Origin: Cyclobacteriaceae bacterium
GTDB lineage: Bacteria > Bacteroidota > Bacteroidia > Cytophagales > Cyclobacteriaceae
DNA: 64,000 nucleotides
Direction of reading: 5' to 3'
Assembly: GCA_016787725.1 (NCBI GenBank)
Contig: JAEUTZ010000002.1
Location: 241,143-305,142 of the forward strand
Position 1 is the first letter of the stretch, and each line of letters starts with the position of its first letter. The translations under genes were made by a program, and so were the position numbers. Below are positions 1 through 64,000 of this stretch, piece by piece. The notes under the pieces are model-generated. The model was not told the DNA's origin. It saw only the letters and a list, made by a program, of their open reading frames with translations, and made no database searches.

Positions 1-2
1 TT

Positions 3-383
3 GATATGACGAAACAATCCATGTACTACACCCAGGCCAACGCCACCCTTACCATTTTATATGGGGACGACTTGTACATCAAAAATTCTTTGGCCACAAA
101 AGATGCACGCATCGCACAACCGTATCCGAATCCTGCTAATGAAAACATGCACATCCCGGTGGTCCTGCCCGAAGCCGGTTTGGTTGCTTTACACCTGCAC
201 GATTCTTACGGTCGATCTATCTACGAAGTGGAACAATATTACGATCAAGGGCATCACCGGATTTCCATTCAGAATTTGAATGAAATTCCGGCCGGTATTT
301 ATTTTGTGACAGCAAAAATTCAAAGTGGAACAAGCAGTCAACGAAAGACATTTAAAATTGTTATCAACAAAAACGCTAAATAG
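3..383 (+). CDS. C-terminal fragment of a T9SS-secreted protein
   Basis: The reading frame is open to the left edge, so this is the 3' end of a longer gene. The last ~90 residues have the pattern of a type A Por/T9SS sorting domain: a short PYPNPANE turn, a beta-rich stretch with LHDSYGRSIYE, then GIYFVTAKI and a basic end. In this family the domain sends the protein through the type IX secretion system of Bacteroidota and is removed at the cell surface. The catalytic or binding part lies outside the window, so the function is unknown. An ATG at position 6 exists but is unlikely to be the real start. Confidence 0.8.
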   Translation, partial: DMTKQSMYYTQANATLTILYGDDLYIKNSLATKDARIAQPYPNPANENMHIPVVLPEAGLVALHLHDSYGRSIYEVEQYYDQGHHRISIQNLNEIPAGIYFVTAKIQSGTSSQRKTFKIVINKNAK

Positions 384-451
384 TTAATGAAATGGCCCAG
401 TATTTTCAACCTGTTAGCCATCCCAGTAATCAAAACATAAATTATAAACCC

Positions 452-1561
452 ATGAAAAAAGTCATCCTGTTCGTTGTCCTTGGTTTGGGATTATCCTATG
501 CCCAGGCACAAAAAGTCGAAGCCTACAGCTCACCGGTTCAGGTTAACTTCAAAGCAAAGGACACCAGTGCGCCTGAAATCCTTATTGAATACGGTGCCAC
601 TACCGATGTCATGGCTCAAACCGAACACCTCATTATCAATGTCGATGACATTGGTGGCGGTATTAACACCGTTACTGTTAATTCCAAAATCTACGAAGGC
701 AAAGGGCAGGAAAGACTCCGGATTGAAGAAGACCTGATGCCTGGTACGGAAGTAGTAATCAAAGCTACGGACGTTTCCAATAATGTAAAGGAAAAGAACC
801 TGCAGGTCCGGTTTAAGGCGGTGCCGGTGGTGGCAAGTACACCAGCTACAGTAAAGAGACACAACTATGCTGTTCTGTTTGGAGCCCAGGATTATCAGGA
901 CCCTAACATCAACTCTCTTTCTGAGCCTCTGAAAGATGCCGAGCGTCTTAAGAAAGTGCTGATTAACAATTACACATTTGCTCCGGAAGAAGTAAAAGTG
1001 ATTAAAAATCCGACTTACGAAACGATGGTGAACACGTTTGATAGTTTGCGCAGGCTGGTTACCGATAAAGACTTCTTATTGATTTTCTACGCAGGACATG
1101 GCTATTATGAAAAGGAGACTGAAAAAGGCTATTGGTTGCCGGTAGATGCCAGCAAGGACTCTAAATCAAAATGGTATCGTAACTCCGCGTTGAAGGATGA
1201 CATTGAATCCATTCCTTCCAAACACACCTTGTTGATTTCTGACGCTTGTTTCAGTGGAAGTATCTTTAAAACGAGAGCTGCCTTTAACAATGCCTCGGTA
1301 GAAATCTCCAAAGTCATGAACACGCAAAGTCGCAAATGTTTAACCAGTGGTGCCTTAACTGAGGTTCCGGATAAAAGTGTGTTCCTGGACTATTTGATCA
1401 AAGAACTCGAAAATAATCAAAACAAGTACATGCGGTCGGAAGATTTGTTTTTTGCCATCCGCGAGCCGGTGCGCAACAACTCTCCGATCACCCCGTTGTT
1501 TGGCGTAATTCAAAGTACCGGAGATGAAGGGGGTGACTTCGTATTTATCAGAAAAGACTAA
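452..1561 (+). CDS. Secreted caspase-like (peptidase C14) protein
   Basis: The 369-residue protein starts at MKKVILF, giving a clean signal peptide ending in AQAQ; a longer frame from 392 would bury it. Residues ~20-130 form a beta-rich domain of unknown type. Residues ~135-365 are a caspase-like p20 domain: NYAVLFGAQDYQ strand, catalytic His in YAGHGYY and catalytic Cys in DACFSGS. Family knowledge predicts cysteine peptidase activity after basic or acidic residues; specificity cannot be read here. It is followed at 12 bp by another exported beta protein, so the two may be co-expressed. Role could be surface or periplasmic proteolysis; bacterial caspase homologues in cell-death systems are usually cytoplasmic, unlike this one. 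Confidence 0.88.
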   Translation: MKKVILFVVLGLGLSYAQAQKVEAYSSPVQVNFKAKDTSAPEILIEYGATTDVMAQTEHLIINVDDIGGGINTVTVNSKIYEGKGQERLRIEEDLMPGTEVVIKATDVSNNVKEKNLQVRFKAVPVVASTPATVKRHNYAVLFGAQDYQDPNINSLSEPLKDAERLKKVLINNYTFAPEEVKVIKNPTYETMVNTFDSLRRLVTDKDFLLIFYAGHGYYEKETEKGYWLPVDASKDSKSKWYRNSALKDDIESIPSKHTLLISDACFSGSIFKTRAAFNNASVEISKVMNTQSRKCLTSGALTEVPDKSVFLDYLIKELENNQNKYMRSEDLFFAIREPVRNNSPITPLFGVIQSTGDEGGDFVFIRKD

Positions 1562-1573
1562 CCGAACAGTTCT

Positions 1574-2326
1574 ATGCAAAAATTGAAGTGGCTTTTAATC
1601 GCAGGTCTTTTTCTCATCATCCTGCCGGGATACAGTCAAAAAATTGACAACATCACTGCGGAATTTGACGGTGAGCGGATCATTATTACCTATGATCTGG
1701 AAACTGGAAAACCGAATGATAAGTTTAATGTCGTGCTTAAAAGTTCGCATGATAATTATGCAAAACCCTTGAAGTTCCTGATGGGTGATGCCGGCTCGAA
1801 CGTCTTACCTGGTACCAAAAACCGGATCATATGGGATGTGAAAAATGAATTACCCTCTGACTTTAATGGAAATGTTACAATAAAGTTTGAAGTAGAAGCC
1901 ATCATCCCACTGGTCATTGAAGAGAAAAGTTCCCTCTCTGCCAAACCTCTGATGAAAAACTCCTATAAACGGGGTACCGAATTGAAGGTAGACTGGACGG
2001 GAGGAATGAGGTCGAATAATATTAAAGTCGATTTGTTTAAGGACAATAATTTCTCTGAAACCATTACCACCGTACCGAACGACAAACGCACGTTTACCTG
2101 GAACATCCCTAAAAAACAAAAGAAGGGCAGTTACTTCCTGCGATTATCCGATGGTTCTGATATCTCGCCCACTCAGATTTTCACCATTAAGCCAAAGACT
2201 CCGTTTATTGTAAAAGTTCTTCCCGTGCTAGCAGTAGGCGCAGGCGTTTACTTCTTGGTGAGTGGTGACGGTGGTGGTAAACCTGAACCCGACTTGCCGG
2301 AACCCATCGGACCACCCAGCAACTAG
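1574..2326 (+). CDS. Exported beta-sandwich protein with C-terminal membrane anchor
   Basis: The 250-residue product has a signal peptide (MQKLKWLLIAGLFLIILPGYSQ), a beta-rich N-terminal region and, at ~118-205, a stretch resembling the Ser-Thr-rich GPI-anchor/KRE9-like domain (Pfam PF10342) that is common in exported Bacteroidetes proteins. A hydrophobic helix at ~212-230 (VLPVLAVGAGVYFLVSG) is followed by a Gly then Pro-rich tail, so it is probably anchored at its C terminus. It sits 12 bp after the caspase-like gene and abuts the fucosidase gene without a gap. I cannot assign a function; a structural or adhesive cell-envelope role is inference. Confidence 0.65.
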   Translation: MQKLKWLLIAGLFLIILPGYSQKIDNITAEFDGERIIITYDLETGKPNDKFNVVLKSSHDNYAKPLKFLMGDAGSNVLPGTKNRIIWDVKNELPSDFNGNVTIKFEVEAIIPLVIEEKSSLSAKPLMKNSYKRGTELKVDWTGGMRSNNIKVDLFKDNNFSETITTVPNDKRTFTWNIPKKQKKGSYFLRLSDGSDISPTQIFTIKPKTPFIVKVLPVLAVGAGVYFLVSGDGGGKPEPDLPEPIGPPSN

Positions 2327-3769
2327 TTGAAGGGTATAACCATTATAGCAGGAGTTCTTTTACTGGTTGCCAGTTGTCACCAGCCGGTATTACCTCCGGA
2401 ACCATTATATCCCATTCCCGCACCTAACCAACTTTTCTGGCATGAAATGGAATTGAATGCCTTTGTGCATTTTACCACCAACACGTTCACTGGAAAAGAA
2501 TGGGGCTATGGCGATGAAAGTCCTTCTATTTTCAATCCTACTGAATACAATGCCGACCAATGGGTGTCCACTTTCAAAGATGCAGGATTTAAAGGTGTCA
2601 TCTTAACCTGTAAACATCACGATGGATTCTGTCTGTGGCCAAGCGCTTATACGGAACACTCGGTTAAAAATAGTCCCTGGCAAAATGGTAAAGGAGACGT
2701 GGTGCGGGATGTGATGCGTGCCTGCAAAAAGTATGAACTGAAGTTTGGGATCTATCTTTCTCCGTGGGATCGTAACCATCCAGCGTATGGAACTCCGGAA
2801 TACATAGAATACTATCGCAATCAATTGAAAGAACTCTTTACGACTTACGGCCCGGTGTTCGAGATGTGGTTTGATGGAGCGAATGGAGGCGATGGGTATT
2901 ACGGTGGCAAACGTGAAAGCCGAAGCATTCAGGGTTCAACCTATTATGATTGGCCCGCTACCCTTGAACTTGTACGATCTCTGGAACCCGAAATTCTTTT
3001 CTTTAGCGATGCAGGCCCGGGCGTGCGCTGGGTTGGTAACGAACGCGGAATAGCCGGGGAAACAAATTGGAATACCATTACCCCGGACACGCTTTATGCC
3101 GGCAAAGCGGGGATCGAAAAACTCTTAAACGAAGGAGCCGAAAATGGCACCCATTGGATTCCCGCTGAAGTGGACGTATCGATCCGAAAAGGTTGGTTCT
3201 ATCATGCAGAGGAAGATACCCTTGTTAAAACACCTCAACAGCTTTTTAATATCTATCTGACCTCGGTGGGTCGTGGTTCTACCCTTTTACTAAACATTCC
3301 ACCCGACCGAAGAGGTTTAGTGCACGAAAAAGATGTAGCTGCCTTGCAAGGATTCCGGGCGCTATTGGATTCTACATTCAAACAAAATCTGGCCCTAAAT
3401 AGACCAGTTAGCGTTAGCTCCTGCCGAGGAGAGGATGACCGGTTTGATGGAAGTCAGCTTACGGATGGTAACCCCGCCACCTATTGGGCAACCGATGACG
3501 GTACGACCACAGGTTCAATAGATGTAGATCTTGGTTCAACACAGATCCTGAATTATCTCGTGATTCAGGAATACATTCAACTCGGTCAGCGGGTAAAGTC
3601 AATTTCAATAGAAGCAAATGAAGCTGGCTCCTGGAAACCTGTCACCCAGGCAACAACCATAGGGTATAAGCGTATTTTGCGACTTAATGGAGTGGAAACA
3701 AATAAAATCAGGATCAATATCCTGGCCGCCAAAGCCTGTCCGGTGATCTCCAACATCGAAATCTACTGA
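2327..3769 (+). CDS. Alpha-L-fucosidase, GH29 lipoprotein
   Basis: The 480-residue protein starts at a TTG directly after the previous stop codon. A lipoprotein signal ends at LVASC (Cys17), so it should sit in the outer or inner membrane leaflet. Residues ~30-350 are a GH29 (beta/alpha)8 domain: FVHFTTNTF, TCKHHDGFCLWPS and the nucleophile Asp183 in WFDGANGG. Residues ~360-480 look like an F5/8 type C (CBM32-like) carbohydrate-binding module (ALNRPVSVSS, DGNPATYWATDDG). Known family activity is removal of alpha-linked L-fucose from glycans. There is no SusC/SusD pair in view, so this is not an obvious polysaccharide-utilisation locus. Confidence 0.92.
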   Translation: MKGITIIAGVLLLVASCHQPVLPPEPLYPIPAPNQLFWHEMELNAFVHFTTNTFTGKEWGYGDESPSIFNPTEYNADQWVSTFKDAGFKGVILTCKHHDGFCLWPSAYTEHSVKNSPWQNGKGDVVRDVMRACKKYELKFGIYLSPWDRNHPAYGTPEYIEYYRNQLKELFTTYGPVFEMWFDGANGGDGYYGGKRESRSIQGSTYYDWPATLELVRSLEPEILFFSDAGPGVRWVGNERGIAGETNWNTITPDTLYAGKAGIEKLLNEGAENGTHWIPAEVDVSIRKGWFYHAEEDTLVKTPQQLFNIYLTSVGRGSTLLLNIPPDRRGLVHEKDVAALQGFRALLDSTFKQNLALNRPVSVSSCRGEDDRFDGSQLTDGNPATYWATDDGTTTGSIDVDLGSTQILNYLVIQEYIQLGQRVKSISIEANEAGSWKPVTQATTIGYKRILRLNGVETNKIRINILAAKACPVISNIEIY

Positions 3770-3817
3770 CAGCGGAAAGCCCCTTCTGACAAAAATCATT
3801 TTTTTACATCGAGAATA

Positions 3818-4288
3818 ATGGTTCGTTTGGTTCCTAATCGAAATACCATGAACCCATCAACCTCCTGGCTCAGTCGGAAATCCTTGATCTTATTGCGCAT
3901 CAGCATTGGCCTAATCTACTTCTGGTTTGGGGCTTTGAAATTCTTTCCCAATCTGAGTCCAGCCGATCAGCTCGCGAAGCACACGATTCATCTTATCACC
4001 TTCGGGTTAATCCCGGATAATATTTCCATTATCCTGCTGGCCATTTGGGAAACGATACTCGGTTTGATGCTGATGGTTGGCATCTGGCGTCAGGGTATCT
4101 TCTACATCCTGTTGATACACATGGCCTGTACTTTTGTTCCGTTGTTCTTTTTTGTCGATGTATCTTTTACGGAACTGCCCTACGCATTTACGTTGGTGGG
4201 ACAATACATCATGAAAAACCTAATTATTATTTGTGCAGCCATCACCTTACATGCCCACTATCGCGGAACCCTCGTATTTATAAAATAG
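3818..4288 (+). CDS. DoxX-like four-helix membrane protein
   Basis: A 156-residue protein with about four hydrophobic helices (ILLRISIGLIYFWFGALKFF, IILLAIWETILGLMLMVG, IFYILLIHMACTFVPLFFF and a last one near KNLIIICAAITL). The pattern SIGLIYFWFGALKFFP is that of DoxX-like/DUF417-like small membrane proteins, whose biochemical role is mostly unknown. An internal ATG at 3848 gives a shorter N terminus that fits the family better; no convincing Shine-Dalgarno separates the two. It converges with the lipoprotein gene ending at 4307. Confidence 0.7.
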   Translation: MVRLVPNRNTMNPSTSWLSRKSLILLRISIGLIYFWFGALKFFPNLSPADQLAKHTIHLITFGLIPDNISIILLAIWETILGLMLMVGIWRQGIFYILLIHMACTFVPLFFFVDVSFTELPYAFTLVGQYIMKNLIIICAAITLHAHYRGTLVFIK

Positions 4289-4306
4289 GGAAACATCATT
4301 TAATAA

Positions 4307-5428
4307 TCACAGGGATCTACGGATTGCCCGTAATTTGAAAACATACCCGTCAGATACAACATATACATCACCGTTTGGGGCCTCCACGGGCACTCCCACT
4401 CCCCGATCAAGAAAGTCCCCCTTCCATCCTACATTGCCGGCAGCATCGGTTTTATAGAGATAGGTACGGTTCTCATCGCGCGACATGATCAGAAAGCCTC
4501 CATCTTCAGCAGGTTCAGCTAGCGATGATGACCAACTATTAACAGAACCCTGGTCAAGCAATGAGGATTTCTGAAAAACTTTTGACCCATTACTCAGATT
4601 AAGCTTTGAAATATAAAATCTTCTTGATTCTTCAACATAACCATATAAAAACAATTGGTTTTCGATCAGCCGGTAATAAGAACTATTCACCGTATTCACT
4701 CCAAATGCCTGCGCAGAGGTATAAGTTGTAGTCCATTGAACGGCTCCCATTTGAGCATCAATAGCAGAGACGGCAACAGAATCAGGATGCCGTTGATCAT
4801 AAAAGAAAAGTTGAAATCCATGTATTACCGGAAACGGGCGTATGTACTTTGAATTATACGTCATGGTCCACTGTAACTCACCGGCCAGGTTAAAACGGGA
4901 AACCCGGGTCCCGGGAAAAGATCCTTCGTATTGAGAAAGAAAAAGGTCTGATTCCGAGAATTTCAATGTGTGAAAAGTAAGGGGTCTGGTAAAATTAAAG
5001 TTGGATTGATGGAGCGTTAGATTTTCATCGACCGTTACTTTTATATACTCCGGTGCCTGAAAGTCGGTGGTCATATAAAAGATGAATCCGGCATTTTTCT
5101 GATCCAGGATGTCCATCATCGCATACCCGGATGGCAAATCCAGTGTTTTGATAATTTCTCCTTCGGGACTGATCTTCACCAGGAAGTAGTCCCCTAACTC
5201 AACTTGATTGACTTGTCGGTTCAAGATCAGTAGCAAGAAGCCATCCGAAGTTGTCTTGTAGTCAATGGTTACAGGTCTCACTACCGGCAATCCAGGGTTC
5301 TCTATAAATTGAGAAGCCACATCCAATTGCCATTCATCTTCATAATCCTGAATCAAAGGTACCTCCCGGTCCAAACAACTGCTGGCCAGGAAAATAACGA
5401 TCAGTAAATGATAGCTCACCTTCATCAT
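4307..5428 (-). CDS. Lipoprotein with predicted beta-propeller fold
   Basis: The 373-residue product begins with MMKV and a lipoprotein signal (LLIVIFLASSC, Cys at 18). The rest consists of repeated beta-strand blocks such as GFLLLILNRQ, GGFLIMSRDE and GDVYVVSDGYVFK, as in PQQ-like or kelch-like propellers. No catalytic signature is visible. Two adjacent ATG codons (5428, 5425) are possible starts. It is divergent from priA with a 63-bp gap. Function unknown; probably a surface or periplasmic binding protein. Confidence 0.65.
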   Translation of the reverse strand: MMKVSYHLLIVIFLASSCLDREVPLIQDYEDEWQLDVASQFIENPGLPVVRPVTIDYKTTSDGFLLLILNRQVNQVELGDYFLVKISPEGEIIKTLDLPSGYAMMDILDQKNAGFIFYMTTDFQAPEYIKVTVDENLTLHQSNFNFTRPLTFHTLKFSESDLFLSQYEGSFPGTRVSRFNLAGELQWTMTYNSKYIRPFPVIHGFQLFFYDQRHPDSVAVSAIDAQMGAVQWTTTYTSAQAFGVNTVNSSYYRLIENQLFLYGYVEESRRFYISKLNLSNGSKVFQKSSLLDQGSVNSWSSSLAEPAEDGGFLIMSRDENRTYLYKTDAAGNVGWKGDFLDRGVGVPVEAPNGDVYVVSDGYVFKLRAIRRSL

Positions 5429-5491
5429 TCAAAGTTACGAACAAATCAATCATCAAGGACATAAAAAGTATTTCCGCTAACTTAGCCCGTC

Positions 5492-7993
5492 ATGTCGAAT
5501 CAGGAACTTTTTGACCCGGACCAAACCCAATTTGTTGAAATTGTTTTACCGGTTCCTATTCCCAGGTTATTTACCTACCGGGTCCCGACTGCCCTCTCGC
5601 AGCACGTAAAAAAAGGGCAACGGGCAATCGTACCCTTTGGTCAGAAAAAGATTCTCACCGGCATCATCGCCCAGGTTCATCAAACACCTCCTAAAGACTA
5701 CGAAGCAAAATACATTCTGGAAGTTCTGGATGAAGCTGAAGTTATTTACGAACAGCAATTTGCCCTCTATCAATGGATAGCGGACTATTACTTGTGCACG
5801 CTGGGCGAAGTGATTCAGGCTGCCTTGCCATCAGGCCTCAAACTCTCGAGCGAATCCATGATCCAACTACGTCCTGGCTTTACTTTGGAAGACACACTAT
5901 TCGATTTTTCGGAAAAGGAACGAATCCTGCTAAGCGCACTTCAATCTGGAACGCTTCGATATACAGATGCCGCCAAGCTGCTTTCCACCAAATCGATTTA
6001 TCATCTTCTTAAATCCCTGGCCTCGAAGGAAGCGATCATCCTGTTTGAAGAAGTGAAGGAAAAGTTTAAGCCAAAAACTGAACGGCATATAAGGTTACAG
6101 TCGGAATATCTGAACAAGAATAAATTGGAGGCTCTCTTTGAAACCTTAACTACCAAACCCAAACAAGAAGCAGTATTGCTCAAATACCTGCAGGACGTGC
6201 CGGTATTTACACATCCTGAATTAAATGGTGCCGGAGTAAAAAAATCATCCCTGATGGATCAGGAAATTTCAGAATCTTCTGTCAGCACCTTAATCAAAAA
6301 TTCCATCCTGGAAGAGTTTGATGTAATTGTTCCACGCTTCGGGTTTCCCGAACCAGACCAACCCCACCCTGTTCTGCTGAGTGAACTGCAGGAAAAGGCA
6401 CGCAATGAAATTATGTTGGGCTTTGAGAAGCAGGGCACGGTCTTGTTACACGGCATCACCGGAAGTGGTAAAACTGAAATTTATATTGATCTGATTCGCA
6501 AAGCCCTGGAGGGAGGATCGCAAGTCCTGTACCTGTTGCCCGAGATTGCGCTCACCACTCAAATCGTCCATCGACTAAAAAAAATGTTTGGAACGGAAAT
6601 GGGCGTGTATCATTCTAAATTTTCTGACAACGAACGGGTGGAGGTGTGGAATGGTGTATTGACTGGAAAATTCCGGTTTGTGGTAGGTGTACGATCTGCT
6701 ATCTTTTTGCCGTTCGATAACCTTGGTCTGATCATCGTGGACGAAGAGCACGATTCTTCCTACAAACAACATGACCCGGCCCCGCGTTACCACGCACGGG
6801 ATGTGGCCCTGGTGATGGCTCAGACCCATCACGCTAAAGTGTTGCTCGGCAGCGCAACCCCTTCCGTAGAATCATTCCATCACGCACGTTCCGGCCGGTA
6901 TGGCCTGGTTACTTTGCCACAGCGATTTGGTGAGGCGCAACTTCCGGAAATTATCTTTGCCGACCTTACACTAGAGCGAAAGCGCAAAACTACCAAAGGT
7001 GAATTTTCGTCCCTGCTGTTGAATGAAATTAAAGCTGCCATTGACAATAAGGAACAGGTGATTCTATTTCAAAATCGAAGAGGCTACTCGCCTTTGGTGC
7101 AATGCGAAGATTGCCACTGGGTGCCTAAGTGTATCAACTGCGCAGTAAGCCTTACCTACCATCAGTTCCGCCATGCGATGATTTGTCATTATTGCGGCTA
7201 TCGCGAAGAGTTACCGGGGCAATGTCCTACCTGCAGTTCAAAACGGATTTTAACGCTCGGGTATGGTACCGAAAAACTGGAAGAAGAACTGAAGCTTCAC
7301 TTTCCGGAAGCCACCATCCAACGCATGGACCTGGATACAACGCGCTCGCGCAGCGGCTATGAAACCATTGTGGAAGAATTTGAACGAGGCGGTACAAGCA
7401 TTCTTGTTGGCACCCAAATGGTTACCAAAGGTCTCGACTTTGACCGAGTAAGTCTGGTGGGGGTTTTTGATACTGATAGGATGATGCATTTCCCGGATTT
7501 CCGGTCCTATGAACGTGCCTTCCAATTGATCACCCAGGTGAGTGGTCGTTCCGGGCGCAGGGAAAAACGGGGCAAGGTAGTGCTGCAAACCTCCAATCCT
7601 ACCCATGAACTTTTTCGGTACGTTCAGGAAAATGATGTAGTCGGTTTCATAAACAATCAACTACGCGACCGCGAAGAACATTTCTATCCGCCCTTTACCC
7701 GCCTGATTGAAATTACAGTGAAGCACACAGACAAAAAAATTGCTACCGCGGCAGCGAATCAATTGGTTAAAGAGTTGAAAGCTAAACTGGCTGGTGTCCG
7801 TATACTAGGTCCCGGTGAGCCGATGATTTCAAAGATCAGAAACGAATATCGGATGGTGGTGTTGTTAAAAATCAAGCGCGATCAGGGCAAACTATATGAA
7901 ATTAAGTCAATGCTGATGCAGGTAACAGCCGGGTTACAACAGCTGAAAGAATTCAGAAACGTTAAAGTGGTTTTTGATGTGGATCCGGTCTAG
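5492..7993 (+). CDS. priA: Primosomal replication-restart helicase PriA
   Basis: The 833-residue protein matches PriA. It has an N-terminal DNA-binding domain (FTYRVP), Walker A HGITGSGKTE (Lys327), a DEEH box in IIVDEEHDSSYKQ, and helicase motif VI region QVSGRSGR. A zinc-binding insertion carries CEDCHWVPKCINC and CHYCGYREELPGQCPTC. PriA binds stalled forks and D-loops and reloads the replisome in the cytoplasm. It is somewhat longer than the E. coli protein because of an expanded region between the N-terminal and helicase domains (~120-290). It converges on surE with a 7-bp gap. Confidence 0.97.
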   Translation: MSNQELFDPDQTQFVEIVLPVPIPRLFTYRVPTALSQHVKKGQRAIVPFGQKKILTGIIAQVHQTPPKDYEAKYILEVLDEAEVIYEQQFALYQWIADYYLCTLGEVIQAALPSGLKLSSESMIQLRPGFTLEDTLFDFSEKERILLSALQSGTLRYTDAAKLLSTKSIYHLLKSLASKEAIILFEEVKEKFKPKTERHIRLQSEYLNKNKLEALFETLTTKPKQEAVLLKYLQDVPVFTHPELNGAGVKKSSLMDQEISESSVSTLIKNSILEEFDVIVPRFGFPEPDQPHPVLLSELQEKARNEIMLGFEKQGTVLLHGITGSGKTEIYIDLIRKALEGGSQVLYLLPEIALTTQIVHRLKKMFGTEMGVYHSKFSDNERVEVWNGVLTGKFRFVVGVRSAIFLPFDNLGLIIVDEEHDSSYKQHDPAPRYHARDVALVMAQTHHAKVLLGSATPSVESFHHARSGRYGLVTLPQRFGEAQLPEIIFADLTLERKRKTTKGEFSSLLLNEIKAAIDNKEQVILFQNRRGYSPLVQCEDCHWVPKCINCAVSLTYHQFRHAMICHYCGYREELPGQCPTCSSKRILTLGYGTEKLEEELKLHFPEATIQRMDLDTTRSRSGYETIVEEFERGGTSILVGTQMVTKGLDFDRVSLVGVFDTDRMMHFPDFRSYERAFQLITQVSGRSGRREKRGKVVLQTSNPTHELFRYVQENDVVGFINNQLRDREEHFYPPFTRLIEITVKHTDKKIATAAANQLVKELKAKLAGVRILGPGEPMISKIRNEYRMVVLLKIKRDQGKLYEIKSMLMQVTAGLQQLKEFRNVKVVFDVDPV

Positions 7994-8000
7994 CCACGCT

Positions 8001-8780
8001 TTACCCTAAAATTTCCCAATCCTCATTGAGCACGGGAATGGCGGAGTGTGCGGTTAAATCAAACTGACAGGGCACCACCGAAACATAATTGTTGGCAATG
8101 GCCCATTCATCATTATCCTCACCTTTATCAAAGTTTACAAAGTTGCCGGTCATCCAAAAATAACTACGGCCGTTGGGATCATACCGTTGCACAAATTCCT
8201 CCACCCATTTCGCATTGGCCTGCCGGCATACCCGAATGCCCTTGATCGGTTCATTTCGCCTGGGCGGGATGTTCACATTCAACGCCACTCCTTTGGGCAA
8301 TCCTTTTTCAAGTACCTGCTGTGTAATCCGTTTCACAATTTCTCCGGTGTGCGAGAAATCAGCTTTATGGCTGTAGTCGCACAGCGAAAACCCAACGGCC
8401 GGAGTACCTTCTATGGCACCTTCAATGGCGGCCGACATGGTACCCGAATAAAGTACACTGATCGATGTATTGCTGCCATGATTGATGCCACTTACAACCA
8501 CATCGGGCTGCCGCGAATCTTTGCATACAAAATGCCTGGCCATTTTCACGCAATCGGCCGGAGTGCCCGAACATTCAAAGGCTTTCACCCCGTCAAAGAT
8601 GAATGTTTCGGTTAATCGTAATGTATCACCTACGGTGATGGCATGGCCCATTCCTGATTGCGGTCCATCCGGTGCCACCACCAACACATCGCCCAGTTCC
8701 TTCATCACGGTCACCAGATTCAAAATTCCACGGGCAGTGATCCCATCATCATTGGTCACCAGTATCAGAGGTTTCGCCAT
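8001..8780 (-). CDS. surE: 5'/3'-nucleotidase SurE
   Basis: The 259-residue protein starts MAKPLILVTNDDGI, the SurE metal-binding motif with the two acidic residues, and also has SGINHGSNTS and GTPADC, all typical of the family. SurE dephosphorylates nucleoside monophosphates and is linked to stationary-phase survival in other bacteria. It is the last gene of a leftward series ribBA, small secreted protein, surE, with 9 bp to the gene before it, so co-transcription is likely. Length is normal for the family. Confidence 0.96.
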   Translation of the reverse strand: MAKPLILVTNDDGITARGILNLVTVMKELGDVLVVAPDGPQSGMGHAITVGDTLRLTETFIFDGVKAFECSGTPADCVKMARHFVCKDSRQPDVVVSGINHGSNTSISVLYSGTMSAAIEGAIEGTPAVGFSLCDYSHKADFSHTGEIVKRITQQVLEKGLPKGVALNVNIPPRRNEPIKGIRVCRQANAKWVEEFVQRYDPNGRSYFWMTGNFVNFDKGEDNDEWAIANNYVSVVPCQFDLTAHSAIPVLNEDWEILG

Positions 8781-8789
8781 ACCGACAGA

Positions 8790-9401
8790 TTAATTTACGC
8801 GGTTAAAAAGGGAATTATAATATTCAACAATCCTAAGAAGTTCATACTTCTCATCGAGGTCTAATTTATTTGATTTGGCGAATTGTTCAACTTCATTTTG
8901 TTTATTGCGCATCAATTCATACCAGTCGTTTTTCTTTCCCCGAAATTCCTCAATATTTCCATTCGGCTTTAGAATAAAGTACTTATTCACAAGAACCAGC
9001 CGCGTGAACGACCCATAGTAATAAAAGGGTGAAGAAGTAGTCCTGTATTCCAGTGCTTCACGGCAAAGCACGGTAAGCTCCCCTTCGGCCAACAACTCAA
9101 AGAATACGGGGGCTTTGTATATACCCGTAGCCGCGTACGGAAGCGAATAAAACATCCGGTAACGTTTGGCAGTACTATCAAAGATTTCAAAGTAAAGAAC
9201 TTTTCGCGCGGTAAAGCTCTCGAGTCTGCCATTGATTTGCACTTGTAAAATATCACTTTGCAAGTCATATTTAAGGCTTCCGCGAAGGGTATCACCTGTA
9301 TCCAAAACGGTTTTCCCGGCATGCCATATCTCAAAGGGGAACTGCTGGCCATAAGCCGGTCTTAGTATGCTCAATAATATAAGGAAAACCCCAACTCTCA
9401 T
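8790..9401 (-). CDS. Secreted protein of unknown function
   Basis: A 203-residue protein with a signal peptide ([20 protein letters not shown]) and an otherwise soluble, beta-strand-rich body ([28 protein letters not shown]) ending in a charged helical tail. I do not recognise a family. Its ATG overlaps the ribBA stop by 4 bp (ATGA), suggesting translational coupling, and surE follows 9 bp later. No cysteines or catalytic motif stand out. Confidence 0.7.
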
Positions 9402-10618
9402 TTATGCTTCAAAATCAGATGACCGAGTTTGTCACGCTTGGTTTGCAGGTATTTTTCGTTATGCGGATTAGGCGTGATTTCGATCGGTATGTTTTCCACA
9501 ATTTCCAGGCCATAGCCCATGAGTCCAACCCGCTTCTTTGGATTGTTTGTAATCAATTTGATTTTGGAAATTCCCAGATCACTCAAAATCTGGGCTCCGA
9601 TTCCATAATCGCGGTTGTCCATATCAAATCCCAATTGCAGGTTTGCCTCTACGGTGTCGAGACCTTCTTCCTGAAGCTTATAGGCTTTCAGTTTATTCAG
9701 TAGCCCAATACCCCGGCCTTCCTGCTTCATGTACAAAACAACACCCTTGCCCTCCCGCTCCACCATCATCATAGCATGATGGAGTTGCGTTCCGCAATCG
9801 CAGCGACACGAACCAAAAATATCGCCCGTCACGCAGGAGGAGTGAACCCGTACCATCACAGGTTCATTTTTATCCCATGTACCCTTTACTAACGCCATGT
9901 GGACTTCATTCGTATTAATCTGCTCGTAGGCAATCAACTTAAAGTCTCCATATTCGGTGGGCATCTCAACGGCAACTTGTTTCCGGATTTGCGACTCCAC
10001 CTTCATCCGGTAGGCAATCAGGTCTTTGATCGTTACCAGTTTTAATCCAAAACGGTCGGCCACCTTTCGCAAGTCAGCCAGGCGGGCCATGGAACCATCT
10101 TCATTCATTATTTCAACGAGCACCCCGGCCGGGCGAAATCCTGCTAATCGCGCAAAGTCGATGGCGGCTTCAGTATGACCGGATCGCCTGAGCACGCCTT
10201 CCTTTTTCGCTTTGAGTGGAAAAATATGCCCGGGTTTACCCAACTCTTCCGATTTAGTTTCCGGATCAACCAGCGCTTTAATGGTTTTGAAACGATCGTG
10301 GGCTGAAATTCCGGTTGTACACCCATGACCAATCAGGTCAACGGACACCGTAAATGGCGTTTCAAACGTGGCTGTGTTTTTTCCCACCATCAAGTCAAGT
10401 CCCAATTCCTCGCATCGGCTCTCAATCAAAGGTGCGCAGATTAATCCGCGGCCATGCGTGGCCATGAAGTTTACAATCTCCGGAGTGATTGATTCAGCGG
10501 CACAGATAAAGTCACCTTCATTCTCGCGATCCTCATCATCCACCACGATAATTACTTTGCCGTGTTTTATCTCATTTATAGCTTCCTCGATGGTGTCAAT
10601 CTTTATATGGTCATTCAT
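9398..10618 (-). CDS. ribBA: Bifunctional DHBP synthase / GTP cyclohydrolase II
   Basis: I place the start at [10 protein letters not shown] (406 residues), preceded by an AAGGTG Shine-Dalgarno-like stretch, rather than at the upstream end of the frame. The N-terminal half is Rib[11 protein letters not shown] and [10 protein letters not shown] with [15 protein letters not shown]. The C-terminal half is RibA: zinc cysteines in [19 protein letters not shown] and [10 protein letters not shown]. It makes 3,4-dihydroxy-2-butanone 4-phosphate and the pyrimidine precursor, the two entry substrates of riboflavin synthesis. Flavin supply is relevant here because three photolyase-family flavoproteins and a flavin reductase are in the same window, though nothing shows a direct regulatory link. 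Confidence 0.96.
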
Positions 10619-10700
10619 CTTGCTTGGGTTCACCTTTCTAATTACAAATTCTATGAATTCAAACTTCCAATCCCTAACAAAAATATAGGGTTCTCTGTTC

Positions 10701-12629
10701 CTACCGGGCAATCACAATCCCCAGCATTTTCGCCAACTCTTGTTCTGCTTCCTTTAATCCCGTTTGCGCTACCAAAGCAGCTTCCAATTCTTCCCACGTA
10801 CCCCCTGTTTCGGCCTGCTTTACTTTTACCAGGTTGTCTTCCATCATTTTTTGTACCACTCTGAATTTCAATCGCAACACATTGGACAACGCCAGTTCGT
10901 TGACCATCTCCTCTTCCTTTGGGAAAAAGATTTTGTATTTATCACTCCAATGTTTACTCGTATCGTAGCGGGGTGTGATCAGGTCCGTCACAGCCTGTTT
11001 TACGGCCTCATTTCCTTGCTGTAGGAAATAGTGACTATCCGGTACAGTGCCGGCCCGAATCCCCTTCTTAAATTCTTCATAAATCAACTTATAGACCGGA
11101 TGTGAAAAGCTAACATCATCCAGTTCACGTGAAAAGAAATCCGTTAGGGCATTGTCCTCGACTGATTTGTTGGCAAAGTTTAGGAGTAACCGGATGGTCT
11201 CCCGCTCCTGCCGCTCCACCATACCCTGGGCATCCAGTTTTACCAGTGCCTGTTCCTGGATTGGCTCCACCGGGAATGGTGGTTCATCCTGATCGCGAAA
11301 TTTCTCCTTCTCCGTCTTCTTCCTTTCCTGGATAAGGATCTTGTTGAGTTCCGACAACAAAACTGCTTCCGAAATCTTAAGCTGCGCACTGGTTTCCTGA
11401 ATGTAAACCGAACGTTTCACCGGATCAGGAATCTGGGCAATGCTGGTAACAATCTCCCGAATGGATTCTGCTTTTTTAATCGGATCACTGGCAGCTTCTT
11501 TTGCGTACAGGCCCGCTTTAAACGATACAAAGTCCTGCGTATGCTCCTTTAAAAATTTCTGGAATTCAGTAGTGCCAACCTTGCGCGAATAACTGTCGGG
11601 GTCCTCACCGTCCGGAAACAAAATCACCCGCACGTTCAATCCGCCCCTCAAAATCATGTCGATGCCGCGCAGGGCCGCCTTGATTCCAGCAGCATCACCA
11701 TCAAAAAGCACGGTGATATTTTCGGTGAATCTGCGGATGAGTTTGATCTGGTTTTCCGTTAAAGCCGTACCGGAAGAGGCTACCACATTTTGTACATCCG
11801 CCTGATGGAGGGAGATCACATCGGTATAACCTTCCACCAGGTAGCAAACCTCCTGCTGGCGAATTGCATTCTTACCTTGATACAGTCCATAAAGGACATC
11901 GCTCTTATGGTAGATATCGGTTTCCGGAGAGTTGATGTACTTGGGTTGGTTCTTCTCCTTCCCCAGCATGCGGGCGCCAAAAGCAATCACCTTGCCCGTG
12001 ATGTTGTGCACCGGAAAAATTACACGTCCGCGAAAGCGGTCATACGTACTGCCATCCTCTTTCTTAACAACCAGGCCAGTCTTCTCAAGCAGTTCTCGAT
12101 TATAGCCTTTCGCGATGGCTTCGTTGCTGAAGTTCTCCCATCCGTCCAACGCATATCCCAATTCAAACTTGTCGATGGTGCGATCATGGAAACCCCGTTC
12201 GCGGAAATAACTCAACCCCACACTCATCCCCTCCTCGCTGCCCGTCAGTTGCTTACGGTAGTAGTCCTTGGCAAAATTCATGAGGATATAAAGCCCCTCC
12301 CGTTCACTTTGTATCGCCTCACTTTCAGCGGATTGGCGATCCTCTTTAATTTCGATACCGTATCTTTTAGCGAGGTAGCGCAAAGCCTCCGCATAACTCA
12401 GCTTTTCATGCTCCATGACAAAGGTGATGGCATCACCCCCCTTACCACTACTAAAATCCTTGAAGATGCCCTTGGCAGGAACCACAAAGAAGGAAGGTGT
12501 TTTCTCGTTGGAAAAAGGACTGAGGGCTTTGTAATTCTGACCCGATTTCTTGAGCGAAACAAAGTCACTGATTACATCCACGATATCGAGGCGGTTGCGG
12601 ATTTCTTCTATCGTATCACGGGAAATCAA
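10701..12629 (-). CDS. dnaG: DNA primase DnaG lacking zinc ligands
   Basis: The 642-residue protein has an N-terminal CHC2-like domain, a TOPRIM core ([29 protein letters not shown]) and a helical C-terminal domain for DnaB contact. It synthesises RNA primers at the fork. The CHC2 zinc site is not conserved: the positions of Cys, His, Cys, Cys are Ser37 (ALSPF), Ser40 (PFSNEK), Asp58 and Ser61 ([10 protein letters not shown]). The fold around them ([16 protein letters not shown]) is otherwise intact, so this is a zinc-free variant rather than a broken gene. From memory the same change occurs in several Flavobacteriia/Cytophagia primases. ribBA follows 82 bp downstream on the same strand. Confidence 0.95.
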
Positions 12630-12814
12630 TGGTTCTCAGAATTGGGGTCTCAAAGATACTCTTTCCTCTGAAAAATGAGGGTAAATAAAGACCGGCATTT
12701 GGGATAAGAAGTGCTTAAAAAGTATCAAATCAGCATGGATTTGAAATCTTCGAACCCAACCTTCAGGAATTGGAAAATTAAAAAAATCACAACCTGAAAC
12801 TGTTAATGCAAGGT

Positions 12815-12845
12815 TTTGTTTTAGGGTAAACGCCTTCTAAATTGC
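12815..12845 (+). promoter_or_regulatory. Possible Bacteroidetes-type promoter before mrp
   Basis: TTTG at 12815-12818 and TAAATTGC at 12838-12845 are 19 bp apart, resembling the -33 TTTG / -7 TAnnTTTG pattern with two mismatches at the -7 element. It lies in the 247-bp divergent gap between dnaG and the Mrp gene, 31 bp before the proposed ATG. Nothing else recognisable is seen in this gap. Confidence 0.25.
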
Positions 12846-12876
12846 GTTCATTCTTTTCGTACCTTAATTGTATTCG

Positions 12877-13971
12877 ATGCCCTTGTCGCAAGCTGATATT
12901 CTCACCGCCCTCGGCACTGTTCAGGATCCGGATCTGAAAAAAGATCTGGTGACCCTTAACATGATAAAAGACCTGGAAGTTTCTGCCAGCAAGGTCAGCT
13001 TTACTGTCATGCTTACCACCCCGGCCTGCCCCTTAAAAGAAAAAATTCGTCAGGATTGTGTGGCTGCCGTGAAACCATTACTAGGCGACACGATCAAGCT
13101 CGACATAACCATGTCCTCATCGGTTACCAGCGTGCGCGACAATACACCCATCTTGCCCGGTGTGAAAAACATCATTGCTATTGCCTCTGGCAAAGGGGGC
13201 GTTGGAAAATCCACTGTCACCAGCAACCTGGCCGTGGCATTGGCACAGGCCGGTGCCAAAGTCGGATTGATCGATGCAGATATTTACGGGCCGTCCATAC
13301 CGGTCATGTTCAACTGCGAAAATGAGCAACCTGAAGTAAAGGTTATCAATGGTAAAAACTTCATTGTGCCCCTGGAACAATATGGTGTCAAATTAATTTC
13401 CATTGGTTTTCTGACTCCAACCGACAGTGCGGTGGTGTGGCGAGGTCCGATGGCTTCAGCTGCCTTGAAACAATTTATTGGCGATGCCTTGTGGGGCGAC
13501 CTTGATTACCTGTTGATTGACTTACCTCCCGGCACGAGCGACATTCACTTAACGCTTGTCCAAACAGTACCCGTAACCGGGGCCGTGATAGTAACAACAC
13601 CTCAAAAAGTTGCCCTGGCCGATGCGAACAAAGGCTTAGCGATGTTCCGGCAACCGCAAATAAATGTTCCCATCCTGGGCATTGTTGAAAACATGGCTTA
13701 TTTCACCCCTGAGGAATTACCGGACCATAAATATTACATCTTCGGAAAAGACGGGGGACGGAACCTGGCTGAGAAATACAATGTTCCATTGCTGGGTCAG
13801 ATTCCATTGGTGCAGGGAATCCGTGAAAGTGGCGACAGTGGGTTACCTGCGGTGCTGAAAGCCGGAATTACGGCTGCGGCATTTAAGGACCTGGCAGAAA
13901 ATCTGGCCCGTCAGATTGCCATTAGAAATGCTAAATTCGAATCAACAAAACGCGTAGAAATAACCGTTTAA
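12877..13971 (+). CDS. Mrp/ApbC-type Fe-S cluster carrier ATPase
   Basis: I use the ATG at 12877 (MPLSQADIL, 364 residues); an in-frame TTG lies 9 bp upstream. Residues ~1-85 are a MIP18/DUF59 domain and the rest is a deviant-Walker P-loop ATPase: ASGKGGVGKSTVTSNLA, DADIYGPSIP, DLPPGTSDIHLT. Family knowledge: these proteins bind and transfer [4Fe-4S] clusters to apoproteins. The neighbouring gene 11 bp downstream encodes a NifU C-terminal-type scaffold, which fits a small Fe-S assembly operon. The usual CxxC near the C terminus is not seen, as in many bacterial Mrp proteins that carry the N-terminal DUF59 domain. Confidence 0.93.
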   Translation: MPLSQADILTALGTVQDPDLKKDLVTLNMIKDLEVSASKVSFTVMLTTPACPLKEKIRQDCVAAVKPLLGDTIKLDITMSSSVTSVRDNTPILPGVKNIIAIASGKGGVGKSTVTSNLAVALAQAGAKVGLIDADIYGPSIPVMFNCENEQPEVKVINGKNFIVPLEQYGVKLISIGFLTPTDSAVVWRGPMASAALKQFIGDALWGDLDYLLIDLPPGTSDIHLTLVQTVPVTGAVIVTTPQKVALADANKGLAMFRQPQINVPILGIVENMAYFTPEELPDHKYYIFGKDGGRNLAEKYNVPLLGQIPLVQGIRESGDSGLPAVLKAGITAAAFKDLAENLARQIAIRNAKFESTKRVEITV

Positions 13972-13982
13972 ATTAGAAGCCT

Positions 13983-14234
13983 GTGAAAAAAGAAGAAATT
14001 ACCCTCCGTGTTGAAACAGCCCTGGACAGCATTCGGCCGTATCTCGAAGCGGATGGTGGTAATGTTCGGATTTTGGACCTGGATTCTAATAATATTCTGA
14101 AGCTGGAGTTCGTTGGAGCTTGTGGTAACTGCCCCATGTCTACCATGACGTTTAAAGCGGGTGTTGAAGAGGCCATTAAAAGGGCGGTTCCGGAAATTAA
14201 GTCCATTGAAGTGGTAAACCTGGCAACCGTATAG
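13983..14234 (+). CDS. NifU C-terminal domain Fe-S scaffold protein
   Basis: The 83-residue protein starts at GTG (MKKEEITLRVETALDSIRP) and is a single NifU C-terminal domain with the cluster-binding CxxC in GACGNCPMSTMTF. Such short NifU/Nfu proteins carry labile Fe-S clusters to targets. Eleven bases separate it from the Mrp-type gene, so both are probably one transcript. Confidence 0.93.
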   Translation: MKKEEITLRVETALDSIRPYLEADGGNVRILDLDSNNILKLEFVGACGNCPMSTMTFKAGVEEAIKRAVPEIKSIEVVNLATV

Positions 14235-14304
14235 GGTTACATCTCCATTCTAAATACCATCTAATCATTAAGAAGAAATAAGACTACTGAGCAGACCAGT
14301 TGAT

Positions 14305-17286
14305 ATGAGAATTAAAAGTCTACTGCTTGGCGTGCTGCTCATGGTTCTCTATGATCCCCTGGCTGCCCAGCAACGATGTGGAACAGAGGAGTATCAGGCA
14401 GTTCGGCAGCTAAACAGTCCCACCCTGGAGCAACGCCAACGATTTGAGGACTGGATCTCCAAGAAATTAGCACAGCAATCCGGCCAGCAAGAGCAACGAA
14501 ACAACGATGCTACCTATAAGATACCGGTTGTGGTGCATGTCATTCACAATGGCGAGGCGGTGGGGACCGGAACCAATATTTCCGATGCCCAAATTCAGTC
14601 TCAGATCAATGTGATGAACAAGGATTTTCAACGGTTAAACTCCGATGCCGCCAGCACTCCGGCTGAATTTTTATCGGTGGCAAGTTCGTTGGATATTGAA
14701 TTCATTCTCGCGAAACAAGATCCGTTTGGCGCACCCACCACCGGCATTCAACGGGCAAAAGGAACACAGTCTACATGGACCATTGCGGACAATGCCACGT
14801 TTAAAGCGCTGAGTTATTGGCCTGCGGAAGATTATTTCAACATCTGGGTAATCAACATCCCGTCCTTTTTAGGGTATGCCCAGCTTCCTGTTTCCAATTT
14901 ACCCGGTCTGGAGGATTCACCCGATGACCGACTAACAGATGGCATTATTGTTCATTACCGTGCCTTTGGTTCTAACTACGAAAGTCTTGGCACTTTTAGT
15001 TTAGATTCCCAGTTTGACAAGGGCCGAACCGCCACGCATGAGGCGGGTCACTTTTTTGGTTTGCGCCATATCTGGGGCGATGCATTTTGTGGTACGGACT
15101 ATGTGGATGATACTCCCCTGCAAACACAGGAAACCACGGGTTGCCCTGCGCATCCCCAGTCCTCTACCTGTACTATTCCTCGAGTCAAGATGTTTCAGAA
15201 CTACATGGATTACTCCAATGATGCGTGCATGAATATTTTTACACAAGGCCAGGTAGCGCGTATGATTGTCGTGTTGGAAAACAGTCCACGGAGATTTAGC
15301 TTACTGAATTCGGAAGGCGCCAACCCTCCGCCCGTTGTTTCTGCTGACCTTGCGATCCTGGAAGTGCAAAATCCAACTGCGACCTTTTGTGGTGGTACCT
15401 TCATTCCAACGGTATTGGTAAAAAATATTGGAACTTCGGTCGTCACCTCCGCCCAGATTCAACTTAAAGTCAATGGCGTGATTTCTCAGACAAAGACTGC
15501 CAGCTTAACGCTCGCAACATTGGATTCTGCAACCGTAACTTTTGATCCTGTCTTACAAGCGAATGGATCGGCAGTGTATGAATTTGATGTGCTTCAGGTA
15601 AATGGAGTTGCCGATCAACTGCCGGGCAATGACCTCATCCAACTCAGTACTTCAGTTCCGAACGAGTCCACATTACCCCTATCCGAAACATTCGATTCCT
15701 TTCCTTCCACCTGGACAACGGATAATCTGGACAACGGTAAAACCTGGGAATTCAGAAGCTTTACCGGAAATCAAAAAGCAATGTATGTGAATTGTTATGA
15801 TTATGAAAACGAAGGTGCTGTTGACCGGTTGGTGACTCCCATATTTGATTTAACAACAGCCACCGCAGCTTCCCTCAAGTTCGATCGCGCCTATGCCGTG
15901 TATAGTTCTTCCAACCCTGACCGGCTTCGGGTGTTGGTTTCAACGGTGTGTGATTTTATGGTGCCCGGAGTAGAAGTCTTTAATAAGGCCGGCAGTGCGT
16001 TGGCGACAGCCCCACAAAGCTCGTCTCCATTTACCCCGACCACAGCACAATGGGTGAATGAATCTATTTCCCTGAATCAATTCATCGGTAGCAAAATTCA
16101 AATAGCATTTGAGGTGGTAAACGCCTGGGGCAATAATGTCTATCTCGATAATGTGTTGGTGCAAACCGATTCCTTTTTGGATCTCGCCATTTTAACGTTG
16201 GAAGAACCGGGCCCGGTAACCTGTGTGAGTGCCCCCAATCCCGTAATTCGGGTTAAGAACACCGGAAGTATTGACGTGACCGGATTTTCAGTAACCCCGC
16301 GGGTGAATGGTGAAGATAAATCTTTACAAACGATTACTATGACCCCCGCCATGATTCCCGGGGAAGAGCGGACATTCAAACTCGGTGCAGTGGCACTTAA
16401 TGACGGGCTTAATTTCATCTCGTTTACCGTCAGCGCCCCAAACGGTCTTTCAGATTTTAATCCTGACAACAACCGCATTTCAAACAGACGTATTGTTAAC
16501 AACTACCGGGACATTATCCCCTTACGCGAAAATTTCAATGAGGACTTTCTTGCCGAGTGGCCCATCATTAGTCAAAATAACGAAGCTACCTGGATTCCTT
16601 TTGCTACCAACAAACTCTATTCACTGGCCTACAATGCGTACTCCAACATCAAGCGTGGCGAAGAATCATGGCTGGTAAGTCCGGTGTTCGATTTTTCAAA
16701 CGTCTCAAAAGCAAGCCTCTTCTTTGATTTAAGCTATGCTGCCCAGGCAAATGGAGACGAGCGATTACGCATCGTTTATTCTGAAGATTGCGGTCAAACT
16801 TTCCCGTTTGTCTTGTTTGATCAGGCCGGAACTGCCTTATCGACCACCACCTCCGCGGAAGCGTGGATTCCGACACAAGAAAGCGATTGGCGCAAAGAAT
16901 TTATCAATTTGAATGCACTGGCCGGCAAAGAAGACGTGCGCATCGCTTTTATCTCTACAGCCAACAATGGCAACAACCTGTTTGTCGATAACCTGGAGTT
17001 TTTTACGGACGATGATCCTTTTCCCGTTTCCATCAATAATTTGTATTCCGTGTATGGTGGTGGTGAGACCTTTCAGATGACCTTCAATCTCAGCGAACGA
17101 ATGCCGGTGCAAGTCAATGTGTACTCTATCACCGGGCAACTGTTGCTTGCACGCACATTGCCCGAGACCCTGAATCAAACGTATACCTTCGCTCTGCAAC
17201 AACAGGGATCCGGAATTTATATTGTACGGGTTCAGATCGGAAATTCTGTGGGAGCTTCGAAAGTTTACCTTTCCGGGAGTAACTAA
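14305..17286 (+). CDS. T9SS-exported M43 (pappalysin-like) metalloprotease
   Basis: The 993-residue protein has a signal peptide (MRIKSLLLGVLLMVLYDPLAAQQ), then a zinc metalloprotease domain at ~70-330 with HEAGHFFGLRH (His245, His249, His255, Glu246) and a Met-turn in NYMDYSNDACM, as in peptidase family M43. Behind it are two CARDB-like blocks (ADLAILEVQNPTATFCGG, LDLAILTLEEPGPVTC) alternating with two choice-of-anchor J-type modules (LSETFDSFPSTWTTDN, LRENFNEDFLAEWPI). The last ~85 residues are a T9SS sorting domain (FNLSERMPVQVNVYSITGQ, GIYIVRVQI). It should be secreted or surface-attached and degrade extracellular protein. Confidence 0.93.
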   Translation: MRIKSLLLGVLLMVLYDPLAAQQRCGTEEYQAVRQLNSPTLEQRQRFEDWISKKLAQQSGQQEQRNNDATYKIPVVVHVIHNGEAVGTGTNISDAQIQSQINVMNKDFQRLNSDAASTPAEFLSVASSLDIEFILAKQDPFGAPTTGIQRAKGTQSTWTIADNATFKALSYWPAEDYFNIWVINIPSFLGYAQLPVSNLPGLEDSPDDRLTDGIIVHYRAFGSNYESLGTFSLDSQFDKGRTATHEAGHFFGLRHIWGDAFCGTDYVDDTPLQTQETTGCPAHPQSSTCTIPRVKMFQNYMDYSNDACMNIFTQGQVARMIVVLENSPRRFSLLNSEGANPPPVVSADLAILEVQNPTATFCGGTFIPTVLVKNIGTSVVTSAQIQLKVNGVISQTKTASLTLATLDSATVTFDPVLQANGSAVYEFDVLQVNGVADQLPGNDLIQLSTSVPNESTLPLSETFDSFPSTWTTDNLDNGKTWEFRSFTGNQKAMYVNCYDYENEGAVDRLVTPIFDLTTATAASLKFDRAYAVYSSSNPDRLRVLVSTVCDFMVPGVEVFNKAGSALATAPQSSSPFTPTTAQWVNESISLNQFIGSKIQIAFEVVNAWGNNVYLDNVLVQTDSFLDLAILTLEEPGPVTCVSAPNPVIRVKNTGSIDVTGFSVTPRVNGEDKSLQTITMTPAMIPGEERTFKLGAVALNDGLNFISFTVSAPNGLSDFNPDNNRISNRRIVNNYRDIIPLRENFNEDFLAEWPIISQNNEATWIPFATNKLYSLAYNAYSNIKRGEESWLVSPVFDFSNVSKASLFFDLSYAAQANGDERLRIVYSEDCGQTFPFVLFDQAGTALSTTTSAEAWIPTQESDWRKEFINLNALAGKEDVRIAFISTANNGNNLFVDNLEFFTDDDPFPVSINNLYSVYGGGETFQMTFNLSERMPVQVNVYSITGQLLLARTLPETLNQTYTFALQQQGSGIYIVRVQIGNSVGASKVYLSGSN

Positions 17287-17373
17287 AAACTGGCGGAATA
17301 AACGTGATTTTGACTACTTTCATAGTGAAAATCCAGTAAAAGCTGGTCATCTTTGGATTTTGAATTGAACTCG

Positions 17374-18453
17374 ATGACGAAACAGAAAATCGCAATCCTG
17401 TATGGAGGACGATCCGTAGAGCACGGTGTATCCATTAACTCAGCAAGAAATATTTTTCAATACATCGACCCTTCGCGCTTTGAACCTGTTCCCATCGGCA
17501 TTACCCTGCAGGGTGTTTGGTATAAGACGTCAACAGTAACCAAGGATATTGAACAAGGCGAAGAACTCTTCCTGCGCCTGCATGCCGGTTCACCCACATT
17601 TCAAACCCAGGCGGGTCAATCTTTCTCAGTCGATCTTGTGTTTCCGGTATTACACGGCACCGATGGTGAAGACGGGAGTATTCAAGGTCTGTTGAAGGCA
17701 ATGAATCTGCCCATGATCGGAACCGGAGTAGCAGGCTCGGCCATGTCGATGAATAAATTGGTTGCCAAACGAATTTTAAAGGCAGCAGGATTGCCGGTGA
17801 ATAAATTCCTGTACTCCTATTTCGCTGATGCTAAACAATACACCTTTGAGGAGGTGGTGACTCAACTGGGTTTGCCTTTTATGATTAAGTCTGCCAGCCT
17901 GGGCTCTTCTGTGGGAGTTTCAAAAGTTAAATCGAAAGATGACTTTGATAAATCGCTGCAGGAATCGTATCAATATGATGACTGCGTGTTGTTTGAAGAA
18001 TTTATTGAAGGCCGCGAAATCGAATGTGCTATTTTAGGAAATGACCCTCCGGAAGCTTCCTTGCCCGGGGAAATCGTGATCAACAAGAAATACGAATTTT
18101 ATACGTTTGATGCCAAGTATGTAGATGGAGAAGCGGTGTCCATTGAATTACCGGCCCGGTTAGATGCTGCTGTGGCTGATAAAATCCGGGAGGTATCCAT
18201 CCGGGCGTATCAGGCCCTGGGTTGTGAGGACTTTTCGCGTGTGGATCTATTTCTTACAAAAACAGGTGCCGTTTATGTCAATGAAATTAACACCATACCC
18301 GGATTTACCAACTCCAGCATGTTTCCGATGATGTGGAAAGAACGCGGCATCTCTTTTACCGACCTGATCACACGGCTGGCTACCTTGGCGCTTGAGCGAC
18401 ATCAGAAATCCAGACGCATCAAACGCGATTATCAATCGGCATTAAACTTTTGA
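17374..18453 (+). CDS. ddl: D-alanine--D-alanine ligase
   Basis: The 359-residue protein starts at MTKQKIAILYGGRSVEHGVS, the Ddl N-terminal motif, rather than at the TTG 21 bp upstream. ATP-grasp features follow: MIKSASLGSSVGVSKV, FEEFIEGREIECAILGN and the C-terminal EINTIPGFTNSSMFP that binds substrate and metal. It makes the D-Ala-D-Ala dipeptide for peptidoglycan in the cytoplasm. The PASTA-domain gene begins 2 bp after its stop, suggesting an envelope-related operon. Confidence 0.96.
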   Translation: MTKQKIAILYGGRSVEHGVSINSARNIFQYIDPSRFEPVPIGITLQGVWYKTSTVTKDIEQGEELFLRLHAGSPTFQTQAGQSFSVDLVFPVLHGTDGEDGSIQGLLKAMNLPMIGTGVAGSAMSMNKLVAKRILKAAGLPVNKFLYSYFADAKQYTFEEVVTQLGLPFMIKSASLGSSVGVSKVKSKDDFDKSLQESYQYDDCVLFEEFIEGREIECAILGNDPPEASLPGEIVINKKYEFYTFDAKYVDGEAVSIELPARLDAAVADKIREVSIRAYQALGCEDFSRVDLFLTKTGAVYVNEINTIPGFTNSSMFPMMWKERGISFTDLITRLATLALERHQKSRRIKRDYQSALNF

Positions 18454-18455
18454 GC

Positions 18456-19289
18456 ATGAAGTGGAATTTGTTCAGAACAAGTTCGGTGGGTGGTTTATTG
18501 TTGAGTTTGGGACTCACAACAGGTTTTATTCTAATGTTGGGAGTAATCTATTTCTATATCTATTTGCCCTCGGCTACCAATCATGGTGAGTCGATTACAG
18601 TGCCTGATTTAACCGGCATGCACATTGATGAGTTGGAAAAGTTTGTGACCGACCATGAACTACGTTTTGCAGTTAACGATTCTTCCTATTCATCAGAATA
18701 TTCTCCGCTGGCTGTTTTGCGTCAGTTTCCACACGCAGGGTCGGCCGTTAAATTGAATCGCGTTATCTATGTAACTCTCAACCGGGTATCGCCCCCCACG
18801 CTGCCCCTGCCCGATCTGGTAGACCGCAGTCTGGTGAATGCGGAAGTTGTTTTGAGAAGCAATGAATTAAAACGGGGGCGCATCTATTATGAACCCAGTC
18901 CTTTCCGAAACCTGGTCAAGGCCATGCGTTATGAAGGGAAGGTAATCGAACCCGGTACCCGTATCACCAAAGGCAGCGTGATTGATCTGGTCGTGGGCGA
19001 TGGCAATGGCCCAGCCGATTTTACGATTGGAAACCTGATTGGTGATTCGTTTGAAACCGCCAAGTTTAAACTGATGGGCTGGAACCTGCACTTGGGAAAT
19101 CTTCAATATCCTTTGGATGTGGATACTACCGGAATGGATCCCTTCGTTTACAAACAATACCCGGCAGCCGGAGACTCCGTGCGTGTAGGCGACCCGGTGG
19201 ATCTTTGGATTGGACCAAAAGGGTATCAGGAACCGGAAGAGTCAGAGGAAACAGAGGATGACAATACGGATGACTCGGACAAGCAATAA
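18456..19289 (+). CDS. Membrane-anchored PASTA-domain protein
   Basis: The 277-residue product has a short cytoplasmic N terminus, one membrane helix (LLLSLGLTTGFILMLGVIYFYIYL) and three PASTA repeats in the periplasm, at roughly 45-110, 115-190 and 190-260 (DLTGMHIDELEKFV; LPDLVDRSLVNAEVVL; IGNLIGDSFETAKFKL). The tail is very acidic. PASTA domains bind peptidoglycan fragments in other proteins; no kinase or penicillin-binding domain is attached here. A TTG at 18450, overlapping the ddl stop, is an alternative start. Linkage to ddl supports a cell-wall role. Confidence 0.88.
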   Translation: MKWNLFRTSSVGGLLLSLGLTTGFILMLGVIYFYIYLPSATNHGESITVPDLTGMHIDELEKFVTDHELRFAVNDSSYSSEYSPLAVLRQFPHAGSAVKLNRVIYVTLNRVSPPTLPLPDLVDRSLVNAEVVLRSNELKRGRIYYEPSPFRNLVKAMRYEGKVIEPGTRITKGSVIDLVVGDGNGPADFTIGNLIGDSFETAKFKLMGWNLHLGNLQYPLDVDTTGMDPFVYKQYPAAGDSVRVGDPVDLWIGPKGYQEPEESEETEDDNTDDSDKQ

Positions 19290-19295
19290 AAAACC

Positions 19296-21203
19296 GTGAA
19301 ACAGAGGGTTTTATTACTTCTCTTTTTACTAGCAGCATTCCCCGGCTTTGGTCAATGGGTGCTTGTGCCCGTTGAAAAAGATCCCTCCAATAAAAGTACC
19401 CGGTCCGCTCGCACGCAGGATGGACCCCCTTTAACACTCCCTTTCTGGGATGACTTCTCCACTATCCGTAGTGGTTATGTAAATCCACTCCTATGGCAAT
19501 TTGGTACATCCGTCTGGGTGAATGATGGCATGGGAATAAACGCCCCATCGATGAATGTGGCCACCTTCGATGGATTGGATTCGTTAGGAAAACCGTATAA
19601 CGTGAATGATGTATTGGCGAAGGGCTTTGCCGATAAACTGATTTCTCAGCCCATCCAACTCGATCTGGTCAGTGCCAGTGAACGATTGGGTGTTGCACTC
19701 ACCTTTTTTTATGAGTTTCGCGGAAACGGAGAAGCTCCGGATCCCGGTGACCTGCTCTCGCTCGCTTTCAAAAATGATCAAGGTACGTGGGATCCTATCT
19801 GGTCCATCGAAAATACAGGCACGTTGGTTCCGGATAAATTCATCCGGGTCACTATTCCCATTACCGATGATAAATACTTTCACGATGCCTTTCAGTTCCG
19901 GTTTCAAAACTTTGCCCGCCTCTCAGGACCGTACGACACGTGGCACCTGGATTATATTTACATCAGCAATGGCAAATCGCAATCCACCCCGGTATTTCCA
20001 TTGTTTCCAGATCGCACCATCGCGATTCCATTTACTTCCATTTTTAAAAAGTATCGGGCAATGCCCATTGGTCATTTTTTTGCTGATCCCTTCAGTAATC
20101 TGATCAATCCTTCCATTACCATCACCAACCTGCGTCAGGATCAGGTTGCCGGCAACGGTCAACCTGTTAGTTACAGTACAACTGCCCGCATTGCCATGAC
20201 TAAGGAAGGAGAACCTGATGTAGTGTTGAATCCGGTGTTGGATGTGAACGTGAACATCGGCAGTGAATTAACCTTTGCCGAACAAAAGGTGGTGACCCTC
20301 CAAACCTTGCCCGATGTAGCTTCCTGGGATGAAGCGGCTGACTCCATTAATATTAAGCTCAATATTCTCTTCGATACGGGCGATGATAAAATTAAAACAC
20401 CGACCGAAGGCGACTATGATTTTGATGTGTTTAATCCGATCACATTTAAATCCAACGATAGCGTAAGTGCCACGTATGTACTCCATAATTATTATGCATA
20501 CGATGACGGCAGTGCCGAATACGGTGCCGGACTAAATCAGCCGGGTGCCGAATTAGCCTATCGTTTTGACATGGCAACCCCAACCCCAGATACGATTGTA
20601 GCCGTAGACATGTATTTCCCGCGCTTTGGCGATGAATCGAATCAGATCATTCAATTAAAAATCCTGCGCGAATTGTCGACTAATGCTTTTGACGTATTGT
20701 ACCAGGGCAACATTCCTATCCAGCGGGGGTCGAACAATACCTTCTGGCGAGTTCCGCTTCCGGAGGCAGTTGTGGTACGAGAAAAATTCTATATCGGCTG
20801 GAGGCAACTATCCTCCGCGGTGATTGCGGTAGGATTGGATAAGAATACCGATTCAGGTGATCAAATTTACTCAAACATTAATGCGGCCTGGGTACAGAAC
20901 ACCACGCTCAAAGGCAGTTTGATGATCCGGCCCATCTTTGGTTCGGGTCAAGTGATTATCAATCAGGCTGAATCGAAAACTCCTGCTTCCATTTATCCCA
21001 ACCCCACAAGGAGTTCATTTTACATAACCGGCCGGCCGCAACATATTTCGCTTATGGATCTTTCGGGCAGAGAGATGGCTATCAGAAAAGAGTATGAGGC
21101 CGATCGTGTTCGGGTGACGGTCTCTCAACCCGCTTCGGGACTATACATCTTGCGCACATTTGAAAACAGCCAGTGGCATAGTTATAAGCTGGTGGTAGAA
21201 TAA
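19296..21203 (+). CDS. T9SS type A sorting domain protein
   Basis: The 635-residue protein begins with GTG and a signal peptide (MKQRVLLLLFLLAAFPGFGQW). The central ~500 residues are beta-rich with no recognised enzyme motif and include one jelly-roll-like block (LPFWDDFSTIRSGYVNPLLW). The last ~75 residues are a T9SS type A domain (SIYPNPTRSSFYI, ISLMDLSGREM, GLYILRTFENSQW). It is predicted to be secreted and attached at the cell surface. It lies 6 bp after the PASTA gene and converges with the M50 protease gene 4 bp away. Confidence 0.85.
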   Translation: MKQRVLLLLFLLAAFPGFGQWVLVPVEKDPSNKSTRSARTQDGPPLTLPFWDDFSTIRSGYVNPLLWQFGTSVWVNDGMGINAPSMNVATFDGLDSLGKPYNVNDVLAKGFADKLISQPIQLDLVSASERLGVALTFFYEFRGNGEAPDPGDLLSLAFKNDQGTWDPIWSIENTGTLVPDKFIRVTIPITDDKYFHDAFQFRFQNFARLSGPYDTWHLDYIYISNGKSQSTPVFPLFPDRTIAIPFTSIFKKYRAMPIGHFFADPFSNLINPSITITNLRQDQVAGNGQPVSYSTTARIAMTKEGEPDVVLNPVLDVNVNIGSELTFAEQKVVTLQTLPDVASWDEAADSINIKLNILFDTGDDKIKTPTEGDYDFDVFNPITFKSNDSVSATYVLHNYYAYDDGSAEYGAGLNQPGAELAYRFDMATPTPDTIVAVDMYFPRFGDESNQIIQLKILRELSTNAFDVLYQGNIPIQRGSNNTFWRVPLPEAVVVREKFYIGWRQLSSAVIAVGLDKNTDSGDQIYSNINAAWVQNTTLKGSLMIRPIFGSGQVIINQAESKTPASIYPNPTRSSFYITGRPQHISLMDLSGREMAIRKEYEADRVRVTVSQPASGLYILRTFENSQWHSYKLVVE

Positions 21204-21207
21204 AAAA

Positions 21208-22371
21208 TCAAAGGCCCGCGCTTTGTCCGGCTTCTGCCGGAACAATCAGAATGAGTTCCAGTGGATTTGGTGCAAAGCACAAGATGAAAATAAGCAGGGC
21301 AATCCAGCCCAGGATAATTCTACCCTGACTCAGAGGTTGTTCAATTTCGGAGGGCGGGTGTTGCACCCCAACAAACCGGCCGATGATGAACGCGAATAAC
21401 AACCACCCTGGGTACCCCCGAACATCCGGAAACACATGTACAATCGCGTATTGAACAGTGAAGATGATGAGCGCATACATCCAGGTGTCGCGCTCTGAAA
21501 CCTGCAGGCCGCGCAAGGCCATGTACAGGAAGCCGATGAATAACGGAATCTGATACCACAATACACCCCACCCATCCTTTGGATGAATAAAACCAAGCCC
21601 CGCATAGAAGATAAACCCCAGGAAAAATACGGTGGCAACTTTCCGGTGCCAGGCGTGACCCACCAACCCATATAACACATGGCCGCCATCCAGTTGACCG
21701 ATGGGCAGGAGGTTAATGCTGGTGAATACCAAGGCTAAAAAACCGGCAAACAAAAATGGATAATGAACAATTTCGTGAATGTTGGGCAGGCGGGCCGGAT
21801 CTGCAACATAGTTTTCGAAGAATAAAAACAGGAGGTTCTTACCAATAAACGTATTCAGCGAACCTTCGGGCATAAAGCCGGGATCGTATACATAGTTGGC
21901 ATAGTCCATTCCAAACTGCTTATATTCTGGATGGATTTCAAAAATATATTCCGGGGGTGGCAAGTGAGTAAATCCATAAAACAAAAAGCCCAGCGCCACG
22001 ACAAACCCGGCAAGCGGCCCTGCAATGCCAATGTCAAAATTCTCGCGCGTGGTGTTCACCCGCTGCCGCAGGCGGATCAATGCCCCGAGCGTGCCAAACA
22101 TCAGCGGGATCGGAGGCAGAGGAATGTAATACGGAAGCGAAGTTTTAACCCGGTGATAGATGGCAACGAAATAGTGGCCAAATTCATGCGCGGTAAGAAT
22201 CGACAAAAAACAAATAGAATATGGCAGACCGGAGTAAAAATCATCCCAGGTAAAACCTCCCACTAATACTGATTTTCCATACGTCCATTCAGCACCGGCT
22301 AACGTAGTGGTGATGAAGGTGACAATAAACAACGAGCTATGAATGAGCGCAGTTTTGAGTTTCGGGTTCAT
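21208..22371 (-). CDS. Site-2 protease family (M50) membrane protein
   Basis: The 387-residue integral membrane protein has the zinc motif HEFGH in LTAHEFGHYFVA and the distal ligand region LLPIGQLDGGHVLYGL, the hallmarks of M50 intramembrane metalloproteases. About seven to nine hydrophobic helices surround them. No PDZ domain is obvious, unlike RseP. Substrate unknown; relatives in chloroplasts and bacteria process membrane proteins or anti-sigma factors. Its ATG overlaps the end of the HAD gene by 4 bp, so the pair is an operon. Confidence 0.9.
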   Translation of the reverse strand: MNPKLKTALIHSSLFIVTFITTTLAGAEWTYGKSVLVGGFTWDDFYSGLPYSICFLSILTAHEFGHYFVAIYHRVKTSLPYYIPLPPIPLMFGTLGALIRLRQRVNTTRENFDIGIAGPLAGFVVALGFLFYGFTHLPPPEYIFEIHPEYKQFGMDYANYVYDPGFMPEGSLNTFIGKNLLFLFFENYVADPARLPNIHEIVHYPFLFAGFLALVFTSINLLPIGQLDGGHVLYGLVGHAWHRKVATVFFLGFIFYAGLGFIHPKDGWGVLWYQIPLFIGFLYMALRGLQVSERDTWMYALIIFTVQYAIVHVFPDVRGYPGWLLFAFIIGRFVGVQHPPSEIEQPLSQGRIILGWIALLIFILCFAPNPLELILIVPAEAGQSAGL

Positions 22372-22982
22372 GGAAAGAGGGAGAAAATCTGGTCGGGGTT
22401 TGTTACATGAAACGTTTGAAGGCCTGCCTGGTTCGCCCCGATCACGTTGTCGTAGTTGTCATCGAGAAATATGGTTTCCGTTGCGCGCAGGTTATTTTGC
22501 TGCAGCACATACTCGTAAATTTCGGTATCGGGTTTGCTCATTTTCACCAGGTGTGAGTAATACGCGTGGTGAAAATAATGATCGATGCCGTGGAGCCCGG
22601 TAAGCTGGCGCACCATACCATTGAAGCAAGTCATGTGAATATTGTTAGTATTGCTGAGCAAAAAAGTATTGTATCGACCTTTGAGCCGCTCCAGCAATTG
22701 AATGCGGGGTAGCGGAATGTCGAGCAACATGGCATTCCAGGCCCGATCCAACTCGGCATCCGCTACCTGAATGGAAAGGGATTCGCGCAAGTGATCCCGA
22801 AACTCGGCATCGCTGATCAATCCTTTCTCAAACTGGTGGAAAAATGCTCCATGATGTACCCGCGATTGAATTTCTTCCAGCGGGAGGCCACTTAACTGCG
22901 CAAACGCTGCATGTGTTTTAGGAACGGAAAGGTTGATGATCACTCCGCCCAGATCGAAGATGATGTTTTTGATGGTAGACAC
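22368..22982 (-). CDS. HAD-superfamily phosphatase
   Basis: HAD subfamily IA hydrolase with motif I DLGGVIINL (nucleophile Asp and the second position Gly instead of the usual Asp), motif II LLSNTN, and motif IV IFLDDNYDNVIGANQAG. I use the GTG start at VSTIKNIIF (204 residues), because a longer frame from TTG at 23009 adds nine atypical residues. Substrate cannot be read; relatives include YihX-type sugar-phosphate phosphatases. Translationally coupled (ATGA) to the M50 protease gene that follows. Confidence 0.85.
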   Translation of the reverse strand: MSTIKNIIFDLGGVIINLSVPKTHAAFAQLSGLPLEEIQSRVHHGAFFHQFEKGLISDAEFRDHLRESLSIQVADAELDRAWNAMLLDIPLPRIQLLERLKGRYNTFLLSNTNNIHMTCFNGMVRQLTGLHGIDHYFHHAYYSHLVKMSKPDTEIYEYVLQQNNLRATETIFLDDNYDNVIGANQAGLQTFHVTNPDQIFSLFP

Positions 22983-23212
22983 GTCTTGCTGGTAAAAATT
23001 AACCCGCAAATGTAAGAAACAATGCCCGGAAGCACATTGACCGTTCCGATCAGGAAATCATGGGTAAATTCAAAATTTAAAATGATGACTATCAAATATT
23101 TATAAGCATAAATCTTTTTTGCAGCCTGCGTCAGTTTAATCTCCAAAAATGGTAACATTGGGTTAACAATGGCCTGTGGGCCGTCTCTTACCTTTACCGG
23201 ACTTCAGACTTT

Positions 23213-24625
23213 ATGTTCGATTTAGAGCTCTCCTATTCCATCCTGCTTGTCTTCTGTCTGTTAGCTGCCTGTGGGTTTGAGTTTGTCAATGGATTTCATG
23301 ATACCGCCAATGCCGTTGCCACGGTGATCTATACCAATACGCTGAAACCCTGGGTTGCCGTAATCTGGTCAGGTACCTGGAATTTCTTAGGTGTTTTTGC
23401 CGGTGGTATCGGGGTGGCGATGGGAATCGTGAATCTGTTGCCGGTCGAAACGTTGGTCGATCAAAATGTAGCCCACAGTATTTCCATGGTAATGGCTCTG
23501 TTACTCACCGCCATTTTCTGGAACCTGCTTACCTGGTTTTTTGGAATTCCCTGTTCCAGCTCGCATACGTTGATCGGTTCCATTCTGGGTGTTGGCCTTG
23601 CCTACTCCTTGTTGCCGGAAGCTACCAGTGAAGCGGTTAACTGGAGTAAAGCCAAAGAGATAGGACTTTCCTTATTAATCAGCCCCTTGTTTGGGTTTTC
23701 GGTAACCATTGTCCTGATGTACTTCCTACGCTCGGCCACACGAAAAACAGAAACCGGTGACACCTTATTCAAAGAACCTAAAAAAAATCAACCCCCTCCT
23801 TTCTGGATTCGCTCGGTCTTATTTTTAACCTGCACGCTGGTGAGTTTCTTTCATGGATCAAACGATGGGCAAAAAGGAGTGGGACTCGTGATGCTGGTGC
23901 TGATTGGGATCGTTCCGGCTTACTTTGCATTGAATGAAAAGTACGACCCGTCCAAGATGCCGGGTTCGCTGGCACGGATTGAACAAGTTGTCGGAAACAT
24001 TGATTCCACCACCTTGTCGTTGGCAGATCGTACCAAGTTATCCGAAGCCGTTTCAATGACTGCCCACTTACGGCAAACCTTTGCTTCGTTGGGGTCCATT
24101 AGCCAGATACCTAAGAACGAAAAATTTGAAGTGCGCAAGGAAGTGATGTTGGTTGACCGTAACCTGAACGCGTTGATCAAAAAAGAAGAGGTGCGCCTGA
24201 GTGAAAATGATAAAAGCATTTTAAAGTCAGAATTGAAATCTGTTCGGAAAGTAACCGACTACTCGCCTACCTGGGTCCTTTTCATGATTTCCATTTCCCT
24301 GGGCGTAGGCACAATGATCGGCTGGAAAAGAATTGTAAAGACTGTGGGCGAGAAAATCGGGAAGGAACATCTTACTTATGCTCAGGGTGCCAGTGCGGAA
24401 ATGGTGGCCGCCAGCACGATTGGCTTATCCACCTATTTTGGTTTGCCCGTCAGTACTACCCATGTCCTTTCTTCGGGTATTGCTGGTAGTATGGTGGCCA
24501 GCAAAGGGGTTAAGAATTTGCAGCCCGATACCGTGCGAAACATTTTATTGGCTTGGTTTCTCACCTTGCCGGTGGTCATGGTGATGGCGGGAACCTTGTT
24601 CCTGCTGTTCCGATCCCTTTCCTGA
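23213..24625 (+). CDS. PiT-family inorganic phosphate transporter
   Basis: The 470-residue membrane protein has both PiT signature repeats: GFEFVNGFHDTANAVATVI with PCSSSHTLIGSILG in the first half, and SFFHGSNDGQKGVGLVMLV with GLPVSTTHVLSSGIAGSM in the second. A soluble loop of ~130 residues (~240-360) separates the halves. Known function is low-affinity, cation-coupled phosphate uptake across the inner membrane. It stands alone, without a PhoU-like partner next to it. It converges with the helicase gene, one base apart. Confidence 0.95.
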   Translation: MFDLELSYSILLVFCLLAACGFEFVNGFHDTANAVATVIYTNTLKPWVAVIWSGTWNFLGVFAGGIGVAMGIVNLLPVETLVDQNVAHSISMVMALLLTAIFWNLLTWFFGIPCSSSHTLIGSILGVGLAYSLLPEATSEAVNWSKAKEIGLSLLISPLFGFSVTIVLMYFLRSATRKTETGDTLFKEPKKNQPPPFWIRSVLFLTCTLVSFFHGSNDGQKGVGLVMLVLIGIVPAYFALNEKYDPSKMPGSLARIEQVVGNIDSTTLSLADRTKLSEAVSMTAHLRQTFASLGSISQIPKNEKFEVRKEVMLVDRNLNALIKKEEVRLSENDKSILKSELKSVRKVTDYSPTWVLFMISISLGVGTMIGWKRIVKTVGEKIGKEHLTYAQGASAEMVAASTIGLSTYFGLPVSTTHVLSSGIAGSMVASKGVKNLQPDTVRNILLAWFLTLPVVMVMAGTLFLLFRSLS

Positions 24626-24626
24626 C

Positions 24627-27047
24627 TCAATCCCGAAATGCAATTTGCATCTTCCTGATCCGGTCTTCCAGCTTTTCGGAGGTCAGTTTTTCGCGCGTAC
24701 GATCCACCATGATGGGAAATGCAAACGGAGTGGGTTTATCCGGTTCGGTAATAATAATCTTTTGATGGGCGATTCGCTCCAATGCCCTGCGCAGGCGGGC
24801 TTCCTCCAACTGAAAGTCCATCACCTCCTCAAAGGCCTGCAACAACAACAGGTTGTGCGATTCATACTCATGAAACACATTAAAGAAAAGCTGGGAGGAC
24901 GATTGCAGGTGTTTCTCCTTGATCTTTTGGCCGGGCAGACCCTTAAACACCAACCCCGCAATAGCAGCAATGTCGCGAAACTTGCGCTTGGCCATCTCCG
25001 TTGCGTTGATGCTGGCCTGAATGTCTTTCAACAGTTCTTCGCTTCCCAACACATTGGTTTCAATCGCTTCATAGAGGGGGATCTCCTGATCGGAGAGCAA
25101 TTCAAATCCATAGTCATTCATGGCAATGGAAAACGTAATCGGGCTGATTTGTGCGATGCGGTAGGCGATCAACGCAGCCATGCCCTCGTGCACAAAGCGG
25201 CCCTCAAACGGATACATCAACACATGGTAGCCCTCCTCGGTTTGAAAATACTCGATCAGAAACTCATTGGCCCGGGGCAGGTGCGACCGATCGCGTTGCA
25301 ATTGCATTAACGGCTTTAGAAATTTCATCTCGGCATCGTTCTCCGCACCGCGGGCTGCCTGGTCTATCTTATACCGGATCATTTCGCTCATCTGCGAAGA
25401 CAGCGGCATGCGGCCTCCTTGCCAGGAGGGAACCTTGCCTGATTTCCGCTTGCTCTTCCGCACATGCGCTTCCATTTCCTTGATGCGCACCAACTCCAGA
25501 CTTTGACCGGCAAACCAAAATACATCCCCCAGGTTCAGGCTGGAGATAAAATACTCTTCAATGGTACCCAGAAACTTACCGCTGGCAAACTTGATGTACA
25601 TCAACGTATCGCCAACAATGGTGCCGATCGACAACCGGTGCTTCAGGGCAATGCGTCTGTCCTCCACTTTAAAAACGCCTTGCTCGACTATGACTTTCCG
25701 ATACTCGTTGTAGGCAGTGAGTGCCTCGCCCCCGGTGGTGATGAAACGAAGGATCCAGTTCCATTCTTCCGTGGTGATGGAGGCATAACTTACGGTGCCA
25801 CGCACCTCACTCAAAATTTCATCCGGCCGGAAGCCATCCGAAACCGCCAGGGTAATCAGATATTGAATCAAAACATCGAACGAGCGCAAATACGGTATCC
25901 GGTCTTCCACAATGTTTCGTTGCATAGCCTCGCGCAAGGCCGCCCCTTCGGTCAACTCCAAGGTGTTGGTGGGTAAAAAATAAATGCGGCTGACTGCTCC
26001 TGGTTGGTGGCCACTTCGGCCGGCCCGTTGCAGAAACCGCGCAACCCCTTTTGGACTACCGACCTGAATAACGGTTTCAACCGGTCTGAAATCAACCCCT
26101 AAATCCAAACTGGACGTGCACACCACCGCCTTCAATTTGCCAGCATGCAGCTGATCTTCTACCCAGTCGCGAAGTTCTTTGCTGATCGAACCATGGTGCA
26201 TGGCAATCAAGCCTGAAAGTTCGGGTGCTTGGTCGAGCATTTTCTGGTACCAGATTTCGGCAAACGACCGAGTATTGGTAAAGATCAACGTGCTGGTGCT
26301 TTCCTTAACGATGGGGATCACTTTCTCCAGTAAATGAATGCCGAGGTGACCGGACCACGGCAAACGCTCCACTTCATCCGGAAAGATGGACACCACTTCA
26401 ATTTGTTTGCGGATTTCCGCTTTAATGATTTTCGATTTCACGGTCGATCCGCCCAACAAGATCTGCAGCGACTGTTCCATGTTACCGATGGTGGCCGAGA
26501 TGCCCCAGATGCGAAGCTGTGGCGCCAGGGTTTTCAAACGCGACAAGGCCAACTCCATCAACACCCCACGCTTGGAGCCTACCAGCTCGTGCCACTCATC
26601 CACCACAATGGTTTTCAGATTGGTAAAGAAATCGGCATACCCTTTTTGGGAGAGCAGGAGATGGAGACTTTCCGGAGTCGTGATCAGAAAATCAGGCGGC
26701 TGCTCCTTTTGTTTCGCCCGTTCTCGGGTAGACGTATCTCCACTCCGCACGCCCACCCGCCAGGTGGGTTGTAAATCCGCGATGGCACGTTTTGCTGAAT
26801 ACTCAATTTCTTTCGCCAAGGCCCGGATGGGTGTTATCCAGATGGCTTTGGGGCCGTGGGATTTAGTTTTGAACGCGGGCTCGAGCAGAATGGGGATCAG
26901 CAAGGAGTACGTCTTGCCGCTGCCCGTGGGTGCGTTCACCAATCCATGATACCCTTCCAACACGCTGGCCCAGGTTTCCTCCTGAAACGGAAAGGGTTTC
27001 CAACCCTGCGCTTCAAACCAGTGCACACCTTGCCCGAGATCCATCAT
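24627..27047 (-). CDS. Lhr-like (ligase-associated) DEXH-box helicase
   Basis: The 806-residue protein is a superfamily 2 helicase: Walker A NAPTGSGKTYSL (Lys45), TTPESLHLLL, DEWH box in VVDEWHELVGSKRG, and motif VI QRAGRSGHQPG. The C-terminal ~400 residues match the Lhr-core extension with its winged-helix part. It belongs to the group often found with an ATP-dependent DNA ligase and an MBL-fold exonuclease in a DNA-repair operon, but neither partner is within the window. Two adjacent ATG codons begin the frame. Confidence 0.9.
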   Translation of the reverse strand: MMDLGQGVHWFEAQGWKPFPFQEETWASVLEGYHGLVNAPTGSGKTYSLLIPILLEPAFKTKSHGPKAIWITPIRALAKEIEYSAKRAIADLQPTWRVGVRSGDTSTRERAKQKEQPPDFLITTPESLHLLLSQKGYADFFTNLKTIVVDEWHELVGSKRGVLMELALSRLKTLAPQLRIWGISATIGNMEQSLQILLGGSTVKSKIIKAEIRKQIEVVSIFPDEVERLPWSGHLGIHLLEKVIPIVKESTSTLIFTNTRSFAEIWYQKMLDQAPELSGLIAMHHGSISKELRDWVEDQLHAGKLKAVVCTSSLDLGVDFRPVETVIQVGSPKGVARFLQRAGRSGHQPGAVSRIYFLPTNTLELTEGAALREAMQRNIVEDRIPYLRSFDVLIQYLITLAVSDGFRPDEILSEVRGTVSYASITTEEWNWILRFITTGGEALTAYNEYRKVIVEQGVFKVEDRRIALKHRLSIGTIVGDTLMYIKFASGKFLGTIEEYFISSLNLGDVFWFAGQSLELVRIKEMEAHVRKSKRKSGKVPSWQGGRMPLSSQMSEMIRYKIDQAARGAENDAEMKFLKPLMQLQRDRSHLPRANEFLIEYFQTEEGYHVLMYPFEGRFVHEGMAALIAYRIAQISPITFSIAMNDYGFELLSDQEIPLYEAIETNVLGSEELLKDIQASINATEMAKRKFRDIAAIAGLVFKGLPGQKIKEKHLQSSSQLFFNVFHEYESHNLLLLQAFEEVMDFQLEEARLRRALERIAHQKIIITEPDKPTPFAFPIMVDRTREKLTSEKLEDRIRKMQIAFRD

Positions 27048-27114
27048 GCTGACTAATGTAAAAGATTAAATAACATTTTGGTGGCCGAGGTGTTAAATTG
27101 CCATAATATAGCTT

Positions 27115-27990
27115 ATGGGCAGATATTCAATCAAAGAATTGGAGAAGCTTTCGGGGATCAAAGCCCACACCATCCGCATCTGGGAAAAACGTCACCAATT
27201 GGTGTCGCCCCAACGTACGCAAACCAATATCCGCTACTATTCCGATGACGACCTGAAAAAAATCATCAACGTTTCAGTATTAAATAATCATGGTGTAAAA
27301 ATCTCCAAGATTGTTGGGCTAAGCCTGGACGATCTGAACCGGAGGGTTTCAGAGCTCAGCGAAACTCAGGAGAGCATTGAAATTTACATCGATCAGTTGG
27401 TACTGGCCATGATCGACCTGGAAGAAGAGCAGTTTGAAAAAATACTTTCACACCTTACCGTGAAGTTTGGCTTTGAGAAAACGGTGGTGGAGATCCTTTA
27501 CCCTTTTCTCGAAAAGATTGGGGTCCTTTGGGTAACCAACAACATTACTCCGGCTCAGGAACATTTTATTACCAACCTGATCCGCCAGAAGATGATCGTT
27601 GCGATCGATGGCTTGCCACTGGCGCCCAAAACTGCCCGCAAGGCCCTGCTTTACTTGCCGGAGAATGAATTGCACGAGCTTGGGTTGCTGTTCTATTATT
27701 ATATAGCAAAGAAATTGGGGTATCGTACTTATTATTTGGGCCAGACCGTTCCCTACAAAGACCTAAAATCGGTTTTTGAAGTACACCAACCCAACGTCAT
27801 AATTTCTGCCCTTACCAGTGGGCCTACCCCGCATTCCATGCCGGGATACCTTGCCCGGCTAAGTTCAGATTTTGTCTCGGCTACCATCCTGGTTTCGGGT
27901 ATGGCGCTAAAAAAGGCCAATTTCGATCCTCTGCCCAACATTCGCACCTTTGACAATGCCCAGTCCTTGCGGGAATTGTTAAAATCTTAA
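27115..27990 (+). CDS. MerR-family regulator with B12-binding domain (CarH-like)
   Basis: The 291-residue protein has an N-terminal MerR winged helix (YSIKELEKLSGIKAHTIRIW, residues ~4-70), a helical bundle domain and a C-terminal cobalamin-binding Rossmann domain. Light-sensing hallmarks are present: Trp139 with Glu149-His150 in ITPAQEHF, and the lower-ligand His187 in ELHELG (ExHxxG). In CarH-type proteins adenosylcobalamin keeps the tetramer bound to DNA in the dark; light breaks it and releases repression of carotenoid genes. The gene lies 99 bp before an ECF sigma gene and 0.8 kb before crtI, the expected targets. Confidence 0.9.
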   Translation: MGRYSIKELEKLSGIKAHTIRIWEKRHQLVSPQRTQTNIRYYSDDDLKKIINVSVLNNHGVKISKIVGLSLDDLNRRVSELSETQESIEIYIDQLVLAMIDLEEEQFEKILSHLTVKFGFEKTVVEILYPFLEKIGVLWVTNNITPAQEHFITNLIRQKMIVAIDGLPLAPKTARKALLYLPENELHELGLLFYYYIAKKLGYRTYYLGQTVPYKDLKSVFEVHQPNVIISALTSGPTPHSMPGYLARLSSDFVSATILVSGMALKKANFDPLPNIRTFDNAQSLRELLKS

Positions 27991-28027
27991 TCTTGTTTAA
28001 GATTTATAAAAAATAGCTAAACAATAG

Positions 28028-28058
28028 TTTGGTAATTAGTGCATTCACCCTATATTTG
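28028..28058 (+). promoter_or_regulatory. Bacteroidetes-type promoter of the ECF sigma gene
   Basis: TTTG at 28028-28031 and TATATTTG at 28051-28058 are separated by 19 bp, an exact match to the -33 TTTG / -7 TAnnTTTG consensus of Bacteroidetes primary sigma factors. Transcription would begin near 28064, about 25 bp before the sigma gene ATG. An inverted pair GTTTAA (28058-28063) and TTAAAC (28073-28078) overlaps the -7 element and start site and could be the operator of a repressor such as the CarH-like protein encoded upstream. Confidence 0.65.
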
Positions 28059-28089
28059 TTTAACATTTTAAATTAAACGTTAGACATAT

Positions 28090-28593
28090 ATGACAGCAGT
28101 TGAATTCAGTACGCAAGTAGCCCTATTGCGGCCCACGCTCAGAACGTTTACACGTAGATTTACCAACGATCGCGATGAAGGTCTGGACCTGGTTCAGGAC
28201 ACCATCTTGAAGGCCCTTACTTATCGCGATAAATTCCGGGAGGATACCAACCTGAAAGGTTGGTTGTTCACCATCATGCGCAATACCTACATCAATAATT
28301 ACCGCAAGAATCAGCGCGCGAAAACTTCGCATGATGACACCAAAGAACTTTATTTCCTAAACGTAGAAGATACCCACACCTTCAACCGACCTGAGGGTAG
28401 CGTTGAATTCAAGGAAGTGTGGAAAAACGTCAATCAGCTGAAAGAGGAATTGCTGGTTCCCTTTAAGATGCATACTTCCGGGTATAAGTATCATGAGATT
28501 GCCGAGCATCTGAACATTCCCATTGGCACGGTAAAGAACCGGATCTTCCATGCCCGCAAAGAAATCCAAAAGAAACTAACCGGCTATCAATAA
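28090..28593 (+). CDS. ECF-type RNA polymerase sigma factor
   Basis: The 167-residue protein has sigma region 2 (DLVQDTILKALTYRDKF, LKGWLFTIMRNTYINNYRK) and region 4 helix-turn-helix (HTSGYKYHEIAEHLNIPIGTVKNRIFHARKEIQ). There is no anti-sigma gene next to it. Placed between a CarH-like regulator and crtI, it most likely transmits the light signal to the carotenoid, rhodopsin or photolyase genes; this is inference from position. Its own promoter is of the primary-sigma type, with overlapping palindromic half-sites, which fits repression by the adjacent MerR/B12 protein. An intrinsic terminator follows. Confidence 0.92.
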   Translation: MTAVEFSTQVALLRPTLRTFTRRFTNDRDEGLDLVQDTILKALTYRDKFREDTNLKGWLFTIMRNTYINNYRKNQRAKTSHDDTKELYFLNVEDTHTFNRPEGSVEFKEVWKNVNQLKEELLVPFKMHTSGYKYHEIAEHLNIPIGTVKNRIFHARKEIQKKLTGYQ

Positions 28594-28602
28594 CCAGGAG
28601 AG

Positions 28603-28633
28603 ACACGGTTTAAAAAGCCGTGTTTTCTCTTTA
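28603..28633 (+). terminator. Intrinsic terminator after the ECF sigma gene
   Basis: ACACGG (28603-28608) and CCGTGT (28618-28623) form a 6-bp stem with a 9-base loop, followed by TTTTCTCTTT. It begins 9 bp after the sigma gene stop and separates it from crtI, so crtI needs its own promoter. Confidence 0.7.
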
Positions 28634-28669
28634 TACTCACGTCATGAAATAAGCATTACTAGACTATAC

Positions 28670-28681
28670 CCAACGGGTTGG
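28670..28681 (+). promoter_or_regulatory. Candidate operator upstream of crtI
   Basis: A perfect inverted repeat CCAAC-GG-GTTGG lies 78-89 bp before the crtI ATG, followed closely by GTACCCGTAC. The core CAACGGGTTG differs in one base from the palindrome CAACCGGTTG found 58-67 bp before the rhodopsin gene at 36708-36717. A shared regulator is possible; no protein is proven to bind. Confidence 0.35.
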
Positions 28682-28758
28682 TAGTACCCGTACGTTATAC
28701 AAGAGGTAAGTCTCAACATGCGAATCCATCTGACCGTAAACGAAAAAATCATAAACCA

Positions 28759-30240
28759 ATGAAAAAGATTGGGGTTATCGGCTCGGGCTTCTCCGGTTTG
28801 GCGGCTGCAACGTGCCTGGCCCACAAAGGCTATGATGTTACCGTGCTGGAGAAGAACAACACCGCTGGTGGACGCGCCCGGAAGTTTACAGCAGAAGGTT
28901 TTACGTTTGATATGGGCCCCAGCTGGTATTGGATGCCCGATGTGTTTGAAAAATATTTTGCGCAGTTCGGTAAAAAACCCGCTGACTATTACGAACTGGA
29001 AAGACTCAGTCCCTCCTACCGGATTTACTATGGCAAAGATGACTTTCTTGATATCCCCGCAGGTGTGGAAGCCCTTTGTAAACTCTTTGATGAACTGGAG
29101 CCGGGCAGTTCGAAAAACCTGCTGCAATTTTTAGAAGAAGGAAAATACAAGTATCACATCGGCATTAACGAACTGGTGTACAAACCCGGTGTTTCCCTCA
29201 CGGAGTTGATGGATGTGAAGCTGATGACGGGCGTCTTTAAACTGCATGTGTTTCAGTCCATTTCGCAATATGTGCGCAAATTTTTCAACGAGAAACGCAT
29301 CGTTCAGCTACTCGAGTTTCCGGTGTTGTTTTTAGGGGCTACTGCACAAAAGACTCCGGCCCTTTATAGTTTGATGAATTATGCAGACATGGCGTTGGGC
29401 ACCTGGTACCCAAAGGGCGGCATGCATAAAATAATTGACGGCATGACACAACTTGCCCACGAGCAAGGAGTCCGGTTTGAATTCAACAGCGAAGTAACAA
29501 AGTTTAACCTGGCCGACAAGGCGATTAAGGAAGTAGTCGTGAACGGCACCGTCAGAAATTTCGACTACATAGTGGCTAGTGCAGACTATCATCACGTTGA
29601 GCAAACCTTGCTGCCGGCCAGCCACCGCAGGTATACTGAAACGTATTGGGACCACCGGGCCATGGCGCCATCGAGTTTAATCTTTTACCTGGGATTAAAT
29701 AAAAAACTCAGCGGCATGTTGCATCATACCTTGTTTTTTGATGAGGATTTTGGCGTGCATGCACGCGAGATCTATGAAAACCCGCAATGGCCCACGGCAC
29801 CACAGTTTTATGTTTCGTGCCCATCGCAAACCGACCCCACCGTAGCCCCGCCCGGCTGCGAAAATATTTTTATTTTAATTCCGGTAGCTCCGGGATTAAA
29901 AGATGATGCTGCTACCCGCGAAAAATATTTCGACCTGGTGATGCACCGTTTCGAGCAGATGATGGGCCAATCCATCCGCGAACACATTATTTTCAAGCGC
30001 AGTTATGCCCACAATGACTTTATTGCCGATTATCATGCTTTTAAGGGAAATGCTTATGGCCTGGCCAATACCATCAGGCAAACCGCTAATTTGAAGCCCT
30101 CCATCTTAAACAAAAAGGTAAAAAACCTGTTTTATACAGGTCAGTTGACGGTTCCGGGTCCTGGAGTGCCGCCATCGCTCATTTCAGGACAAGTGGTAGC
30201 CAACGAACTGATAAAGCGGGATTTAGCAGGCGGTAAATGA
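28759..30240 (+). CDS. crtI: Phytoene desaturase CrtI
   Basis: The true start is the ATG of MKKIGVIGSGFSGLAAAT (493 residues), since this is the FAD-binding Rossmann motif; the open frame extends 81 bp further upstream without homology. VTVLEKNNTAGGRARKF completes the dinucleotide site, and the C terminus carries the family motif NLFYTGQLTVPGPGVPPSLISGQ. CrtI desaturates phytoene stepwise to lycopene at the membrane. It is the first gene of crtI-crtB-idi and sits behind a terminator and a possible operator, so light control at this point is likely. Confidence 0.96.
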   Translation: MKKIGVIGSGFSGLAAATCLAHKGYDVTVLEKNNTAGGRARKFTAEGFTFDMGPSWYWMPDVFEKYFAQFGKKPADYYELERLSPSYRIYYGKDDFLDIPAGVEALCKLFDELEPGSSKNLLQFLEEGKYKYHIGINELVYKPGVSLTELMDVKLMTGVFKLHVFQSISQYVRKFFNEKRIVQLLEFPVLFLGATAQKTPALYSLMNYADMALGTWYPKGGMHKIIDGMTQLAHEQGVRFEFNSEVTKFNLADKAIKEVVVNGTVRNFDYIVASADYHHVEQTLLPASHRRYTETYWDHRAMAPSSLIFYLGLNKKLSGMLHHTLFFDEDFGVHAREIYENPQWPTAPQFYVSCPSQTDPTVAPPGCENIFILIPVAPGLKDDAATREKYFDLVMHRFEQMMGQSIREHIIFKRSYAHNDFIADYHAFKGNAYGLANTIRQTANLKPSILNKKVKNLFYTGQLTVPGPGVPPSLISGQVVANELIKRDLAGGK

Positions 30241-30296
30241 TGAGAGGTGATCCCCGGGCGGTTTTGATTTGCTAACTTGTAACCTTACGTTTTTCA

Positions 30297-31136
30297 ATGA
30301 GCAAAGAACTTTTTGATCGGGTTTCCCTCCGGTGCAGCAGGCTGACTACGCATGCCTACAGCACGTCCTTTTCGTTGGGTATTCGGTGTTTGAACAAGGA
30401 TCTTCAAGGCCCGATTTATTCCATTTATGGGTTTGTGCGCTTTGCCGATGAAATCGTGGATACCTTTCATGATTTCAATAAAGCCCGGTTGCTGGAACGC
30501 TTTACAGCAGAAACGTACCAGGCACTTTCAGAAGGAATCAGCCTCAATCCGATTCTTAATAGTTTCCAGGCAACCGCCAACAAATACCTCTTTGAACGCG
30601 AGCTGATCGACCAGTTTTTGAAAAGTATGGAAATGGATCTGAGTCTCACCCACTACGATCAGAAAGGAATTGATGAATACATCCTGGGCTCAGCGGAGGT
30701 GGTAGGCCTGATGTGCCTTCGTGTTTTCTGTAAGGGCGATGAAACCATGTACCAAAGACTGAAACCTTCGGCCATGCGGTTGGGAGCTGCTTTTCAAAAA
30801 ATCAATTTCCTGCGCGACCTGAATGCCGACTTCAACGGGATGGGCCGCAATTATTTCCCCGACATCGACTTGAAGAATTTCGATGAGGCCAGCAAGCAAA
30901 AGATTGAAGCCAACATTGCAGAAGATTTTCATGCCGGATATGAAGGTATCAAACAACTTCCCCGGTCGGCCCGGTTTGGGGTATATGTTGCGTACTTGTA
31001 TTACCTCGCGCTATTCAATAAAATAAAAAATACACCCAGTCATGTAGTGCTCAAGAACCGAATCCGGGTCCGTAACCGGCAAAAGCTTTCCATACTCGCC
31101 TATTCCTTTGTGAAACACCAGTTAAACCTGCTCTGA
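30297..31136 (+). CDS. crtB: Phytoene synthase CrtB
   Basis: The 279-residue protein has both prenyl-diphosphate-binding acidic motifs of squalene/phytoene synthases: DEIVD in FVRFADEIVDTF and RDLNAD in INFLRDLNADFNGMGRNYFP. It condenses two geranylgeranyl diphosphates to phytoene. It lies 56 bp after crtI, and its stop overlaps the idi start by one base (TGATG). Geranylgeranyl diphosphate synthase (crtE) is not in the window and must be encoded elsewhere. Confidence 0.96.
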   Translation: MSKELFDRVSLRCSRLTTHAYSTSFSLGIRCLNKDLQGPIYSIYGFVRFADEIVDTFHDFNKARLLERFTAETYQALSEGISLNPILNSFQATANKYLFERELIDQFLKSMEMDLSLTHYDQKGIDEYILGSAEVVGLMCLRVFCKGDETMYQRLKPSAMRLGAAFQKINFLRDLNADFNGMGRNYFPDIDLKNFDEASKQKIEANIAEDFHAGYEGIKQLPRSARFGVYVAYLYYLALFNKIKNTPSHVVLKNRIRVRNRQKLSILAYSFVKHQLNLL

Positions 31137-31654
31137 TGGAAGAAGTGATTCTCGTAGATGAGTTGGATCGCGAAGTGGGAGCCCTCGAAAAGATGGCTGC
31201 CCATCGGCAAGGAAAATTGCACCGCGCTTTCTCGATTCTGGTTTTCAATTCGAAAGGCGAGCTCCTGTTACAAAAGCGAGCCCTTGGTAAATACCACAGT
31301 GGTGGTTTGTGGACCAATACCTGTTGCAGTCACCCACGGCCTGGGGAAACCCTGGTGGAAGCCGGGAAAAGAAAACTCCTGCAGGAAATGGGCTTTGATT
31401 GTGACCTCACCTATTCGCACAAGTTCCTTTACAAAGTTGAACTTGACAACAATCTGATTGAGCACGAATGGGATCACGTGCTGATCGGCTATTACGATGG
31501 CGACCCCCAACCCAACCGGGAAGAAGCCATGGCCTGGAAGTATGTGCCCCTGGAAGAAATCAAGACCGATGCCCGACAGCGGCCGGAAGCCTATACCTTG
31601 TGGTTTAAACTAATTCTGGAGCATCCTGAATTAAACACCTTTCACACGGTGTAG
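31136..31654 (+). CDS. idi: Isopentenyl-diphosphate delta-isomerase (type I)
   Basis: The 172-residue protein matches type I IPP isomerase with a Nudix-like fold: active-site Cys in NTCCSHPRPGE and acidic metal/catalytic residues in EHEWDHVLIG. It interconverts IPP and DMAPP, raising the supply of the allylic primer for carotenoid synthesis. The ATG overlaps the crtB stop, so translation is coupled. Length is typical. Confidence 0.95.
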   Translation: MEEVILVDELDREVGALEKMAAHRQGKLHRAFSILVFNSKGELLLQKRALGKYHSGGLWTNTCCSHPRPGETLVEAGKRKLLQEMGFDCDLTYSHKFLYKVELDNNLIEHEWDHVLIGYYDGDPQPNREEAMAWKYVPLEEIKTDARQRPEAYTLWFKLILEHPELNTFHTV

Positions 31655-31689
31655 TCTGAACATCTGCATCTTTTGCGTGTTTACACTAT

Positions 31690-31875
31690 ATGTTTGCTTT
31701 CTTTAAGTCCGACCCCATTAAAAAACTCGAATCGAAACGTCTTAAAATGCTGGAAGAGGCCATGCACATTCAGCGTTCGGGTGATCTGAAAAAATATGCC
31801 TTTCACATGGAAGCCATTGTTAAACTCGAAAAGGAAATTGAAGCCTTACAAAAATCCAACAACCGAGTCGATTGA
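31690..31875 (+). CDS. Small coiled-coil protein (DUF6435/Lacal_2735-like)
   Basis: A 61-residue charged helical protein (MFAFFKSDPIKKLESKRLKMLEEAM...). The opening FxFFKxDPxKKL and short coiled-coil form recall small Bacteroidetes proteins annotated as Lacal_2735 or DUF6435; function unknown. It overlaps the photolyase reading frame at its 3' end by up to 80 bp, which suggests translational coupling with that gene. Confidence 0.65.
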   Translation: MFAFFKSDPIKKLESKRLKMLEEAMHIQRSGDLKKYAFHMEAIVKLEKEIEALQKSNNRVD

Positions 31876-33160
31876 TGCCGCCACAGCGGTCTGCTGGCTT
31901 CGCAGAGACCTGCGGCTGAATGACCAGGCGGCCTTGTACCATGCTTTGAAGGAAAATAAACAGGTAGCTTGCGTCTTTATTTTCGATACCAACATACTGG
32001 ACAAGTTGGAAGAGAAGCGCGATCGAAGGGTGGAATTCATTCATCAAACCCTCGATCAGCTTCAGCAGCAACTGGAAGCGTTGGGTAGTTCATTGCTTGT
32101 CTTTGCTGGCAACCCGATCACGATTTTTCAACAACTCTCCCCCAGCGCGGTTTATACCAATTACGATTACGAACCGTATGCCCGCCAGCGCGATGCAGCC
32201 GTAAAAGATATTTTAGAGAAAAAGGGAATTGCCTTCAAGACCTATAAAGACCAGGTCATTTTTGAAAAGGATGAGGTGATTAAAGACGATGGTAAACCCT
32301 ACACCGTGTTTACCCCGTACAGTCGTAAATGGAAGGCCGCCCTCACCCCTTTCTATCTGAAGAGTTATCCCACTGAAAAATTCTTTACCTCCTTCAGGAA
32401 AATGAAACCCTACCCGATGCCCTCGTTGGGTGACTTGGGTTTTGAACCGGCCGGGTTGCCCTTTCCGGAGCGGGTGATCAGGCAACGCCTGATTGCGAAG
32501 TATGACCAGCAGCGAAACTTTCCGGCTATTGAAGGTACCACGAAGCTGAGTGTGCACTTGCGCTTTGGCACGGTGAGCATCCGGCAGTTGGCGCGGGTGG
32601 CACGCAAGCACAACGAAACGTGGCTGAACGAATTAATCTGGCGCGACTTCTATCATATGATCTTGTGGCACTTTCCGCAAGTGGAGACGAAAGCCTTCAA
32701 ACCTGTTTATGATACGATTGTGTGGCGTAACAACGAAGCTGAATTTGCAGCGTGGTGTGCCGGTCGGACAGGCTACCCCATTGTGGACGCGGGCATGCGC
32801 GAATTAAATACCACCGGCTTCATGCACAATCGGGTACGTATGATAACCGCCAGCTTTCTTACCAAACATTTGCTCATTGACTGGCGCTGGGGAGAAGCTT
32901 ATTTCGCTAAGAAGCTACTGGACTTTGATCTGGCCGCCAACAACGGAGGCTGGCAGTGGGCAGCAAGTTCAGGTTGTGATGCTGCCCCGTATTTCCGCGT
33001 GTTCAATCCCCAATTGCAAACAGAAAAATTCGACCCCAAATTAGAATACATAAAAAAGTGGGTTCCCGAATTAGGTACGGAGGCTTATCCAAAGCCCATG
33101 GTAGATCATACGTTGGCGCGGCATCGGGTTCTTAAAGTTTATAAAAAGGCGTTAGGCTAA
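31796..33160 (+). CDS. Deoxyribodipyrimidine photolyase (class I CPD-like)
   Basis: The protein has the N-terminal antenna domain (AVCWLRRDLRLNDQAALYHAL) and the FAD domain ending in DLAANNGGWQWAASSGCDAAPYFRVFNP, typical of class I CPD photolyases and relatives. It would repair UV-made pyrimidine dimers using blue light. The start is uncertain: the homologous part begins near 31880, but the only in-frame ATG is at 31796, inside the previous gene; TTG codons at 31817 and 31838 and an ATT at 31871 are alternatives. Either way the frame overlaps the DUF6435-like gene, which ends at 31875. Confidence 0.93.
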   Translation: MPFTWKPLLNSKRKLKPYKNPTTESIDAATAVCWLRRDLRLNDQAALYHALKENKQVACVFIFDTNILDKLEEKRDRRVEFIHQTLDQLQQQLEALGSSLLVFAGNPITIFQQLSPSAVYTNYDYEPYARQRDAAVKDILEKKGIAFKTYKDQVIFEKDEVIKDDGKPYTVFTPYSRKWKAALTPFYLKSYPTEKFFTSFRKMKPYPMPSLGDLGFEPAGLPFPERVIRQRLIAKYDQQRNFPAIEGTTKLSVHLRFGTVSIRQLARVARKHNETWLNELIWRDFYHMILWHFPQVETKAFKPVYDTIVWRNNEAEFAAWCAGRTGYPIVDAGMRELNTTGFMHNRVRMITASFLTKHLLIDWRWGEAYFAKKLLDFDLAANNGGWQWAASSGCDAAPYFRVFNPQLQTEKFDPKLEYIKKWVPELGTEAYPKPMVDHTLARHRVLKVYKKALG

Positions 33161-33189
33161 CCAAGCGAGCGTTATCCCGATAATAAGCC

Positions 33190-33330
33190 ATGCTTAAAAA
33201 ACAGCATCTGCCCACTAAAATTTGCATCGTTTGTAAGAGGCCCTTTACCTGGCGTAAAAAGTGGGAGAAGGTTTGGGAAGAAGTGAAATACTGTAGCGAT
33301 CGATGTAGGATGAATAAATCTAAAAAATGA
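33190..33330 (+). CDS. DUF2256 small zinc-ribbon-like protein
   Basis: A 46-residue protein, [19 protein letters not shown]..., with paired cysteines CIVC and CSDRC around [15 protein letters not shown], matching the DUF2256 family. Such proteins are commonly encoded next to cryptochrome/photolyase genes. The TGA overlaps the ATG of the photolyase-related gene by 4 bp (ATGA), so the two are translationally coupled. Function unknown; a metal-binding helper is inference. Confidence 0.85.
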
Positions 33331-34808
33331 GCGGAGTCACTCTTATTTTCCCGCATCATCTTTTCGAAAAGCCAGCATCCTTGATGAAAGGACAACGGGT
33401 CTTCCTCGTAGAAGAATATCTTTTCTTCAAACAATACAATTTTCATAAGCAGAAACTGGTATTTCATCGTGCCAGCATGAAGGCGTATCAGCAGTTTTTA
33501 GAGGGTAAAGGTTACCCGGTAACATACATCGAAGCCAAAGAAAAAATTAGTGACACACGAAGTCTATTGCCCTTCCTCAAACAGAAAGGAGTGACCGAAA
33601 TTCACTACATGGATGTAACTGACTATTTATTGGAGAAAAGAATTTCGGAATACTCGATCAAGCTAAAGATAAAGGTTAGCAAATACGACTCGCCTCTCTT
33701 TCTGCTAACAGCTAAACAAGTTGGCGAATATTTTTCCAGTAAAAAACGATTTTATCAAACCGACTTCTACACAAAGCAACGCAAGCACTTTAAAATTTTA
33801 GTGGATGATAAGTTAGAACCGGAAGGAGGAAAATGGACATTTGACAGTGAAAATCGATTAAAGTATCCCAAGGGGAAAAAGCCACCGGAAGTAAAATTTC
33901 CAAAAGCTAACGAATATTGGACGGAAGCCATCTCCTATGTTAAAAAGAACTTCCCTTCCAATTATGGAGATATCAGCAGCTCATATCCTTATCCCACCAC
34001 ATTTTCTGAAAGTCGTGCGTGGCTAAAACAATTCTTACAAAAACGCTTTGCCGAATTCGGGGACTATGAAGATGCCCTGGTAACGAAAGAAAGTATTTTA
34101 CACCACAGCCTGCTGACGCCCATGCTGAATGCAGGGCTACTTACGCCTGGTGAAATCTTGGATGAATCTGTTGCCTACGCAACTGAAAATAAAATTCCAC
34201 TCAACTCGTGCGAAGGTTTCGTTCGGCAGATTTTAGGCTGGCGTGAATTTATTCGGGGGGTATATCAAGCCAAAGGGACACAAGAACGCACCACTAACTA
34301 TTGGAAATTTAAACGGAAAATACCTGGATCATTTTGGAATGGTACCACCGGCATTGCTCCTATCGATGAAACCACTAAAAAAATACTAGCCACCGGGTAT
34401 TGCCATCACATCGAACGATTGATGGTGCTGGGTAATTTTATGTTGCTGTGCGAATTTGATCCGGATGAAGTATATCGATGGTTTATGGAACTCTTCATTG
34501 ACTCATACGATTGGGTGATGGTGCCGAACGTATATGGCATGAGTCAGTTTGCCGATGGCGGACTGATGGCCACCAAACCCTATATCAGTGGCAGTAACTA
34601 CCTGATGAAAATGAGTGATTATCCAAAAGGCGAATGGCAGCCGATATGGGATGGGTTGTTCTGGCGTTTCATGCATGTACACCGCGATTTCTTTCTGAAA
34701 AATCCGAGGTTAGGCATGTTGGTAAAAACATTTGATAAGATGCCCAAGGAGAAACAAGAGCAGCATATGCAGATCGCAAACACGTATTTGCAATCCATGG
34801 ATAAATAA
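33327..34808 (+). CDS. PhrB-like cryptochrome/photolyase-family protein lacking Fe-S ligands
   Basis: The 493-residue protein aligns with the prokaryotic (6-4) photolyase / FeS-BCP group: N-terminal Rossmann (TLIFPHHLF), [55 protein letters not shown] and [16 protein letters not shown]. In FeS-BCP members three further cysteines follow MSDY in a pattern CxxC...CPF; here the stretch 433-445 reads [13 protein letters not shown] with no cysteine, and only Cys295 of the usual four is kept. It therefore probably folds without the 4Fe-4S cluster. Coupled to the DUF2256 gene upstream. Confidence 0.9.
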
Positions 34809-34883
34809 AATAAAAGGAACTGACTTGATTCTCTACCTAAGAGCCCTGAAAAAATAAGTCTTTAACAAACTGCTCTTGACCTG

Positions 34884-35804
34884 CTAGCCTAGTTTAATTT
34901 TAGTAAACACCTGTAAGTGTGGAAGGGTGAGTATTGCGATGGCCACAAAAATATGAGAGAGTACCAGCCATTCAGTCTGGAACATACCTGAAACAACAAT
35001 CAATAACAGAATGCCCAACCAGGCAAGGGTTGTAAAGGGAATTGCTTTTTTAACGATAGATGCCCAGCCCGGCCCATCATTAGAAAGCTTCATTTGTCTT
35101 CTTATCAAATTGAAGGAAATGAGTGAATGCCATAGTCCAAAGTAGAAACCAAAACTTAGATACAAGGGGAGCTGATGGATAATGAAAATTAATAGAAAAC
35201 TTTGAACTAAGAATGGATGAAGTACATTCTTTTCCCAACCCAGATAGTCGCGTAGAAAAAAAAGTAAAAAAATACATAGACCAAGTAAGACGCAAACATA
35301 GGGATACAGAAGTGTTCCCCATTTTAACCAAAAGTCAATAGCAAGCCTATTCTGAACGATAATTTCAAGAATGGGAGCTGCTGAGCTAATGTGGCTTGTT
35401 AAGATAAAAGAGATTAACAGAAATCCATAAGTTGAATACACTATTGCATCTATTTTAGCATTTGCGCGAAGTGGCCAATCGATCTCACCAAAATGATAGG
35501 CAGCCATGGCAATGAACACGATCAAAGCCACAGTTGGGAATAACCACCAAACAATGCCATACAGCAACATGCTAAAAAGGTATTTGGCAAGGAACAGGTA
35601 GATGGATACTTTTTGATTGCTATTGATTAGCGCTTGCCGTTGAATAAAAAAATCAAGCGAACCATGAGGAACTCCGATGAGTATTATGCTAACGATCAGA
35701 AAATAAAGTTGCGCTTCTTCACCGATCACTACAAACTTTGCAACCAGTGTGAGCAGTAAGCCGGAGATTAACAAATACTTTCTTATTTTTTCAAGATTTA
35801 GCAT
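34884..35804 (-). CDS. blh: Brp/Blh-type beta-carotene 15,15'-dioxygenase
   Basis: I start at MLNLEKIRKYLLIS (306 residues); an upstream in-frame extension lies in the leader. It is an integral membrane protein with histidine motifs of the family: IGVPHGSLDFF, YHFGEIDW, FYFGLWHSLISF and SHIFVAIAILTLPHLQ. Blh cleaves beta-carotene centrally to give two retinals. It lies just downstream of the rhodopsin gene on the same strand, so the operon makes both opsin and chromophore. A hairpin with a T-tract between the two genes may lower blh expression relative to the opsin. Confidence 0.92.
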   Translation of the reverse strand: MLNLEKIRKYLLISGLLLTLVAKFVVIGEEAQLYFLIVSIILIGVPHGSLDFFIQRQALINSNQKVSIYLFLAKYLFSMLLYGIVWWLFPTVALIVFIAMAAYHFGEIDWPLRANAKIDAIVYSTYGFLLISFILTSHISSAAPILEIIVQNRLAIDFWLKWGTLLYPYVCVLLGLCIFLLFFLRDYLGWEKNVLHPFLVQSFLLIFIIHQLPLYLSFGFYFGLWHSLISFNLIRRQMKLSNDGPGWASIVKKAIPFTTLAWLGILLLIVVSGMFQTEWLVLSHIFVAIAILTLPHLQVFTKIKLG

Positions 35805-35841
35805 TGTGTACATCCAGTGTAAATAGAAATGATCGTATTTC

Positions 35842-35878
35842 AAAAAAAGTAAGGGGATACTTTGTGCTAAACATCCCC
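35842..35878 (-). terminator. Terminator-like hairpin between rhodopsin and blh
   Basis: On the minus strand GGGGAT (35878-35873) pairs with ATCCCC (35858-35853), followed a few bases later by a run of seven T (35848-35842). It lies between the rhodopsin stop and the blh start. It could act as a partial terminator that keeps blh mRNA below opsin mRNA. Confidence 0.6.
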
Positions 35879-35906
35879 CCACTCATTTATAATATGTAAG
35901 GAATGC

Positions 35907-36650
35907 TTACGCTTTCGCGGTTGATTTGCTGCTGACCGCAATGTTATACACAACCAACCCGAATCCAATCTTGTTTATGGCATCTGCGATGTTATAAAAC
36001 AAGTCGACATTAGAAGCACTCCAACCCAGTCCGGTATTTAGCCACCCTCCGGGCATACACATATATCCAATCGGATAAACAGCCCATCCTACTAATACGA
36101 ACCAGGCTAAAACCTGAATGCCTTTGATTACCACAGGATCTCCAGAAGTCTTTGCTAGTTGAGCTACTTCACCAACCCATGCAGTGTACAGGATATAGAT
36201 GTATCCGAGGGTTGAAATAACACCCCACAATACACTGTGGCCGGTGGACCCGTCAGTAAATGCTTCGCCATAGTAACCAGCAACAAGCATCAGTACAGAG
36301 GCAGCAATTAACTTCCATAACAAACTTTTCTTAGCACCCGCTGCTTTCGTCAATAAATAGAATTCAACACACATTAATGGCACCGTCAATGTCCAGTCGA
36401 TGTAGCGTAGCGCGGTGGGGGTTTGACCCGTTGCTAGGTAATAATCGCGCATGTAGAAGTAATGCACCGCTGCGATACCTGTAATTAATCCGGAAACCAA
36501 GAGCGATAATTTCCATTTGCCGTCAACACTTCCTCTTTCTACGAAGAAGAATACGGCTGCGGCCAGCATGGCCATATAGCCAGTAAAAAATGTAAATGCA
36601 ATCGGATCATCCACAGGGATGGCCACGATATCAGTTAGAATTGTGCGCAT
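35907..36650 (-). CDS. Proton-pumping rhodopsin (proteorhodopsin/xanthorhodopsin-like)
   Basis: The 247-residue, seven-helix protein has the retinal Schiff-base Lys227 in ADAINKIGFG and helix C RYIDWTLTVPLMCVEF: Arg82, proton acceptor Asp85, Thr89 and proton donor Glu96, i.e. the DTE motif of outward proton pumps rather than NTQ or NDQ ion pumps. His63 matches the His that tunes the acceptor in proteorhodopsin. Met93 at the spectral-tuning position (105 in proteorhodopsin) predicts green absorption. It pumps protons across the inner membrane in light. Retinal would come from crtI-crtB-crtY plus blh, all in the window. The upstream region is rich in palindromes. Confidence 0.96.
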   Translation of the reverse strand: MRTILTDIVAIPVDDPIAFTFFTGYMAMLAAAVFFFVERGSVDGKWKLSLLVSGLITGIAAVHYFYMRDYYLATGQTPTALRYIDWTLTVPLMCVEFYLLTKAAGAKKSLLWKLIAASVLMLVAGYYGEAFTDGSTGHSVLWGVISTLGYIYILYTAWVGEVAQLAKTSGDPVVIKGIQVLAWFVLVGWAVYPIGYMCMPGGWLNTGLGWSASNVDLFYNIADAINKIGFGLVVYNIAVSSKSTAKA

Positions 36651-36657
36651 ATATTTT

Positions 36658-36687
36658 TGTTTAATTTATTTTAATATCCATTAAACA
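36658..36687. promoter_or_regulatory. TGTTTAAT/ATTAAACA inverted repeat before rhodopsin
   Basis: TGTTTAAT (36658-36665) and ATTAAACA (36680-36687) are exact inverted copies 14 bp apart, starting only 8 bp from the rhodopsin ATG. TTAAACA fits the TnnnACA half-site I recall for Thermus CarH, so this is a candidate operator; not proven. Confidence 0.4.
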
Positions 36688-36707
36688 GGCCCAATTCACG
36701 ATTGTTT

Positions 36708-36717
36708 CAACCGGTTG
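36708..36717. promoter_or_regulatory. CAACCGGTTG palindrome before rhodopsin
   Basis: A perfect 10-bp palindrome 58-67 bp before the rhodopsin ATG. It differs in one base from the core of the inverted repeat upstream of crtI (28671-28680), suggesting one regulator for both genes. Confidence 0.35.
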
Positions 36718-36752
36718 TTACTTTAATGAAGTTAAATTCCTGACACTTCATA

Positions 36753-36797
36753 CGTGTTTAATATAAATATACCTATGAAGGTATCTGATTAAACACG
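36753..36797. promoter_or_regulatory. Nested inverted repeat before rhodopsin
   Basis: Outer arms CGTGTTTAAT (36753-36762) and ATTAAACACG (36788-36797) are exact inverted copies; inside them ATACCT (36769-36774) and AGGTAT (36779-36784) form a second, nearly concentric inverted repeat. The element is 103-147 bp before the rhodopsin ATG. It could be an operator or a structured 5' element. It is not followed by a T-tract, so it is not an obvious terminator. Confidence 0.45.
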
Positions 36798-37078
36798 ATT
36801 GTCTTTTTGAACATGCAAGGGTTCCTATCGACTTTATACAACCACACCGATCGCAATCAGATTTGATCCAGGATTTGGGCCTTTTGTGTTAACCAGAAAA
36901 TTTGTGAGTTTGGAAAAGCATCGTGAAACTTAGGATGTAAAATAGTAGCTGAAACAATGCAATCATTAATACTCGATTTTGATCAATCTTGAGTGCAGCC
37001 CTACGTTCTGCATTAAAAATCTTTGTACTTAACCTTTGAATGGAATAACAATTTTCATTGTATTGCATTTTTAGAAGC

Positions 37079-37723
37079 ATGAAATATATTTCAACCTCCA
37101 CCCTTGAAACCTGGGAACGCTTTTACCGAGCTAATTTTGTCAACAGCCTTACGGGGTTCAAATCCGCAAGTCTTATTGGAACCATCAATAAAAAGGGAAC
37201 CACCAATCTTGCCATCTTTAGCAGTTTGGTTCATTTAGGGTCTGATCCTGCCCTTATTGGTTTTATTAACCGGCCCGTCAAAGCAGCACCGCATACCCTG
37301 GCCAATATTCAGGCTACCGGAGTTTACACAATCAATCATATTCACCCTTCGTTTTTGGAAGCAGCCCATCAAACCAGTGCCAAATATCCTGAAGGGGTAA
37401 GTGAGTTTGATGAATTAGGTTTCACACCCGAGTTTCACACGGAGATGCAAGCGCCTTTTGTAAAAGAGAGTAAAATTAAATATGGGCTCACCTTGGAAGA
37501 AATCATTCCGATACAACGTAACGGGACGTTCCTGGTGATCGGAAAATTACAACTCGTAAAACTCGAAGAACATGTTCTGTTGCCGGATGGTTTTCTGGAA
37601 TTAGACAAAGCCTCTTCGCTATGCAGCAATGGTACGGATGCCTATTACACAACGCACTTGATTGACCGGTATGAATACGCGAAGCCGGGTGTAAAACCCA
37701 AAAAAATCAATTTCCTGAAATAA
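37079..37723 (+). CDS. Flavin reductase-like FMN-binding protein
   Basis: I start at the ATG of MKYISTSTLETWERFYRANF (214 residues); a TTG lies 21 bp upstream. The protein has the split-barrel flavin reductase pattern (FVNSLTGFKSASLIGTINKKGTTNLAIFSSLVHLGSDPALIGFINRP). Such proteins bind FMN and may reduce free flavin or act as flavin-dependent oxygenase partners. It lies divergent from the rhodopsin gene and overlaps the end of the MpaB-type gene by 17 bp on the opposite strand. A role in keeping flavin reduced for the nearby photolyases is possible but only inferred. Confidence 0.85.
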   Translation: MKYISTSTLETWERFYRANFVNSLTGFKSASLIGTINKKGTTNLAIFSSLVHLGSDPALIGFINRPVKAAPHTLANIQATGVYTINHIHPSFLEAAHQTSAKYPEGVSEFDELGFTPEFHTEMQAPFVKESKIKYGLTLEEIIPIQRNGTFLVIGKLQLVKLEEHVLLPDGFLELDKASSLCSNGTDAYYTTHLIDRYEYAKPGVKPKKINFLK

Positions 37724-38747
37724 TTCCCTTTCTTATCAGCGAATGCTGCAGCAGCAGGCGCTCATAACTGCTGGAGTGAACAGACAGCATGTTTTGAAGT
37801 GATTTGAGGGTACTGACAGACGATGTTATCCGATCTCGCCAGGAATCACTGACGATCCCAATCATATCAGCTACTTCCTTACCCAGATAAAAGCGAATTT
37901 GTGAAGGCAACAGGTCAGCCTGTGACGGAGGGACTGTCGATTTGTAATACTTCAGCAATTCAGCAGTAAGGATAGTTCCCGCTTCTGTTTTCTTAAAGTT
38001 TCGTCTTTTAATGAGGTTGGTTAATTGTGAGGCCTCCAAAAAGGAAGCGGGTAATAATGCCTCCTGAATATTCAGTAAATAACCAATATAACGCCAGGCA
38101 AAGAGAAAATCTTCTTTCTCCCGGTGTGATAATAGGTAACCCGATTGTTGCATACCTAATAAAATCACATACGAAAAAGCCAAGTTGGTGCCGGCCATGT
38201 CTTCCTGGTTAATCGGCACTCCCCACGTTCTATCCCATTGGGGATGCTTCTTAACATAATACCTGGATAAAGCATGAATGAGACGTACTTTATTGATATA
38301 AATATGGCCCCCATGATCATCATCCAGACTTCCCGGGGTCAATACTTCGATGACAAACGAAGCGGTGTCCATCAAACGCTTGCCGGGTGCATTGCGCATT
38401 TTATCTGACAAGTACAAGGCGTTATTTCCGGGTGATGCTGCATAGCAATAGGGCAAAGACATGGCTCCGAGCAAAGCCATCATCTCCAGTGCATAAAGTT
38501 TGAAAAGTTTTTGGCCATGGTGTAACCGCTTCACATCAAACCAGCTTGGAGGTACTCTTCTTTTAATCAAAAAATTGCGAAGAGCGGAATTTGATCGCTG
38601 TCTAATTTGCGATGCATTCAGTTTCAATAATCCGTAAAGAAGGTCTTGATTTCCTTTTGAAAAAGTGGCTGTAATCAACCGGTCCGCGGGCCCATCGCCC
38701 TTCCATCGTTGTTTATCCAGGAATTCATCACTTATGCGAGCTCTCAT
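37707..38747 (-). CDS. MpaB-family (DUF2236) oxygenase
   Basis: The 346-residue, mostly helical soluble protein has the DUF2236/MpaB pattern: MDTASFVIEVLTPG, then VRLIHALSRYYVKKHPQWDRTWGVPINQEDMAGTNLAFSYVIL split over two helices, with conserved His/Arg. Relatives include the heme-b rubber oxygenase Lcp and fungal MpaB. Substrate is unknown; an isoprenoid such as a carotenoid would fit the location in a carotenoid/rhodopsin region, but this is inference. The 3' end overlaps the flavin reductase gene on the other strand. Confidence 0.82.
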   Translation of the reverse strand: MRARISDEFLDKQRWKGDGPADRLITATFSKGNQDLLYGLLKLNASQIRQRSNSALRNFLIKRRVPPSWFDVKRLHHGQKLFKLYALEMMALLGAMSLPYCYAASPGNNALYLSDKMRNAPGKRLMDTASFVIEVLTPGSLDDDHGGHIYINKVRLIHALSRYYVKKHPQWDRTWGVPINQEDMAGTNLAFSYVILLGMQQSGYLLSHREKEDFLFAWRYIGYLLNIQEALLPASFLEASQLTNLIKRRNFKKTEAGTILTAELLKYYKSTVPPSQADLLPSQIRFYLGKEVADMIGIVSDSWRDRITSSVSTLKSLQNMLSVHSSSYERLLLQHSLIRKGIISGN

Positions 38748-38785
38748 CGAAAAATACTTCCTCCTTCAAACAAAGTTATTGTCAT

Positions 38786-38797
38786 AATGTTAAACAA
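38786..38797 (-). promoter_or_regulatory. TTGTTTAACATT motif in the MpaB/DUF2805 divergent region
   Basis: On the minus strand this 12-mer lies 39-50 bp before the MpaB ATG; the identical 12-mer occurs at 28056-28067, right after the -7 element of the ECF sigma gene. A TAACTTTG sequence (-7-like) follows on the minus strand. It may be a shared operator or alternative-sigma promoter element. Confidence 0.3.
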
Positions 38798-38853
38798 GTA
38801 CTTCTTTAATTCAATGTTTTGCGATAGGAAATCATAATGATCTGCAGCCCGAA

Positions 38854-39132
38854 ATGAGACCTCCGCTCGCTCCTCAAGATATTGACCGAATCATTGAAAT
38901 GGCATGGGAAGACCGCACACCGTTCGAGGCAATAGAATTACAATTTGGGTTCCCGGAAAAAGAAGTCATAGCCCTGTTGCGAAAACACCTGAAAGCCAGA
39001 AGTTTCAGACTGTGGCGCAGGCGAACGAATGGCCGTGCAACCAAACATCAGGCACTTAGCCGATTAAAAAGAGGACGATTTAAGTCGACCCGTCAAAAAG
39101 CAATTGCCGGGAATAAAGTCAGCAAACGATGA
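38854..39132 (+). CDS. DUF2805 / TIGR03643 small protein
   Basis: A 92-residue basic protein with IIEMAWEDRTPFEAIELQFG and ALLRKHLKARSFRLWRRRTNGRATKH, the core of TIGR03643/DUF2805. The first part looks like a helix-turn-helix; the tail is very basic. Genes of this family are often found beside photolyase-like genes. The TGA overlaps the next ATG by 4 bp, coupling it to the FAD-domain protein. Function unknown. Confidence 0.85.
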   Translation: MRPPLAPQDIDRIIEMAWEDRTPFEAIELQFGFPEKEVIALLRKHLKARSFRLWRRRTNGRATKHQALSRLKRGRFKSTRQKAIAGNKVSKR

Positions 39133-40259
39133 GCGAATTTTTTCGGGACCCGCGAGATCCGATAACCTTTCCCACTGACTACCAATCCATCATGGCGCGT
39201 ATCGATGCTATCGACCCAGTTGAATATGGTAAATCAAGGAACTGGATCGATGGTGCAGTCACTTATTTATCACCCTATATTTCTCGCGGTGTAATTAGTG
39301 TTAAGCAGGTGCAAGATACAGTCTTGGCCAAAGGTCATCCTCACAAGGACATTGAAAAATTTTTACAAGAGCTTGCCTGGCGCGAATATTTTCAACGTGT
39401 GTGGCAAGCAAAAGGAGATGCCCTGTTTACCGACTTGAAAAAGCCACAAGAAGATGTTGCACATAAACGAATGATCTCAGCCATGGCCAATGCAACGACT
39501 GGTGTTCAGGCCATCGACAACAGGATTCTTGATTTGTACCAAACAGGATATATGCATAACCACGTGCGAATGTATGTGGCAAGCATTGCTTGCAACATGG
39601 GCAAAGCTCATTGGTCAGCCCCCGCACAGTGGATGTATTATCATTTACTGGATGGTGACCTGGCCAGCAACACCTGCAGTTGGCAATGGGTGGCGGGTGC
39701 ATTTTCTTCCAAAAAGTACTATTGTAATCAAGAAAATATAAACCGATACCTGCATAGTTCGCAGGGTAATACAATCCTCGATGCGGCTACCGAAACCTTG
39801 GCGAATGCTACGGTACCCGAAGTGTTAGCGTCAACGGTCAAGTTAACCTTAAAGACCACCTTGCCCCTCGTTTCAAAACCGGCAATCGATTTACATAAAC
39901 CAACACTTATCTATAATTCCTACAACCTGGATCCCCGCTGGCGAAAACAGCAAGATGTCAATCGAATCTTGTTACTGGAGCCCTCGCACTTTCAAAAATT
40001 TCCGGTAAGTGAGAAGGTACTCAACTTTATTCTTCAGCTCTCCCGTAACATTCCTGGCTGTCAATTGATGGTTGGTGAAGTAGATGAACTAAAAGCCTGG
40101 TATCAGGATACTGGCTTGGGTGAAACTGGTCTTATCTCAAAAGAGCACCCGGCATTCAGCCACTATCCGGGTAGTAAGGACGAAAGAGATTGGATCTACC
40201 CAGCGGCAGTGGGCTATTTTAATTCCTTTTTTAGCTTTTGGAAGAAGTGCCGCCATTAA
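39129..40259 (+). CDS. Photolyase-like FAD-binding domain protein without N-terminal antenna domain
   Basis: The 376-residue protein begins almost directly with the photolyase FAD-binding helical domain: YLSPYISRGVISVKQV, ELAWREYFQRVWQAKGD, TGYMHNHVRMYVASIA, LDGDLASNTCSWQWVAGAF. The usual N-terminal Rossmann antenna domain is missing. After ~residue 235 comes a separate alpha/beta segment (PTLIYNSYNLDPRW, RILLLEPSHFQKFP, GCQLMVGEVDELKAW) that resembles a Rossmann fold, so the domain order may be permuted. Repair or sensor function is uncertain. Coupled to the DUF2805 gene. Confidence 0.85.
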   Translation: MSEFFRDPRDPITFPTDYQSIMARIDAIDPVEYGKSRNWIDGAVTYLSPYISRGVISVKQVQDTVLAKGHPHKDIEKFLQELAWREYFQRVWQAKGDALFTDLKKPQEDVAHKRMISAMANATTGVQAIDNRILDLYQTGYMHNHVRMYVASIACNMGKAHWSAPAQWMYYHLLDGDLASNTCSWQWVAGAFSSKKYYCNQENINRYLHSSQGNTILDAATETLANATVPEVLASTVKLTLKTTLPLVSKPAIDLHKPTLIYNSYNLDPRWRKQQDVNRILLLEPSHFQKFPVSEKVLNFILQLSRNIPGCQLMVGEVDELKAWYQDTGLGETGLISKEHPAFSHYPGSKDERDWIYPAAVGYFNSFFSFWKKCRH

Positions 40260-40485
40260 CGCTTCGCTAGAGAGAAAAAGTCAATCACGCTGAAGAATAA
40301 AAATTCGCAGTTACCCTGTTCGTGTTGCCGATAAACCCGGATCAAGGAGTGGTTGATACACCCCATTTTAAAACACGCTCATATTGTATAGACTTGATTG
40401 GACCCTGGAGAAAGGAAGGCATTCATAACAATCGCTTCATCAATTTGTTTATTTATCAATAATTTCAGACACCTTTGATCACCGT

Positions 40486-41961
40486 ATGAAAATTCTACTT
40501 ACCGGTTCAACAGGATACATTGGTCGCAGATTGCTGCCCGTACTGCTGGCTGATGGACATGAAATTGTATGTTTGATACGGGACAAGCGCAGGTTTGACT
40601 GGGCTGATTTCAGCGAGCAGGAACTCAGACACCTTCAGGTGGTAGAAGGTGATTTAACCCAACCTTCCTCCCTACGCGAGGTGCCTGTTGATTTTGATGC
40701 CGCTTATTACCTGGTGCATTCCATGAGTTCCGGCAGCAGCAACTTTGCTACCCTGGAATCCGACTCTGCCCACAGTTTCGTTGACCTGATCCATCGAAGC
40801 CAGGCCCGGCAAGTGATCTACCTGAGTGGCATTGTCAATGATGTCCACCTCTCTCATCACCTGGAATCGCGAAGGCAGGTGGAAGAAATTCTGAAAACCT
40901 CCCGGGTACCGGTAACGGTGTTGCGGGCAGCCATCATCATTGGTTCGGGCAGTGCTTCCTTCGAGATCATCCGCGACCTGGTAGAAAAGCTTCCGATCAT
41001 GATTGCCCCGCGGTGGCTCAATACCCGGTGCCAGCCGATCGGCATCCGCAATGTGATGGAATACCTGCGAGGTGTGCTTTTTAATCCCGAAACCTATGAT
41101 CAAAACTTTGACATTGGTGGTGCCGACATTCTTACCTACAAAGAGATGTTGATGAACTATGCTGCTGTGCGGAATCTGAGGCGATCCATTATTACCGTGC
41201 CGGTGTTAACGCCCCGACTTTCATCTCTATGGTTGTATTTGGTAACCTCTACTTCCATTTCCCTAGCCCGCACGTTGGTGGATAGCATGAAGAACGAAGT
41301 GATTTGTAACGACAACCGCATTCAACGCCTGGTGCCTGTGAGGGTGCTGAGTTACCAGGAAGCCCTGAAGCTTGCTTTCGAAAAAATCAGTCAGCGAAAT
41401 GTAATTTCCAGTTGGAAGGATTCCATTTCTTTGGATACGTTGGATGGGGGCTTTCTGAATAACATTCGTGTACCGGAACATGGTGTGCTGGTCGATCAGC
41501 GCATTCAGCCCTTGATGCAACCTGTAACGGAAGTAGTGGATACCCTCTGGCGGATCGGGGGCAACACGGGTTGGTATTATGGAAATTGGATGTGGCGCAT
41601 CCGGGGCATCCTGGATAAACTGGTGGGTGGCGTGGGGTTAAGACGAGGACGCAGAAGTGAGGTGGACCTGAAGACCGGTGATGCGCTGGATTTCTGGCGC
41701 GTTTTAATTGCCGACAAAGAACACGGCCGACTGTTGCTGTTTGCCGAAATGAAGTTGCCGGGTGAAGCCTGGCTGGAGTTTAAGATTGATACAGACTCAG
41801 GACGACAAGTACTGCAGCAAACGGCCACCTTTCGGCCGTTGGGGTTGTGGGGAAGATTGTATTGGTACCTGATGTTGCCCTTTCACGGTCTCATTTTTCC
41901 GAACATGGCTCGCGCTATCGCTACCCATAAAAAGAAAGTGGCTGCTGTAGCCCTCCCTTGA
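40486..41961 (+). CDS. NAD(P)-binding SDR-family protein with DUF2867-like C terminus
   Basis: The 491-residue protein has an N-terminal atypical SDR Rossmann domain (MKILLTGSTGYIGRRLLPVLLADGHEIVCLIRD; YLVHSM; VIYLSGIV) and, after ~residue 320, a second domain (IGGNTGWYYGNWMWRIRGILDKLVGGVGLRRGRR ... AEMKLPGEAWLEFKI) like DUF2867. This is the YbjT-like group. Substrate unknown. It lies between the light region and an M48 gene, preceded by 226 bp with no gene I can support. Confidence 0.85.
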   Translation: MKILLTGSTGYIGRRLLPVLLADGHEIVCLIRDKRRFDWADFSEQELRHLQVVEGDLTQPSSLREVPVDFDAAYYLVHSMSSGSSNFATLESDSAHSFVDLIHRSQARQVIYLSGIVNDVHLSHHLESRRQVEEILKTSRVPVTVLRAAIIIGSGSASFEIIRDLVEKLPIMIAPRWLNTRCQPIGIRNVMEYLRGVLFNPETYDQNFDIGGADILTYKEMLMNYAAVRNLRRSIITVPVLTPRLSSLWLYLVTSTSISLARTLVDSMKNEVICNDNRIQRLVPVRVLSYQEALKLAFEKISQRNVISSWKDSISLDTLDGGFLNNIRVPEHGVLVDQRIQPLMQPVTEVVDTLWRIGGNTGWYYGNWMWRIRGILDKLVGGVGLRRGRRSEVDLKTGDALDFWRVLIADKEHGRLLLFAEMKLPGEAWLEFKIDTDSGRQVLQQTATFRPLGLWGRLYWYLMLPFHGLIFPNMARAIATHKKKVAAVALP

Positions 41962-42024
41962 GTTTCGTAATCCCCTTCCGATTACTGGCATCAAAAATGT
42001 CTTTGCAACGCTGAGCCGATTGAT

Positions 42025-42036
42025 CGTTGATCAACG
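42025..42036. promoter_or_regulatory. Perfect palindrome CGTTGATCAACG
   Basis: A 12-bp perfect palindrome 25-36 bp before the M48 lipoprotein start, flanked by GCAACG (42006-42011) and CGTTGC (42035-42040). A transcription-factor site is possible; no regulator is identified. Confidence 0.25.
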
Positions 42037-42060
42037 TTGCTTGCATCGAATCAACATACC

Positions 42061-43503
42061 ATGAAAACATTTGCCTTCGTAACAAGCCTTGCTTTTGCCT
42101 GCAGCCTGTTCTTCTTTCGAATTGTGCCTTTAACCCCGTAACCGGGAAAAAGCAAGTGGTGCTGATGACGGAAAAGCAGGAAATTGCCATGGGCAAAGAA
42201 TCCGACCCTCAGATTATGGCCTTTTTCGGATCGTATGAAGATCCGGACCTACAGAAATTCATCAATGAGAAAGGACAAGCCATGGTCAAAATTTCGCACC
42301 GGTCTGACATTGCCTATGAGTTTAAAATTGTGGATTCACCCGTGGTGAATGCCTTTGCTACTCCGGGTGGGTATGTGTATTTCACCCGTGGCATCCTGGC
42401 CAGTTTTAATAATGAAGCGGAGTTTGCAGGCGTACTGGGTCATGAAATCGGGCATATTACTGCACGGCATTCGGTCATTCAACAAAGGAACTCGATGTTG
42501 GGTCAACTCGGCTTAATTGCTGGAATAATTCTGGTGCCCGAGCTGTCCGACTTTGTGGACCCTCTTTCTGCAGGAATGCAATTAGCGATGATGAGCTTTG
42601 GTAGAGAGGACGAGCGACAGTCGGATAAACTGGGTGTAGAATATTCTACCCGCATTGGGTATGATGCTTCCGAAATGGCAGAGTTTTTTAAGACTCTGGA
42701 GCGACAAAATAAATCCTCAGGCGGTGAAAAAGTCCCTGAATTCCTATCGACACACCCTTCTCCGGAAAAGCGAACGATCACCGTAGCCAAATTAGCTGAA
42801 GAATGGAAAACCAAGATGAAACTGACGAATCCTGTTGTGAACGGGGATCCCTATTTAAGAAGAATTGATGGATTGATTGTAGGCGAAGATCCTAAACAAG
42901 GATTCATAGAGAACAATACCTTCTATCATCCTGTGATGAAATTCCAGTTTACAATTCCCCGGGGTTGGAAGCTTCAAAATACTCCGCAGCAAGTTCAACT
43001 GGCTCCGGAAAACGGGGAAGCTTTGATGATGCTTACCCTGGCGGGAAAAGGTACCCTTGAAGCGTCTGCCAACCAATTGCTGGAGCAGTATAAACTTACC
43101 CTGGTGGAGTCAAAAAAGGAAACCATTCATGGACTAAACGCTCTTCTTTTACTGGCTGATCAGAAACAGGAAGAGGGAACCATCCGGGTACTCTCCGCTT
43201 TAATTCAATATGAAGGCATGATTTATAGTTTCATGGGAATATCGGAACGCTCTAAATTCCCTAACTATCAATCTACTTTTCTATCCACGGTTCACAATTT
43301 TCAAGAACTGACAGCGGTTCGATAAACTGAATCGAAAGCCGGAAGTAATCCGGATAAAAACAGTGCCTCAGCCAATGACTGCCCAGGCTGCCTTTCAGAG
43401 CTTTCAGATGCCTGCCAACCGGTTTGATGAATTGGCCATTATGAATGGGATGCAGTTGACGGATAAACTGAACAAAGGCAGGTTGATTAAAGTGATCGAA
43501 TAG
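42061..43503 (+). pseudogene. M48-family lipoprotein metalloprotease with two frameshifts
   Basis: Three consecutive segments make one normal M48 protein. MKTFAFVTSLAFACSLFF from ATG 42061 is a lipoprotein signal in frame 1; at ~42112-42117 the frame must slip back by one base into LLSNCAFNPVTGKKQ, which has the lipobox LSNC; the protease body follows with HEIGH in GHEIGHITARHS. At ~43318-43321 the body frame ends in TAA, while the C-terminal region DKLNRKPEVIRI ... NGMQLTDKLNKGRLIKVIE continues in frame 1 to a TAG at 43501-43503. Family members end this way. Whether the indels are real or sequencing errors cannot be told. Function if intact: periplasmic or outer-membrane quality-control protease. 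Confidence 0.85.
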
Positions 43504-43520
43504 ATGCGACTCGCCTTCGC

Positions 43521-43958
43521 TCAATCCCATACAAACTTCCACGACCCATCCTGCTGGCGCTTCCATACGGTATGAAAGATGCCATCGCGTGCGGTTTTGT
43601 TCCCCAGCGAATCGGTGGACGTGAACGTATACTGGCCATAGGTGTAGCCTAAATCGCCTGACGCAGATACATCGACAAAATCCATGGTCCAGGTTAATTC
43701 CACATCACCCGAAGGAGCACTCCCAAAACTGGCTTTGATTTCTTCTTTTCCCTTGTAGAGCGTATCGTTACGCAAGATCGTTGCATCCACCGCAGCAAAG
43801 TGCAGGAAAGCTTCAGTGATCCCCTTCTCTTTTGCCATGGCAACAAATGCTTCCTCGGTGGCTGCAATTTCTGATTTCCACTTCTCCTGGTCGGCCGGGT
43901 TGTTTTGGGTAGTGCAACCCATTACCGTTAGGAGGAGAACACTGAATCCTCTTTTCAT
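43521..43958 (-). CDS. SnoaL/DUF4440-like lipoprotein
   Basis: A 145-residue protein with a lipoprotein signal (MKRGFSVLLLTVMGC) and an NTF2-like fold pattern (EEAFVAMAKEKGITEAFLHFAAVDATI, ending FHTVWKRQQDGSWKFVWD) as in DUF4440/SnoaL-like proteins. These folds can bind small ligands or catalyse simple reactions; no specific activity can be assigned. It lies 11 bp after the cytochrome-domain gene on the same strand and may belong to its transcript. Confidence 0.82.
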   Translation of the reverse strand: MKRGFSVLLLTVMGCTTQNNPADQEKWKSEIAATEEAFVAMAKEKGITEAFLHFAAVDATILRNDTLYKGKEEIKASFGSAPSGDVELTWTMDFVDVSASGDLGYTYGQYTFTSTDSLGNKTARDGIFHTVWKRQQDGSWKFVWD

Positions 43959-43969
43959 TGTTTAACAAT

Positions 43970-46108
43970 TTAATAAAAGAATACCTCATCAATAAAAAAC
44001 CATCCCTTCTCACCTTTGCCCGTGTGCCAGGTGGGTAGTTTGGCAACCGGATGCGCGACAATTTTCAGAAACGGATAGTGACCCTCCGGAAGTTCGATAG
44101 TAACAAACCGTAAACCCTGGGCCCGATAGCCGGTAGGTTGTTCTGCTTTGTCCGTTTTAATAAGCCGTACGGTACCTTCCGTGCTACCTGACCACACTTC
44201 TACCTGTTCGGGTGGCATCAAATAAGAGCCATTGTTATCGGCATAGCTAAGCACTACTTTATGAAGCGTGATCGTGGGATCAAACTCAAAGGTTGCTTCA
44301 AAGGGATTATGGCGATAGCCCAGCCAGGCAGGTTCCGTCAAAATATCCGTGAACCCTTTGCGTCCATCGGTTAAACTGCGCGCCCCTTCACCCGGGTATT
44401 TCTTATCGGGGGGCGTTAACAAAGTTGCTTTCTTTGGCGTTTTACCCGCTACAAAAACAGGAGCCTCCAACACCGGACTGCAGTACCACCCCTCCCGGCA
44501 CGCAATCGCCTTTAGTAACACGGTTTCAGTAACCGCAACCGGTTCGGTATAACGCTCCGACTGCACACTGTCGGGCTCGCTGCCATCGAGGGTATAGCGG
44601 ATGACGACTCCCGGCATGGTGTGCTTCACCAACAGCCGATCGTTTTGCTTTACCACACCTTCATTCTCCAGCAACGGTTTACTCAACGCCAAAACGGTGG
44701 AGTCAGTAAAGAGCGTGTGGGTGAATTCCGTATCAGGAAATTCGGTTACCAGCTCTTTGTATTGGGATTCGGTGATGGACGTATTCCAGATGTACACTTT
44801 CCGCAACGGAACATTTCGAAGCAAGGTGCGGAGGGCCGAGTGGGTAATCAGATTGCCCGATATAGCGAGTGACTCCAGGTTTTTCAGGTTGCTCAGGTGT
44901 TGCAGTCCGGCATCCGTCAGGCCGGTGGCATTAAGATTGAGTTGTTCCAGGTTTTTAAACTGACGGATGGTCTTTGCATCCTCCTCCGTGAGCGGCATGT
45001 TGCTCAGATTAAGAATTACCAATTGTTCGTCAATTGCATTGAGTTCGGTTAGCGAATTTCTTTCGAAGGCTTGCGCGACAAAAAAATCCGCTTGCAATGC
45101 AGCACTGCCCTGATACAAGGGAAACACCGACCGGAAAGGGGTGTTCAGCTTGGCCACGGTTTCGGGGGCCACGGCTTTGAAGGAATAGGTTTCTTCGGCA
45201 CTCACCTTTGCCTTCCGGCTTACTTCGGCCAGCATGCGCAATGAATCGGTGGGTGCATAGGCATTCCATTGTTTATCGAAATCTGCGCCTGCCTTTATCC
45301 ATGCTTCCATTAAAGCAATTTCCGTCTCATTCAATTGGGGTTTCCCTTCCGGGGGCATATGTTGCTCATGCTCTAGCGGCAGGTGCAAATACTGAATCAA
45401 CCTGCTGGAATCCGGATTGCCGGCAACCCATGGCATACCATTCTCGCCACCGCGCTTGAATTTATCAACCGAAGTCATGATCAACTTGCCTTTCGCCTTC
45501 GATTCGTTATGACACGAAAAGCATTTCCGCTCCAGTACAGGCATGAGGGCGGTTTCATAGAAAGAAGCTTCCGGATTAATTTCATCACTCCCACCGGCCG
45601 GGCCCAACACATAATTCTCGCCATGGGTTAAGGTAGCACCCGAATGGCCGGCCACAATCAACACCAGGAAGATCAACAGGCTGAATCCCTGGATCATCGA
45701 TTTGTTGCGGGGTTGAAAAGTAAACCACACCAGCAGGATGAACGTCAGCAAACTCAACGCCACTCCACTGCGCTTGTGCAAGAGCACTTGTTCGGCTCCA
45801 TAGTCTCCGCCCAGCGAAAGGAAAAATCCAAACAACGCGGTAAACGATGCCGACAGGGCAGCGATTAATAAACACAATAACAGCAACCGCTGAAACTGCT
45901 TTCTCTTGAATTGCGACCGGAACATGAATACCACCAGCGTAAAGACCAACACGCCAATGGGCACATGCAACACCACCGGATGCAGCCGCCCCGCCACCTG
46001 CAAGGCCACCGGCAACTCTACGCGCGATTCAAAGAACAGCAAGTAGAGCAGCAAGACTTGCAGAAATAACGTAACGTTGATGATAATCCGGGCTGCGCGA
46101 TCCATCAT
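43970..46108 (-). CDS. DUF2231 / cytochrome-c domain / LRR membrane protein
   Basis: The 712-residue protein starts with about five membrane helices of DUF2231 type (GRLHPVVLHVPIGVLVFTLVVF), then a planctomycete-type cytochrome domain with the heme motif CFSCH in VLERKCFSCHNESKAKGK. Next comes a leucine-rich block (~370-450, NLEQLNLNATGLTDAGLQHL), a chitobiase-like C-terminal beta domain (PGVVIRYTLDGSEPD) and a final carbohydrate-binding-like segment. The start overlaps the DUF1501 stop by 4 bp. The trio with DUF1501 and DUF1553 genes recurs in Bacteroidetes and Planctomycetes; its substrate is unknown. Confidence 0.88.
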   Translation of the reverse strand: MMDRAARIIINVTLFLQVLLLYLLFFESRVELPVALQVAGRLHPVVLHVPIGVLVFTLVVFMFRSQFKRKQFQRLLLLCLLIAALSASFTALFGFFLSLGGDYGAEQVLLHKRSGVALSLLTFILLVWFTFQPRNKSMIQGFSLLIFLVLIVAGHSGATLTHGENYVLGPAGGSDEINPEASFYETALMPVLERKCFSCHNESKAKGKLIMTSVDKFKRGGENGMPWVAGNPDSSRLIQYLHLPLEHEQHMPPEGKPQLNETEIALMEAWIKAGADFDKQWNAYAPTDSLRMLAEVSRKAKVSAEETYSFKAVAPETVAKLNTPFRSVFPLYQGSAALQADFFVAQAFERNSLTELNAIDEQLVILNLSNMPLTEEDAKTIRQFKNLEQLNLNATGLTDAGLQHLSNLKNLESLAISGNLITHSALRTLLRNVPLRKVYIWNTSITESQYKELVTEFPDTEFTHTLFTDSTVLALSKPLLENEGVVKQNDRLLVKHTMPGVVIRYTLDGSEPDSVQSERYTEPVAVTETVLLKAIACREGWYCSPVLEAPVFVAGKTPKKATLLTPPDKKYPGEGARSLTDGRKGFTDILTEPAWLGYRHNPFEATFEFDPTITLHKVVLSYADNNGSYLMPPEQVEVWSGSTEGTVRLIKTDKAEQPTGYRAQGLRFVTIELPEGHYPFLKIVAHPVAKLPTWHTGKGEKGWFFIDEVFFY

Positions 46109-47553
46109 GCCAGGATTCCTGAGACAACGTTGCCCGCTACATCGGTGAGGCGGTACCGTCTGCCCAGGTGTTTGAAGAGGAGTTGTTCGTGATTCAAGCC
46201 CATCAGATGCAACACGGTGGCGTGAAAGTCATTCACATGCACGGGGTCGCGTATGATGTTGTAGCCAAACTCATCGGTTTCGCCATAGGTGATGCCGGCC
46301 TTCACCCCACCTCCCGCCATCCAGATGGTGTAGCTGCGTGGATGATGATCGCGGCCATAGTTTTCTTTCGACAGACTTCCCTGGCAGTAATTCGTACGAC
46401 CGAACTCGCCCCCCCAGATCACCAACGTTTCATCGAGCAAGCCGCGTTGCTTCAGATCAAGAATAAGCGCGGCCGTGGCCCGATCAACATCCTGGGCCTG
46501 CAACGGCATTTCGCCCACCATGTTGCCATGCTGATCCCACCCCTGGTGATACAATTGCACAAAGCGAACTCCGGCTTCGGAAAGCTTACGCGCCAATAAA
46601 CAATTAGCGGCATAGGTACCGGGCACGAGGCAATCGGCTCCATACATTTTAATGATGCTGTCCGATTCTTTGCTGAAATCCGTTAGCTCGGGCACTGCCG
46701 TTTGCATGCGGTAGGCCATCTCATACTGTTGGATGCGGGTTTGAATTTCCGGATCGCCAAACTCCTGGTAGTTGAGGTCATTGAGTTGCGCGAGTTGATC
46801 CAACATGTTTCTGCGGTCGGTGCGATCGCGGCCTTCAGGATCTTTCAGATACAACACGCGCTCCTCGCTGCTGCTGAACTGCACACCCTGGTGTACACTA
46901 TCTAAAAATCCATTCGTCCACAGTTTGGAATAGACGCCCTGCCCATTGCCGCGGCCGCGCGAGAGCAACACACAGAAGGCCGGCAGGTTTTTGTTTTCAC
47001 TGCCTAATCCATAACTGAGCCAGGCGCCCATGCTGGGCCGGTTGCCCTGTTGCGCTCCGGTTTGCATGAATGTTAAGGCAGGATCGTGATTGATGGCTTC
47101 GGTGTGCATGGATTTGATGATACAAATATCATCCACCACCCGGGCAATGTTGGGGAAGAGTTCACTCACCCACGCACCCGACTGGCCATGTTGTGCGAAC
47201 TTGAAGTAGGAACCCACCAGCGGAAATTTCTCCTGCCCGGAAGTCATGCCCGTAAGGCGTTGTCCCATGCGCACGGAGGCGGGTAACTCCTCGCCCATCA
47301 TTTTCGTGAGCAGGGGTTTATAATCGAAGCTTTCCAGTTGTGAGGGCGCTCCGTTTTGAAACAGGTAAATAATGCGCTTCGCTTTCGGTGCAAAATGCGG
47401 CAGCCCGGTGAGCTGTGGGGAGGCATGGTTGCTGGAGAAGAGATCGGGAATCAGGAGCGAACCCAAGGCCACCGAGCCCAGGCCCACACTTACTTTGCCC
47501 AGGAAATGCCTGCGGGTGATGCTTTGGCGATGCTCCAGAAATTCCTTGCTCAT
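46105..47553 (-). CDS. DUF1501 protein with Tat-type signal
   Basis: The 482-residue protein has a twin-arginine signal (SITRRHFLGKVSVGLGSVALGSLL), so it should be exported folded. The body is a sulfatase/alkaline-phosphatase-like DUF1501 domain (IIYLFQNGAPSQLESFDYKP, TLVIWGGEFGRTNY, GRDHHPRSYTIWMAGGG). Family members are always found with DUF1553/PSD1 proteins; enzymatic activity is not established. It is translationally coupled to the cytochrome-domain gene. The DUF1553 partner is 1.45 kb upstream, with two toxin-antitoxin remnants between them. Confidence 0.9.
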   Translation of the reverse strand: MSKEFLEHRQSITRRHFLGKVSVGLGSVALGSLLIPDLFSSNHASPQLTGLPHFAPKAKRIIYLFQNGAPSQLESFDYKPLLTKMMGEELPASVRMGQRLTGMTSGQEKFPLVGSYFKFAQHGQSGAWVSELFPNIARVVDDICIIKSMHTEAINHDPALTFMQTGAQQGNRPSMGAWLSYGLGSENKNLPAFCVLLSRGRGNGQGVYSKLWTNGFLDSVHQGVQFSSSEERVLYLKDPEGRDRTDRRNMLDQLAQLNDLNYQEFGDPEIQTRIQQYEMAYRMQTAVPELTDFSKESDSIIKMYGADCLVPGTYAANCLLARKLSEAGVRFVQLYHQGWDQHGNMVGEMPLQAQDVDRATAALILDLKQRGLLDETLVIWGGEFGRTNYCQGSLSKENYGRDHHPRSYTIWMAGGGVKAGITYGETDEFGYNIIRDPVHVNDFHATVLHLMGLNHEQLLFKHLGRRYRLTDVAGNVVSGILA

Positions 47554-47575
47554 ATTGTATTATCGAGACCCAGTT

Positions 47576-47859
47576 CTATCCTAATTTTTTCTTTGGGTCT
47601 TGCCTAACGTCAAAGAATGAAAGTATAATAATCTTATTGTCTCTTATTCTATAGAGTATCCTTGTCTGCCGTGATAATTGAAAACCGCGAATGTCGTTGC
47701 TTTCAACTTGCCCATTAAAGGATAGGCTTCAAGGAGTTTGAAAATTTCATCAACCTTTTGAATAAATTCACTTGCTGTCTTTTCGCCCCATTTTTGCTTT
47801 ATGTTCTCTACAATTGAGTCGAAGTTTCTCTCGGCTCTTGGGGTAACAAAAACTTGCAT
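47576..47859 (-). pseudogene. RelE/ParE-family toxin, frameshifted
   Basis: The frame from ATG 47859 encodes MQVFVTPRAERNFDSIVENIKQKW..., a ParE-like toxin, but stops at GRQGYSIE. In the adjacent frame the missing end is present: RQTRILYRIRDNKIIILSFFDVRQDPKKK, stopping at TAG (47578-47576). A single missing base near 47690 separates the halves. Family knowledge: ParE/RelE toxins block gyrase or cut mRNA; the C-terminal part is needed. The gene start overlaps the antitoxin stop by one base (TAATG). Confidence 0.85.
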
Positions 47860-48089
47860 TAGTATTTCTTCCTAAGGGTATCCCAGTCCGTTAAATTATT
47901 GTCGTTCTGAGACTCCTCATAAGATAAATAAACTTCCCTTTTTTGTTCCTCGGTCAATGTCTTCCAAATCTGTCCCTCTTCTGCTGTTTCTCTTTGCTTG
48001 AGAAAGTCATAAATAGTTCTCAATAACTGTTCATTATCAATCCTGTCCAGGATTTTATGTAGGTCTGATTTCCACTCAATTGTCCCCAT
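47859..48089 (-). CDS. Antitoxin of the ParE-like module
   Basis: I start at MGTIEWKSDLHKILD (76 residues). The charged helical sequence (LLRTIYDFLKQRETAEEGQIWKTLTEEQKREVYLSYEES, tail LTDWDTLRKKY) is typical of short antitoxins paired with RelE/ParE toxins in Bacteroidetes; I cannot name the exact antitoxin family. The stop codon shares its last base with the toxin ATG. It may still be needed if the toxin is only damaged in this sequence, or it may be an orphan. Confidence 0.72.
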   Translation of the reverse strand: MGTIEWKSDLHKILDRIDNEQLLRTIYDFLKQRETAEEGQIWKTLTEEQKREVYLSYEESQNDNNLTDWDTLRKKY

Positions 48090-48183
48090 GCAATTAATTT
48101 TGTAAATCAAATTTACTGTTTTTTACTCATTATTATCTTTATAAACCTTTACTAACAACTATTGATAAACTAATATTTCTTTC

Positions 48184-48243
48184 GTCCCTACGGGACTTAT
48201 GTGTGTTATATTTAGTGCAACCGGTATGTCGTCCCTATGGAAC
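48184..48243. repeat. REP-like palindromic repeat
   Basis: GTCCCTACGGGAC (48184-48196) is a perfect GTCCC/GGGAC hairpin with a TAC loop; a second, imperfect copy GTCCCTATGGAAC lies at 48231-48243 after ACCGGTATGTC. The motif CGTCCCTACGGGAC is one I associate with REP-like elements scattered in Bacteroidetes genomes. It lies in a ~345-bp gene-free stretch (48090-48435) between two toxin-antitoxin modules; nothing else is recognised there. Confidence 0.6.
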
Positions 48244-48435
48244 TCCATACCTTTTTTAGTTAATTCTTTCTATAAGAATCAATTATCCTTTTTAGGTTGC
48301 TACTGTGTCCTCCAGCGATTTGTGCATAAGCAGTGGTCGAAATTCAAAACGCAACATTGATAATGCATTAATCATATTCGTAATGAGGAGGAGCATCATA
48401 AACACGTTCGGTTTTTGGAGCGCTGATCCCTTCCC

Positions 48436-48591
48436 TCACTTTTTGGGTCTCAACTTGTTCGCATTTTTTTTAAAATACTCAATCTCTTGTTGTGGAGTCA
48501 TGCCTTCAATCTCTTTTGAAATTTCATCTCTCCTTTTCCTCATGAAAGCAACTGCATCAAAAGTCTTCTTTGTCTTTGGCTCTGTTTTCAT
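48436..48591 (-). CDS. Small antitoxin-like partner of PIN toxin
   Basis: A 51-residue protein (MKTEPKTKKTFDAVAFMRKRRDEI ... EGMTPQQEIEYFKKNA) whose ATG overlaps the PIN gene stop by one base (TAATG). The form, with FDAVxFMRxxRDEISKExEGMTxxE, is common directly after PIN-domain genes in Bacteroidetes, where it is taken as the antitoxin. Confidence 0.7.
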   Translation of the reverse strand: MKTEPKTKKTFDAVAFMRKRRDEISKEIEGMTPQQEIEYFKKNANKLRPKK

Positions 48592-48946
48592 TACTCTAAT
48601 ATTTCTCTTGGTGTTCTTATTTCTAAAACCCGATGTCCGTTTTTAATATTAACTGAGTTGTAACCTCTAATTCTTGTGATGTTTACAATATGCTTAAAGT
48701 TCCAACTTACCAAAATATCTGCGTTAACAAGTGTCGCCAGAGCAATATGCCGGCAGTCCGTTCTGCTTGATTTTCCAACAACCTCTTCTTTAATATATTC
48801 TTCTCCAAGTTGAATTGAGTCAACCGTTTGGGCAACATACTCAATTTGAGCCGTTGGAATTGATTTGTAAAATGTAAGTACTTCTTCAGGCGCTCCAATG
48901 AGTTCAGTCGAATAACTGAAGTGTCAATATAGATTCGTTGAACCAT
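48591..48946 (-). pseudogene. PIN-domain ribonuclease toxin with internal deletion
   Basis: The start MVQRIYIDTSVI is a typical PIN beginning with the first catalytic Asp. The sequence then jumps, in another frame, to ELIGAPEEVLTFYKS ... GKSSRTDCRHIALATLVNADILVSWNFKH, which holds the later catalytic Asp residues, and ends EIRTPREILE before TAA (48593-48591). The part normally between SVI and ELIGAP (roughly 40-50 residues in relatives) is missing, so the gene has an internal deletion that also shifts the frame. The product would not be an active ribonuclease. Confidence 0.85.
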
Positions 48947-49000
48947 CCTTAAATTTAGCTCTTTTTGATCACTCGCTTAACTCTTTAAAGGGCACGCACC

Positions 49001-51307
49001 TTACGTTTTGGTAATGGCTTCATCCAAATTATAAATTGTATGTACTACCTGCATCAAGGCTGCCAACGACACTACATCGCTGATGGTTGCGTGCGGATAC
49101 TCGCCTGCCTGCACAAACGTTGCTGCCTTGTCGGGATTTTGTGTAAATCCTAGTTTCTCGGCTTCATAGTAATTCATCAACACCGTAAGTTCTTCGGGCC
49201 GGGGCTTGCGGCATACGATGGCCTGAAAAGCTTTCTCTATTTTTTGTTGGGGTTCAGTTGATTCCTGCATCAGCCGTTCGGCAAACACGCGGGCAGCTTC
49301 GAGGATCAGCGGCTCATTCAACAAGACCAGCGCCTGCAGTGGCGTGTTGGTGGTCATCCGGTTTACTTCGCACTGATCGCGGTTGCTGGCATCAAATACC
49401 AACATGCCCGGTGGTGGCACGGTGCGTTTAATGAACGAGTACAGGCCCCTGCGGTACAACTTGTCGCCATGGTCTTGTACGTAGCGCGCCAGGATGCCCC
49501 GGCCCGAAGTGGATGATTCCCAGATGCCTTTGGGTTGATATACTTTTACACTCGGCCCACCAATTTCCGGTACCAGCAACCCGCTGCTGGCCAGCGTAAG
49601 ATCGCGCACCCCTTCGGCAGTTAAGCGCACGCGCGGACTATAGGACAATAATACATCATCCGGATCCAGGGCTGATTTCTCTTTTGAGACTGCTGAAGAT
49701 TGCCGGTACGTTGCCGACATGACGATTTGTTTGACGAGGCGTTTCACGTCCCACCCGTGGTCGCGAAAGTCAACGGCCAGCCAATCGAGCAGTTCGGGGT
49801 GTGAGGGTAACTCGCCTTGCATCCCAAAATCGCCCGAGGTTTTCACCAACCCCCGACCAAAGAACTCCTGCCACAGGCGGTTGACAAAGACCCGGGCCGT
49901 GAGTGGATTCTTTTTATCGAAGAGCCACTTCGCCAACCCCAGCCGGTTGTTGCCATAGATTGTAGAGTCGTAAGGCAGAATGTCGGGGGGCAACCCGATG
50001 TCCACCTGTTCACCATGGGCATCGTACACGCCACGGGTAAGTACATACGTGGGGCGTTTCCAGGTGGAATCCTTCATCACCATCACTTCCACGGGCGTGG
50101 TGTCGCGCTTGTTGATGAAGGTGAGGATGCGCTCCACTTCGGCTGAGGTGATTTTGATTTTGGGCGGATCGGCCAGGGAGGCCAGCGTGATGTCGCCCAC
50201 CAGCCCTTTCTCGGGTACCTGATTGAAGAAGGCAAAGGTGCGGTAATAGTCTCTTTGCGAGATGGGGTCGTACTTATGATCGTGGCAATGGGCACACTCG
50301 AACGTAAGGGCCAGAAAAGCTTTCGCAAACGTATTGGTGCGATCGGTAACGTACTCGATGCGGTACTCTTCATCAATCACGCCACCCTCTTGCGTGATTT
50401 TATGATTGCGGTTAAAGCCGGTGGCCAGCAATTGCTCTTTGGTAGGATTTGGCAACAGATCACCCGCTACCTGCCAGGTGACAAACTGTTCGTACGAATA
50501 ATTCTGATTGAAGGCATGAATCACCCAGTCGCGCCACGGCCACATGGTACGCAGGCCATCGTCCTGGTAGCCGTGTGAGTCGGCATAGCGGGCTACGTCC
50601 ATCCAATACAAGGCCATGCGTTCGCCATACTGCGGTTGTGCGAGGAGATGGTCCACCATTTTTTCGTAGGCTGCTTCAGAAGGGTTATTAAGAAATTGGT
50701 TTTGAAGTTCGATGGAAGGTGGCAGGCCGGTGAGGTCGAGGCTGAGGCGTTTGAGAAGTCGTTCTTTATCTGCTTCGGCATTGGGTGCAAGCTTTGCTGC
50801 CTCCATCCGCGCCAGCGTGAAATGATCAATTTCATTCTGCGGCCACGATTCGTTTTCGATGACGGGCAGCGCTGCCCTGCGCGGTGGAATAAAGGCCCAA
50901 TGAGGTTTGAACACCGCACCTTGCTCAATCCATTTTTTGATCAGCTGAATTTCTGTCGCTGTCAACGCCAGGTTCGATTCCGGTGGGGGCATTTGTACCG
51001 CGGTATCGGTGGACGCAATCCGGAGGTACACTTCCGACTGATCGGGACGGCCGGGAACAATGGCGTGTGCGTTGGGATTATCCTTTAGGGAGGCCAGGGC
51101 GCCTTCGCGGGTATCCAATCGCAGGTTTGATTTGCGTTGGTTAGCATCGGGGCCATGACATTTGAAACAGCGGTCGGATAAAATCGGGCGGATGTGAAGA
51201 TTAAAATCCACCGAGTCGAGCCGGGAGAGCGCGGATTGTTTTGACCCGCATCCCGTAAGGAAAGCGGCTGCAGACAACAGGGTGATGGCGAGTATGGGTA
51301 GACGCAT
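49001..51307 (-). CDS. DUF1549/DUF1553 protein with planctomycete cytochrome-c domain
   Basis: I start at [20 protein letters not shown] (768 residues), a lipoprotein signal; the frame runs 45 bp further upstream. Residues ~30-130 hold the heme motif CFKCH in [23 protein letters not shown] (PSCyt1). DUF1549 follows ([42 protein letters not shown], split by helices) and then DUF1553 ([27 protein letters not shown]). It is the usual first gene of a DUF1553-DUF1501 pair. A degradative role on sulfated or complex glycans is often suggested, without proof. Confidence 0.9.
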
Positions 51308-51426
51308 GGGCAGACACTTAAAAGTGCGGATTTTCCGGCAGTTTTGAAACAACCATAGGCTAAGTAGCCAGTGCGATTCAGAAGCACACGGTTAAACTCT
51401 TTGTGCCTTCCGGTGTTTAAGAGATA

Positions 51427-51888
51427 ATGAAAATCTACACCCTCCAACGCACGCAGTTTTTACCAATTTCCATGGCTGAAGCATGGGACTTCTTCTCCAC
51501 CCCACGGAACCTTTCGAAAATCACACCCGAACACATGGGTTTTAACATTCTTTACGTAAGTGGTGGTGAGAAAACCTATGCCGGTCAGATTATCCGCTAC
51601 CACGTACAGATTTTGCCTGGAATCAAGGTGCATTGGGTAACCGAAATTACACATGTGCAGGAGCCGGAGTATTTTGTTGACGAACAGCGGTTTGGTCCGT
51701 ATGCGTTGTGGCACCATCAGCATCGTTTTAAGGCGGTGGCCGGAGGTGTTGAAATGACTGATGAAGTAAACTATGCCATTCCGGTAGGGTTTTTAGGCCG
51801 CCTGGCGCACTGGCTTTTTGTGGGCCGCGAGGTTAATCGTATTTTTGAACATCGTTTCACTGTTTTGGAACGCTATTTTAAAAAGTAA
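51427..51888 (+). CDS. SRPBCC-family protein
   Basis: The 153-residue protein has the START/SRPBCC ligand-cavity pattern (LQRTQFLPISMAEAWDFFSTPRNLSKITPEHMGF; VEMTDEVNYAIP), often annotated as cell-division-inhibitor-like. These folds bind hydrophobic ligands. It lies 11 bp before crtZ, so it is probably in the carotenoid operon; binding or handling of a carotenoid or isoprenoid is inference only. Confidence 0.85.
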   Translation: MKIYTLQRTQFLPISMAEAWDFFSTPRNLSKITPEHMGFNILYVSGGEKTYAGQIIRYHVQILPGIKVHWVTEITHVQEPEYFVDEQRFGPYALWHHQHRFKAVAGGVEMTDEVNYAIPVGFLGRLAHWLFVGREVNRIFEHRFTVLERYFKK

Positions 51889-51899
51889 CCGGGTTGCCG

Positions 51900-52394
51900 A
51901 TGGATTGGAAAGTGATCTTGATTTGTGGGTTAATTACCACCGGTACGTTCTTGTTTTGGGAATTTGTAGCCTGGTTTACCCACAAGTATGTGATGCACGG
52001 GTTTTTGTGGACCTGGCATAAATCGCACCACACAGTGCACGACCATACAGTGGAAAAAAATGATTTGTTTGCTGTGGTGTTCAGCATTCCTTCCATCGCC
52101 TTGTTTATTATTTCCACTTCGGTGTATCCGAGCCCGTATTTGTTTGCGGTGGCGTTGGGGATTTTCTGTTACGGCCTCTTCTACCTGATTTTCCACGACA
52201 TCATCGTACACCAGCGGCTGAAGTGGCGGCCGGAAAAGCGCAGCAAGTATTTGCAACGCATGATTCATGCCCATTACATTCACCATGCCAAACACACCAA
52301 AGACGGGTGCGAGGCTTTTGGATTTCTCTATGCTCCGAAGAAGTATGAGCCCGGCAAGTTTGTGTTTAAGGCCAAACGCCAGGAAACACAATAG
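51900..52394 (+). CDS. crtZ: Beta-carotene hydroxylase CrtZ
   Basis: I use ATG 51900 (MDWKVILICGLI, 164 residues); TTG 51894 is an alternative. The membrane di-iron hydroxylase has all histidine clusters of CrtZ: HKYVMHG, HKSHH, HDIIVHQR and HYIHHAKH. It hydroxylates beta-ionone rings, turning beta-carotene into zeaxanthin. It lies between the SRPBCC gene and the lycopene cyclase gene (24-bp gap) in one operon. Zeaxanthin could serve as membrane pigment and, in some rhodopsins, as light-harvesting antenna. Confidence 0.94.
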   Translation: MDWKVILICGLITTGTFLFWEFVAWFTHKYVMHGFLWTWHKSHHTVHDHTVEKNDLFAVVFSIPSIALFIISTSVYPSPYLFAVALGIFCYGLFYLIFHDIIVHQRLKWRPEKRSKYLQRMIHAHYIHHAKHTKDGCEAFGFLYAPKKYEPGKFVFKAKRQETQ

Positions 52395-52418
52395 GGTTTA
52401 CGATTAAGCCTGCATTCC

Positions 52419-53150
52419 GTGAACGAAAAATACCTTTACCTCGCCATTAATTTCTTTTCGATTCTATTTCCGTTCCTGTTCAGTTTTTATCCCAAATCAA
52501 ATTTCTCGAAGAAGTGGCGGTATCTGTGGCTGGCCATTTTGGTGCCGGGCCTCTTCTTTATTGTATGGGATGAATGGTTTACGCGGCTGGGGGTGTGGGG
52601 TTTTAACCCGCAGTACCTGACGGGCACCTATCTTTTCTCGTTGCCACTGGAAGAAGTGTTGTTTTTTGTTTGCATACCGTATGCCTGTGTATTTACCTAC
52701 GAGGCGGTGAACTACCTGATTCGCTGGCGGCTAAACCAGAAATACACCAACCTGATTACCGATTTGCTGAGCAGTGGGCTTTTGCTGACGGCCGCCATTC
52801 ACTACGACCGGTGGTATACTGCAGTCACGTTTATGCTGCTGGCGATTTTCCTTTTGTTGCACCGGTGGGTATGGAAGACGGACGTTGCCGGCAAGTTTTA
52901 CGTGGCCTATCTATTTATCCTGATCCCCTTCTTTATTGTGAATGGAATTTTGACCGGCACGGGCATTGACGATCCGGTGGTGTGGTATAACGATGCGGAG
53001 AACCTGGGCATCCGCATGGGTACCATTCCGTTTGAGGACACGTTTTACGGAATGCTGTTGCTGATGATGAACGTGACGCTGTTCGAATTTCTGCAAAAGA
53101 GAAAGGCTGGCGATCTTCACCGCGAAGGTGCGAGGGTGCTAAGGCGTTAG
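52419..53150 (+). CDS. Lycopene cyclase (CrtYc-CrtYd fusion type)
   Basis: The 243-residue membrane protein starts at GTG and consists of two lycopene cyclase domains in tandem. The first has SLPLEEVLFFVCIPYACVFTYE, the second TIPFEDTFYGMLLLMM, matching the conserved PxE(E/D)xxF core of heterodimeric CrtYc/CrtYd cyclases fused in one chain. It would convert lycopene to beta-carotene, the substrate of both CrtZ and Blh. It is the last gene of the operon; a 6-bp GC-rich hairpin overlaps its stop codon. Confidence 0.92.
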   Translation: MNEKYLYLAINFFSILFPFLFSFYPKSNFSKKWRYLWLAILVPGLFFIVWDEWFTRLGVWGFNPQYLTGTYLFSLPLEEVLFFVCIPYACVFTYEAVNYLIRWRLNQKYTNLITDLLSSGLLLTAAIHYDRWYTAVTFMLLAIFLLLHRWVWKTDVAGKFYVAYLFILIPFFIVNGILTGTGIDDPVVWYNDAENLGIRMGTIPFEDTFYGMLLLMMNVTLFEFLQKRKAGDLHREGARVLRR

Positions 53151-53166
53151 GGTCGATATGGACCCT
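53149..53166 (+). terminator. Possible terminator hairpin after lycopene cyclase
   Basis: AGGGTC (53149-53154) pairs with GACCCT (53161-53166) around a 6-base loop, overlapping the stop codon. Only short T runs follow (TTGCGGTTTTGCG), so termination is uncertain. Confidence 0.3.
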
Positions 53167-53211
53167 TGCGGTTTTGCGTCCCTGCGGTGATCGTTCTCGC
53201 TTAGAATTTAA

Positions 53212-53241
53212 GCAAAAAGAAAAAGGGGCTTGTTGCCCCTT
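53212..53241 (-). terminator. Strong intrinsic terminator after the Lys-rich protein gene
   Basis: AAGGGGC (53223-53229) and GCCCCTT (53235-53241) form a 7-bp stem with a 5-base loop; read on the minus strand it is followed by a T-rich run (complement of 53212-53224). It begins 26 bp after the stop of the leftward small gene. It may also work in the other direction for the crtY operon. Confidence 0.75.
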
Positions 53242-53266
53242 CCGCTAAGTACGTGTCGGTATGAAT

Positions 53267-53509
53267 TTAAGCCGTTGCCAGTTCGGGTTTGGCTTTCTTT
53301 TCCTTCTTCACTTTTACATTCTTGATCTTCTTCAGCTCCTTTTTCATTTGCGTGGCCACCACGGTAGCCAGGCGTTTGGCTGATTTTTCGATCAGTTTGT
53401 TGGCCTTCTTTTTGGACTTGGTAATGCCCAGGGCTTGTACGGTTTGATGGAGGGAATCCATTAAGAGCAATCTGATTTCTTTCTTTCCTTTGAGCACTAA
53501 TTTTTCCAT
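53267..53509 (-). CDS. Small lysine-rich protein
   Basis: An 80-residue, very basic protein (MEKLVLKGKKEIRLLLMDSLHQTV..., tail KKELKKIKNVKVKKEKKAKPE). It resembles small Bacteroidetes basic proteins of unknown function; histone-like nucleic-acid binding is possible but only inferred from charge. It has its own strong intrinsic terminator, which supports it being expressed. Confidence 0.65.
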   Translation of the reverse strand: MEKLVLKGKKEIRLLLMDSLHQTVQALGITKSKKKANKLIEKSAKRLATVVATQMKKELKKIKNVKVKKEKKAKPELATA

Positions 53510-53689
53510 AATGTCTGATGTTTAGGAGTACAAAATATCAGGTTACCCGGGCATTACCAAGCGGTTAATAAAACTTAACATTGGAAGTGAATTTTCCTTT
53601 AATTTGGGTCAAATTGTGGGTTTTTGAGGGCTTAAGCCCAGGCTGTACCAGATCCCTGGAAGATCGATTTTTAAGGTTTGTTTGGATTC

Positions 53690-53800
53690 ATGAGCAACCT
53701 CCTGCTGTGGATGGGGCTTTTGCTGTTCTTTCAGCCAGTAATCAGTCACTGGGTCGGTTACCTGTATTTCTTACGGGGCTTTTCAGCCGTATTATTGTAG
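53690..53800 (+). CDS. Possible 36-residue hydrophobic peptide
   Basis: MSNLLLWMGLLLFFQPVISHWVGYLYFLRGF-type sequence, one predicted membrane helix, with a weak AAGG 15 bp upstream. No homology is known to me and the frame could be chance. Reported only because it lies in an otherwise empty stretch. Confidence 0.15.
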   Translation: MSNLLLWMGLLLFFQPVISHWVGYLYFLRGFSAVLL

Positions 53801-53841
53801 CGGGTCCGGATTACTTCATACCGGGTGGTTTGTGAAATTAC

Positions 53842-53951
53842 GCGGTGTCTTGTGTAAACACTGACGGTGCTTAGTATAAATACTCACGGTGCTTACTATA
53901 AACCTCAACGGTGCTTACTGTAAACCTGAACGGTGCTCACTATAAACTGAT
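53842..53951. repeat. Five 22-bp imperfect tandem repeats
   Basis: Units start at 53842, 53864, 53886, 53908 and 53930. The shared core is ACGGTGCTTACTATAAAC followed by four variable bases; units 2-4 are closest to each other. There are no spacers between units, so this is not a CRISPR array. The array lies about 200 bp before a tyrosine recombinase gene and shares TATAAAC with the motif at 54084-54112, so recombinase accessory sites or an iteron-like binding array are possible. Confidence 0.8.
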
Positions 53952-54083
53952 TTGGAGCTGTAATTGGGACACTGCCCAGAGAAGTGTGTACGTGCGGGAA
54001 AGTGACTGACAACCTGTGTAGAGGGCGATTTTTTGGTGGCTCTCGAAGAAATAACAGGATTTCCCATTTTCAATATATCCGAT

Positions 54084-54112
54084 TATAAACGTTTATAAAC
54101 GTAAGTAAACGT
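54084..54112. repeat. Helically phased TAAACGT triplet
   Basis: TAAACGT occurs at 54086-54092, 54096-54102 and 54106-54112, a 10-bp period equal to about one DNA turn, with AAACGTTT palindromes at the ends of the cluster. It is 44-70 bp before the recombinase ATG, so it may be the gene's own operator or a recombinase arm site. Confidence 0.6.
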
Positions 54113-54155
54113 TTATTATACGACTGCGGTCTTCCAACCGTCTAGTATTGGCACC

Positions 54156-55304
54156 ATGATTCCCATCGTCACCCTGCACCCCCTGCTGCATCGCAACCAG
54201 TTGTGTGTGGCGATCCGCTGGCAAAACAGTGCGGTTGTAGAACGGGTGGTGCGCAGTTTTCCCGGACGGTTGTTCAGCATCACCCACCGGTGCTGGTACA
54301 TTCCCCATGCCGAAGACAAGCTACAGGAATTGAAAGTCCGACTTGCCCCGCATTGCCACGTGCACCTGCACGACCACTTGCAGCAAGACCTGCCGCACCC
54401 GATAATGGCCCCACCGGCTCCCGAGGTTACCCTGCCCCCCGACTACCTGGAAACGCTCCTCCGCATGCGGTACAGCCCCATGACCATCGAAAATTATGTC
54501 TCGCAGTTCAAGGCCTTTCTCACCTACTTATTGCCGGACGATGTGCAAGCCATTACCGAAGAACGCATCAAGGCCTACCTGCTGTACCTGATCGAGGAGC
54601 GGAAGGTTTCCATTTCCACCCAAAACCAGGCGATCAACGCTATTAAATTTTATCTGGAACGTGTACTGCGGGGAGAACGCAAAGAATATTATATCGAGCG
54701 CCCGATCAAAGACTGGAAACTACCGACTGTGCTCAGCGAAACAGAAGTGCGGGATTTGCTGCTGAATACGCACAACCTGAAGCACCGGTGTATGCTGTTC
54801 TTTTTATACTCGGCCGGGTTGCGCATCAGTGAACTGCTGAATCTGAAACCGGGGGATATCGATGCCAACCGGGGTTTAATCTATGTGCGGGCCGGTAAGG
54901 GCAAGAAGGACCGGGTAACCTTGTTGAGCAAAGTAGCCTATTTATATATGGAAGAATATATAAAGCAATACCAACCTAAAACATGGCTGTTTGAAGGCCG
55001 TACCGGAGAGGGGTATAGCAAGCGGAGTGTCAACCTGATTATCAAACGCAGCGCGCAACTGGCAAGCATCACCAAGCGGATCAGCGCCCACACCCTACGG
55101 CATAGCTTTGCCACCCATTTACTGGAACGCGGCACGGACCTGCGATACATTCAAACCCTGTTGGGGCACGAAAGCTCCCTTACTACGGAACGGTACGCCC
55201 ATGTAACGAAAAAGGGTTTTGAAATGCTGGTTAGTCCGTTGGATAATTTAGCCCGGACGCTTATTTTAGAAGAGAATAACAAAAATTGGAATAAGGATAT
55301 ATAG
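54156..55304 (+). CDS. Tyrosine-type site-specific recombinase
   Basis: The 382-residue protein has an extra ~90-residue N-terminal domain (RSFPGRLFSITHRCWYIPHAEDKL), a SAM-like core-binding domain (~95-180) and the catalytic domain with Arg223 (YSAGLRISELLNL), Lys248, His312-x-x-Arg315 (HTLRHSFATHLL), His338 (LLGHES) and nucleophile Tyr347 (TTERYAHV). All catalytic residues are present. It resembles XerC/D and Bacteroidetes mobile-element integrases; the extra IntI-specific segment of integron integrases is not evident. It stands at the boundary between core genes and the A+T-rich defence-like operon, with repeats on its left and hairpin sites on its right. Confidence 0.92.
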   Translation: MIPIVTLHPLLHRNQLCVAIRWQNSAVVERVVRSFPGRLFSITHRCWYIPHAEDKLQELKVRLAPHCHVHLHDHLQQDLPHPIMAPPAPEVTLPPDYLETLLRMRYSPMTIENYVSQFKAFLTYLLPDDVQAITEERIKAYLLYLIEERKVSISTQNQAINAIKFYLERVLRGERKEYYIERPIKDWKLPTVLSETEVRDLLLNTHNLKHRCMLFFLYSAGLRISELLNLKPGDIDANRGLIYVRAGKGKKDRVTLLSKVAYLYMEEYIKQYQPKTWLFEGRTGEGYSKRSVNLIIKRSAQLASITKRISAHTLRHSFATHLLERGTDLRYIQTLLGHESSLTTERYAHVTKKGFEMLVSPLDNLARTLILEENNKNWNKDI

Positions 55305-55316
55305 GAAATACCTATA
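55300..55316. repeat. Inverted repeat at the recombinase stop codon
   Basis: TATAGG (55300-55305) and CCTATA (55311-55316) are exact inverted copies around a 5-base spacer and include the stop codon. CACAAACGTTGG follows at once, sharing AAACGTT with the triplet upstream of the gene. It could be a recombinase core site. Confidence 0.4.
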
Positions 55317-55653
55317 CACAAACGTTGGTAGCAATAGGGCCCGGACAAATTTGTGTTTCAAAAAACGGACGACACTTTACTACAAAGACTTCCACAGGGA
55401 CAGGTGAACGGCTTCGCAGACAACTTGGACTTTGTAAAATTAAACGGGGACTGACTAAAAAGTAATACAGCCGACCCTTCGCATTTTTAAGAAGATTGTG
55501 CTTCGATTCACCCCACGCATTTGGCACATGCCATAGCCGCGCAAACCCACCGCGACACCAAAGCTATGGCAAGAGCCAAATCCCACCCGCGACCGAATTA
55601 ATATTTTGGAAAAGCTCAATATTTGACGAAATTGTCCAAACTTAATAGTCCAC
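55305..55653. other. 349-bp non-coding stretch between recombinase and defence operon
   Basis: No ORF with support. Starts with CTATACACAAACGTTGGTAG, which recalls sequences I have seen after cassette genes in Bacteroidetes (memory, not verified). Contains the 63-nt imperfect hairpin described separately. No exact -33/-7 promoter for the XRE gene is evident. Confidence 0.5.
55519..55581. repeat. 63-nt imperfect hairpin, attC-like in form
   Basis: ATTTGGC-ACA-TGCCATAGC (55519-55537) pairs with GCTATGGCA-AGA-GCCAAAT (55563-55581): 7-bp outer and 9-bp inner stems separated by a 3+3 unpaired internal loop. The 25-nt loop holds a further CGCG/CGCG pairing. The two-box stem with an internal bubble is like a folded integron attC site, but the usual GTTRRRY/RYYYAAC boxes are absent. 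It lies 73 bp before the XRE gene. Confidence 0.6.
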
Positions 55654-55953
55654 ATGAAAGAACAAGGTTTTGGGGATTTTATTCGCAGAATGAGGGAAGA
55701 AAAGAACCTCCCGCTTAGAAAAGTAGCTGCATATCTGGACATCGACACTTCAACATTAAGTAAAGTAGAGCGTGGAGAAAGACCCGCATCACCTGACTAC
55801 TTAAAGCCATTATCAATAATTCTCGAAACTGACTTAAAGGTTATTCAGACAACTTTTATAGCAGACAAAATAAATAAGGACTTTGGTGGCCTTGAACATT
55901 TAACTGAAGGACTGAAAGAAGCAGAGAAACAACTAAAAAGAAAAAAGAAGTAA
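55654..55953 (+). CDS. XRE-family helix-turn-helix regulator
   Basis: The 99-residue protein has an XRE domain at ~5-65 (FIRRMREEKNLPLRKVAAYLDIDTSTLSKVERGERPASPDYL) and a short charged C-terminal helix. Its stop overlaps the next ATG by one base (TAATG), so it is the first gene of the defence-like operon and the likely autoregulator, as with control proteins of restriction systems. The DNA target cannot be read, though the hairpin 73 bp upstream is a candidate. Confidence 0.9.
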   Translation: MKEQGFGDFIRRMREEKNLPLRKVAAYLDIDTSTLSKVERGERPASPDYLKPLSIILETDLKVIQTTFIADKINKDFGGLEHLTEGLKEAEKQLKRKKK

Positions 55954-58900
55954 TGTCAACTAAGTTTTTTACTAACCGTGAAGAAAATAGCTTGCTCAAG
56001 AAATTCGAGGGGGTATTTTCAAATATTGAAAGCATCAGACACTTTGATGCGCTTGTTGGCTACTTCCGTACATCTGGTTACTTCAAAGTAAGGGCTTTCC
56101 TAGACAAGATTCCAAGAATAAGAATACTAGTAGGAATTAATGTTGACCAGTTAATAAAGAAATATCACGACAAAGGGCAACTCTACTTAGACAATCCAAG
56201 AGAGACAAAGGAAAACTTCCTTGAAGAAATTATTGATAACATCGAAAAGGCTGACTACGATGAAATAACCGAAAAAGGTATAATTCAATTTATTGAAGAC
56301 CTGATTAGCGGAAAAATTGAATTAAGGGCACACCCTAAAAAGAAAATTCATGCTAAAGTATATATTTTTAGGCCGGTGCCATTTAATGAACACGCACCAT
56401 GCGAAGTAATAACAGGTTCCTCTAATTTGACAGATTCTGGACTTGGTGCTAATCCCGAATCTAACTATGAGTTCAACGTAAGCTTGCGGGACTATCAAGA
56501 CGTAAAATTTGCAACAGAGGAGTTTGAAATTTTATGGAATGAATCTATTCCAATACTTCATGCAGAAGCAGAGGCAATTAGAAAGAAAACCTATTTGCGT
56601 GACGACTTCACTCCTTTTGAGTTATATATCAAAATGCTGATTGAGTATTTCGGCAAACGGGTTGAATACGACCCATACAACATTGATTTATTACTTCCAG
56701 ACAAATTCATGCGTTTGAAATACCAATCTGACGCAGCAAACCAGGGCTATGCTATTATGATGAAGCACAATGGCTTCATTTTGGCCGATGTTGTTGGTTT
56801 AGGTAAGACCATTATTGCCTGCATGGTGATTAAGAAATTCATCTATGAAAACGGAACTCACTCCAAAATTCTAATCGTAGTTCCTCCGGCATTAGAAGCA
56901 AACTGGCGAAGAACAACAGAAGATTTTCAAATTAAGAATCATTTTGAATTTATTACGCTGGGTAGTTTGCATAAAATTCTGAATGAGGATAACTACAGTT
57001 ATTCGAACGCAGACAAATTCGATTTAATAGTTGTAGATGAATCGCATAAGTTCAGGAACGACTACACTGAAATGTATTTGGCGCTACAGGAAATTTGTAA
57101 GAAACCAAGAAGTCGGCCATCCGAAAATGGCGACACAAGAAAAAAGGTAATCCTAATTTCTGCCACGCCATTAAACAACAGACCGCAGGACATTGAAAAT
57201 CAACTCTACCTGTTTCAAGATAAAAGGAATAGCACGCTAGAGAACATCCGAAACCTTCAAGACTATTTCAAACCGCTAAATGAGCAATACAAAAAACTTG
57301 CTGCTGAAAAAACACTCAACATCAAAAAACTTAAATCACTTTTCCAAAAATTGAGGGATGATGTAGTTGAACCTTTAGTGATTCGAAGAACAAGAACAGA
57401 CATTGAGAAGAATAAAGAATATTTAGAGGACATGAAAAGTCAGGGAATAATCTTCCCAAAGGTTGATGACCCTATTTCACTATTTTATGAATTAGATGGA
57501 AAACTGGCAACTCTGTTTTACGAAACCGTTTCATTGATTACAGGTTTAGATGAATACGGAAACGAAACAGACGGTTTGGGTTACTACCGTTACCGAGCTA
57601 TTGAGTTTTTGGCCAATGAAGAAGACAAGAAGATTTACGGAAACGTAAAATCAATCTCTGGTCGCCTAAGTGCAATCATGAAAACGCTTTTAGTTAAGCG
57701 GTTAGAAAGTAGCTTTTTTGCTTTTACTCAATCCATCAATCGCTTTCAACGAGCTATTGACAACATGATAGAAATGTTTGAGAATGACAGAGTATTTGTA
57801 GCTCCCGACTTAGACATTAATAAGCTTTTAGAAGAAGGTTTAAGCTATGACCAGATTGAGGCGAAGATTAACGAGAAAGGCGGCAATAATAAAGAATTCA
57901 AAAAATCTGCTTTTGAGAAAAAGTTTATTGCTCTTTTAAAATCAGATAAAGAGAAGGTGGATGAATTGGCTTTGAGATGGAGTAAGGTCAAAAAAGACCC
58001 TAAGTTGGAAGCTTTCAGCGAGAAATTAAAAGCAGAGTTATTCAAAAGTAAAAAGCACAACCCAAGTGGTCAACTTGTTATCTTTTCCGAATCTAAAGAA
58101 ACCGCAGAACAACTTTCAGAACAAATAAGTAAGGACTTCGAGTTTCGTGTTCTGACAGTTAGTGCAGAAAACCGAAAATCTGTCGAAAACATTTTAAGGG
58201 AAAACTTTGATGCCAATTTCGAAGAAGAAAAATGGAAATATGATTACGACATCATTATCACTACCGAAGTTTTGGCAGAAGGTATCAACTTGCACCGAAG
58301 CAACTTGATTGTAAATTATGATGTACCATGGAATGCTACACGTCTAATGCAGCGCATTGGTCGTGTAAACAGGATTGGTTCAAGGGCTGAACAAATTTTC
58401 GTTTATAACTTCTACCCTTCAGCTCATGGTGATGAGCAAATTAAGTTGGTAAATAATGCGTTACGAAAACTTCAATCGTTTCATACCGCCTTCGGTGAGG
58501 ACAACAAAATATTTTCTTTGCTTGAAGAGAAGGGAGATGGTGCATTGTTCGGAAACAAAATTCAAAAAGAAGAAAGCGAGATTCTGAATTATCTGAACGA
58601 GTTAAGAGATTTCAAAAAGAAGCATCCAAAACGCTTTGCAGAAATTGCCAAGATTCCTAACAAAGCTAGATGCGGCAGAAAAACAAACGAAGGTCACCAA
58701 CTTACTTTGATGGAAGCCGAAACAGGTGAAATCAACTATCCATTGCAAAACACTTCTCTCACATACCTCAAAAGTGAAAACCATCCAGGAATCTTCTGTT
58801 TGATAACGCCTGATTACAATATCATTGAATTGAATTTTCTTCAAGCAGTTAAAGTCTATAAAGCAGAAGAAGCCGAAAAAGCGGTTCCGCTACATTCGCA

Positions 58901-59312
58901 GCATTATGAACAGACGGTTAAGGGGCTTGACTATTTTAAATCAGAAAAGAATCAGGAGAATGTTCAGACCATTTCCCGAAAAAATTTAAGCCCTGCCGAA
59001 AACAAAGCAATCACCAATATAAATGCTATCATCAAAGTGGCACCAACCGAACAAAAAAGAATGGCATTGCAACGGGCACTTGAATTGATTAAAAAAGGAA
59101 CTTATGGTTCAAAGGGCTTACCAAAATCAATCAATGACTTTTTTCTGGCTAATGTGAAACTATTGAAAGAGCCTTCAAAATTTGTTGAACAGCTTTTTAT
59201 TGACCTTTTAGATAGCTATGACCTTTCATCAAATGCCGAAGCAACTGCGGAAAAATGGACGGGGCAAGGCATTGTGAACCCCAAAATTGTTTTAACTCAA
59301 AGCTTCGTATAA
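55953..59312 (+). CDS. PLD-nuclease / SNF2 helicase fusion protein
   Basis: The 1119-residue protein has an N-terminal phospholipase D-like domain (~20-200) with one HxK motif (His133, Lys135 in KIHAKVYIF) and Asn158 in TGSSNLTDSG. An SNF2-type helicase follows: GLGKT at 282-286, DESH at 362-365, LISATPLNNRPQDI, and motif VI QRIGRVNRIGS near residue 805. The C-terminal ~250 residues are unassigned. With a single HKD motif it would need to dimerise for nuclease action. In defence systems such proteins track along and cut foreign DNA. The neighbours (XRE, methyltransferase, ATPase) support this role. A+T-rich compared with the core genes. Confidence 0.92.
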   Translation: MSTKFFTNREENSLLKKFEGVFSNIESIRHFDALVGYFRTSGYFKVRAFLDKIPRIRILVGINVDQLIKKYHDKGQLYLDNPRETKENFLEEIIDNIEKADYDEITEKGIIQFIEDLISGKIELRAHPKKKIHAKVYIFRPVPFNEHAPCEVITGSSNLTDSGLGANPESNYEFNVSLRDYQDVKFATEEFEILWNESIPILHAEAEAIRKKTYLRDDFTPFELYIKMLIEYFGKRVEYDPYNIDLLLPDKFMRLKYQSDAANQGYAIMMKHNGFILADVVGLGKTIIACMVIKKFIYENGTHSKILIVVPPALEANWRRTTEDFQIKNHFEFITLGSLHKILNEDNYSYSNADKFDLIVVDESHKFRNDYTEMYLALQEICKKPRSRPSENGDTRKKVILISATPLNNRPQDIENQLYLFQDKRNSTLENIRNLQDYFKPLNEQYKKLAAEKTLNIKKLKSLFQKLRDDVVEPLVIRRTRTDIEKNKEYLEDMKSQGIIFPKVDDPISLFYELDGKLATLFYETVSLITGLDEYGNETDGLGYYRYRAIEFLANEEDKKIYGNVKSISGRLSAIMKTLLVKRLESSFFAFTQSINRFQRAIDNMIEMFENDRVFVAPDLDINKLLEEGLSYDQIEAKINEKGGNNKEFKKSAFEKKFIALLKSDKEKVDELALRWSKVKKDPKLEAFSEKLKAELFKSKKHNPSGQLVIFSESKETAEQLSEQISKDFEFRVLTVSAENRKSVENILRENFDANFEEEKWKYDYDIIITTEVLAEGINLHRSNLIVNYDVPWNATRLMQRIGRVNRIGSRAEQIFVYNFYPSAHGDEQIKLVNNALRKLQSFHTAFGEDNKIFSLLEEKGDGALFGNKIQKEESEILNYLNELRDFKKKHPKRFAEIAKIPNKARCGRKTNEGHQLTLMEAETGEINYPLQNTSLTYLKSENHPGIFCLITPDYNIIELNFLQAVKVYKAEEAEKAVPLHSQHYEQTVKGLDYFKSEKNQENVQTISRKNLSPAENKAITNINAIIKVAPTEQKRMALQRALELIKKGTYGSKGLPKSINDFFLANVKLLKEPSKFVEQLFIDLLDSYDLSSNAEATAEKWTGQGIVNPKIVLTQSFV

Positions 59313-59316
59313 CGCA

Positions 59317-62300
59317 ATGGCAAACAGAACCCAAATACAAACCGCATTACAAAAGCCTTACGACAGGTTGCTTTTTGGAAAAGAAGTTTTAAGTCCGGTT
59401 TTCGGTTCATGCTTTACACTTACCACATCAGCCGTTCACGCTTCGCTGCAACCCAATAAATCGGAGCAAAACGTAATTCAATCTGTTTCCATTTACGGTA
59501 ATATTAATCTTGAGGATGGAACTGAAATCACTTGCTATGAAATAAATCTGCAACCAACGGTTCGAATCGAGCACAGTAAAGTCGCAATTCAGCATTACGT
59601 TAGGAAGTTGCTGACTGCTGGACAAATTGCCTTAGTAAATTTCATTGCACCACAAAACAAAAAAGTTTGGCGTTTGACACTGGTGGCCAAGGACAGCCAA
59701 CTCACAGAGCAAGGTGTTAAGGAGAAAACTACCCACGCAAAACGATACACATACCTGTTAGGTCCATCGGAAACGTGTAAAACGGCTGCTGAACGGTTCG
59801 AAACGCTCAGCACCGAAAAGCAAATAACTTTTCAGGCTTTAGTTAATGCCTTTTCGGTTGAAAAACTCAGCAGGGCATTCTTTGACGAATACACCTTGCA
59901 CTACCAAAAGTTTTGCGATTACTTACAAGACTCCAATTTCAGGAAATCAGTTTTTAAAATCACGATTCCCCCAAACGCCACCAAAGAAGATAAAGACAAA
60001 GCATGCAAACCAATTCGGGACTTTGTAAAGAAACTCTTAGGACGGATTGTATTCCTTTATTTTGTTCAGAAAAAAGGCTGGCTAGGTGCAAGTGATACCA
60101 ACTACAAAGACGGTCTAACGGATTTCATTAAAAAGCTATTCACTCAATCGGGGGGAAACGACACATTTTATCCCAACTGGCTCACAATTCTATTTTTTGA
60201 AACATTGAACAAAGAAAGAACTAATGACGAGTTTAGCATGCCCGATGGAAAAAAAGTAAAAGTACCTTTCTTAAATGGTGGTTTATTTGACAAAGAAGAT
60301 TATGATGAAGCTATTCTGACAATTCCTGCAAAACTATTTCACCAACCCGATTTTGAAGATACGATACTTACCGAAAAAAATTGGAGCAATGCCCGCGGCT
60401 TTCTTGATTTTTTAGATGCTTTCAATTTTACAGTGTTCGAAGACAGTCCTGACGACCACACTGTAGCTGTTGACCCTGAAATGCTCGGGCATATTTTTGA
60501 GAATCTATTGGAAGACAACAAAGACAAAGGGACTTTTTATACACCAAAGGAAATTGTGCATTACATGTGTCAGGAAAGTTTGACGGAATACCTTTCCACA
60601 CAACTAAAACTTGATAACGAAAAATTAAAAAGTGACTTATCCTTTTTAGTAAAACACAAGGACATTTCTGAATCAATAAGGCCAAGATTAAAAGAGATAG
60701 ATAATAAACTAGAGATAGTAAAAATATGTGACCCCGCAATCGGCTCTGGAGCATTCCCAATGGGTCTGTTACAAGAAATACACAGCATTAAAGAAGTAAT
60801 TGCATACGAATTAAGTCAGCCCTGGAAACCAGCTGAGGTAAAGGAAAACATTATCCAAAATAGTGTATACGGGGTTGACATAGAAAAAGGAGCCGTTGAC
60901 ATTGCTCGATTGCGTTTCTGGTTGAGTTTAGTGGTGGACGAAGAAAAGCCCAGAGCATTGCCAAACCTTGATTACAAAATTGTAGTAGGCGACAGCTTAA
61001 TAAGCAAATTTGAAGGAGAGATAATTGAAATTGATTGGGAACGAAAAAGTAGTGTTGGTAAGGCAGATACTTTTGTGCAAAATATTCAACGATTATTGAA
61101 AGAAATAGCTGAAAAGCAAAAGAAATTCTTTAAGCCCGATAATAAAGACAAGAGAAAACAGCAAGCCGAAATCCGTAACCTAAAATTAGAATTGCTAATT
61201 AACCAGTTGTCATTTAACAAAGAGAAGTTCTTGGCTAGCAATGTACAGAAAGGAGGCTTTGCTCCTACGGCTAATGATTTGCGATACAACGAGGATTTGA
61301 GACAAAAAAAGAAGGAATTTGAAAGGCATCTCACTAAACTGCAAAAACTAAAACAAAACAAAGACGAACCCTTTGAGCATTTCGATTGGAAATTGGATTT
61401 TCCGGAAGTATTGAATCCATATTTGGTAAATGGGAATGAGGGTTTTGATATTGTTATCGGAAATCCCCCTTACATCTCATACTACGGAAATACAGGTTCG
61501 GATTTAACTGCTGAAGAAAAGAAATACGTAGTAAAGTCATTTGACTCAGTATCAAAGGAGAGCGATAGAATCAACAGCATGAATTTATTTTCGGAGAAGG
61601 GAATTAAACTCCTTAAATCTAAAGGCAATCTTGCATTTATTGTAAATAAGACAATGGGTGTACTCCCATCTTACAATCATTATCGATCATACATAATTGA
61701 CAATGTTGAATTCAAATACGTAATCACCGATTTAATACCGTTTCAAGCAATTGTAGATTGCTTGATTTTTAGCATTGAAAATCAAAAGCCAAAGCCTGAG
61801 TACTATTTCAAGTTTTACAGGGGGGGCATTGAATCGTATTCATTAGAAAATATTTCTGTATTTAAAAAGAATATAAAACTTGAATTTCACATCCCTAAAA
61901 ATGATGGATTACTTGACGTTATTGACGCTGCACCTTCAGTATTATCAGATATTTTAACCATTAACAGAGGCGTAAATATTGGAGGTTGTTTCGACATCTT
62001 CTTAAGCGACCAAAAATCAACGACTAGGCACTTCAAATACTTATCGGGGACAAAATGCGTCAAGCCTTATTTCTATGAGTGGGCCAAATCTGACGGCTAC
62101 ATGATTTTTGACGATAAGAAGGAAAAGGAACTTCGTTCCCAAGGAAAGACAATTGCTTTAGGAAACCACCAACGTTATTTGCAACCAAGGTTATTTATAC
62201 CAGAATCAGCCCAAACTATCATGGCTGCGTATTCCGAAGAGCAGATATATTCAGCCTATGGCTTATTAGTTGGCACTTCTGAATTAGGTAAGGAATACCT

Positions 62301-62793
62301 TAAATATGCATGTGGTCTTTTAAACTCACAGCTTATTACGTTTTACTCAATTCAAAGAGAAATTCTAAGAAAAGGTAACAAAGCAACTCCTCACGTAGGA
62401 GTAAAAGGCCTAAATGGATTACCTATTTACAAAGACAAGTCTGATGTTTTACTGATATCTAGAATTGTTGACAGTATAACTATGCTAAAATATTATTCTT
62501 CAGAGTTTGCTGATTCAATCCACATATCCTCATATTTTGAGAGACTAATTAATGCAATAATTTATGAGATATATTTTCCAAATGCTATACAAAAAGCTAA
62601 GTGTGAAATTAAAAGACACCTTCAGTCCTTCCCAGCTATCTCAAAGTTTCCTGACGAATCCACAAAAGATATTAATTTAAAAACTGTCAAGGATTTCTAT
62701 AAAGAAATATCGTCATCACAACATCCTGTAAATTCAGCCCTATTAAAGCTATTAAATGTCGATGAAGTAAAAATCATTGAGTCAAAAGAATGA
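59317..62793 (+). CDS. Large Eco57I-like N6-adenine DNA methyltransferase
   Basis: The 1158-residue protein carries methyltransferase motif X region KGTFYTPKEIVHYMCQESL, SAM-binding motif I DPAIGSGAFPMGLL (Asp472) and catalytic motif IV NPPY (716-719, DIVIGNPPYISYYG). The C-terminal ~400 residues look like a target-recognition domain (INRGVNIGGCFDIFL, GNHQRYLQPRLFIP). The N-terminal ~400 residues are unassigned, with no clear PD-(D/E)xK nuclease. The layout resembles type IIG and PglX-like enzymes. It probably methylates adenine to mark self DNA. It starts 4 bp after the helicase gene, and its stop overlaps the ATPase start. Confidence 0.93.
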   Translation: MANRTQIQTALQKPYDRLLFGKEVLSPVFGSCFTLTTSAVHASLQPNKSEQNVIQSVSIYGNINLEDGTEITCYEINLQPTVRIEHSKVAIQHYVRKLLTAGQIALVNFIAPQNKKVWRLTLVAKDSQLTEQGVKEKTTHAKRYTYLLGPSETCKTAAERFETLSTEKQITFQALVNAFSVEKLSRAFFDEYTLHYQKFCDYLQDSNFRKSVFKITIPPNATKEDKDKACKPIRDFVKKLLGRIVFLYFVQKKGWLGASDTNYKDGLTDFIKKLFTQSGGNDTFYPNWLTILFFETLNKERTNDEFSMPDGKKVKVPFLNGGLFDKEDYDEAILTIPAKLFHQPDFEDTILTEKNWSNARGFLDFLDAFNFTVFEDSPDDHTVAVDPEMLGHIFENLLEDNKDKGTFYTPKEIVHYMCQESLTEYLSTQLKLDNEKLKSDLSFLVKHKDISESIRPRLKEIDNKLEIVKICDPAIGSGAFPMGLLQEIHSIKEVIAYELSQPWKPAEVKENIIQNSVYGVDIEKGAVDIARLRFWLSLVVDEEKPRALPNLDYKIVVGDSLISKFEGEIIEIDWERKSSVGKADTFVQNIQRLLKEIAEKQKKFFKPDNKDKRKQQAEIRNLKLELLINQLSFNKEKFLASNVQKGGFAPTANDLRYNEDLRQKKKEFERHLTKLQKLKQNKDEPFEHFDWKLDFPEVLNPYLVNGNEGFDIVIGNPPYISYYGNTGSDLTAEEKKYVVKSFDSVSKESDRINSMNLFSEKGIKLLKSKGNLAFIVNKTMGVLPSYNHYRSYIIDNVEFKYVITDLIPFQAIVDCLIFSIENQKPKPEYYFKFYRGGIESYSLENISVFKKNIKLEFHIPKNDGLLDVIDAAPSVLSDILTINRGVNIGGCFDIFLSDQKSTTRHFKYLSGTKCVKPYFYEWAKSDGYMIFDDKKEKELRSQGKTIALGNHQRYLQPRLFIPESAQTIMAAYSEEQIYSAYGLLVGTSELGKEYLKYACGLLNSQLITFYSIQREILRKGNKATPHVGVKGLNGLPIYKDKSDVLLISRIVDSITMLKYYSSEFADSIHISSYFERLINAIIYEIYFPNAIQKAKCEIKRHLQSFPAISKFPDESTKDINLKTVKDFYKEISSSQHPVNSALLKLLNVDEVKIIESKE

Positions 62794-64000
62794 AAAGAGT
62801 TACCAAAATAGAATTAAGTAACTATCGTGCATTCTTTGATGAATATGAGATTGTACTTCCGCTAGGAGAAAACCTTTTGGTCTACGGAGAGAATGGAAGT
62901 GGCAAAAGTTCTCTTTTCAAAGCACTCAACAATTACTTAACAAGTTCAAGGGATTTAGGGCTTCAGTTCACTAGAAATCACTATCGACCACCTGCCGATG
63001 TTGGGGGAATAACGCTAACTTTTATGGACGCTGACCCTGTGACACATTTACCAATAGCAGGAACCGAACAGCCATTGCAATTTGGTAGTGCAGCTTCTAC
63101 GCATAATGTCAACTATGTGATGGATGCTGAGCTGATAAAAGGCTTTCTCGATTATCGAAGTTTACTGGATGTCTATTACAACAATGAACCGAGGCCGAAC
63201 TTGTTTAAACTAATTGTCTTAAAAATACTGGGAAAGCAATATAATACCGCAAGAACATTTCGCTATGGAGAGAAATGGACTCAGCTTCAAAACGACCTTA
63301 CAACAAATTCCTATACTAGCCGTGATTGGGCACATCGAAATGCTTTCGCAGAATTGCCAACGTATGAGGCCGAGTTAAGACAAACATTACGAAACATATT
63401 CAGTTACTTGAACAATGTTCTATTAAGGGATTACTTTTCTGAGTTAAATATTCAATTAAGGTTCGAATTACAGCCAATGACATTCAATTATGGCAGAGGG
63501 AAATGGGAATGGAATACCACTGCGGATTTGAGATTGAGTGTAATACAAAACGGTTCACCTATACCTAATGACTATAATGACTTCTTGAACGAAGCAAGAT
63601 TATCTGCATTTGCAGTTTGCATTTACCTAGCAGCCCTAAAAACCAATCCTGAATTATTTGACTACAAAATTCTTTTCCTTGACGATGTTTTTGTTGGTCT
63701 GGATACAAGTAATCGCTTTCCAATTTTGAACATATTAAAAGAGGAGTTTAGAGAGCACCAAATATTTGTCACGACCTACGACCGCCACCTTTTTGAGCTA
63801 GCAAAACGGAAATTTGAAGTTGAAATTCCTGGCAAATGGAGAACAGCAGAATTCTATGTTGACCATGACCAAGTTGGTGCACAACCATTTGAAAAGCCTA
63901 TTATAGTTGTTGGCGAAACACACTACGAGAAAGCAGTAAAATTTCTTAATGACAGAGAAAAACCTGATTATCCTGCAGCCTCAAATTATTTCAGAAAGGC
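62790..64000 (+). CDS. SMC/RecF-like AAA ATPase, 3'-partial
   Basis: The open frame starts at ATG 62790, overlapping the methyltransferase stop by 4 bp (ATGA), and runs off the window (403 codons seen). N-terminal Walker A GENGSGKSS (Lys39) follows KIELSNYRAF, the RecF/SMC-type opening; the signature-like ARLSAFAVCIYLAALK and Walker B ILFLDDVFVGLD lie near residues 270-305, then TTYDRHLFELA. No long coiled coil separates the two halves. ATPases of this type act as sensors or loaders in several defence systems. The tail after ~residue 360 is a separate unassigned region. Confidence 0.88.
   Translation, partial: MKRVTKIELSNYRAFFDEYEIVLPLGENLLVYGENGSGKSSLFKALNNYLTSSRDLGLQFTRNHYRPPADVGGITLTFMDADPVTHLPIAGTEQPLQFGSAASTHNVNYVMDAELIKGFLDYRSLLDVYYNNEPRPNLFKLIVLKILGKQYNTARTFRYGEKWTQLQNDLTTNSYTSRDWAHRNAFAELPTYEAELRQTLRNIFSYLNNVLLRDYFSELNIQLRFELQPMTFNYGRGKWEWNTTADLRLSVIQNGSPIPNDYNDFLNEARLSAFAVCIYLAALKTNPELFDYKILFLDDVFVGLDTSNRFPILNILKEEFREHQIFVTTYDRHLFELAKRKFEVEIPGKWRTAEFYVDHDQVGAQPFEKPIIVVGETHYEKAVKFLNDREKPDYPAASNYFRK

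Follow-up and report, generated by a model that had tools for sequence, protein, structure and literature searches.

Genes and features at the locus

The window (the whole 64,000-nucleotide stretch analysed here) ends on the right with its contig, C4 (position 305142), so that nothing further right can be read in this genome. Four co-oriented genes, recognized by ORF calls and Pfam matches, occupy this end and encode an XRE regulator, a PLD-SNF2 helicase, an N6-adenine methyltransferase (MTase) and a Rad50/SMC-like ATPase. The XRE and helicase genes overlap by 1 bp, the helicase and MTase genes are separated by 4 bp and the MTase and ATPase genes overlap by 4 bp. A first-pass annotation had claimed both this packing and this gene set, and the ORF coordinates and the Pfam matches, respectively, bear it out; it had also noted a neighbouring recombinase, which is indeed a tyrosine recombinase (54156-55304), but had overlooked that it is of the integron type. 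The features, in window coordinates, are as follows.

54156..55304, + strand: integron-integrase-like tyrosine recombinase, 382 aa (Pfam Phage_integrase), without the IntI-specific segment
55302..55323, + strand: attI-like segment, overlapping and following the integrase stop codon (copy before another cassette, contig C3)
55324..55332, + strand: cassette start core GTTGGTAGC, junction G / TT (homology limits on both sides)
55519..55581, + strand: leader hairpin (outer stem / ACAT // AAGA / outer stem; inverted repeat, 19-nt arms)
55623..55639, + strand: likely XRE operator TTGAC-N6-GTCCAA (pattern upstream of XRE loci)
55654..55953, + strand: XRE/HTH_3 regulator, 99 aa (Pfam HTH_3; PADLOC HTH_VI, Control_protein)
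55953..59312, + strand: PLD nuclease-SNF2 helicase, 1119 aa (Pfam PLDc_2, SNF2-rel_dom, Helicase_C)
59317..62793, + strand: Eco57I-type N6-adenine MTase with a TaqI_C-type target-recognition region, 1158 aa (Pfam Eco57I, TaqI_C)
62790..63998, + strand: Rad50/SMC-head-type ABC ATPase, 403 aa seen, 3' end open at the contig end (Pfam SMC_N)

The operon had further been described as unusually A+T-rich. This holds against the preceding DNA (GC of 0.337-0.399 in the 1-kb steps from 56001 on, compared with 0.430-0.537 in the seven steps 49001-56000), but A+T-rich steps also occur elsewhere in the window (48001-49000, GC 0.356; 35001-36000, GC 0.380).

Conserved motifs of the operon

The helicase comprises PLDc_2 (residues 110-195), SNF2 (257-326) and Helicase_C (692-809) domains. 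Across 14 aligned homologues the PLD residues H133, K135, N158 and E173 are invariant, as are the ATPase motifs (Walker A G282/G284-K285-T286, D362-E363 and QRxGRxNR at 800-807); judged by eye, the PLD motif is without the acidic residue of the usual H-x-K-x4-D/E pattern. The fusion of PLD and helicase had been taken, together with the SMC-like ATPase, to suggest a distinct system, which is overstated: the top PADLOC match, C3a139 'HKD+Snf2' (139 bits), covers helicase residues 36-1004, almost end to end, and similar fusions have been described, namely HKD-Swi2/Snf2 helicases in BREX-related type 2 systems (PMC12839542), HKD-SF2 helicases in CxC/PbeABCD systems (PMC10853773) and the PLD-helicase SauUSI, for which PMC7913695 describes a PLD dimer and ATP-driven translocation.

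In the MTase, motifs DPAxGSGA (472-479) and NPPY (716-719) are invariant in 12 aligned sequences, and its relatives of solved structure are CamA, M.BseCI and PglX/BrxX; the AlphaFold model is weak (pLDDT 66.0, pTM 0.36, low Foldseek TM-scores) and was used as support only. We considered whether the MTase N-terminus could be a PD-(D/E)XK nuclease, as in type IIG enzymes, and rejected this since no conserved catalytic lysine was seen by eye in the 12 sequences; the PLD domain is therefore taken as the system's probable nuclease.

The ATPase measures 517-537 aa in six near relatives (L058, L059, L062, L066, L084, L133), and its Walker A motif GENGSGKSS and LDD are invariant in eight aligned sequences. 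No C-x-C hook was seen by eye in these eight, of which the window copy is without its C-terminus. Foldseek with the Flavobacterium caeni homologue returned Rad50 as the best match, followed by SMC heads and PtuA (TM-scores 0.2-0.46), from an AlphaFold model that is likewise weak and serves as support only (mean pLDDT 66.7, pTM 0.56). The mad3 profile is the top PADLOC match of the window ATPase (E 6e-14, strongest over residues 3-47) and also matches the homologue at L077 over residues 4-381 (E 5e-13), which makes a distant kinship of the ATPases possible; the operon was not assigned to MADS itself because no mad model is among the matches listed for the helicase (25 of 39) or the MTase (25 of 30). 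Matches of PbeC profiles to the F. caeni ATPase are confined to residues 1-81.

Upstream of XRE, the pattern TTGAC-N2..8-GTC-N-AA occurs in 11 of 16 XRE-bearing loci (window counted) compared with 7 of 4000 random 110-base windows, and the window's own instance at 55623..55639 is likely the XRE operator. The hairpin architecture, with changed stems, recurs in the operon leaders of nine loci (L058, L060, L062, L083, L084, L115, L120, L125, L129). An Rfam search of 54000-64000 gave no match, so that the hairpin fits no Rfam family at the threshold used.

Recurrence of the gene set and replacement of the target-recognition region

Related loci were surveyed in the best 80 of 580 confirmed loci, and the neighbourhoods of the homologues proved to share the gene set. 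The MTase follows the helicase in 78 of these 80; one of the other two stops just past the helicase (L086), and in the second (L121) no MTase was found in 2.3 kb past it. The ATPase is also present in 24 of the 80 (including one 73-aa fragment and one copy ended by a contig end), with its start between -35 and +4 nt relative to the MTase stop; XRE is present in 15, and nine hold all four genes. No ATPase was seen in the other 56, some of them ended by contig ends, so that it looks optional. The recurrence of the gene set in distant genomes argues that the set is not due to chance. A further set, L022-L056 (35 stretches from 35 of 47 matching genomes), partly overlaps the 80 and stands outside these counts. 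The slot between helicase and MTase may hold YhcG PD-(D/E)XK, KilA-N, RhuM, Schlafen AlbA or ORF6N, all of which are companions of type I restriction-modification (R-M). Within the genus, the helicase is present in 1 of 18 other genomes. Among plasmid records it was matched by 7 of 72,556 (E <= 1e-40, best identity 43%), and the two plasmid loci inspected encode an HTH protein, a helicase and an N-6 methylase annotated with generic names; among phage records 3 of 50,697 matched (E <= 1e-20), at no more than 27% identity. Ten viral contigs were matched as well.

Between the window and F. caeni (L058), the helicases are 90-99% identical by segment and MTase residues 1-450 are 85-92% identical, compared with 25-30% for MTase residues 761-1158. 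Between F. caeni and L062, identity is 95% over MTase residues 1-450, 40% after NPPY and 92% in the ATPase. Judged by these identities, the predicted target-recognition region is replaced between close relatives while the rest stays. Since F. caeni and L062 share the ATPase yet differ in this region, it appears to change on its own, and the idea that it is exchanged together with the ATPase was dropped.

Integron features of the locus

The integron-integrase profile TIGR02249 matches the window integrase in two pieces (profile 7-179 and 243-315, with 180-242 skipped), compared with an alignment over 1-313 (355.7 bits) for the positive control G324:C5. Similarly, solved IntI4 (2a3v) aligns in two pieces, with chain residues 183-248 skipped, and no insertion was found at this place in the window integrase and nine aligned relatives. 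The window recombinase is of the integron-integrase type, by these alignments without the IntI-defining segment, and is kin to integrases beside arrays that follow textbook attC logic. According to PMC9668308, the IntI extra domain near patch III is a defining characteristic of these enzymes and is needed for recombination. In an array beside a homologous integrase (L168), the inverse core is an exact match to the start of its own cassette at 9 of 10 attC sites, compared with 0 of 211 comparisons reaching 9/9 for non-own starts of the same loci, both strands counted.

The sequence of the attI-like segment (55302..55323) is found a second time in this genome, ahead of a different cassette where contig C3 begins (L155/L161). 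On the attI side, homology to this C3 copy (window 55302-55334) stops a few bases from the cassette start core; on the cassette side, homology to G306 and L177 begins exactly at 55324. As G306 shares the cassette start but has no helicase match, and a leader resembling the window's also precedes another frame in the same genome (C4:68381), this junction is not in itself enough to link the operon to the site.

The complete arrangement is seen in F. caeni, where a single cassette of 9,530 bp, flanked on either side by attC-type sites, is filled by the four genes. Its cores lie at 1004 and 10534 of L058 in direct-repeat attC (blastn repeats at both ends); the inverse core GCTGCCAAC is complementary to the cassette's own start GTTGGCAGC at 9/9 bases, and the attC bottom strand folds (z -3.7). 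In L120, where the cassette start is GTTGTAAGC, the inverse core shows the corresponding change (GCTTACAAC), behind the 3' end also found in F. caeni. From these paired ends, the four-gene operon in F. caeni is one integron cassette. The layout of start core, leader of about 310-360 bp with the hairpin, and XRE is common to the window, L058, L060, L062, L084 and L120. For the window cassette the left junction at 55324 is seen and the right end lies past the contig end; if the cassette reading holds, the inverse core of its right-end attC would be GCTACCAAC. A test of both ends across 78 loci gave only two matches, nearly explicable by chance, and no exact inverse core was found in L060 or L084. 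The attC finder, run strictly on 10 loci, returned no site in L062, L165, L172 and L084 and one spurious site each in L161 and L170, and missed the attC-like repeats of L058 (seen by blastn) and the attC of C3 (seen by eye); at its sites the inverse core matched in one of two testable cases in L058 and one of three in L171.

The window operon could instead be an ordinary island beside an unrelated recombinase, its cassette-like junction being coincidental. The missing right end, the leader shared with another frame and a same-genus genome (G303) that holds the helicase inside a contig (C10:242540) are consistent with this. We consider it improbable, given that both cassette ends are present in F. 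caeni, that six loci have the layout in common and that an integrase end lies just upstream of the operon in L084 as well (52 residues, 65% identical).

Proposed working of the operon

We propose, with a probability of roughly two in three (0.68), that the operon is a self-regulated, ATP-dependent, R-M-like anti-phage system and the first cassette of a chromosomal integron. This reading draws on the gene set, the intact motifs, the replacement of the target-recognition region, the operator pattern and the cassette ends of a relative; all biochemical steps, phage as the target and present-day mobility of the cassette we infer. The MTase would protect host DNA by marking adenines at a sequence that its C-terminal target-recognition region specifies. 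On unmarked DNA the helicase, probably loaded via the MTase, would translocate, and its single-motif PLD domain would pair with another copy of itself, giving a nuclease that breaks the DNA. Cutting may be gated or strengthened by the Rad50/SMC-like ATPase, which is not encoded at every locus and whose gene otherwise abuts or overlaps that of the MTase. Repression by XRE of its own promoter at TTGAC-N6-GTCCAA would delay restriction when the operon enters a new host.

A working by exclusion, as in BREX or DISARM, would share the methylation of self, with the helicase and ATPase blocking phage replication without cutting phage DNA. The invariance of the PLD residues in all 14 helicases argues for cutting, and the DUF499 and DUF1998 searches and the place of PglZ outside the operon (see below) also speak against exclusion, which we regard as unlikely. 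Slightly less probable still is an abortive system, in which sensed infection would release the PLD-helicase, through the ATPase as sensor, to attack the cell's own DNA: suicide is one option proposed for systems of an HKD-SF2 helicase and an ABC ATPase (PMC10853773) and the ATPase head resembles PtuA besides Rad50 and SMC, yet the eight ATPases have no visible C-x-C hook and the MTase's target-recognition region is replaceable, as in self/non-self R-M.

According to PMC11014356, integron cassettes are generally promoterless genes. The F. caeni cassette suggests that whole defence systems may be tradable like single resistance genes. More broadly, complete multi-gene modification defence systems, with a regulated promoter and replaceable specificity, may be traded among Bacteroidota as single cassettes of 9-13 kb, in arrays whose integrases form a clade that has no IntI-defining domain, a proposal to which we give even odds. 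If true, these integrons and their defence cargo would both escape searches that require the IntI domain or short attC spacing, the fields of integrons and phage defence would be joined, and such gene sets would have a plausible route of spreading. Exact-attC arrays beside integrases without the extra domain make the IntI-domain rule directly testable. Chromosomal integrons have reportedly been described as stores of anti-phage genes, with defence genes in cassettes (Darracq 2025, going by its title). The case here differs from what that title conveys in that the cassette comprises four genes and 9.5 kb, brings its own regulator and belongs to Bacteroidota with an integrase without the IntI domain.

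Comparison with known systems

The claim of an operon of the R-M or modification-defence type outside canonical DISARM and BREX stands. DUF1998 (DrmB; Pfam MZB) had no match in the window genome (8 of 14 control genomes were positive) and occurs in one of nine operon-bearing genomes, on another contig (G221:C187). DISARM was also rejected because the helicase falls under the DrmD-type curated cut-offs (NF038317, 151.7 bits against 610; NF038318, 91 against 950). A PglZ domain is found somewhere in eight of the nine operon-bearing genomes; in the window genome it lies in a 526-aa frame on another contig (C27:477234) and not in the operon, and BREX was rejected. In F. caeni PglZ is on C47; the cassette, complete there, contains four long frames on one strand, and PglZ is not among them. 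BrxC is not among the ATPase PADLOC matches listed (25 of 39).

BREX-related type 2 systems resemble the operon in joining an HKD nuclease fused to a Swi2/Snf2 helicase with an N6-MTase, in a proposed R-M-like working, whereas theirs is a DUF499 ATPase with DUF3780 (both in PMC12839542) and here a Rad50-type head of about 530 aa is found. They were rejected, as DUF499 is in none of the nine operon-bearing genomes (controls: 1 of 14 positive, Thermotoga maritima); DUF3780 is in none of the nine, and in none of the control genomes either. CxC/PbeABCD systems share the HKD-SF2 helicase, the ABC ATPase and at times a methylase (PMC10853773) but have a zinc-hook ATPase, a DndE partner and cytosine methylases, in contrast to the adenine MTase here and to the eight aligned ATPases, in which no zinc-hook C-x-C was seen by eye (window C-terminus absent), and they were rejected on this ground. 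Hma likewise combines helicase, methylase and ATPase, with HmaB an m5C enzyme in PMC8565338, whereas the MTase here is of the Eco57I/TaqI_C N6-adenine type; it was rejected, no HmaB being among the matches listed (window, 25 of 30; L058, 20 at E <= 1e-8), and the HmaA profile has its best match to helicase residues 658-857 only. The type IV enzyme SauUSI and type I/ISP R-M share an N-terminal single-motif PLD domain with an SF2 translocase, but SauUSI has an SRA reader (PMC7913695). PADLOC 'HKD+Snf2' differs in being a single-protein profile, and we found no paper naming its system. To our knowledge, SauUSI is not paired with an MTase.

In the literature searched we found no description of the four-gene operon or of Bacteroidota integrases without the IntI domain; an earlier mention in the ABC-ATPase classification literature is possible. 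Overall, the operon is a recurrent four-gene set, unnamed as far as the literature was searched, with optional partners and a target-recognition region that can be replaced; the architecture of its core is of a known kind.

An operon with exchangeable specificity

All four genes claimed by the first-pass annotation were found where it had placed them, the last of them interrupted where contig C4 and the window both stop:

55654-55953: XRE regulator (Pfam HTH_3)
55953-59312: helicase (Pfam PLDc_2 with SNF2 and Helicase_C)
59317-62793: N6-adenine methyltransferase, MTase (Pfam Eco57I with TaqI_C)
from 62790, cut by the contig end: ATPase (Pfam SMC_N)

The operon had also been called A+T-richer than the core genes, and GC content does fall from 0.430-0.537 (49001-56000) to 0.337-0.399 (56001-64000), but other steps in the window are also A+T-rich. 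The helicase was detected in 47 of 296 genomes of the phylum, its own included, at E <= 1e-30. In the best 80 of 580 named-genome loci, with neighbours called by blastp, the MTase lay downstream of the helicase in 78, 24 had an ATPase within 60 nt of where an MTase stops (at offsets from -35 to +4; L122, a 73-aa fragment, and L114, which is cut, are included), an XRE gene touched the helicase in 15, and all four genes occurred in nine (L058, L062, L077, L079, L084, L098, L115, L118 and L129), with one extra gene separating helicase from MTase in L062 and L098. As for the loci lacking the MTase, none was found in 2.3 kb of L121, and L086 is cut at a contig end. Going by the titles of these 80 loci, most hosts belong to the Bacteroidota; Cyanobacteria, Ignavibacteria, Acidobacteriota and others also occur. 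The position downstream of the MTase may alternatively be taken by a KAP NTPase (L026) or DUF3800 (L042), and that between helicase and MTase can be occupied by YhcG PD-(D/E)XK, KilA-N, RhuM, Schlafen AlbA, ORF6N and others, those named being companions of type I restriction-modification operons. In L037 and L038 the ATPase gene is in pieces and the helicase and MTase are open, as if the ATPase were dispensable.

Between the window and the Flavobacterium caeni locus (L058), identity was 90-99% by segment in the helicase, 85-92% in MTase positions 1-450 and 25-30% in positions 761-1158. Replacement of this target-recognition region (TRD) between relatives follows the exchange pattern of sequence-specific modification systems. 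The window ATPase was 34-36% identical to five relatives that share 53-92% among themselves. L058 and L062 were 95% identical in MTase positions 1-450, 40% in the part after NPPY and 92% in the ATPase, and we therefore dropped the idea that TRD and ATPase move together. Given this comparison and the divergence of the window ATPase, the ATPase is a separately exchangeable part, unlinked to the TRD. The check strengthened the restriction-modification reading of the operon, with its probability unchanged.

An integron cassette in F. caeni and probably in the window

In F. caeni, direct-repeat attC sites with cores at 1004 and 10534 (spacing 9,530 bp) enclose the operon, whose four genes are the only same-strand frames of at least 80 aa wholly between them. 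The inverse core GCTGCCAAC is the reverse complement of the cassette start GTTGGCAGC, and the attC bottom strand folds at -26 kcal/mol versus -15.2 +/- 2.9 for 200 shuffles. The same array holds a predicted chloramphenicol-acetyltransferase-family gene (Pfam CAT, 12884-13507). The cassette 3' end is common to L058, L062 and L120; L120 (about 13.3 kb) has a different start, GTTGTAAGC, and a correspondingly changed inverse core, GCTTACAAC, and in L062 (about 10.2 kb) the inverse core fits the start at 8/9. A blind both-ends test of 78 loci gave two matches (L058 and L115), which taken alone is near chance expectation, and no exact inverse-core match in L060 or L084. The L084 contig (Prolixibacter denitrificans) opens on the last part of an integrase, of which 52 residues are present at 65% identity; an attI-like stretch comes next, then the four operon genes in the order XRE, helicase, MTase, ATPase.

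On the attI side, window positions 55302-55334 match a copy on contig C3; on the cassette side, homology to G306 and L177 begins exactly at 55324. The two join at G|TTGG, and the spacing of start core, hairpin and XRE resembles that of L058, L062 and L120. The strict finder detected no attC within 55000-64000. The right end lies beyond the assembled contig, an 81% copy of the leader (55329-55590) precedes a different frame at 68381-68643 of the same contig, and G306, which has the cassette start in common with the window, gave no helicase match; for these reasons we regard the window operon as only likely to be cassette 1.

Directly upstream of the XRE start lies TTGAC-N6-GTCCAA, a putative XRE operator over the promoter, and of 16 loci bearing XRE, the window among them, 11 had this pattern (spacer 2-8), versus 7 of 4000 random windows. 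The leader also contains a hairpin (55519-55581) with a constant ACAT // AAGA internal loop and freely varying stems, which recurs in operon leaders. Four loci have it once more downstream of the operon, and the window's genome has a copy ahead of an unrelated cassette-like start; copies outside the window include those at L058 10206, L062 19373, L084 10068, L120 22432 and L159 12162. The hairpin gave 16 matches versus 2.3 in block-shuffled sequence, and the window copy had no match in Rfam.

Arrays beside an atypical integrase

Of the integron-integrase profile, the recombinase at 54156-55304 matched positions 7-179 and, separately, 243-315, with a score under the cut-off, whereas a canonical IntI in the P. 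denitrificans genome G324 aligned over 1-313 (355.7 bits). Against solved IntI4, chain positions 183-248 were skipped, and alignment of the recombinase with nine relatives showed no insertion in the IntI-specific region, to which the skipped profile part corresponds. This additional domain is described as a defining characteristic of IntI, necessary for recombination (PMC9668308). The window-type integrase was present in 18 of 29 genomes, its own counted, at E <= 1e-40, and several of its genes point at a contig end within about 1 kb. P. denitrificans carries the canonical IntI-type integrase (L185, G324:C5:110033-110971) besides the operon adjoining the end of a window-like one.

Downstream of a homologous integrase in L168, the finder detected ten attC-like sites in an array (124-165 nt) and one more outside, and nine of the ten array inverse cores, the attI one included, were the exact reverse complement of their own cassette's first nine bases. 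Inverse cores fitted their own start in both sites of L164 (9/9 and 8/9), one of three in L171 and one of two testable in L058; no site was found in four of ten loci examined. With a stricter finder, none of 211 comparisons with the remaining starts of those loci (counting both strands) reached 9/9, and shuffling the window sequence left 0.2 finder matches per 64 kb and strand. The best arrays thus obey textbook attC logic.

The L168 array also holds a NotI-family restriction enzyme and a D12-class MTase (312-2083), likely further defence cargo. At the start of contig C3 in the window's genome (L161 1-800), a second attI-like copy with no integrase frame seen adjoining precedes a cassette in which inverse core and start fit each other (by eye; missed by the finder), representing either an orphan array or one split by assembly.

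Proposed mechanism and relation to known systems

We infer every biochemical step of the mechanism: most likely, the MTase would mark self DNA, the helicase-PLD would cut unmarked DNA following ATP-driven movement, the ATPase would gate or strengthen, and XRE would delay expression.

Integrons are reported in Bacteroidota, and a reference entry reports defence genes in integron cassettes elsewhere. Our literature search found neither the four-gene set as one unit, nor its carriage as a single giant integron cassette, nor arrays adjoining integrases without the IntI domain. The features tested bore out the claim that the operon is neither DISARM nor BREX and ruled out BREX-related type 2, Hma and PbeABCD. 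The further suggestion of a distinct, undescribed system proved too strong: the operon is not categorically new, as HKD-SNF2 and N6-MTase cores and ABC-ATPase partners are known in related systems. In design, the closest characterised relative is SauUSI, described as a PLD dimer that translocates and whose cleavage is boosted when enzymes meet (PMC7913695).
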